IMG/VR virus record: IMGVR_UViG_3300025647_000271
Location: 1 to 24,054 of that record
Source: a virus
DNA: 24,054 nt
Strand: one strand, 5' to 3'
The notes under the pieces: generated by a model
The model's input: the letters and a program-made list of their open reading frames with translations, nothing else
Databases searched by the model: none
What the model was told of the DNA's origin: nothing
Program-made: the position numbers and the translations under genes
Shown: in pieces, positions 1 to 24,054 of the stretch
Numbering within the stretch: the stretch's first letter is position 1
How the letters are laid out: the number at the start of each line of letters is the position of its first letter

Positions 1-138
1 AGTGATAATTACCCAAATCATACAGTAAATGAATGGGCATTGTCCTTTTCAAATACTGCCGATATTATGTGCGAATCAAAAAATAAAAATCTTGCAACAA
101 CTGAACTTTATAATAAGTTTAAAGATCAGTTGATGTAA
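1..138 (+). CDS. 3' end of an unidentified gene (partial)
   Basis: An open frame enters from the left edge and ends at TAA 136-138, giving 45 C-terminal residues that finish KFKDQLM. The segment is polar (SDNYPNHTVNEWALSF near its start) with no motif I recognise. Codon use is AT-rich like the neighbouring genes and the strand is the same. A 72-bp gap with a late-promoter-like box separates it from the next gene. The function is unknown, and the start lies outside the window. Confidence 0.6.
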   Translation, partial: SDNYPNHTVNEWALSFSNTADIMCESKNKNLATTELYNKFKDQLM

Positions 139-148
139 CCAATTTTGC

Positions 149-155
149 ATAAATA
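149..155 (+). promoter_or_regulatory. ATAAATA late-promoter-like box
   Basis: ATAAATA sits in the 72-bp gap about 55 bp before the ParB-like gene at 211. T4-like phages start late transcription at TATAAATA-type -10 boxes read by gp55, and marine relatives use shorter [N]ATAAATA or CTAAATA forms. In AT-rich DNA the heptamer can occur by chance. Its intergenic position, repeated in front of other virion genes here, is the main support. Confidence 0.4.
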
Positions 156-210
156 TTTCTATCTACAATAAACGTGCAATACATTGTACTAAAAATATAG
201 GAAATATTTA

Positions 211-651
211 ATGCATTTGAGTGAAATTATACATGGAGTAGTGCAATCTTATATTGCAGAAAATAAGCAAAAAAAGCCAATATATGATTTTATCAATCCA
301 TTGCCAGTTGCAAAAGGTAAAATTGTTTCAGATACAATGGATATAATCGACGAAGTGTATGAATATATGTATCCTGACGTTCCATTTGTACAAAGGAATA
401 TGTTATATGGAACACGAATGGAAGTGCCAATTAAATCTATTAAGTGTATTGAAGAAAAACTAAGCTCCGAGCATATTAAAAATATCGTGAAAAATAAAGG
501 CGATTCTTTTGAACCGCCTTTGCTATATCTTGCTAATGAAATATACTATGCAGCTGATGGCAACCATAGAATTGTCGCTAGTTATCTTCAAGGAAAGAAA
601 ACAATATATTGCAATGTATTAAGTTTAGATTTTTTCAATACTGAGGACTAA
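211..651 (+). CDS. ParB/Srx-fold (DGNHR) protein with capsid-targeting-like leader
   Basis: 146 aa. The second half resembles the ParB N-terminal (ParB/Srx) fold: the segment PIKSIKC near residues 73-79, then a beta strand and the signature DGNHRIVAS around residues 115-123, which matches the DGxHR nucleotide-binding or nuclease box. No helix-turn-helix DNA-binding domain follows, so this is a stand-alone catalytic or binding domain rather than a partition ParB. The N-terminus MHLSEII is like those of the next genes and could be a capsid-targeting leader, with IAE|N near residue 17 as a possible gp21-type cut site. AGGAAA at 199-204 supports this start. It ends 1 bp before the next gene, so the two are probably cotranscribed. 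Its biochemical activity (CTPase, nuclease or other) cannot be told from sequence. Confidence 0.7.
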   Translation: MHLSEIIHGVVQSYIAENKQKKPIYDFINPLPVAKGKIVSDTMDIIDEVYEYMYPDVPFVQRNMLYGTRMEVPIKSIKCIEEKLSSEHIKNIVKNKGDSFEPPLLYLANEIYYAADGNHRIVASYLQGKKTIYCNVLSLDFFNTED

Positions 652-652
652 A

Positions 653-1693
653 ATGAAAATAAAAGATGTAATAATCGAAGCAGTAGATCATAGAGAGCTG
701 CAAGTTAAACTTAAAGCAGCAATTTTACAAGCAATGGACGATACGCTTCGAGCATTGGTTAATCGATTAGAGGAAGACGATCCTACTGACGAGTTATTAG
801 AACCCCCTATAAGCATGAGATCAGAACTTAACTTTAACGATCCAGACTCACTTTTTTCTACAATGTTAGATGCAATGTCTAATAGAATATATGAAAAAAC
901 ATTAGTTAGAGTTCGGTTTGATGCGTTAGGACCGTCAATTCAAGCAAAAGCTGTTGGAAATGAATATATAGTCGTTAATATTAGCTTAATAATGGATATG
1001 GTGTCTGTTGTGATAGACTCTATGCATATGATGTTAACAGATGTGTTAGAACTAGATAGTCTAGGGTTTAACTACGATGATGATGAAGAAGAAGAAGAAG
1101 ATGAAGATGCATACATTCCAACAGTAGGTGAAGCGATTTCGGTATTGAAAAAAATGTTTAATACTTGGAATTTTATGTTTAGAGAATATCGAGACGTGAC
1201 AATTCCTTTTGTAACAACTCTTATCCATGAAATTGGACATTTTATCCAAATTTCAAGACAACTGCATTATCAAAAAAACGTAGACGCACTTGAGTACAGA
1301 TCCTACTTAATGAAGGATAAGAAAAAGTTTGCGGAACTAATGAAAAACAAAGACACTGATTACAAATTTAAATTATATTATGCTAGTCCTCAAGAAATAG
1401 CTGCGTATGCACAAGAATCTGCTTATGGGATTATTTTAGAGATTTTAGGTACTGTATTAGATTCTTCACTTGAAAACAAAGATTCTGTACGTGATGTTTT
1501 ATTTAAGTTGGATCAAGCAATATTAGGCTTGTCAAATAATACAACAAGTTATCAGATTATTCAAACGTATCGAGATTTTTTCTATAAACCTGCAAATAAA
1601 AAAGAGTTTGCTATCTATAAACGATTCATTAAAATTGTATATCAACAATTAACACAATATAGAGCTAGTTTAATTGATCGTATATCGGAGTGA
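653..1693 (+). CDS. HExxH zinc metallopeptidase, paralog A
   Basis: 346 aa. Residues 192-196 are HEIGH, the zincin motif with two zinc-binding His and a catalytic Glu. About 50 residues later comes SPQEIAAYAQE (residues 245-255), a likely source of the third (Glu) zinc ligand, as in gluzincin-type proteases. An acidic run of Asp and Glu lies near residues 141-152, encoded by GAT/GAA repeats, and is probably a flexible loop. The leader MKIKDVIIEAV fits the T4 capsid-targeting pattern with a cut after IIE. It starts 1 bp after the previous stop with GAGGA at 643-647. The last 20 codons are duplicated at 2597-2659. A paralog with the same layout lies at 2669-3664. Its substrate is unknown: packaged protease, scaffold processing and host-targeting effector are all possible. 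Confidence 0.75.
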   Translation: MKIKDVIIEAVDHRELQVKLKAAILQAMDDTLRALVNRLEEDDPTDELLEPPISMRSELNFNDPDSLFSTMLDAMSNRIYEKTLVRVRFDALGPSIQAKAVGNEYIVVNISLIMDMVSVVIDSMHMMLTDVLELDSLGFNYDDDEEEEEDEDAYIPTVGEAISVLKKMFNTWNFMFREYRDVTIPFVTTLIHEIGHFIQISRQLHYQKNVDALEYRSYLMKDKKKFAELMKNKDTDYKFKLYYASPQEIAAYAQESAYGIILEILGTVLDSSLENKDSVRDVLFKLDQAILGLSNNTTSYQIIQTYRDFFYKPANKKEFAIYKRFIKIVYQQLTQYRASLIDRISE

Positions 1694-1707
1694 ATTATAT
1701 TATGAAA
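1630..1707 (+). repeat. 78-bp direct repeat, copy 1
   Basis: This stretch covers the last codons and stop of metallopeptidase A, the ribosome-binding site and the first codons (ATGAAA) of the next gene. It matches 2597-2674 at 77 of 78 positions. The single difference is A1693 versus C2660, which turns the TGA stop into TGC in copy 2. The offset is 967 bp. Confidence 0.95.
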
Positions 1708-2586
1708 GCAAGTGAATTTATACAGGAAGCAGGAAAAATATCTATCAAAAGTATTGCCCCACCGACTAATATCAGTTCAGAAGAAAAACAAAACGCATTT
1801 GCCAACCTCACTCAAACAGAAATAGATCAATTAGGTTCTCCTAAATATATTTCAAAAGAAATGTGGCCGCAATTTAGAAAATGGTTGGTACAACGTAGTC
1901 TAGCTAGTAATCCATTGCTTAATCCTGAGCTCACAGCATACACTCCTGGCGAAACACTTGCATTATTTAAGCATCCTGAGATTGCTAACTGGCATCGAGA
2001 AATTGTTAAGTATGAAGTTCCCTCTAAATATAAAATGGTAGCATTTGTACCTTGTGGTAAAACTAAACCATGGGCAAATGCTGCTCGTGGAATATACAAA
2101 AGCTATAACAGAATTATAAACGATAATAAATATCCGGTTTATTTTGTAACAGTGTCTGAACCATTAGGAATTGTTCCTAGTAGTTTATGGGGGGATTTCC
2201 CACAATATGATAATCCCGGATTATTCACAGATGACACACAACAGTCTGGCGGCTTATTCACAGCAGACTGGAAAAAATATTACGGTACTGGTAAACAAAA
2301 AATGCCATTTGACACTGCTGCATATTCGCAATGTATCAAAATTTTAGGCGATGTAATTAATAAGTTTATTGAAAATAACTCTCAGGTTAAGTACGTTAGT
2401 TTTGTTGAAGATAAAATATTTAAAGTAGGTGCTACTAAAGTTGGAACACATAGCGCAATGCTATCACATACTAGTAAAATAGACCCTGAGAACCGTTATT
2501 TAAAACGTGCAGCAGCTAGAGAAGAACCGTACAATTATATTGACCAATCATTAGCAACACATTTTAACAAAGAGAGGGATTTATGA
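1702..2586 (+). CDS. ArcS/DUF5591-like protein with capsid-targeting-like leader
   Basis: 294 aa from ATG 1702; a GTG at 1690 in frame would add four residues. I prefer 1702 because GGAG (1687-1690) is well spaced and it yields MKASEFIQEAG, close to T4 internal protein leaders with a cut after IQE. Residues 116-124 (VPCGKTKPW) and 152-173 (SEPLGIVP, then a WGDFPQYDNPG segment) resemble the archaeosine synthase core/DUF5591: PC-x3-KPY, SPLG(L/V)VP and YPxxYD. In ArcS that motif transfers lysine onto preQ0 in tRNA. Here Tyr is Trp and the later Ser and His of PCxxxKPYxxSxxH are Ala127 and Gly130, so chemistry may differ. DUF6884-like proteins are an alternative match. The gene is bracketed by a 78-bp direct repeat, as if inserted or duplicated between the two metallopeptidase paralogs. 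Confidence 0.6.
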   Translation: MKASEFIQEAGKISIKSIAPPTNISSEEKQNAFANLTQTEIDQLGSPKYISKEMWPQFRKWLVQRSLASNPLLNPELTAYTPGETLALFKHPEIANWHREIVKYEVPSKYKMVAFVPCGKTKPWANAARGIYKSYNRIINDNKYPVYFVTVSEPLGIVPSSLWGDFPQYDNPGLFTDDTQQSGGLFTADWKKYYGTGKQKMPFDTAAYSQCIKILGDVINKFIENNSQVKYVSFVEDKIFKVGATKVGTHSAMLSHTSKIDPENRYLKRAAAREEPYNYIDQSLATHFNKERDL

Positions 2587-2672
2587 ATCACAGCGATAAA
2601 ATTGTATATCAACAATTAACACAATATAGAGCTAGTTTAATTGATCGTATATCGGAGTGCATTATATTATGA
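2583..2672 (+). pseudogene. remnant of metallopeptidase A C-terminus
   Basis: A 29-codon frame starts at an ATG overlapping the previous stop (ATGA). It encodes MNHSD and then KIVYQQLTQYRASLIDRISE, identical to the last 20 residues of metallopeptidase A. It reads through the mutated stop (TGC) to a TGA at 2670-2672. It is best seen as the tail left by a duplication or recombination, not a functional gene, though a short peptide could be translated. It also supplies the ribosome-binding site (GGAG) for the gene at 2669. Confidence 0.7.
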
Positions 2673-2674
2673 AA
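2597..2674 (+). repeat. 78-bp direct repeat, copy 2
   Basis: Second copy of the 1630-1707 repeat, with one mismatch. It spans the remnant of the metallopeptidase A tail, the GGAG ribosome-binding site and the ATGAAA start of metallopeptidase B. The two copies therefore place the same translation-start module before the ArcS-like gene and before paralog B. Confidence 0.95.
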
Positions 2675-3664
2675 CTACATGAAGTAATTTCATATAGCAA
2701 TTATAGAGATGAATTGTTATCACTAGTTGACAATGCGTTGCATGATACTGTTGCTTCTATTGGTGAGATATTCTATCAACAATATAGTAATCAAAAATTA
2801 ATATCTTATGATGATTTTTATTTATTTTTAGATAAAACTTTACTACGGATTTTAAAAAATAATATTATAAAAAAGTTTAGATATTTTACAAAACATATAT
2901 TAAATATGGAATTAGCAGATACATTAGAGATTCAATTTTCAAAAAATTTAACAGTACCTGGCCAAGCGTCAAACACTGAAATTTTATTAAATATAGATTT
3001 ACTTGATGCTATTTTGGAAAATTTAAAAAATAGTATTACACAAGAATTATTTAATCAAAATGATTTTGATGAAACTAATACAATTCATAACATCCAACGT
3101 GCATACAAAACTATTAAATCTATTAAATTTAAAAGTCCTATTTACAAAATAAGTAATTCTGTTGCAAAACTAATTTATGTTTTTATACATGAATTAGTAC
3201 ATATGCAACAAGATTTAAAACAGAATAAACAATCAAAAGAATATCGATCATATTTAACTAATGATCAGCAAATCTTTAATAAAGCAATAGATTCAATTAT
3301 GTCTGGTAAAAGGGACAAAAATGATTTAAAATTATATTTGTCTAGTCCACAAGAAATATCAGCATATGCAAACGAAGCAGTATTATACATCTTACATGAA
3401 TTAATTGAAGATAATATTAATTATGCTAGTATTGAAGATATAAAATTTTACCTTAAACGGTTATCAATCTTTATTAAAAATGGCAACTTTATGAAAGAAG
3501 AATATTATAGTAGCATAATGGCAAACTATGCTTCTTATTTTGATAAGACTAATTATTCAGAATATAAAATATTTAAACGATTTTATAAGTTAGTCGGCAA
3601 GTTATTATTAAATTATCGAGATAATCTCAAACAACTTTTAGATAAAAAACAGGAATTACAATGA
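2669..3664 (+). CDS. HExxH zinc metallopeptidase, paralog B
   Basis: 331 aa from ATG 2669; the in-frame GTG at 2657 is less likely because GGAG at 2654-2657 then has no spacing. Residues 174-178 are HELVH, followed by SSPQEISAYANE at 225-236, the same zinc-site layout as paralog A. Further shared elements are a YRSYL segment after the HExxH helix and a C-terminal (F)KRF-K/Y helix. Overall identity looks modest, so this duplication is old, unlike the near-identical 78-bp repeat upstream. The leader MKLHEVIS resembles the cassette's other leaders but lacks an obvious [L/I]xE|A site within the first ten residues. The stop overlaps the next gene as ATGA. The acidic run of paralog A is absent. The substrate is unknown. 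Confidence 0.75.
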   Translation: MKLHEVISYSNYRDELLSLVDNALHDTVASIGEIFYQQYSNQKLISYDDFYLFLDKTLLRILKNNIIKKFRYFTKHILNMELADTLEIQFSKNLTVPGQASNTEILLNIDLLDAILENLKNSITQELFNQNDFDETNTIHNIQRAYKTIKSIKFKSPIYKISNSVAKLIYVFIHELVHMQQDLKQNKQSKEYRSYLTNDQQIFNKAIDSIMSGKRDKNDLKLYLSSPQEISAYANEAVLYILHELIEDNINYASIEDIKFYLKRLSIFIKNGNFMKEEYYSSIMANYASYFDKTNYSEYKIFKRFYKLVGKLLLNYRDNLKQLLDKKQELQ

Positions 3665-3909
3665 ATTATTTAAATACAATGTATGGAAAAAAACACCAGC
3701 AGTCTTCCACTGATACTAAAAATCCTAACAGAGTTGCAGGTGGGTTAAAAGGGCAAGGAGTAGACCATTTTGAGCTACTAGGAGAAAATGGAGTTATTCA
3801 AAAAATACCTACTCAACGATATGTTCAAGCACTTGAAGCACAATTACGAGTACAACGCGAAGCATTAAGTCGAATAGAGAAAAAAATGTATAGTATACGG
3901 CAAACATAA
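3661..3909 (+). CDS. 82-aa conserved hypothetical with C-terminal coiled coil
   Basis: 82 aa. The start overlaps the previous stop (ATGA), which suggests translational coupling. The first third is polar and glycine/serine rich. Residues 35-52 (VDHFELLGENGVIQKIPT) look like a small beta hairpin. The last 30 residues (YVQALEAQLRVQREALSRIE and onward) have heptad-like hydrophobic spacing and probably form an amphipathic helix or coiled coil. It lacks the MKxxE leader of its neighbours. I do not recognise a family. Given the setting, a small structural or adaptor protein is plausible but unproven. Confidence 0.75.
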   Translation: MNYLNTMYGKKHQQSSTDTKNPNRVAGGLKGQGVDHFELLGENGVIQKIPTQRYVQALEAQLRVQREALSRIEKKMYSIRQT

Positions 3910-3921
3910 CGGAATACCAAT

Positions 3922-4767
3922 ATGAAAATGATAGAAATAACTGACGACATGATTAACGAAGGTTGGAAGGATTTAGCAGCAAGTTTAGGGATTGGTGCAG
4001 CAGTTACTGCAGGAGCAGGTGCTGGGTTAATGAAAGTTAAAGACTATAATCATCCAGACTTTACTAAAGACCCTACTTATCAAACTTATTCGCAAGAAGA
4101 ATTGGATAAAATTAGAAATCCAACATCTCAAGAAAAATCTCCCAAGATAGACTCAGTGTCTAAAAGTACACCTAAATCAAATGCAGATCAGCCTAAAACA
4201 GTAAAGACTACTAAACAAGCAGCTACTGTTAAATTATTAACTAAGCAGCCCAGTGAAAAAACATTGTTAGATGCTGCGAAAAAAGCTGGAATCAAAGGAA
4301 CAGAATTAGCAGCATTTATGGCACAAGCAGCACACGAATGCCAAAATTTTACTAGAATGGTTGAAACTAATCCTAGGATTAAAAGTTATTTAAAAAATAA
4401 AAGTTTAGGTAATAAAAATTTAAATGATGCAAAACGATTTATCGGTAGAGGTTATTTTCAACTTACTGGTAGATGGAACTATAATTGGATGGGTAAATTG
4501 TTAGGTGACGATTTTACTAGTACTTGGACAAATGCAAATAAATTATCTGAACCTGAAACTGCTGCAAAAGTTGCTATAATGTATTGGAAAAAAAGAGTAA
4601 GACCACATGTAACTGATTTTACAGATATTAAACAAGTAACTAAACGTATTAACAGTAGCTTAAATGGGTTAGACGATCGAACTAATAAGTATAACAAATA
4701 TGTTTCCTCTATGAATACAACTGTTGCTAACAATACTTCTACTGCAACTGCAAAATCTGGATCATAA
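3922..4767 (+). CDS. GH19-type lysozyme/chitinase-fold peptidoglycan hydrolase
   Basis: 281 aa. The C-terminal domain (about residues 105-265) has GH19 landmarks. AQAAHECQNF carries the likely catalytic acid Glu139, followed by Glu at about 148. FIGRGYFQLTGRWNYNWMG (residues 173-191) matches the family's GRGxxQLTGRxNY substrate-groove motif. Phage GH19 enzymes cut the glycan backbone of peptidoglycan. The N-terminus MKMIEITDDMINEGWKDL is followed by an Ala/Gly-rich hydrophobic stretch (residues 20-37) and a low-complexity Lys/Ser/Pro/Thr linker (about 60-105). INE|G could be a gp21-type cut site; alternatively the hydrophobic stretch could be a membrane or signal-anchor segment. Its place beside leader-bearing genes, with no holin nearby, favours a virion-associated entry lysozyme over a plain endolysin, but this is inference. 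GGAA at 3911-3914 is the ribosome site. Confidence 0.85.
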   Translation: MKMIEITDDMINEGWKDLAASLGIGAAVTAGAGAGLMKVKDYNHPDFTKDPTYQTYSQEELDKIRNPTSQEKSPKIDSVSKSTPKSNADQPKTVKTTKQAATVKLLTKQPSEKTLLDAAKKAGIKGTELAAFMAQAAHECQNFTRMVETNPRIKSYLKNKSLGNKNLNDAKRFIGRGYFQLTGRWNYNWMGKLLGDDFTSTWTNANKLSEPETAAKVAIMYWKKRVRPHVTDFTDIKQVTKRINSSLNGLDDRTNKYNKYVSSMNTTVANNTSTATAKSGS

Positions 4768-5229
4768 ATGAAGATTGTAGAAATAACTAATCGAATCTAT
4801 ATTTCAGATCAGCAATGGAAAAAAGAGATTAAGAATAACGTCTATCCAGATGATCGATCTAGGGCTGCGGTTGCTGAAATATCTCCAGATGACTTTTTAT
4901 TTCTTGCAGACGATAGCAACGGACAAGCATCAGACCGTGCATTACAGTACGGGCAATTTGATAATGAAAAATTTACAAGCGATTGGTTACCTACTTTAGA
5001 TATAACTATAGATGGCAAAGTTTATGATCATGAAGGACGAGCAAGAGCTACTATGATTAAAAAATCAAATATATCTAAAATGCCAATAATACTACGTTTG
5101 CCAGCTAACAATAGAGTTAAGTCTAAAGACGAATTTCCAAACATAATAACACAGCAATCTGGATCAAAGGCAAAACGGATTAACATAAAAGAATTGCTTT
5201 CTTATAATTCGACAAATCCATTTAAATAA
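4768..5229 (+). CDS. ParB-fold-like (HEGRxRA) protein
   Basis: 153 aa, starting directly after the lysozyme stop (TAAATG), so cotranslation is likely. Residues 86-94 (YDHEGRARA) resemble the HEGRHRA box of ParB/Srx-fold domains, followed by a strand of the type MPIILRLP. Upstream, residues 38-50 (ISPDDFLFLADDS) and the W-LPTLDI region may form the first strands. The leader MKIVEITNRIY matches the cassette's N-terminal pattern without a clear [L/I]xE|A site. Together with the DGNHR protein at 211-651, the cassette holds two different ParB-fold proteins. The real activity is unknown. Late-promoter-like sequence follows its stop. Confidence 0.6.
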   Translation: MKIVEITNRIYISDQQWKKEIKNNVYPDDRSRAAVAEISPDDFLFLADDSNGQASDRALQYGQFDNEKFTSDWLPTLDITIDGKVYDHEGRARATMIKKSNISKMPIILRLPANNRVKSKDEFPNIITQQSGSKAKRINIKELLSYNSTNPFK

Positions 5230-5235
5230 TGAGAA

Positions 5236-5242
5236 CTAAATA
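5236..5242 (+). promoter_or_regulatory. CTAAATA late-promoter-like box
   Basis: CTAAATA lies in the 40-bp gap between the ParB-like gene and the membrane protein, 27 bp before its ATG. CTAAATA-type boxes are reported as late promoters in marine T4-like phages. AAGGAG (5259-5264) follows as a strong ribosome-binding site, so the arrangement looks like a compact promoter plus leader. Confidence 0.45.
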
Positions 5243-5269
5243 CGATTATAACATCAGCAAGGAGTAATA

Positions 5270-5602
5270 ATGAAACAAACATTAATTAATATGAAAAATT
5301 GGATTATTGAACGATCTAAAGAACGCACTACATTAGACGGATTAATATTATTGTCAGCATGTGTTGCATTTTTAATTGTTCAAGAGTTTACCCAGTATGT
5401 TGCATACTTTGGTATAGGTTATAGCTTATGGACTATGTGGAAAAAAGAAAAAATACAATTTATAGAAAAATTAGTCCCAAATATTGTAGAAAAACCTAAA
5501 CCCAAACCCAGAGCAAAATCTAAACCTAGAGCAACATCTAAGTCTAAAACAGCATCAAAGACTAAATCTGTATCTAAAACAGATACAGGTACTGCTGCAT
5601 AA
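5270..5602 (+). CDS. small membrane protein with Lys/Pro/Ser-rich tail
   Basis: 110 aa. Residues about 22-54 form a hydrophobic segment (from DGLILLSACVAFLIVQEF to YFGIGYSLWTMW), enough for one or two membrane spans, with flanking basic residues. From residue 73 the tail is a low-complexity basic repeat of KPKPRAKSK, TSKSK and TASKTK units, probably disordered and able to bind nucleic acid or acidic surfaces. A strong AAGGAG site sits 5 bp before the ATG. It is the last gene before a hairpin terminator. I do not recognise a named family. Similar single-span proteins with basic tails occur in marine T4-like genomes, but a holin or envelope role is only a guess. Confidence 0.75.
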   Translation: MKQTLINMKNWIIERSKERTTLDGLILLSACVAFLIVQEFTQYVAYFGIGYSLWTMWKKEKIQFIEKLVPNIVEKPKPKPRAKSKPRATSKSKTASKTKSVSKTDTGTAA

Positions 5603-5630
5603 AAAATAATTTTAAATACCTTTCTTTATT

Positions 5631-5662
5631 AAGAGATAGTGCAAGTACGCCTATCTCTTTTC
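5631..5662 (+). terminator. hairpin terminator after the membrane-protein gene
   Basis: AAGAGATAG (5631-5639) and CTATCTCTT (5651-5659) form a 9-bp stem around an 11-nt loop, followed by TT. The U-tract is short, so termination may be partial. The loop contains GCAAGTACGC, a decamer repeated at 5710-5719. Confidence 0.55.
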
Positions 5663-5719
5663 ATAATATAACTACTATACATTATTTTTGCTAGTATTTG
5701 CAGAATGCAGCAAGTACGC
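5641..5719 (+). repeat. decamer direct repeat in the control region
   Basis: GCAAGTACGC occurs at 5641-5650 (the terminator loop) and again at 5710-5719, just before the two ATAAATA boxes. In a GC-poor gap of 179 bp an exact 10-mer with six G/C bases twice is notable. It could be a protein or RNA binding site, or a duplication remnant. Confidence 0.5.
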
Positions 5720-5726
5720 ATCCCAG

Positions 5727-5757
5727 ATAAATATATTAAACATATTTCTAATAAATA
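5727..5757 (+). promoter_or_regulatory. tandem ATAAATA late-promoter-like boxes
   Basis: ATAAATA occurs at 5727-5733 and 5751-5757, 24 bp apart, upstream of the 2619-aa fibre gene. The rest of the 179-bp gap holds the terminator and the repeated decamer. GGAG at 5771-5774 is the ribosome site for ATG 5782. Two boxes in the longest gap of the window make a late promoter for the fibre block likely. Confidence 0.55.
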
Positions 5758-5781
5758 TACAGATTTTAATGGAGCAAAATA

Positions 5782-8700
5782 ATGGCAAAACAAGAAATTG
5801 ATATCGGTGTTGAAGGTAATGACGGTACCGGAGATAGTATACGAGAATCATTTAGAAAAGTAAATGAAAATTTTAACGAATTGTATGCTGTTTTTGGTAT
5901 AGGAGGCCAGATATCATTTACTGATTTAGGCGATGTTCCTGATGCATATAATAATAATGAAAATAAAGCAGTTATTGTAAAATCAGACGGGTCAGGATTA
6001 ACTTTCTTAGAACTAGCAAGTAACAGCGCATTAGATAATACAGCCGATACTATTGGTTTTGATTTTACAGTTGATGGAAAATTAATAGTACGTCAACTTT
6101 CATCAAAATTAAGTAACGACCCGAAAGCAGAATTATCAAGCCCACTTAATGCAAATTCGTATGCTATTGCAAATGTAGAAGTATCATCTGATGCTATTGA
6201 CTTGTTTAACAATGTTCATAATACTGATTTCACGTTAGATGCATTAGTTATTAACAAAGGGTATGCAGATCAAACATATCAAAAAAAACAAATTTCAGGA
6301 AGTGGAATTAGGATAGGTGATGAACCTCAAGATACTAGTAATTATATTTTAACTACATCTACAATTTCATCTGGATATTTATACATTCAAGATCATGGAT
6401 TAACTTCTGAATATACCGGCGGAGCTTACATTTTTAACTCATCAGGTTCAGATCCTGCAGGTGTAGTTTCAGGTGAAATATATTATATACGTATACAAGA
6501 TGAAAACAATATTGGATTATATTCTTCTGCAGAAGATGCTATTAATAATGTTAATAGAATATTATTAACTGGCGGAACTGGAGAATTTACGTTAACAGAC
6601 TTGTACTACGATCCGTCGCTATTAGGAAACTGGTTATCTAATTCTGTACTTCCAAGATATGCAGTTGTACGGCGCCAAGGAGATACAATGGAAGGACCAT
6701 TGTACTTATCAGATCATCCTGGCGATTTGTCCGGCACAGGAACTCCTAACGATGCTACTGATTTGCAAGCAGCTACTAAATTATATGTTGACAATGCTGC
6801 AGTAACTAGCAATGTTAATCTATTTGTAAACACATCCGGAGACGATCGTCAACTGTCAACTCCTATAGGTAGAGAAGGAAGATCACCCGGCTATGCATAT
6901 CGAACAATAAACGCTGCTGCTAGAAAAGCAGAAGAACTTATACTAGCAACTCCATACGAGCCCGGCCCTTATATACAAACAATTACATATGGTAATAATA
7001 GCAATAATTCGACTATTATTACATCAGGAATGAGCTCCCCAATTTCCGGTCGTAATAATTCTAGAACACTTATTTTAAAAAATAAAGTGTTTATTGTGAA
7101 TGAAGTTATTGGATTTATAAAATCTACTTATCCAAGTTTTTCTGACAATTACGATATTGAGCTATGTCAGAGAGATATAGAATTAATTTTAGAAAGTGTA
7201 TCATTAGACTCGTTATCTGGAAACAATGCTAATTACTTATCTCGATGGGCTGGCATTCGATACTACTCAAATATTAGTTCTAGGAATGCAATTAGTAGAC
7301 AAAAAGTACAAACTGTTGCTAGTATTGAATTTGTAAGAGATTTAGTAGTAGACTATATTTTAACAAATACTGCGGTAGATACTATGTATCAAACAAAGTA
7401 TACACAGTATATAAATGAAACTGTAGTACCTGACTTACAAGCAGCATCTGTAATAGAAGCGAAATTTAACGTAGTATTAACTGTAATCGAATCTGGAGTA
7501 TTAGGAGCGCCTGGTGTTATTGACGGTGGAACTACATATAAAATTAATTTATCCAATGGCAATAATGGTCATGTTGACCAAGCAGATCCAATTAATACAG
7601 ACATTATACCTGGGAAAATAGTTAGAGGAAAACTTTCAGGAGCTGTTGGCAGAATCATCGACTATAAGTACGAAGCAGGGCCTAGAGCAGTTAGTTTACT
7701 TGAAACAGATGAGATAGATGTTCAGCTATTAGAACCAATTGAGTTTGAAAATGGCGAAGAACTGGAATATGGTAATATTGTAAGAAATAATCATATTGCT
7801 ATATTTGTTGAATCTGGCGTATATGAAGAAGATTTCCCTATACGATTACCTCCGAATGTATCAATCTGCGGGGACGAATTACGTAGATGTGTTATTAAAC
7901 CTAAAAATAGAATATCTCAATCTATTTGGGCTGATATGTATTTTTATCGTGATGCAGAATTTGACGGTATGGTATTAGGTAAAAGTAATATAGAAACTAT
8001 TACATACGATGCTCAAACTGATGTATATCGCATACCCGGTACATATACTGTAAGTTCTTACATTTCAGAGTTTTTTGGAAAAGATGCAGTATTTAGAATA
8101 ACAGTAGGAAGCGGAGGTGAGATTTCAAATGTAGAAATATTAGAGTTTGGAACATCATTTCAAAAAGATGAAAGAATATTTATAAAAGATGCACAATTAG
8201 GTAACAACGGTGCTGCAGATATTGTGTTAACTGTTACTAAAGTTCCAAATGGTGTTGAATATATAAATCCGTTAACTCAACGAGTTGACGGATACTTTGG
8301 CAGACATTATCTCACTGATCCAGCATTGACTAAAAATGTTGGCAGTGTCTATGAGAATGTTGGAAGATGGGTAGCTGCTACTGAAATTATTCGTGTTAAC
8401 AAACTTTTTTTACAGGAACAAGCTACAAATTATGTAGAATATTTTTTCCCTGCATATGTACTATCTGGAGATTATTCAAGATCGATCTTTTTCAAAAATA
8501 TAGGTCTTATTATTGATGGATTAATTAATGATTTAAATAACGGTGGCAATGAATATGCTTTAGAACTTCAAGGAAAATTCTACGATATTGCGAATCGTTA
8601 TAATGCAACTTCTGAAATTAATAATTCAATTCGTTTTATAAACACGCTATTAACACAATTGTACAACGCAGAAGAACCGGTATTAACATATGGAACTGAA

Positions 8701-11700
8701 TCAACTAAAACATACGATCACGATATTTCATTAGGAATTGCTGATCCGTTTGAATGGGCTCCAAGTACGCTTTATAAAGAAAAAGAAGTTGTTAAAGTTT
8801 TAGCATCGGGTGTATATTACTATTATGTTGCAACAAAAACACATACGTCATCATTAGAATTTGATTATTTAGAAAGTATTAATTATTGGAGAGAAATTGA
8901 CGGTGTTTATGCTGCAACTGAAAATTTAATAGATACTATTGTTTATTGGTTTGATGGTGAATATAATCCTCCACTAAACAATAAAGACTTAGATGTATTT
9001 TTATTAAATGATGCAACTATGATTAGGAACATATCAGTTCACGGTCATGGAGGATTTATGGGAGTACTTGATCCTGAAGGCCAAGTATTAACAAAATCAC
9101 CATATATTCAAGGATCTTCGTCGTTTTCAAAATCATCAAACAAACAATCATTCAGTGGTGGTATCTTTGTAGATGCATTTGTGGGAAATACTGCTGTTCA
9201 AGTATATGAAAAAATAGATGGAGATCCATTTAGAATTATGGTTCAGAGTTATGGATCTCAAGCAGAACCACAAGGATTATTCGTCCGTAGACCTGAAACA
9301 CCTAGCGTGTTTTATATAGATGGAAAACGATTTCAAGTTAATGCAATTGCACAATATGATCCAGATTTAGGTATAGCAGAATTAAAATTAGATTATAGTT
9401 CAAATAACAATCTTGGTTTTTCTGGAGTAACTAGTAGTTTATCTACAGGTGTTAACTTAAATGATTTATCTAGTCCAATTCCTATTACATTGCAAACTGC
9501 AGGTAATAGATCAATATTAGGTAATGACTTTACTAATATTAACGATTTAGGTTATGGATTAGTAGTTGCTAATGGGGCATTGTCAGAACTAGTATCAATG
9601 TTTACATATTATTGCTGGGCATCATACTATTCAAAAAATGGATCACAAATTAGGTCTTTGTCTAGTTCAAGTTGTTACGGTGAATATGGATTAGTAGCAG
9701 ATGGGTTTGACCCAAATGAAATTCCAGATGATATTTTTCTAGCTCAAGATATGGTTCAATCAGCTAGAACTTTTAATGCTAATGTTATTTTAACATTATC
9801 TGGGGGTGTAGTAGTTGAACAAGGGCAAGTATTAACGCAAGTGAGTAGCGGTGCTTTCGGCACAGTTGTAGTTGATTCAAGCGATACTTCAGGGTCAACT
9901 GTAATTTATCTTATCAATGTTCAAGGAGCATTTGATTTAACTAATGAATTGGAAATTACTGAAACAGCACTTGGAGCTCCTACTTCTGTAGCATTAGGTG
10001 CAAACAGTGTGCCAGTTTCAATTGATCCAGATGGGTACACAAACCAATTGGAAAAATTGTTCTTGTATGCATTCGATTTTAAAGATGTTCCATCATCAAG
10101 ATCTGAATTTGACATATATCATGAAACTAAACAAATCTTTGCTAGATACGAAGTAGCAAACGTAGAAAAAACTAATGCGTGTGTAGGAAGATACGAAAAT
10201 GTAGGAACATCGATTCCAGTTACTAAAGATGTAACTAATCCTCTTGCTAACAATGCAGTATTTACAATTTATAAAACTATTCACAATGGGTATTCTGCAG
10301 ATATAATTTCAAACGGTACAAACTTTACAGTAGGAGATACTATTACAGTTGACGGTAACTTATTAGGAGGTACTAGTGTAGAACATGATGCTATTATTAC
10401 AGTAACTGAAATTGATAATGGTGATCCTGTAGCATTAACTGGAATTATTACAGCATTTTCAATTGCAGGTACTATTAAAGTTGAAGCGTCGACTCCGATG
10501 TTTGACGGTCGTGTATATAAATTGAATTTTTCTACTAGCGAAACTCAATTTAGTCGTAACGGTTTATTAGAAAATGTTCCATATGGTAAAATAATAAATT
10601 ATAGAAGAAATCAAACACATATAATTTCAGATATTAAATCACAAGAATTAATAGCAATTAGACCGTCAACTGCTATAGTCTTTGATGAAAATACTGATAC
10701 TGTATATCGTTCGATATCATTTTTAACTAGCGATAGTATAGGCAATGAATTGCCAGATGGAACTGCACAAGTTAGTTTTGATGAAGGTTACGACTATATT
10801 CGATTAATCATTGACAGTGCAAGAGCTCAAACTAGTGAATTAGCCGGCTCAGGTACAACTAAAGGTGCAACAATAGGAGATGTGCGGTTAGCACTGCAAC
10901 CAGTTTCTGACACTAATGAAATATATCGATTAAACAATAATAGCAAGACACCTGAAGGATTTAGGCCATTAGGGTGGAGACCAGAAACATTAGTAGAAGC
11001 ACCTATTATATCATGGGGTGGAAAAACACATTATGTGTTTAATTATCGAGGTGTTGATTCAGAAGGAAACGAAGTCCCTGTTTCAGAAAATATAGCGTAT
11101 GCACTTGTTGATCTAGAAGATATTGAAACTATTAACCAAACAGACTCTACAGGTATAGCACTTCCAGTTATCTACGGATCAGAAAATATTACTATTAGAG
11201 CAGGGTTGAAAGCAAATCAAACTGGAAACATTACTGTAGGTATTTCAACATGTCGAGTAACTGGGCATGATTTCTTAGACATAGGTACAGGTAGTTATAA
11301 CAATACTAATTTCCCAAATGTAATTTTCGGAAGCCCAAGTGAAAAAGACAGCTCTAAAGAAGTTACAGAAATTAATAAAGGCCGTGTATTTTATACATCA
11401 ACAGATCAGGATGGTGTTTTTAGAGCTGGAAGATTCTTTAGTGTAGACCAAGGTACAGGCACAGTTTCGTTTGCTGCTAACATTGCACTTTCCGATGTTG
11501 ATGGATTAGGATTCAAGCGTGGAGTTGTTATTACTGAATTTTCCACAGACACTGCAATGGCTGACAATGCATCTGATACAGTACCTACTGAAAGTGCCGT
11601 TCGAGGATACATTAATCGAAGACTAGGATTTGATACAAATGGAAATGTTATAGTTAATAAAATCGGCCCAGGTGCAATTGCAGCAGATGGCTCAACTATT

Positions 11701-13641
11701 TTAACTGGAGATTTAAATGCTGGTAGTAACACTATTACTAATTTAAAAGCTCCTACTAACGATTCAGATGTTGCTACTAAAATTTACGTTGACGACTTGA
11801 TATTAGCTAACAGTAGTAGTGAATTGTTAGCAGATATGAACGACGTTGATATTACAAATATATCAAATGGTCAGCTATTAATTAGTACAGGTTACAAAAA
11901 AATATTTGTAATTTCAGGTTCGATTGTAAACGGTCCGTTTGAAGTTAATGATCAGATGGTAGGATCAGTTACTGGAGCAGTTGGTACTATTTTAGGAACT
12001 AGAGATTTTCAAAGTTTAGGAACAAACTTAACTGAGATAATTTATACTCCAGTATCTGGAGTATTTAGTGATGGTAAACCTGAAGGAGATTCTCCTGCGG
12101 TGGATACTGTTCAAGTCGTCGGAGGAGCAGAAGCTGTAATATTATCAGGACCAGTTGATGAATGGGCGAATGCTGTACATGATAATTTAAGTGATATATC
12201 ATTTACAAATATTAATACATTAACTGTAGTTAATAACGAAGTTACTGAAAAATATTCGACAATTAATTTCCAAATTAAACCAAATACTATTGTTAATAGC
12301 GATGTTTCTGCAACAGCAGGGATTGTACAAAGTAAATTATTACTTAATGCAGCAACTACACGAAGTAATGCAACCGGACTCACGCAATCAGAATTAGGAG
12401 TTGCATCGTTTAACAGCACGGTATTTACTGCATCAAATGGATGGATTTCTCTTGCTGACAATGGAATTGATTTTAATAAAATTGCCAGAATTGAAAATAA
12501 TAAAGTATTAGGAAATTGGGCAAACGATACTGGGTCTGCACATATAGAGCAAATATCTTTTTCTACAGTAGTTACAGAAGGAGGCGCACTGCTCCCAAGT
12601 AACTTTACAACAGAAATACCAGCAGCACAAGATCCAGGCTCTGCATTAGTTAAATTGTCAACTGGTACTTTTGGAATAAGTAATATATCAATTACCGGCG
12701 AAGCTAACAGTTTAGTAAAAACAAATACAAACGGTAGTGTTCATGCTCGATCCTTAATAATAGGTAACGACTCTAGCTACGAAGTAATGTCGCTAACAGG
12801 TACTATGTTAAATTTAAAAACTCCTTCTCAAGGTTTAATTTTAACTGCTGTCGGCGGGTCTGGAGGAACATCACCTACATATCCTGATGTAACTTTTTAT
12901 GGAAATTTGTCAATAGGCGACGATGCTGGATCACAGAGTGTATTGCAAAGCTTGTCAACTTACAATAACCAGAGTTTCTTATCAACTAATTGGATTTACA
13001 GCAGTTTTATTGAAGCACAAGAAGAAAAAACAGCAGCATCTACAGGAATTGCATTAGGAGCTGGAACAGGTAAAACAACTGCAGGACAAGTTGCAATTGT
13101 AACAGCAAATACTGGATCAAACTCTAGTGTTACACCGTTTATTTTTGACCGTACAGGTGTAAAACCAGACACTACAAATGTATATAACATTGGAGCATCA
13201 AATTTAGTATACAACACTGTATACGCAACATTGTTTAACGGGACTGCAACTACTGCTAGGTATGCTGACTTAGCTGAAAATTATTTAGCAGATAACTATT
13301 ATACATTTGGCACTGTTTTAATCTTTGGTGGAGAATATGAATTAACTACTACAAATATTAAATCTGATACACGAGTTGCAGGTATTGTATCTGAAAATCC
13401 TGCACACTTAATGAACTCGTCGTTAGATGGAAATTTTGTTATTCCATTAGCATTACAAGGTCGAGTAATGTGTAAAGTAGTAGGAAAAGTTAAAAAAGGA
13501 GATCTATTAGTATCAAGCTCTATATCTGAGTATGCGTGTGCTATAGATTCTGCAATTCCAGGTACAATAATAGGAAAAGCACTAACAAATAAGTTCGATA
13601 CCGAACGTGGAATGATCGAAGTAGTTGTTGGTAAACACTAA
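5782..13641 (+). CDS. 2619-aa modular tail-fibre/baseplate-associated virion protein
   Basis: The N-terminus carries the fibre motif NDGTGDSIRESFRKVNENF (residues about 13-32) and then a DLGDVPDAY motif. Two fibre spacers of the form GDxxxG...ATKxYVD lie near residues 299-337 and 1976-2010. A pectin-lyase-like region starts near 345 (FVNTSGDDR) and includes GVYEEDFPIRLPPNVSICGD near 679. A highly recognisable block HGHGGFMGVLDPEGQ begins near 1086. Three copies of a small SGAxG...F..GE beta module occur near 610-665, 1345-1394 and 2053-2100. The C-terminal 125 residues (from ARYADLAENY near 2492 to IEVVVGKH) form a distinct globular tip domain. It is probably a trimeric adhesin or fibre; host-glycan depolymerase activity is possible but no catalytic triad is evident. 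A T4 gene number cannot be assigned safely. Confidence 0.9.
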   Translation: MAKQEIDIGVEGNDGTGDSIRESFRKVNENFNELYAVFGIGGQISFTDLGDVPDAYNNNENKAVIVKSDGSGLTFLELASNSALDNTADTIGFDFTVDGKLIVRQLSSKLSNDPKAELSSPLNANSYAIANVEVSSDAIDLFNNVHNTDFTLDALVINKGYADQTYQKKQISGSGIRIGDEPQDTSNYILTTSTISSGYLYIQDHGLTSEYTGGAYIFNSSGSDPAGVVSGEIYYIRIQDENNIGLYSSAEDAINNVNRILLTGGTGEFTLTDLYYDPSLLGNWLSNSVLPRYAVVRRQGDTMEGPLYLSDHPGDLSGTGTPNDATDLQAATKLYVDNAAVTSNVNLFVNTSGDDRQLSTPIGREGRSPGYAYRTINAAARKAEELILATPYEPGPYIQTITYGNNSNNSTIITSGMSSPISGRNNSRTLILKNKVFIVNEVIGFIKSTYPSFSDNYDIELCQRDIELILESVSLDSLSGNNANYLSRWAGIRYYSNISSRNAISRQKVQTVASIEFVRDLVVDYILTNTAVDTMYQTKYTQYINETVVPDLQAASVIEAKFNVVLTVIESGVLGAPGVIDGGTTYKINLSNGNNGHVDQADPINTDIIPGKIVRGKLSGAVGRIIDYKYEAGPRAVSLLETDEIDVQLLEPIEFENGEELEYGNIVRNNHIAIFVESGVYEEDFPIRLPPNVSICGDELRRCVIKPKNRISQSIWADMYFYRDAEFDGMVLGKSNIETITYDAQTDVYRIPGTYTVSSYISEFFGKDAVFRITVGSGGEISNVEILEFGTSFQKDERIFIKDAQLGNNGAADIVLTVTKVPNGVEYINPLTQRVDGYFGRHYLTDPALTKNVGSVYENVGRWVAATEIIRVNKLFLQEQATNYVEYFFPAYVLSGDYSRSIFFKNIGLIIDGLINDLNNGGNEYALELQGKFYDIANRYNATSEINNSIRFINTLLTQLYNAEEPVLTYGTESTKTYDHDISLGIADPFEWAPSTLYKEKEVVKVLASGVYYYYVATKTHTSSLEFDYLESINYWREIDGVYAATENLIDTIVYWFDGEYNPPLNNKDLDVFLLNDATMIRNISVHGHGGFMGVLDPEGQVLTKSPYIQGSSSFSKSSNKQSFSGGIFVDAFVGNTAVQVYEKIDGDPFRIMVQSYGSQAEPQGLFVRRPETPSVFYIDGKRFQVNAIAQYDPDLGIAELKLDYSSNNNLGFSGVTSSLSTGVNLNDLSSPIPITLQTAGNRSILGNDFTNINDLGYGLVVANGALSELVSMFTYYCWASYYSKNGSQIRSLSSSSCYGEYGLVADGFDPNEIPDDIFLAQDMVQSARTFNANVILTLSGGVVVEQGQVLTQVSSGAFGTVVVDSSDTSGSTVIYLINVQGAFDLTNELEITETALGAPTSVALGANSVPVSIDPDGYTNQLEKLFLYAFDFKDVPSSRSEFDIYHETKQIFARYEVANVEKTNACVGRYENVGTSIPVTKDVTNPLANNAVFTIYKTIHNGYSADIISNGTNFTVGDTITVDGNLLGGTSVEHDAIITVTEIDNGDPVALTGIITAFSIAGTIKVEASTPMFDGRVYKLNFSTSETQFSRNGLLENVPYGKIINYRRNQTHIISDIKSQELIAIRPSTAIVFDENTDTVYRSISFLTSDSIGNELPDGTAQVSFDEGYDYIRLIIDSARAQTSELAGSGTTKGATIGDVRLALQPVSDTNEIYRLNNNSKTPEGFRPLGWRPETLVEAPIISWGGKTHYVFNYRGVDSEGNEVPVSENIAYALVDLEDIETINQTDSTGIALPVIYGSENITIRAGLKANQTGNITVGISTCRVTGHDFLDIGTGSYNNTNFPNVIFGSPSEKDSSKEVTEINKGRVFYTSTDQDGVFRAGRFFSVDQGTGTVSFAANIALSDVDGLGFKRGVVITEFSTDTAMADNASDTVPTESAVRGYINRRLGFDTNGNVIVNKIGPGAIAADGSTILTGDLNAGSNTITNLKAPTNDSDVATKIYVDDLILANSSSELLADMNDVDITNISNGQLLISTGYKKIFVISGSIVNGPFEVNDQMVGSVTGAVGTILGTRDFQSLGTNLTEIIYTPVSGVFSDGKPEGDSPAVDTVQVVGGAEAVILSGPVDEWANAVHDNLSDISFTNINTLTVVNNEVTEKYSTINFQIKPNTIVNSDVSATAGIVQSKLLLNAATTRSNATGLTQSELGVASFNSTVFTASNGWISLADNGIDFNKIARIENNKVLGNWANDTGSAHIEQISFSTVVTEGGALLPSNFTTEIPAAQDPGSALVKLSTGTFGISNISITGEANSLVKTNTNGSVHARSLIIGNDSSYEVMSLTGTMLNLKTPSQGLILTAVGGSGGTSPTYPDVTFYGNLSIGDDAGSQSVLQSLSTYNNQSFLSTNWIYSSFIEAQEEKTAASTGIALGAGTGKTTAGQVAIVTANTGSNSSVTPFIFDRTGVKPDTTNVYNIGASNLVYNTVYATLFNGTATTARYADLAENYLADNYYTFGTVLIFGGEYELTTTNIKSDTRVAGIVSENPAHLMNSSLDGNFVIPLALQGRVMCKVVGKVKKGDLLVSSSISEYACAIDSAIPGTIIGKALTNKFDTERGMIEVVVGKH

Positions 13642-13670
13642 GATTAGTTGCTAACAATAAGGAATAAAAT

Positions 13671-14180
13671 ATGACTATACAATTAATAAATTTAGGGACT
13701 AGTCCCAATAGAGGTGATGGAGACCCATTAAGAATTGCATTTGATAAAATCAATGATAATTTTACAGAGTTGTACGAAACTACAGCTCTTACTAGTGAAA
13801 CAGCACAGCAGTCTCTTTCCGATATAATAACTAATGGAGTTCAAGAAAACATAACAGTGTCTTATAACGAAACTGATAATGTTATAGAGTTTTCTGTGCC
13901 AAATACATTAAGCTCTTATATTAACGATACTGAATTTTTAGCTAATAATTCGTCCGATGATATTGTGTTTAATTCAAATCTAACAGTATTAGGTAATATA
14001 ATAGTAGCAGGAGATTTAGTAATACAATTTAGTGTACCTGTTACTAGTAAAGGTCAAGTATTAGATACACAAGGAGCAATATCAGTAGACTCTACATACA
14101 TATATTATTGTGTAGAAACATACACAACAGGAGAAGCTGATATATGGAAACGGATTGCCTGGTCAACTGATACTTGGTGA
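13671..14180 (+). CDS. small fibre-family virion protein (GDGDPLR motif)
   Basis: 169 aa. The N-terminus NRGDGDPLRIAFDKINDNF (residues about 13-31) is the same docking-like motif as in the 2619-aa fibre and the 231-aa protein. The middle is beta-rich. The C-terminus YIYYCVETYTTGEADIWKRI is a motif I know as a terminal strand-rich cap in marine phage fibre and baseplate proteins. AAGGAA before the ATG is the ribosome site. Its short length and two recognisable ends suggest a minimal fibre or connector. It is followed by a 38-bp gap with an ATAAATA box. Confidence 0.8.
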   Translation: MTIQLINLGTSPNRGDGDPLRIAFDKINDNFTELYETTALTSETAQQSLSDIITNGVQENITVSYNETDNVIEFSVPNTLSSYINDTEFLANNSSDDIVFNSNLTVLGNIIVAGDLVIQFSVPVTSKGQVLDTQGAISVDSTYIYYCVETYTTGEADIWKRIAWSTDTW

Positions 14181-14191
14181 TAAGGTGTGCG

Positions 14192-14198
14192 ATAAATA
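14192..14198 (+). promoter_or_regulatory. ATAAATA late-promoter-like box
   Basis: ATAAATA lies in the 38-bp gap, 20 bp before ATG 14219. This spacing leaves just enough room for a short leader and the AGGA at 14208-14211. It is one of the gaps in the virion block that carries such a box. Confidence 0.45.
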
Positions 14199-14218
14199 TA
14201 TAAAAATAGGATACATAC

Positions 14219-15559
14219 ATGAGCAATAGATTTCCACTAGTGTTAGACACATCTAACAGTAACCAAGTTAAAGAACTTCCTGCAGGCGATAATCTAAATC
14301 TCCAAGACTCAAGCATAGTAAATGTACAAAACATTGATGCAATTGGTACTATTAATGCTGCTGCTATTACAGTTAATGGCAATAGTATTAAAGCACAAAC
14401 AGTTTTAGATTTAGTAGATACTCCATCATCTTATACTGGAAATGAAGGGTCGTTTTTAAAAGTAAACGAAAGAGGAGATGGAGTTGAGTTTAGGTCATTA
14501 GAAAATATGGGTCAAATATCTGTAACATCTATTATATTAAACGGTGTTATTATTCCAGAAACTCCTAATGTTGGACTAATAGGCACATCTGCTCGACCTT
14601 TTAGAGAAATTAACGCCACTGCATTAGTTGGTTCACTGTACTCGTCATCCGGTGAAATAATAGTAGATGCATTATCAGGAACCATTTCGTATAGTAAAAT
14701 TGAAGATGCTCCGTCATCGTTGTCAAACTTTGTCGATGATTTACAAGTAGTAACATCTAGCACATTAATAGCTGAAATTGAAAATATTAAAAGTTTAGCC
14801 GACTATGTTCTGTTAGATATTAGAGGTGATATTTATAATGATGATAGCAGTAAATTAATAGATATAGGTACTAGCACTTATTTCGGTCATGTTGACGCAG
14901 AAAGTATTCGGAGTAGAGAAGATAGAATTTCTTTAGGTATATTTGCAGGTGATGTTGATCAACAACCTAATGCAATAGCAATCGGTGTACAGTCAGGGTA
15001 TCAAAATCAAGAAAGACATGCTATCGCTATCGGAACATCTGCAGGGCAAATAGATCAAAATTCATACAGTATTGCAATTGGAGTAGAAGCAGGGTATCAG
15101 TTACAAGGCTCTAATTGTATTGCAATAGGAAATCGTGCAGGATTTACGAAGCAACATAGTAACTCGATAATTTTATCAACGTCGATATTAAATTCGTTAA
15201 ACGAAGGTTTTTTTGTTGACCCTATTAGAGTAGAATCTACACAAAGTTTATTATTTTATAATCCAACAACAAAAGAAATTACACAAAATTCAGGAGTGCT
15301 ACACAGCGATGTAGTAGGGTCAATTTACGCAGATGACTCTACACAAGTAGTTAATGTAGTAGACGGCTCGATATCATCACCATATGCTAATATATTTGAA
15401 CTGTTATCAGAACAGCTAGTATTAATGCCAGGATCAATCCCATCACAACCTGCTCCTGGAACAATAGCAGTATCGGATGGAATTAGTTGGAATCCAACTG
15501 GATCAGGATTACAACATTTAATGATTTATTTAAATAATATCTGGTTACAGATTGCTTAA
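14219..15559 (+). CDS. fibre protein with AIAIGxxAG (YadA-head-like) repeats
   Basis: 446 aa. The start MSNRFPLVLDTSNSNQVKEL with AGDNL soon after is typical of marine T4-like fibre proteins. A VLDLVDTPSSYTG...VEF element follows near residues 61-86. Residues about 235-320 hold four tandem units of the form AIAIG-x2-(A/S)G-Y/Q-x-Q, like the heads of trimeric autotransporters and proteins of giant viruses. They are followed by FFVDPIRVES and FYNPTTKEIT. A short element GDIYNDDSSKLIDIGTSTYFG is echoed by GSIYADDSTQVVNVVDGSI, which flank the repeats. The C-terminus ends in a compact domain with NNIWLQIA. A trimeric beta-roll fibre or adhesin is the likely structure. It is 12 bp from the next gene. 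Confidence 0.85.
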   Translation: MSNRFPLVLDTSNSNQVKELPAGDNLNLQDSSIVNVQNIDAIGTINAAAITVNGNSIKAQTVLDLVDTPSSYTGNEGSFLKVNERGDGVEFRSLENMGQISVTSIILNGVIIPETPNVGLIGTSARPFREINATALVGSLYSSSGEIIVDALSGTISYSKIEDAPSSLSNFVDDLQVVTSSTLIAEIENIKSLADYVLLDIRGDIYNDDSSKLIDIGTSTYFGHVDAESIRSREDRISLGIFAGDVDQQPNAIAIGVQSGYQNQERHAIAIGTSAGQIDQNSYSIAIGVEAGYQLQGSNCIAIGNRAGFTKQHSNSIILSTSILNSLNEGFFVDPIRVESTQSLLFYNPTTKEITQNSGVLHSDVVGSIYADDSTQVVNVVDGSISSPYANIFELLSEQLVLMPGSIPSQPAPGTIAVSDGISWNPTGSGLQHLMIYLNNIWLQIA

Positions 15560-15571
15560 AGGGAAATAACA

Positions 15572-16267
15572 ATGGCAATAGAATTAATTAATATAGGATA
15601 CATTGCAAACGACGGAACAGGCGATGATCTAAGAGAAGCATTTATAAAAGTTAATCAAAATTTTGAAGAACTTGATTTAAGAATCACCGGTGACGTAACT
15701 GCATCGAATATCGAAGGGGAAGGAGAAGGCATCTTTTCCCAAAAGTTAATATACGATTTACAATTTAAAAAATTAGTTAGTGGATCTAATGTAGTGTTAG
15801 AGTCGTCAGACTCTGCTATCACTATTAGTGTTCCAAATGAAAATCTTGCTAATATTACAATATCTGCAGATGAAAACTATATAAACTTAACTGCTAACTC
15901 TGAACTGAAAATTGTAGGTGGGGATGGAATTAAAACTAAAATAGAAGGAGATTATCTTGTTATAGATAATACTGTTTCAAAATTAGAAACTGATCCGTTT
16001 CCTAAATTATCTAACAGTTTAAATGCACAAGGGCATAATTTTTATACAGTGGGCATCATCGATGCTGCACGAGTTACAGGATCATTTTATGGAACATTAA
16101 ATGGATCTGACTTTTCACAGTATTCTGCATATTTTGAAAATATGGAATTTGGAGATATTTATCCCAAGTTTAACACTACAATTGAATGGTTAGCACACGA
16201 ATCTACTATTGATATGGGAACATTTGAATCACCATCGTTAGCAATAATTGATTTTGGACAAGTATAA
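15572..16267 (+). CDS. small fibre-family virion protein (NDGTGDDLREAF motif)
   Basis: 231 aa. Residues 10-31 contain ANDGTGDDLREAFIKVNQNF, the shared docking-like motif. A central element SKLETDPFPKLSNSLNAQGH (about 137-156) matches SKLSNDPKAELSSPLNANSY in the 2619-aa fibre, so both carry the same spacer. The C-terminus (YPKFNTTIEWLAHESTIDMG and the following residues) is short and ends in a beta strand, IIDFGQV. GGGAAA precedes the ATG. It is probably part of the same fibre or baseplate assembly. The exact role is unknown. Confidence 0.8.
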   Translation: MAIELINIGYIANDGTGDDLREAFIKVNQNFEELDLRITGDVTASNIEGEGEGIFSQKLIYDLQFKKLVSGSNVVLESSDSAITISVPNENLANITISADENYINLTANSELKIVGGDGIKTKIEGDYLVIDNTVSKLETDPFPKLSNSLNAQGHNFYTVGIIDAARVTGSFYGTLNGSDFSQYSAYFENMEFGDIYPKFNTTIEWLAHESTIDMGTFESPSLAIIDFGQV

Positions 16268-16283
16268 TACAAAGGAAGATTAA

Positions 16284-19200
16284 ATGGCATTTGACCCAAA
16301 ACTAATAAGTATAAATGTTCGGCAAGGCTCTTACAATAGTAGGTCGATATTTTCAACATTGCAAGGAGTACTGTCAGTTGAAAGTAATGGAAACCCTTTC
16401 CCTGCAAATGCAAATATAAATGGAGTTACGTTACAAGATTATAAATTTTCATTTGTAGACAGATGCGGAACAAATACACAAAATCCACAAAAAGTGTTTG
16501 ATAATTATGTTGGTATTTTGGCAAATGGAGTTTTAATAAAACCGTATTCAACAGAATCTACTATCCCAAACAATAATATTGCAATGCCATCAGGTTTTAC
16601 AATAAACCGAGGTCATTTTCCAAGTGTTTTTACTATCGATCCGGCACACGGTGTAACAGAACAAATAAGCACATCGGTAAACGAGTATACTTATCGAGAC
16701 GGTGCATTTCTAACAAATGGATGGAGTATTCAACGATTTTATAACTTTAGTAATGATTATTATAGGACTACTAATTTTAATAGTGATTTTTTTAGACATT
16801 CAGACGGACATAGTAAAATTTTAGGATTTTGTTTTGATGGGTATCCAATCTACGGACCATACGGATACAAAACATCTATTAATCAGTATAGTGGAACAAA
16901 ACTTTTATTAAGTTCGTATCGAACTAAAATTAAAGATACTCATAGACCTTCTGATTGGAAATATGACAAAACATTATCAACAACTTTTGGCACATTATCA
17001 TTTACTGCAGGAGCGTTTGTTGATGATTATGTATTTTATTATAGTAACGGCGACTTAGACGAGTATAATGGACGATATTGTGTAACTCCTGAATATCCAA
17101 AAGGTACTTACGCATATTTTGTAACATTTACAGATGATACATTAAGTGCACCGGCATATCCATATATCATTGGCCCTAGTACTAAACAAAAAATAACATA
17201 TGTTAATCAACCAACTTCTGCAAGCACAGAGCTATCGACTATATGGAAAGTGCCAACAGGCTCAAATTTAGGAACAATAGTTGAGCGTAGACCAACAGAT
17301 ATATTACTACCGTTAGTAACTTCAACTACTGTTGATACTGAAATAATTAGTGGCAAACTTCCTAGAGGTTTGCGTTTAAATAAAAATCGAATAACTGGAA
17401 CAGTATTTGAAGTCCAGCATAATGAGTTAAGTACATTTGTTGTTAGAGCATACTTTAATGATTTATTTGAAGATAGAACATTAGAAGTACTAGTAATAGG
17501 TCCTGATTCACCCGAATGGCAAACTAATGCTGGATTGTTACCTGTTAATCCTAATAAGAAAAGTGTATTCGTATTAGATAATGAAATAGTTGATTATCAA
17601 CTTATTGCAACAGATTCTGACATACCGGCAGGAGATGAATTAGAATTTTTTATTGGAAAACATGACGGTGAACTGCCACCAGGATTAACACTATCTAAAG
17701 ATGGTAGAATACAAGGCATTGTTGAACCTTTATTAAGTCTAGAAAAAATATATCAAGGAGGAGGGTACGATACGGCTCCGTATTCCAAATACCCGTTAGA
17801 TTTTTATGTTCCAAGTTCAAATGGATTTGCAAGCTATTATTTTGATAGTGTTCCATATGATTTTAGCGAAACTGAAAGACAGCCTATAAAATTAAATAGA
17901 TACTATCCATTCACTGTAACAGTAACAGATGGTGATTGGTATGTAAGGCGTGACTTTACAATATATGTTGTTGGTGATGATTTCTTAACCGCAGACAATA
18001 CTATTACGCATGCAGCTACAGGAATTTTCACTGCAGATAATACTAATGTACGTACTCCAGTATGGATTACTCCTCGTAATCTAGGATTTAAACGAGCCGA
18101 TAATTACACTATATTAGTTTTAGATATTATTCATAATGAAACATTAGATGGATTACCTGTGTATACCCTTGAGGATCTTAATGACGATGGATCAATTAGT
18201 GAACTACCACCAGGCTTGTCATTAGATGCATTATCTGGAGAAATTGCAGGAATATTGCCATATCAGCCAGCAGTTACAGAAAACTATAAGTTTACAATTC
18301 GTGCAACTAGAATGACGCAAGACGACGAACATATAACTGTTTATGCAAACTTTTACGAAGATGTAATTGCTGGAAATACCAAATTTAAAATATACAAATT
18401 AGATTTAACAAGCGATGATAACTTTCAAGATTTAAAAAATTTAGTAAATCAAAAAATCTTATTAGGAGTTCATCAGTATACAGTATTAAGTGTAGATGAT
18501 TCAAATAGTGATTATGACACAATTACATTAACTCAACCGTTAATTGCACAAATTGACTTTAAATTAAGTAGAACAGCAGCAGCCGGACAAGATTACTTTT
18601 TTATTAATCGAATTACAAATGCACAACGAGAACAAGTGAAAGAAAGAGTTATTAAGTTTAGTGAGTATGTATCATATACTATTAATTCTGTTTCACCATA
18701 TATTGAGTATAGCATAACTAGTGAAAACGATATATATCCAATAAATGTGCCGTATGATTTGGTTATTGGAACAAACTATTTCATAGGAGATATTGTTACA
18801 GGAGAAAATGGTAAAATATACAAATGTAAAGTGGATCATACTTATTCTACATTTGAATTATCAAATTGGGATGAAATCGCCGAAACTATTAATCAACTAT
18901 CAATATCCCAGATAGTATCTGCAACTTTATTAATGTTAAAACATGAATTTAATTATGATGCTTATATTAATGCAGTAACAAGTAAAAATTGGACAGTAAT
19001 GCTCCCACAAACAGCACATACTACTAATTTAACAAATATAAAAGATATTTTTGGAGATCTTACAACAATACAAGTTCTTCGTGAGAACGAAGATAAAGTA
19101 CAACTTAATACTAATATTGGACAGCAATTACTAATATACAGAAATATTGGATTAGCGTTACTTAAAGACGACTATTTTACTAAAGATTTTGTAGTAGCAA

Positions 19201-20648
19201 GTCAGGATGATGTTGTTATGCCAAGTTCAGTTAAGACATTTGAACTTACAGTAATTGGAGAAATTGATTCGAATATTAATTGGATTACTCCTTCTGACTT
19301 AGGTACAATAAATTCAGATTATGTAAGCACATTATTTGTTAAAGCAGAAACTACAGTTCCAGATAGTAGCATAGTGTATACATTTAAATCAGGTAGACTC
19401 CCATACGGAATGTATATGTCGTATAGTGGGGAAATTATAGGAATTGCCAATCAAACTAGCTCACCCGAACAACCTGGGTTAACAATATTTGATAGTAGAT
19501 CTACTACGTTTGATGGAGGCATATCAAGTGATACGTCATTTGATAGAGAATTTCATTTTGTAGTCGAAGCTAGAGATAGATTTAATTACTCAGCAGTTGA
19601 ACGTGAATTTAAGTTATCTGTAAACGACTTTGATAATACCTTATATACAGACATCTATATGCGACCAATGTTAGCAGAATCTACAAGATTATCGTATAGA
19701 GAATTTATTAGTAACTCAAGCATATTTACACCAGAAAGCATTTATAGACCTCAAGATAAAAATTTTGGATTACAACTTAATCTAGACATGCTAGTTTATA
19801 GCGGCATAGAAGTTAAAGAGATAGACAAATTTGTAGCAGCGGCAGCAACTAATCATAAACGAAAACAATATATATTGGGAGAGTTTAAAAATGCAGTTGC
19901 GATATTACCTGGAACTCGTGATGTTGTATATGAAGTAATTTATATTGATGTTATTGATCCTGCGGTACCTAAAATTGGAAAAACTAAAAAACACTTCACT
20001 ATAAATACTGCTAATAATATTACAGTAGATAGTTTGCAATATGCTGCAAAAGATGACGTTACTGGATATAATTTAGGAACCGAACTGTTACCAGTGTACG
20101 GAAGAAATCTTACAAAATTTTTAATTGTATCTAACGATCAACTAATTATAGAAACTCGTAACACTGATGTAGTAGTAAACACTGATATGAATGATTTTGA
20201 AGTTATCATAAGAGATTCGTCTACTGCAACTGTAGTTTTAGAACTCGGTGATAGTGAACCAATGCGACGTAGACCTAAATATGCAAATACTTTTAAAGCA
20301 GATACAACATCAATTAAAGTAAGTAATAGTAAAGATCAAATTCGATTTATTTCAAGTATTGCTAATATGCGAGATAATATAAAAGCTATTGGAAAAACTG
20401 AAAGAGAGTTTTTACCATTATGGATGAGAAGCCCACAATTAGAATTTCAAGAACTGGATTATCAAATGGCTATTCCTATATGTTATTGTAAACCTGGCAC
20501 AAGTGAAAACATATTAAGAAACATAAAAAACAGCGATTATAATCCACAAACTATTAATTATGATATTGATAGATATATAATAAAACGAACAAAAGATAAT
20601 TCAAGTGAACAATTTATTTTGTTTGCGAATTATCAAGTTAATGTATAA
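16284..20648 (+). CDS. 1454-aa virion protein: YHYH domain plus He_PIG repeats
   Basis: The N-terminal 300 residues include a YHYH-type domain: FCFDGYPIYGPYGY near 180-193, DLDEYNGRY near 257 and PKGTYAYFVT near 271. The His that names the family (YHYH) is Phe here. Four Ig-like He_PIG units follow, each with an (L)P-x-G-L/M-x-L/M core and a paired V-x-A/D strand: KLPRGLRLN (about 356), ELPPGLTLS (459), ELPPGLSLD (640) and RLPYGMYMS (1037). A region about 1119-1235 and a terminal 130-residue domain (REFLPLWMRSPQLEF, YDIDRYIIKR) complete it. Ig-like repeats in tail proteins commonly aid weak glycan binding. It sits between fibre genes, so a baseplate or long-fibre component is likely. GGAAG before the ATG is the ribosome site. 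Confidence 0.85.
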   Translation: MAFDPKLISINVRQGSYNSRSIFSTLQGVLSVESNGNPFPANANINGVTLQDYKFSFVDRCGTNTQNPQKVFDNYVGILANGVLIKPYSTESTIPNNNIAMPSGFTINRGHFPSVFTIDPAHGVTEQISTSVNEYTYRDGAFLTNGWSIQRFYNFSNDYYRTTNFNSDFFRHSDGHSKILGFCFDGYPIYGPYGYKTSINQYSGTKLLLSSYRTKIKDTHRPSDWKYDKTLSTTFGTLSFTAGAFVDDYVFYYSNGDLDEYNGRYCVTPEYPKGTYAYFVTFTDDTLSAPAYPYIIGPSTKQKITYVNQPTSASTELSTIWKVPTGSNLGTIVERRPTDILLPLVTSTTVDTEIISGKLPRGLRLNKNRITGTVFEVQHNELSTFVVRAYFNDLFEDRTLEVLVIGPDSPEWQTNAGLLPVNPNKKSVFVLDNEIVDYQLIATDSDIPAGDELEFFIGKHDGELPPGLTLSKDGRIQGIVEPLLSLEKIYQGGGYDTAPYSKYPLDFYVPSSNGFASYYFDSVPYDFSETERQPIKLNRYYPFTVTVTDGDWYVRRDFTIYVVGDDFLTADNTITHAATGIFTADNTNVRTPVWITPRNLGFKRADNYTILVLDIIHNETLDGLPVYTLEDLNDDGSISELPPGLSLDALSGEIAGILPYQPAVTENYKFTIRATRMTQDDEHITVYANFYEDVIAGNTKFKIYKLDLTSDDNFQDLKNLVNQKILLGVHQYTVLSVDDSNSDYDTITLTQPLIAQIDFKLSRTAAAGQDYFFINRITNAQREQVKERVIKFSEYVSYTINSVSPYIEYSITSENDIYPINVPYDLVIGTNYFIGDIVTGENGKIYKCKVDHTYSTFELSNWDEIAETINQLSISQIVSATLLMLKHEFNYDAYINAVTSKNWTVMLPQTAHTTNLTNIKDIFGDLTTIQVLRENEDKVQLNTNIGQQLLIYRNIGLALLKDDYFTKDFVVASQDDVVMPSSVKTFELTVIGEIDSNINWITPSDLGTINSDYVSTLFVKAETTVPDSSIVYTFKSGRLPYGMYMSYSGEIIGIANQTSSPEQPGLTIFDSRSTTFDGGISSDTSFDREFHFVVEARDRFNYSAVEREFKLSVNDFDNTLYTDIYMRPMLAESTRLSYREFISNSSIFTPESIYRPQDKNFGLQLNLDMLVYSGIEVKEIDKFVAAAATNHKRKQYILGEFKNAVAILPGTRDVVYEVIYIDVIDPAVPKIGKTKKHFTINTANNITVDSLQYAAKDDVTGYNLGTELLPVYGRNLTKFLIVSNDQLIIETRNTDVVVNTDMNDFEVIIRDSSTATVVLELGDSEPMRRRPKYANTFKADTTSIKVSNSKDQIRFISSIANMRDNIKAIGKTEREFLPLWMRSPQLEFQELDYQMAIPICYCKPGTSENILRNIKNSDYNPQTINYDIDRYIIKRTKDNSSEQFILFANYQVNV

Positions 20649-20664
20649 AATTTAAGGAAAACAA

Positions 20665-21342
20665 ATGACTAGTACAATCATAAGTGAAACAATAGATGCA
20701 GAATATCCAGTAGCAGGTGTTGATAACGATACACAAGGCTTTAGAGATAATTTCCAAATTATTAAAGATAATTTTGCTAAAGCAGGAAGTGAGATTACTG
20801 ATTTACAAGATACTACTGTTAAAATAAATGAAAATAACAATTTTGGATCAACTGGTAAAATTCTAATTAATCCAATATTGTCATTAAGTTCAGTACAATT
20901 TAAACGGTCAACAATGGTAATTAATAACGACAGTGTATCGAACAACTTGTCAATATATGTACCAGATGGTTTATATCAAGAAGTTCGCATTGTGATTGAC
21001 AGCTCAATTGATGAACAAAATATACAAACTGTAGGGTTTAACTTTACAGATTGGCCATTACGGGAAGATTCCAATATTGCAGTAACATCTATGAGACTTG
21101 CAGTAACTAGCACTCGTGTAGATAGTGATGTTACTGTTAATTTAAACTTTGATACAGCAACTACTACTAAATACGCAACATCAGCAATTTATGCAAATGA
21201 TACTGCAACTACACCAATTGGATATGATAATACGGTTAGACTATTAAAGTCAACTAGCCAAGATAATCCTATGATTTTTGAAATTTGGACGCCTGACTCT
21301 GGGCAAACATTGTTTGTAGAATGTAAAGGGCAATATGTTTAA
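20665..21342 (+). CDS. 225-aa baseplate/fibre-type structural protein
   Basis: The N-terminus has DNDTQGFRDNFQIIKDNF (residues about 20-37) and SEITDLQD, a divergent form of the GDxxRxxFxKxNxNF motif seen in three other proteins here. It is common in marine T4-like structural proteins. The rest is beta-rich with a Thr/Asp/Asn composition and a final strand-rich segment (MIFEIWTPDSG, LFVECKGQYV). AAGGA at 20654-20658 is the ribosome site. The stop overlaps the next gene by 8 bp. Its precise position in the virion is unknown. Confidence 0.75.
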   Translation: MTSTIISETIDAEYPVAGVDNDTQGFRDNFQIIKDNFAKAGSEITDLQDTTVKINENNNFGSTGKILINPILSLSSVQFKRSTMVINNDSVSNNLSIYVPDGLYQEVRIVIDSSIDEQNIQTVGFNFTDWPLREDSNIAVTSMRLAVTSTRVDSDVTVNLNFDTATTTKYATSAIYANDTATTPIGYDNTVRLLKSTSQDNPMIFEIWTPDSGQTLFVECKGQYV

Positions 21343-21568
21343 TCCATTAATTAATGTTTCCAGTATATCACTATCTGAACTTGAAACTGGAACAATAGAT
21401 TTACAAAGGAAATATTTTCAGACACATAATCCAATATTAAAACAACAAATTGCAGTAGTAATTGATATGTATAAAGAAGAATTGTACAATAGACGTGCAG
21501 AGGAAGCTGAAAAGCAACGACAACAATCAGGAATCGAAGGGCTTGACACATTAATTAATATCAATTAA
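21335..21568 (+). CDS. 77-aa conserved hypothetical, helical
   Basis: 77 aa, overlapping the previous gene by 8 bp, so translation is probably coupled. The sequence is mostly helical: SLSELETGTIDLQRKYFQTH, then a long amphipathic helix (QQIAVVIDMYKEELYNRRAE). The end GIEGLDTLININ is short and hydrophobic. Small proteins with this ELE...L..RY...NP...QI pattern recur in marine T4-like structural clusters, but I cannot name a function. It is the last gene before the apparent switch to sigma70-type promoters. Confidence 0.75.
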   Translation: MFNPLINVSSISLSELETGTIDLQRKYFQTHNPILKQQIAVVIDMYKEELYNRRAEEAEKQRQQSGIEGLDTLININ

Positions 21569-21571
21569 AAT
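21543..21571 (+). promoter_or_regulatory. sigma70-like promoter before the DnaE-like gene
   Basis: TTGACA (21543-21548) is an exact -35 consensus. After a 17-bp spacer comes TAAAAT (21566-21571), five of six matches to TATAAT. It overlaps the end of the 77-aa gene and would start transcripts near 21578, about 20 nt before ATG 21600. Such promoters serve early or middle phage genes through host RNA polymerase. Confidence 0.6.
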
Positions 21572-21599
21572 AATGTTTTATTAATAATAGTTTGTTGAT

Positions 21600-22118
21600 A
21601 TGTTAGTTAAAGATAAGTATGGTTTATTAAGAGCATCTGATAAAGATATTGTAGATATCTTATATTCAAATGATGCTAGTAAACTTTTTAATGTATTGTG
21701 TGAACCATCTGAAGATGTTGAGAAATTTAATGAAATACAATTTAATAAAGATTTACCAGGTTTAAAATTGTATATGTCATTAGACATTGATGTACTAATG
21801 TTTGATGAAATTTTACAAACAGAATGGCTTATGCCTACTAAATATAAAGAGTTTGATGTTTATGATTATTTGTTAAATAAATGTCAAAGTCAACAAGAAG
21901 TTGACCGATTGAATGAAGAATTTGAAGTATACATTAACCTTAATTTTTTAAATGTTCTTAAATATGTAAAATTTTTAGTTGACTTAATGAGAGAACATAA
22001 TATATTATGGGGCGTAGGTAGAGGTAGTAGTGTTAGTTCATTTGTATTATATTTACTTGAACTACACAAAATTAATCCAATCAAATATGAATTAGATTGG
22101 CGAGAGTTTTTAAGATAA
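21600..22118 (+). CDS. mini-protein resembling the DNA polymerase III alpha (DnaE) palm entry
   Basis: 172 aa. Residues 119-172 contain LKYVKFLVDLMREHN, then WGVGRGSSVSSFVLYLLEL (137-155), then INPIKYELDWREFLR. This aligns with the DnaE/PolC segment (V)GPGRGSGAGSLVAYxLxIT-DPLxxxLLFERFLN. In DnaE the catalytic aspartates (PDFDxDF) come about ten residues after FERFLN. Here the ORF stops at REFLR, so it cannot polymerise. The first 118 residues may match the preceding PHP-to-palm linker only weakly. T4-like phages use a B-family gp43 polymerase, so a C-family fragment is unexpected. No strong Shine-Dalgarno is seen. Two explanations are a conserved nucleotide- or DNA-binding accessory protein, or a residue of gene capture. 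The homology call itself rests on one motif region. Confidence 0.6.
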   Translation: MLVKDKYGLLRASDKDIVDILYSNDASKLFNVLCEPSEDVEKFNEIQFNKDLPGLKLYMSLDIDVLMFDEILQTEWLMPTKYKEFDVYDYLLNKCQSQQEVDRLNEEFEVYINLNFLNVLKYVKFLVDLMREHNILWGVGRGSSVSSFVLYLLELHKINPIKYELDWREFLR

Positions 22119-22128
22119 GGAAAAAGAT

Positions 22129-22551
22129 ATGGCTATAAAACGTGAATATAAATCAATGCGTGGAAAGATTGTTGACATGGAGTTGCTCAAAAAGAAAAAC
22201 GAATTAACTCCTGCAGTCGGTAATGTTAGGGTTAATGCTCGAGGTGACGAGTTAGGTCCAGGTGGAAAGATCATTAAAAAACGTGAAGATATTGTAAAAG
22301 AGCATTATGCGCGTGTTGCAAAAGACGACACTCAAAAAAAAACTAATAAAACTGTAGATGCATCTACTAATGAAAAAACAGCAGATTCAATGAATGTAGA
22401 TACAACAAAAACTGCTAGTACATCCAAAAAAACTAGTAGTCCGACTACAAAAAAAGAAACAATTAAACAACCGCTTTCTGCAGAAGAAAAGAAAATGTTA
22501 GAAGATGAGGAATGGGTTGAAGATAAAGACGGAAATTTTGTTCAAAAATAA
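22129..22551 (+). CDS. 140-aa conserved hypothetical with Lys/Thr/Ser-rich linker
   Basis: 140 aa with three parts. The N-terminal 55 residues carry a recognisable conserved core: VDMELLKKKNELTPAVGNVR, then NARGDELGPGGKI and KREDIVKEHY. Residues 68-115 are low-complexity Lys/Thr/Ser. An acidic C-terminus follows (EEKKMLEDEEWVEDKDGNF). The VNARGDELGPGGKI core recurs in marine T4-like phages next to structural and chaperone genes, but I know of no assigned function. Ten bp separate it from the DnaE-like gene and AAGGA lies before the ATG, so it is probably in the same operon as the co-chaperonin downstream. Confidence 0.75.
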   Translation: MAIKREYKSMRGKIVDMELLKKKNELTPAVGNVRVNARGDELGPGGKIIKKREDIVKEHYARVAKDDTQKKTNKTVDASTNEKTADSMNVDTTKTASTSKKTSSPTTKKETIKQPLSAEEKKMLEDEEWVEDKDGNFVQK

Positions 22552-22563
22552 AAGGTAAACTAT

Positions 22564-22956
22564 ATGGGACTTATATCTGGAAAGCCAAGAGCTATTACTA
22601 ATAGAGTTATAATAACTGATATGTATTTTGGAGAACAGAAAACTGCATCAGGTGTTATTATAAAAAGTGACGACGGTACTACTAGAGGAATTTATCCTAG
22701 ATGGGGAAGGGTAGTTGATAAAGGAAAAGACAATGTAGACGAGTATCAAATAGGAGATTGGGTTCTTGTTGAACACGGCCGATGGACTAGAAGTTTTACA
22801 ATGACAGATCAAACTATTGAAACAACGTATCGAATGGTTGATCCAGATAATATACTAGCATTTAATACACATAAACCAAATGATTTGCAAGTAGGAGCGG
22901 AATATTCAAACGGCCAATCTGCATCATTTGATCCTCAACTTTTTTCTAATATTTAA
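22564..22956 (+). CDS. 31: GroES/gp31-like co-chaperonin
   Basis: 130 aa. The GroES fold is visible in order: AITNRVIITD (first strand), the mobile loop GEQKTASGVII (GroES has ETKSAGGIVL), YPRWGRVVDKGKD, then the YQIGDWVLVEHGRWTRSF strands and DPDNILAF near the end, matching GroES SESDILAI. The Gly-Val-Ile-Ile part of the loop is the expected GroEL contact. In T4, gp31 replaces GroES so that GroEL can fold the large capsid protein gp23. It is slightly longer than T4 gp31 (111 aa), with a short polar C-terminal tail. The preceding gene is 12 bp upstream. A perfect inverted repeat directly follows its stop. Confidence 0.85.
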   Translation: MGLISGKPRAITNRVIITDMYFGEQKTASGVIIKSDDGTTRGIYPRWGRVVDKGKDNVDEYQIGDWVLVEHGRWTRSFTMTDQTIETTYRMVDPDNILAFNTHKPNDLQVGAEYSNGQSASFDPQLFSNI

Positions 22957-22988
22957 ATTGTTATAGGTAGATGTCTACCTATAACAAT
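22957..22988 (+). terminator. perfect 15-bp inverted repeat after the co-chaperonin gene
   Basis: ATTGTTATAGGTAGA (22957-22971) is the exact reverse complement of 22974-22988, with two bases (TG) between. The stem starts on the base after the stop codon. There is no following U-tract, so it may act as a weak or bidirectional terminator, an mRNA 3' stabiliser or processing hairpin, or a palindromic operator. The hairpin itself is certain; its role is not. Confidence 0.6.
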
Positions 22989-23025
22989 AGTATAATTTAA
23001 CATAAACAATAACAACAAATTAAAT

Positions 23026-23202
23026 ATGAAAATTCAAAACTTTAAACGATATACATCAGTATCCTCTGGCATAAGCACACTAGGCTTAACTGGAGTATCA
23101 TTAATGGTACTTCATATTACTGGGTTTTTATCTGGATGGGGATGGCCTATTTTATATATTATGTTAATTTTATCTGGTATTGGAAACGAAAATAGAGAAT
23201 GA
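23026..23202 (+). CDS. 58-aa two-span membrane protein
   Basis: 58 codons from ATG 23026 to TGA 23200-23202, below the usual length cut-off. The protein has two hydrophobic stretches, about 19-36 (LGLTGVSLMVLHITGFL) and 39-53 (GWPILYIMLILSGIG), with a basic N-terminus and charged C-terminal tail (NENRE), so it is probably a helical hairpin in the inner membrane. The stop overlaps the exonuclease start as ATGA, strong support for a real, coupled gene. No clear Shine-Dalgarno is seen. The function is unknown. Small membrane proteins next to early genes may be host-membrane or superinfection factors, but this is a guess. Confidence 0.7.
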   Translation: MKIQNFKRYTSVSSGISTLGLTGVSLMVLHITGFLSGWGWPILYIMLILSGIGNENRE

Positions 23203-23744
23203 AAATACATGCTACGATCGATTTAGAAACCTTAGATACTTGTCCTCAAAGTACAGTTATTACATTAGGCGGGTGTAAATTTAATCCACATTCATCTAAA
23301 GAACCATATGACGAATTATATTTAAAAATTTCAATCGATGATCAAAATCGGTTAAGTAGAACAACATCTGATGACACTATTAATTGGTGGGCTAAACAAG
23401 ATCAATCTATCTTAGAAGAAGCATTAGATCAGACAAATGCAATTACAGTTGACAACTGTTTAACTACCCTTACTAAATGGTTAGTAGGTGTAGACGTTAT
23501 CTGGGCACAAGGTTATGGTTTTGATATGACTATTTTAGAAGACATGTACCGTTCAGCAGGAAGATCAATACCTTGGAACTTTTGGCAAATTAGAGATAGT
23601 AGAACATTATTTTCATGTTGTGCTAAAGATCCTAGAAAATCAATTCAACAAAATTTGCATAATGCGTTAGCAGATGCTATTTACCAATCTAAAGCTATAC
23701 AAATAGCATTTTCTGAATTAAATATTAAAAAAAATTATTATTGA
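23199..23744 (+). CDS. dexA: DexA-like DEDDh 3'-5' exonuclease
   Basis: 181 aa. The DEDDh active site is complete: Asp8 and Glu10 in TIDLETL (Exo I), Asp109 in WAQGYGFDMTIL (Exo II), and His154/Asp159 in LHNALADA (Exo III). A family-typical INWWAKQD sits near 61-68. This matches the Rv2179c-like/T4 DexA group of 3'-5' exonucleases. T4 DexA is dispensable and may help degrade host or recombination DNA; RNase activity is known for related proteins. It overlaps the membrane gene by ATGA. Its TGA stop lies within the -35 box of the gp44 promoter. Confidence 0.85.
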   Translation: MKIHATIDLETLDTCPQSTVITLGGCKFNPHSSKEPYDELYLKISIDDQNRLSRTTSDDTINWWAKQDQSILEEALDQTNAITVDNCLTTLTKWLVGVDVIWAQGYGFDMTILEDMYRSAGRSIPWNFWQIRDSRTLFSCCAKDPRKSIQQNLHNALADAIYQSKAIQIAFSELNIKKNYY

Positions 23745-23770
23745 CAACAATATAGTTTGTGTAATATAAT
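23741..23770 (+). promoter_or_regulatory. consensus sigma70 promoter for gp44
   Basis: TTGACA (23741-23746), an 18-bp spacer and TATAAT (23765-23770) match both consensus hexamers exactly. The -35 box overlaps the exonuclease stop codon. The predicted start is near 23777, about 24 nt before ATG 23801, and AAAGG at 23789-23793 serves as ribosome site. It lets the clamp loader be expressed apart from the upstream genes, probably early. Confidence 0.8.
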
Positions 23771-23800
23771 TAATTTTATTTGTTTTTTAAAGGTAAATGT

Positions 23801-24054
23801 ATGCAAAATTTATGGGTCGAAAAGTATCGACCAGATACAATTAACGGATATGTATTTAGAGACTCTAATCAAGAAAAACAAATTCGTAAATGGATAGATG
23901 AAAAATCTATCCCACATTTGTTATTTAGTGGAGGACCTGGTGTTGGAAAAACAACACTAGCAAAAATACTGTTAAATGAATTAGATGTAAATCCTTACGA
24001 TATATTACAAATTAATGCTTCACGAACAAACTCAGTAGATGATATTAGGGACAA
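23801..24054 (+). CDS. 44: clamp-loader large subunit gp44 (5' part)
   Basis: 84 codons up to the window edge, with no stop. LWVEKYRP at the start, LLFSGGPGVGKTTLAKIL (Walker A, residues about 45-62) and INASRTNSVDDIRD are hallmarks of the RFC-type AAA+ ATPase. In T4, gp44 forms the four ATP-hydrolysing subunits that with gp62 load the gp45 sliding clamp. Walker B and the SRC arginine-finger motif would lie beyond the edge. It has its own promoter. Confidence 0.95.
   Translation, partial: MQNLWVEKYRPDTINGYVFRDSNQEKQIRKWIDEKSIPHLLFSGGPGVGKTTLAKILLNELDVNPYDILQINASRTNSVDDIRD

What the first reader, a model, noticed from the sequence alone, without database searches (positions are those of the whole stretch)
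211..5229. Cassette of diverse enzymes sharing a capsid-targeting-like N-terminal leader
Six of seven genes start with variants of M[KH]xxE/D[IVF]I: MHLSEII, MKIKDVIIEAV, MKASEFIQEAG, MKLHEVIS, MKMIEITDDMINEG and MKIVEITN. T4 internal proteins start MKTYQEFIAE and are packed in the prohead and cut by gp21 after [L/I]xE. IIE|A, IQE|A and INE|G sites are present in three. The bodies are unrelated (ParB-fold, metallopeptidase, ArcS-like, GH19), so a shared leader suggests common delivery rather than common ancestry. That would make this a set of packaged, injected or entry effectors in a marine T4-like phage.
Basis: partly seen in the sequence, partly recalled or inferred. Interest (0 to 1): 0.78.

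Follow-up and report, generated by a model that had tools for sequence, protein, structure and literature searches.

The report
Capsid-packaging tags on phage enzymes
A run of neighbouring genes in an uncultured T4-like phage make different proteins that start with the same short tag, and comparison with related phages, including published virus-particle protein lists, suggests the tag loads these proteins into the phage head for delivery with the DNA.

Summary
The shared leader is real: six of seven consecutive genes at 211-5229 carry it (11 of 125 ORFs in the parent contig, 0.27 expected; clustering p=7e-5). One correction: two bodies are paralogous HExxH metallopeptidases. The leader recurs in related uncultured T4-like phages on many unlike bodies. 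Nine of 20 large related records hold both the gp21-type (S77) prohead protease and gp23; the four head modules read have [LI]xE sites. Leaders switch while bodies stay: the gene-3 body starts MKASEFIQE|A here, MRAREFIVE|A in a second phage and MKLLFENWRSFINE|D in a third, where eight other ORFs share that leader. In cultured relatives, four of four cytidylyltransferase/NMNAT proteins reported in purified virions start with such a leader; in S-CREM2 it is enriched among non-structural virion proteins (6/28 versus 3/167 undetected CDS, p=3e-4). Best explanation: a T4-type capsid-targeting propeptide on a set of packaged, probably injected, effectors. Not shown for this phage: its head genes, packaging, cleavage, injection. 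The kind is known from T4 internal proteins; enzyme arsenals with lineage-specific tags are a new variant.

The parts
148..155 (+). CATAAATA, T4-late-promoter-like octamer 63 bases upstream of gene 1
   Evidence: motif recalled from T4 late promoters (TATAAATA); 19 copies of [TC]ATAAATA on both strands of the 90-kb contig, so suggestive only
211..261 (+). leader of gene 1, MHLSEIIHGVVQSYIAE|N (possible cut after residue 17)
211..651 (+). gene 1, 146 aa, weak ParB-like similarity
   Evidence: PHROG 17560 1.2e-5 (unknown function), ParB-like PHROG 33277 0.048
653..679 (+). leader of gene 2, MKIKDVIIE|A
653..1693 (+). gene 2, 346 aa, HExxH metallopeptidase-like
   Evidence: HEIGH at residue 192; DUF3920 8.1e-4, below cut-off; paralog of gene 4
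1630..1707 (+). 78-bp direct repeat, copy 1 (end of gene 2, ribosome-binding site, ATGAAA of gene 3 leader)
   Evidence: 98.7% to copy 2
1702..1728 (+). leader of gene 3, MKASEFIQE|A
   Evidence: homologs MRAREFIVE|A and MRAKEFIVE|A
1702..2586 (+). gene 3, 294 aa, DUF5591 (link to archaeosine synthase recalled)
   Evidence: PF17884 3.8e-6, 27.2 bits against a cut-off of 26
2597..2674 (+). 78-bp direct repeat, copy 2 (ribosome-binding site and ATGAAA of gene 4 leader)
2669..2692 (+). leader of gene 4, MKLHEVIS (no cut site near its end)
2669..3664 (+). gene 4, 331 aa, second HExxH metallopeptidase-like paralog
   Evidence: HELVH at residue 174
3661..3909 (+). gene 5, 82 aa, no leader
   Evidence: a similar start, judged by eye, in related phage G004 at 137789
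3922..3960 (+). leader of gene 6, MKMIEITDDMINE|G
3922..4767 (+). gene 6, 281 aa, GH19-type murein hydrolase with a hydrophobic stretch (by eye) after the leader
   Evidence: PHROG 181 endolysin 1.7e-29; PF00182 2.3e-5, just under cut-off
4768..4791 (+). leader of gene 7, MKIVEITN (no cut site near its end)
4768..5229 (+). gene 7, 153 aa, no family match

Best explanation
The leader is a capsid-targeting propeptide of the T4 internal-protein type. During late infection each tagged protein is drawn by its first 8-20 residues into the prohead core (scaffold gp22 and partners), the gp21-type prohead protease removes the tag after [IL]xE in most of them, and the freed proteins stay inside the DNA-filled head and leave with the genome at the next infection. 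The cargo here (a GH19 murein hydrolase, two metallopeptidases, a DUF5591 protein, a ParB-like protein and an unassigned one) would act at entry or early takeover. Shown: shared leader, its reuse on unlike bodies, leader exchange on one body between lineages, the protease and [IL]xE-bearing capsid genes in relatives, and leaders on enzymes reported in virions of cultured relatives. Inferred: that this phage has the same machinery, that its proteins are packaged, cut and injected, and what they do.
For: Enrichment and clustering. [IL]xE with E at 7-12 in 27.5% of 345 MK/MR-starting ORFs against 7.5% of 1519 others, and no excess at 15-20 (6.1% against 8.6%). S77 protease in 9 of 20 large related records, gp23 in the same nine, and S77 in 3 of 5 records carrying gene-2 or gene-3 relatives (five of the nine relatives' loci given). 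Four head modules read: MCP YL[ASM]E at residue 41, gp22 LFE|N at 9-10, gp21 LxE at 6-8. Same gene-3 body with three leader forms, the most divergent matching the leader on eight other ORFs of that phage, with varied codons. No related body pairs among leader ORFs of four other phages, one pair in this one. S-CREM2 proteome: 6/28 non-structural virion proteins, 0/24 structural, 3/167 undetected. Four of four cytidylyltransferase/NMNAT proteins reported in virions: MKNFSSFLTE|A, MRFRQFIIE|A, MKKFSAFLNE|A, MKSFLQFLKE|A (reported in PMC10665884, PMC9146016, PMC3037559, PMC9602691). T4 biology: only the first 10 residues of IPIII are needed for incorporation into the head (PMC9026906, section read).
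Against: No head gene of this phage was seen: S77 and gp23 searches are negative in its two contigs, which are fragments. Two other large relatives (164 and 135 kb) also lacked both. Genes 4 and 7 have no plausible cut site; T4 work reports targeting without processing, so this weakens cutting more than packaging. The loose cut motif is a weak test alone: over 11 S77-group sets it is in 93 of 2111 ORFs, but a same-sized window at 27-33 gives 55; T4 shows 13 against 15, G010 4 against 6, HTVC008M 5 against 4. The strict motif differs only marginally between S77 and non-S77 phages (37/2111 against 2/378, p=0.05). Two of the six S-CREM2 leader hits (MKQIIIHERG, MKKLISELKL) look accidental; gp13 and gp17 there rest on one peptide each and the cytidylyltransferase on three; 22 of 28 non-structural virion proteins have no leader by this rule, so the leader is not needed for being in a virion. 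Authors of two of the papers warn of carry-over. Some island homologs lack leaders (Syn1 cytidylyltransferase, DUF6267 of Syn1 and S-SZBM1).
Confidence: 0.8

Rival explanations
1. The leader docks the proteins to the prohead core or another assembly intermediate but is not cut, and the cargo is structural or assembly-related rather than injected.
For: Two of six window leaders lack a cut site near their end; several leader proteins in relatives have no assigned role (e.g. the g018 family).
Against: [IL]xE is concentrated at the leader end across relatives; the leader sits on enzyme-like proteins such as cytidylyltransferase and NT5C, and on a SAM hydrolase and a kinase reported in virions.
Confidence: 0.12
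2. The leader is an ordinary amphipathic N-terminal helix or a translation-initiation preference (ATGAAA) that arose many times, without a targeting role.
For: MK starts are common in AT-rich phage genes; short motifs recur by chance; the loose motif is only 1.7-fold above a control window.
Against: Among MK/MR starts alone the site is position-specific; nine ORFs in G021 share a 14-residue leader with varied codons and none in 16 other genome sets do; enrichment in virion proteins.
Confidence: 0.04
3. The leader is a targeting signal to another phage compartment (tail, baseplate, membrane or a replication compartment).
For: The cassette sits next to tail genes and encodes a murein hydrolase.
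Against: Leader similarity to T4 internal-protein tags, [IL]xE sites as in gp23/gp22/gp21 of relatives, no leader in any of the 24 virion proteins of S-CREM2 classed as structural, tail proteins included.
Confidence: 0.04

Closest known systems
T4 internal proteins IPI, IPII, IPIII and their capsid targeting sequence (CTS)
   Same: Short N-terminal leader shared by proteins with unrelated bodies, [IL]xE at its end, S77 protease in relatives; T4 Ip1-3 share only the leader (PMC12373910 passages). A T4 review already suggests that the CTS may be how T4-like phages come to package various proteins (PMC9026906 section 2.6).
   Different: Where T4 internal proteins are studied they inhibit restriction enzymes; here several bodies look enzymatic, are mostly larger and partly acidic (gene 1 pI 5.4, gene 2 pI 4.8), and the leader sequence is lineage-specific.
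Virion-associated NMNAT/cytidylyltransferase, SAM hydrolase and kinase of T4-like cyanophages
   Same: Non-structural enzymes reported in purified virions; they carry the same kind of leader.
   Different: The passages that I saw report the detections without describing a leader; the window's cargo families differ.
Ejection proteins of giant phages SPN3US and phiKZ
   Same: Many head proteins packaged, some cut by a prohead protease, and ejected (starts of abstracts seen).
   Different: Different phage group with longer propeptides (recalled); not compared by sequence here.

Membership tests
T4-type internal proteins with a capsid targeting sequence | short N-terminal leader shared by proteins whose bodies are unrelated | tested here: met
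   six of seven genes; one related body pair among 136 in this phage, none among 66, 66, 153 and 120 pairs in four others, leader ORFs chosen by a looser rule
T4-type internal proteins with a capsid targeting sequence | [IL]xE processing site at the end of the leader (within about 20 residues) | tested here: inconclusive
   present in genes 1, 2, 3, 6; in genes 4 and 7 only at residue 5
T4-type internal proteins with a capsid targeting sequence | S77 prohead protease (gp21) in the same phage | tested here: inconclusive
   not on the phage's own fragments; present in 9 of 20 and 3 of 5 related records
T4-type internal proteins with a capsid targeting sequence | protein present in the virion | not testable with these tools
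   no proteome of this phage; reported for leader-bearing enzymes of four cultured relatives
T4-type internal proteins with a capsid targeting sequence | leader removed in the mature particle and sufficient for packaging | not testable with these tools
   needs N-terminal mass spectrometry and fusions
T4-type internal proteins with a capsid targeting sequence | small basic body (a usual trait of the T4 proteins, not needed for the leader to work) | tested here: not met
   six leader proteins of 146-346 aa; pI 5.4, 4.8, 9.1, 8.3, 9.8, 8.8; T4 internal proteins in the same.6, 9.7, 7.9. So I claim that they work like T4 internal proteins, not that they are homologous members
T4-superfamily phage (Straboviridae/Kyanoviridae-like) | T4-type replication, baseplate and head genes | tested here: inconclusive
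   baseplate wedge, exonuclease and co-chaperonin PHROG matches in the window; T4-order head module seen only in relatives

The most novel reading that the evidence does not exclude
T4-superfamily phages of the uncultured biosphere use a lineage-specific address tag: each lineage has its own leader dialect, read by its own scaffold and protease, and swaps enzyme bodies in and out behind it, so that the injected proteome of an uncultured phage can be read off its gene starts. A companion family (T4 gp61.1, S-CREM2 gp160 and others) imitates the mature N-terminal arm of its own phage's major capsid protein.
Probability: 0.45. Interest if true: 0.82.

Novelty: new variant of a known kind. Interest (0 to 1): 0.66.

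Why it matters
Which phage proteins enter the cell with the DNA is usually unknown without proteomics. If the leader is a reliable packaging tag, injected enzymes can be predicted from sequence in uncultured T4-like phages. It also offers a reason for an observation that cyanophage proteomics papers left open, namely why NMNAT-like enzymes, a SAM hydrolase and kinases keep appearing in purified virions (the S-CREM2 and S-SCSM1 authors could not exclude carry-over).

Tried and rejected
Structure prediction of the metallopeptidase (three paralogs) gave mean pLDDT 42 and of the DUF5591 protein 52.7; a PDB fold search with the second had no match at E<=0.001. Neither is used. tblastn against cultured phages found nothing for gene 2 and gene 3 (E<=0.01), or for g118 and the g018 protein (E<=0.001). 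DNA search of window 200-8000 found no cultured relative. Scanning viral contigs for 42 bases of the 78-bp repeat found only this phage, so no version without gene 3 was seen. The late-promoter octamer was too rare to test. The idea that leader proteins in general mimic the capsid protein arm was dropped: of the eight genome sets scanned (seven, S-CREM2 added) a mimic was found in T4, S-CREM2 and G003 and, more weakly, in Melnitz, not in G004, G009, G010 or HTVC008M, and two of the four mimics (S-CREM2 gp160, Melnitz) do not fit the leader rule. The strict reader motif as a classifier across phages was set aside as marginal. Controls without the S77 protease were T7 and HTVC010P and lambda, N4, HTVC019P and P2; one further accession was not held; KVP40 was located but not fetched, and a part of Syn1 was fetched but not used.

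The T4-type regular expression used on S-CREM2 (5/52 against 0/167, p=6.5e-4) was written after seeing the list, so I rest on the looser definition fixed. In some searches and 31 loci L001-L011 were left out and ORFs were dereplicated on the first 60 residues only; the two locus searches behind them kept the best 80 of 123 and of 196 matches. S-CREM2 was first counted with my own gene starts for undetected ORFs (6/52 against 2/170) and then with the annotated starts (6/52 against 3/167); the second is used.
Full report
What the window is. The 24,054-base record lies at 99.95% identity inside the 90,274-base viral contig IMGVR_UViG_3300007538_000022. The two differ at 11 positions, two of them in the first 23.9 kb: 219, the third base of the third leader codon of gene 1, and 2660, in the second 78-bp repeat upstream of gene 4. 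The window has baseplate wedge, exonuclease and co-chaperonin PHROG matches. A blastn search with window 200-8000 found no relative in the cultured phage collection.

The observation. Six of seven genes at 211-5229 start with the leader. In the parent contig 11 of 125 ORFs match M[KRH]xx[ED][IVFLM][IVFLMT] against 0.27 on shuffling, and six in seven consecutive genes is unlikely by placement (p=7e-5). Other leader ORFs of this phage lie at contig 13583-15043 (three ORFs, one of them, g018, with only the cut site), 49630, 64637 and 88258; a few more match only the loose rule. A third metallopeptidase-like paralog at 55729 (HELTH) starts MLSLKQLLIEK. [IL]xE occurs within the first 17 residues at plausible places in genes 1, 2, 3 and 6, and only at residue 5 in genes 4 and 7.

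The leader in relatives. Two scans of viral contigs gave 159 loci (the best 80 of 123 and of 196 matches), four of which are this phage's own contigs. In 1864 distinct ORFs 77 carry the motif (9 are this phage's own), shuffled mean 3.7; the rate at ORF starts is 4.1% and at internal Met 0.2%. Near relatives among the loci inflate these counts. Among 345 ORFs that start MK or MR, 27.5% have [IL]xE with E at 7-12, against 7.5% of 1519 other ORFs; at 15-20 the figures are 6.1% and 8.6%. Of ten leader-bearing proteins scanned against Pfam, five matched a family over its cut-off: two cytidylyltransferase-like, two NT5C-like and one DUF6267. In G009 nine of the 11 ORFs from 9950 to 19424 match one of the two leader patterns.

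The machinery. Nine of 20 large related records (this phage's two contigs among the 20) hold the S77 prohead protease and the same nine hold gp23; three of five records with gene-2 or gene-3 relatives hold the protease. In the four head modules read, portal, acidic core protein, gp21, gp22 and gp23 follow in T4 order with small ORFs between; gp21 and gp23 were found by profile, the others are named by position. YL[ASM]E ends at residue 41 of the capsid protein and LFE|N at residue 9-10 of gp22 in all four. The fragments of this phage do not show these genes.

Leader and body come apart. The gene-3 body is 82% identical in L287 and L288, which start MRAREFIVE|A and MRAKEFIVE|A. A more distant copy in G021 (50% over residues 33-291) starts MKLLFENWRSFINE|D. 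In G021 nine ORFs share MK[LN][LI]xEx[WF]xx[FY][IL]xE, among them one that looks NT5C-like (by its DMDGVL motif only); shuffling gives none, and none occur in 16 other genome sets. The pattern was written after seeing the first eight. No two bodies of the G021 leader ORFs, selected there by a looser rule (18 ORFs, 153 pairs), are related at E<=1e-3, and the codons of the shared residues vary, so it is the peptide that is kept. This is what a lineage-specific address tag predicts.

Published virion proteomes. S-CREM2 is a cultured T4-like cyanophage with 52 virion proteins by mass spectrometry (PMC10665884; passages and the section with Table 3 read). With annotated starts, the leader (M[KR] plus [ILVMF]xE with E at 7-13, fixed) is in 6 of 28 non-structural and 0 of 24 structural virion proteins, and in 3 of 167 undetected CDS (p=3.3e-4 for non-structural; p=0.0065 for all 52). 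The clear ones are the SAM hydrolase, the APH-like kinase, the cytidylyltransferase and gp13; two others may be chance. The cytidylyltransferase rests on three unique peptides and gp13 and gp17 on one each. Near misses are gp136 (MQTFSMFFSE) and the Cas9-like nuclease (FASFMAEA at residue 19-26). I then looked at the cytidylyltransferase/NMNAT of three more phages in which papers report it in virions: S-SZBM1 (PMC9146016, passages and table section read), S-SM1 (PMC3037559, passages read) and S-SCSM1 (PMC9602691, passages read). All three start with a leader: MRFRQFIIE|A, MKKFSAFLNE|A, MKSFLQFLKE|A. The base rate of M[KR] with [IL]xE at 9-10 is 29 of 2111 ORFs in the S77 group. The four proteins are homologs, so they are not independent, and other virion-reported proteins of those three phages were looked at only in part (S-SZBM1 136 and 139 have no leader). 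The authors of the S-CREM2 and S-SCSM1 papers caution that such proteins may have stayed in the preparation after purification.

Controls. Six phages without the S77 protease have 1 cut-leader in 378 ORFs against 93 in 2111 for the 11 sets of the S77 group (p=2.5e-6), but a control window at residues 27-33 also differs slightly (4 of 378 against 55 of 2111, p=0.04); in T4 (13 against 15) and G010 (4 against 6) the loose motif does not exceed its control window, and in HTVC008M it barely does (5 against 4). The strict motif is marginal across groups (p=0.05). The S77 group as I call it includes G001, in which no S77 gene was seen, and a part of G022. The loose motif is therefore evidence only in combination.

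Comparison with what is known. T4 internal proteins have 10-19-residue propeptides; only the first ten residues of IPIII are needed for incorporation into the head, residues 4 and 7 matter most for targeting and 8 and 10 for processing, targeting can occur without processing, and the review suggests that the CTS may let T4-like phages incorporate various proteins (PMC9026906 section 2.6). Other T-even phages are said to have further proteins with CTS-like sequences (same paper, passage). Ip1-3 share only the leader and are injected inhibitors of type IV restriction enzymes (PMC12373910 passages). The window works like this system; it differs in larger, partly acidic, several enzyme-like bodies and its own leader dialect. 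My searches for papers on capsid targeting sequences in cyanophages or marine phages (15 to 20 titles listed of 67, 1,224, 27 and 95) showed reviews and T4, P1 or giant-phage work on the subject; I saw no paper describing this leader in marine or uncultured phages, within those lists and a library that lacks most subscription journals.

A 78-bp direct repeat (1630-1707 and 2597-2674) brackets gene 3 and carries the ribosome-binding site and the ATGAAA of the next leader. It looks like the scar of a cassette gained by recombination at the translation start, but no version of the locus without gene 3 was found.

Noticed in passing
T4 NC_000866 18966-19130 (gene 61.1); G003 28711-28884 (in L217); S-CREM2 128342-129235 (gp160); Melnitz 22687-23205: Proteins whose N-terminal part imitates the mature N-terminal arm of their own phage's major capsid protein: the best match among the ORFs called in each record, and each scores far better with its own capsid protein than with the other three (77, 95, 41, 60 in T4, S-CREM2, Melnitz, G003; others at most 31). 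T4 gp61.1 and the G003 protein also carry the leader; S-CREM2 gp160 is in the virion list. Not found in four other genome sets tested. Paper searches on it listed none about it.
   Followed up: partly
window 1630-1707 and 2597-2674: 78-bp direct repeat flanking the gene-3 cassette, including ribosome-binding site and leader start.
   Followed up: partly
window 21600-22118: 172-aa protein matching a 171-aa DNA polymerase-annotated family over its length (PHROG 11127, 6.1e-38) and only a short part of larger DNA polymerase families; role unknown.
   Followed up: no
G001 contig 9740-10726 and 81116-82850: Intein-like fragments beside what look like DNA polymerase and ribonucleotide reductase genes (judged from sequence only).
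   Followed up: no
L289/L290, G021 (IMGVR_UViG_3300030202_003733): A phage with nine ORFs sharing a 14-residue leader MK[LN][LI]xEx[WF]xx[FY][IL]xE, the clearest example of a lineage dialect.
   Followed up: yes
window 211-651 and 4768-5229: Gene 1 (ADGNHR) and gene 7 (DHEGRARA) have ParB-like-looking motifs by eye; gene 7 has no family match and gene 1 a weak one.
   Followed up: no
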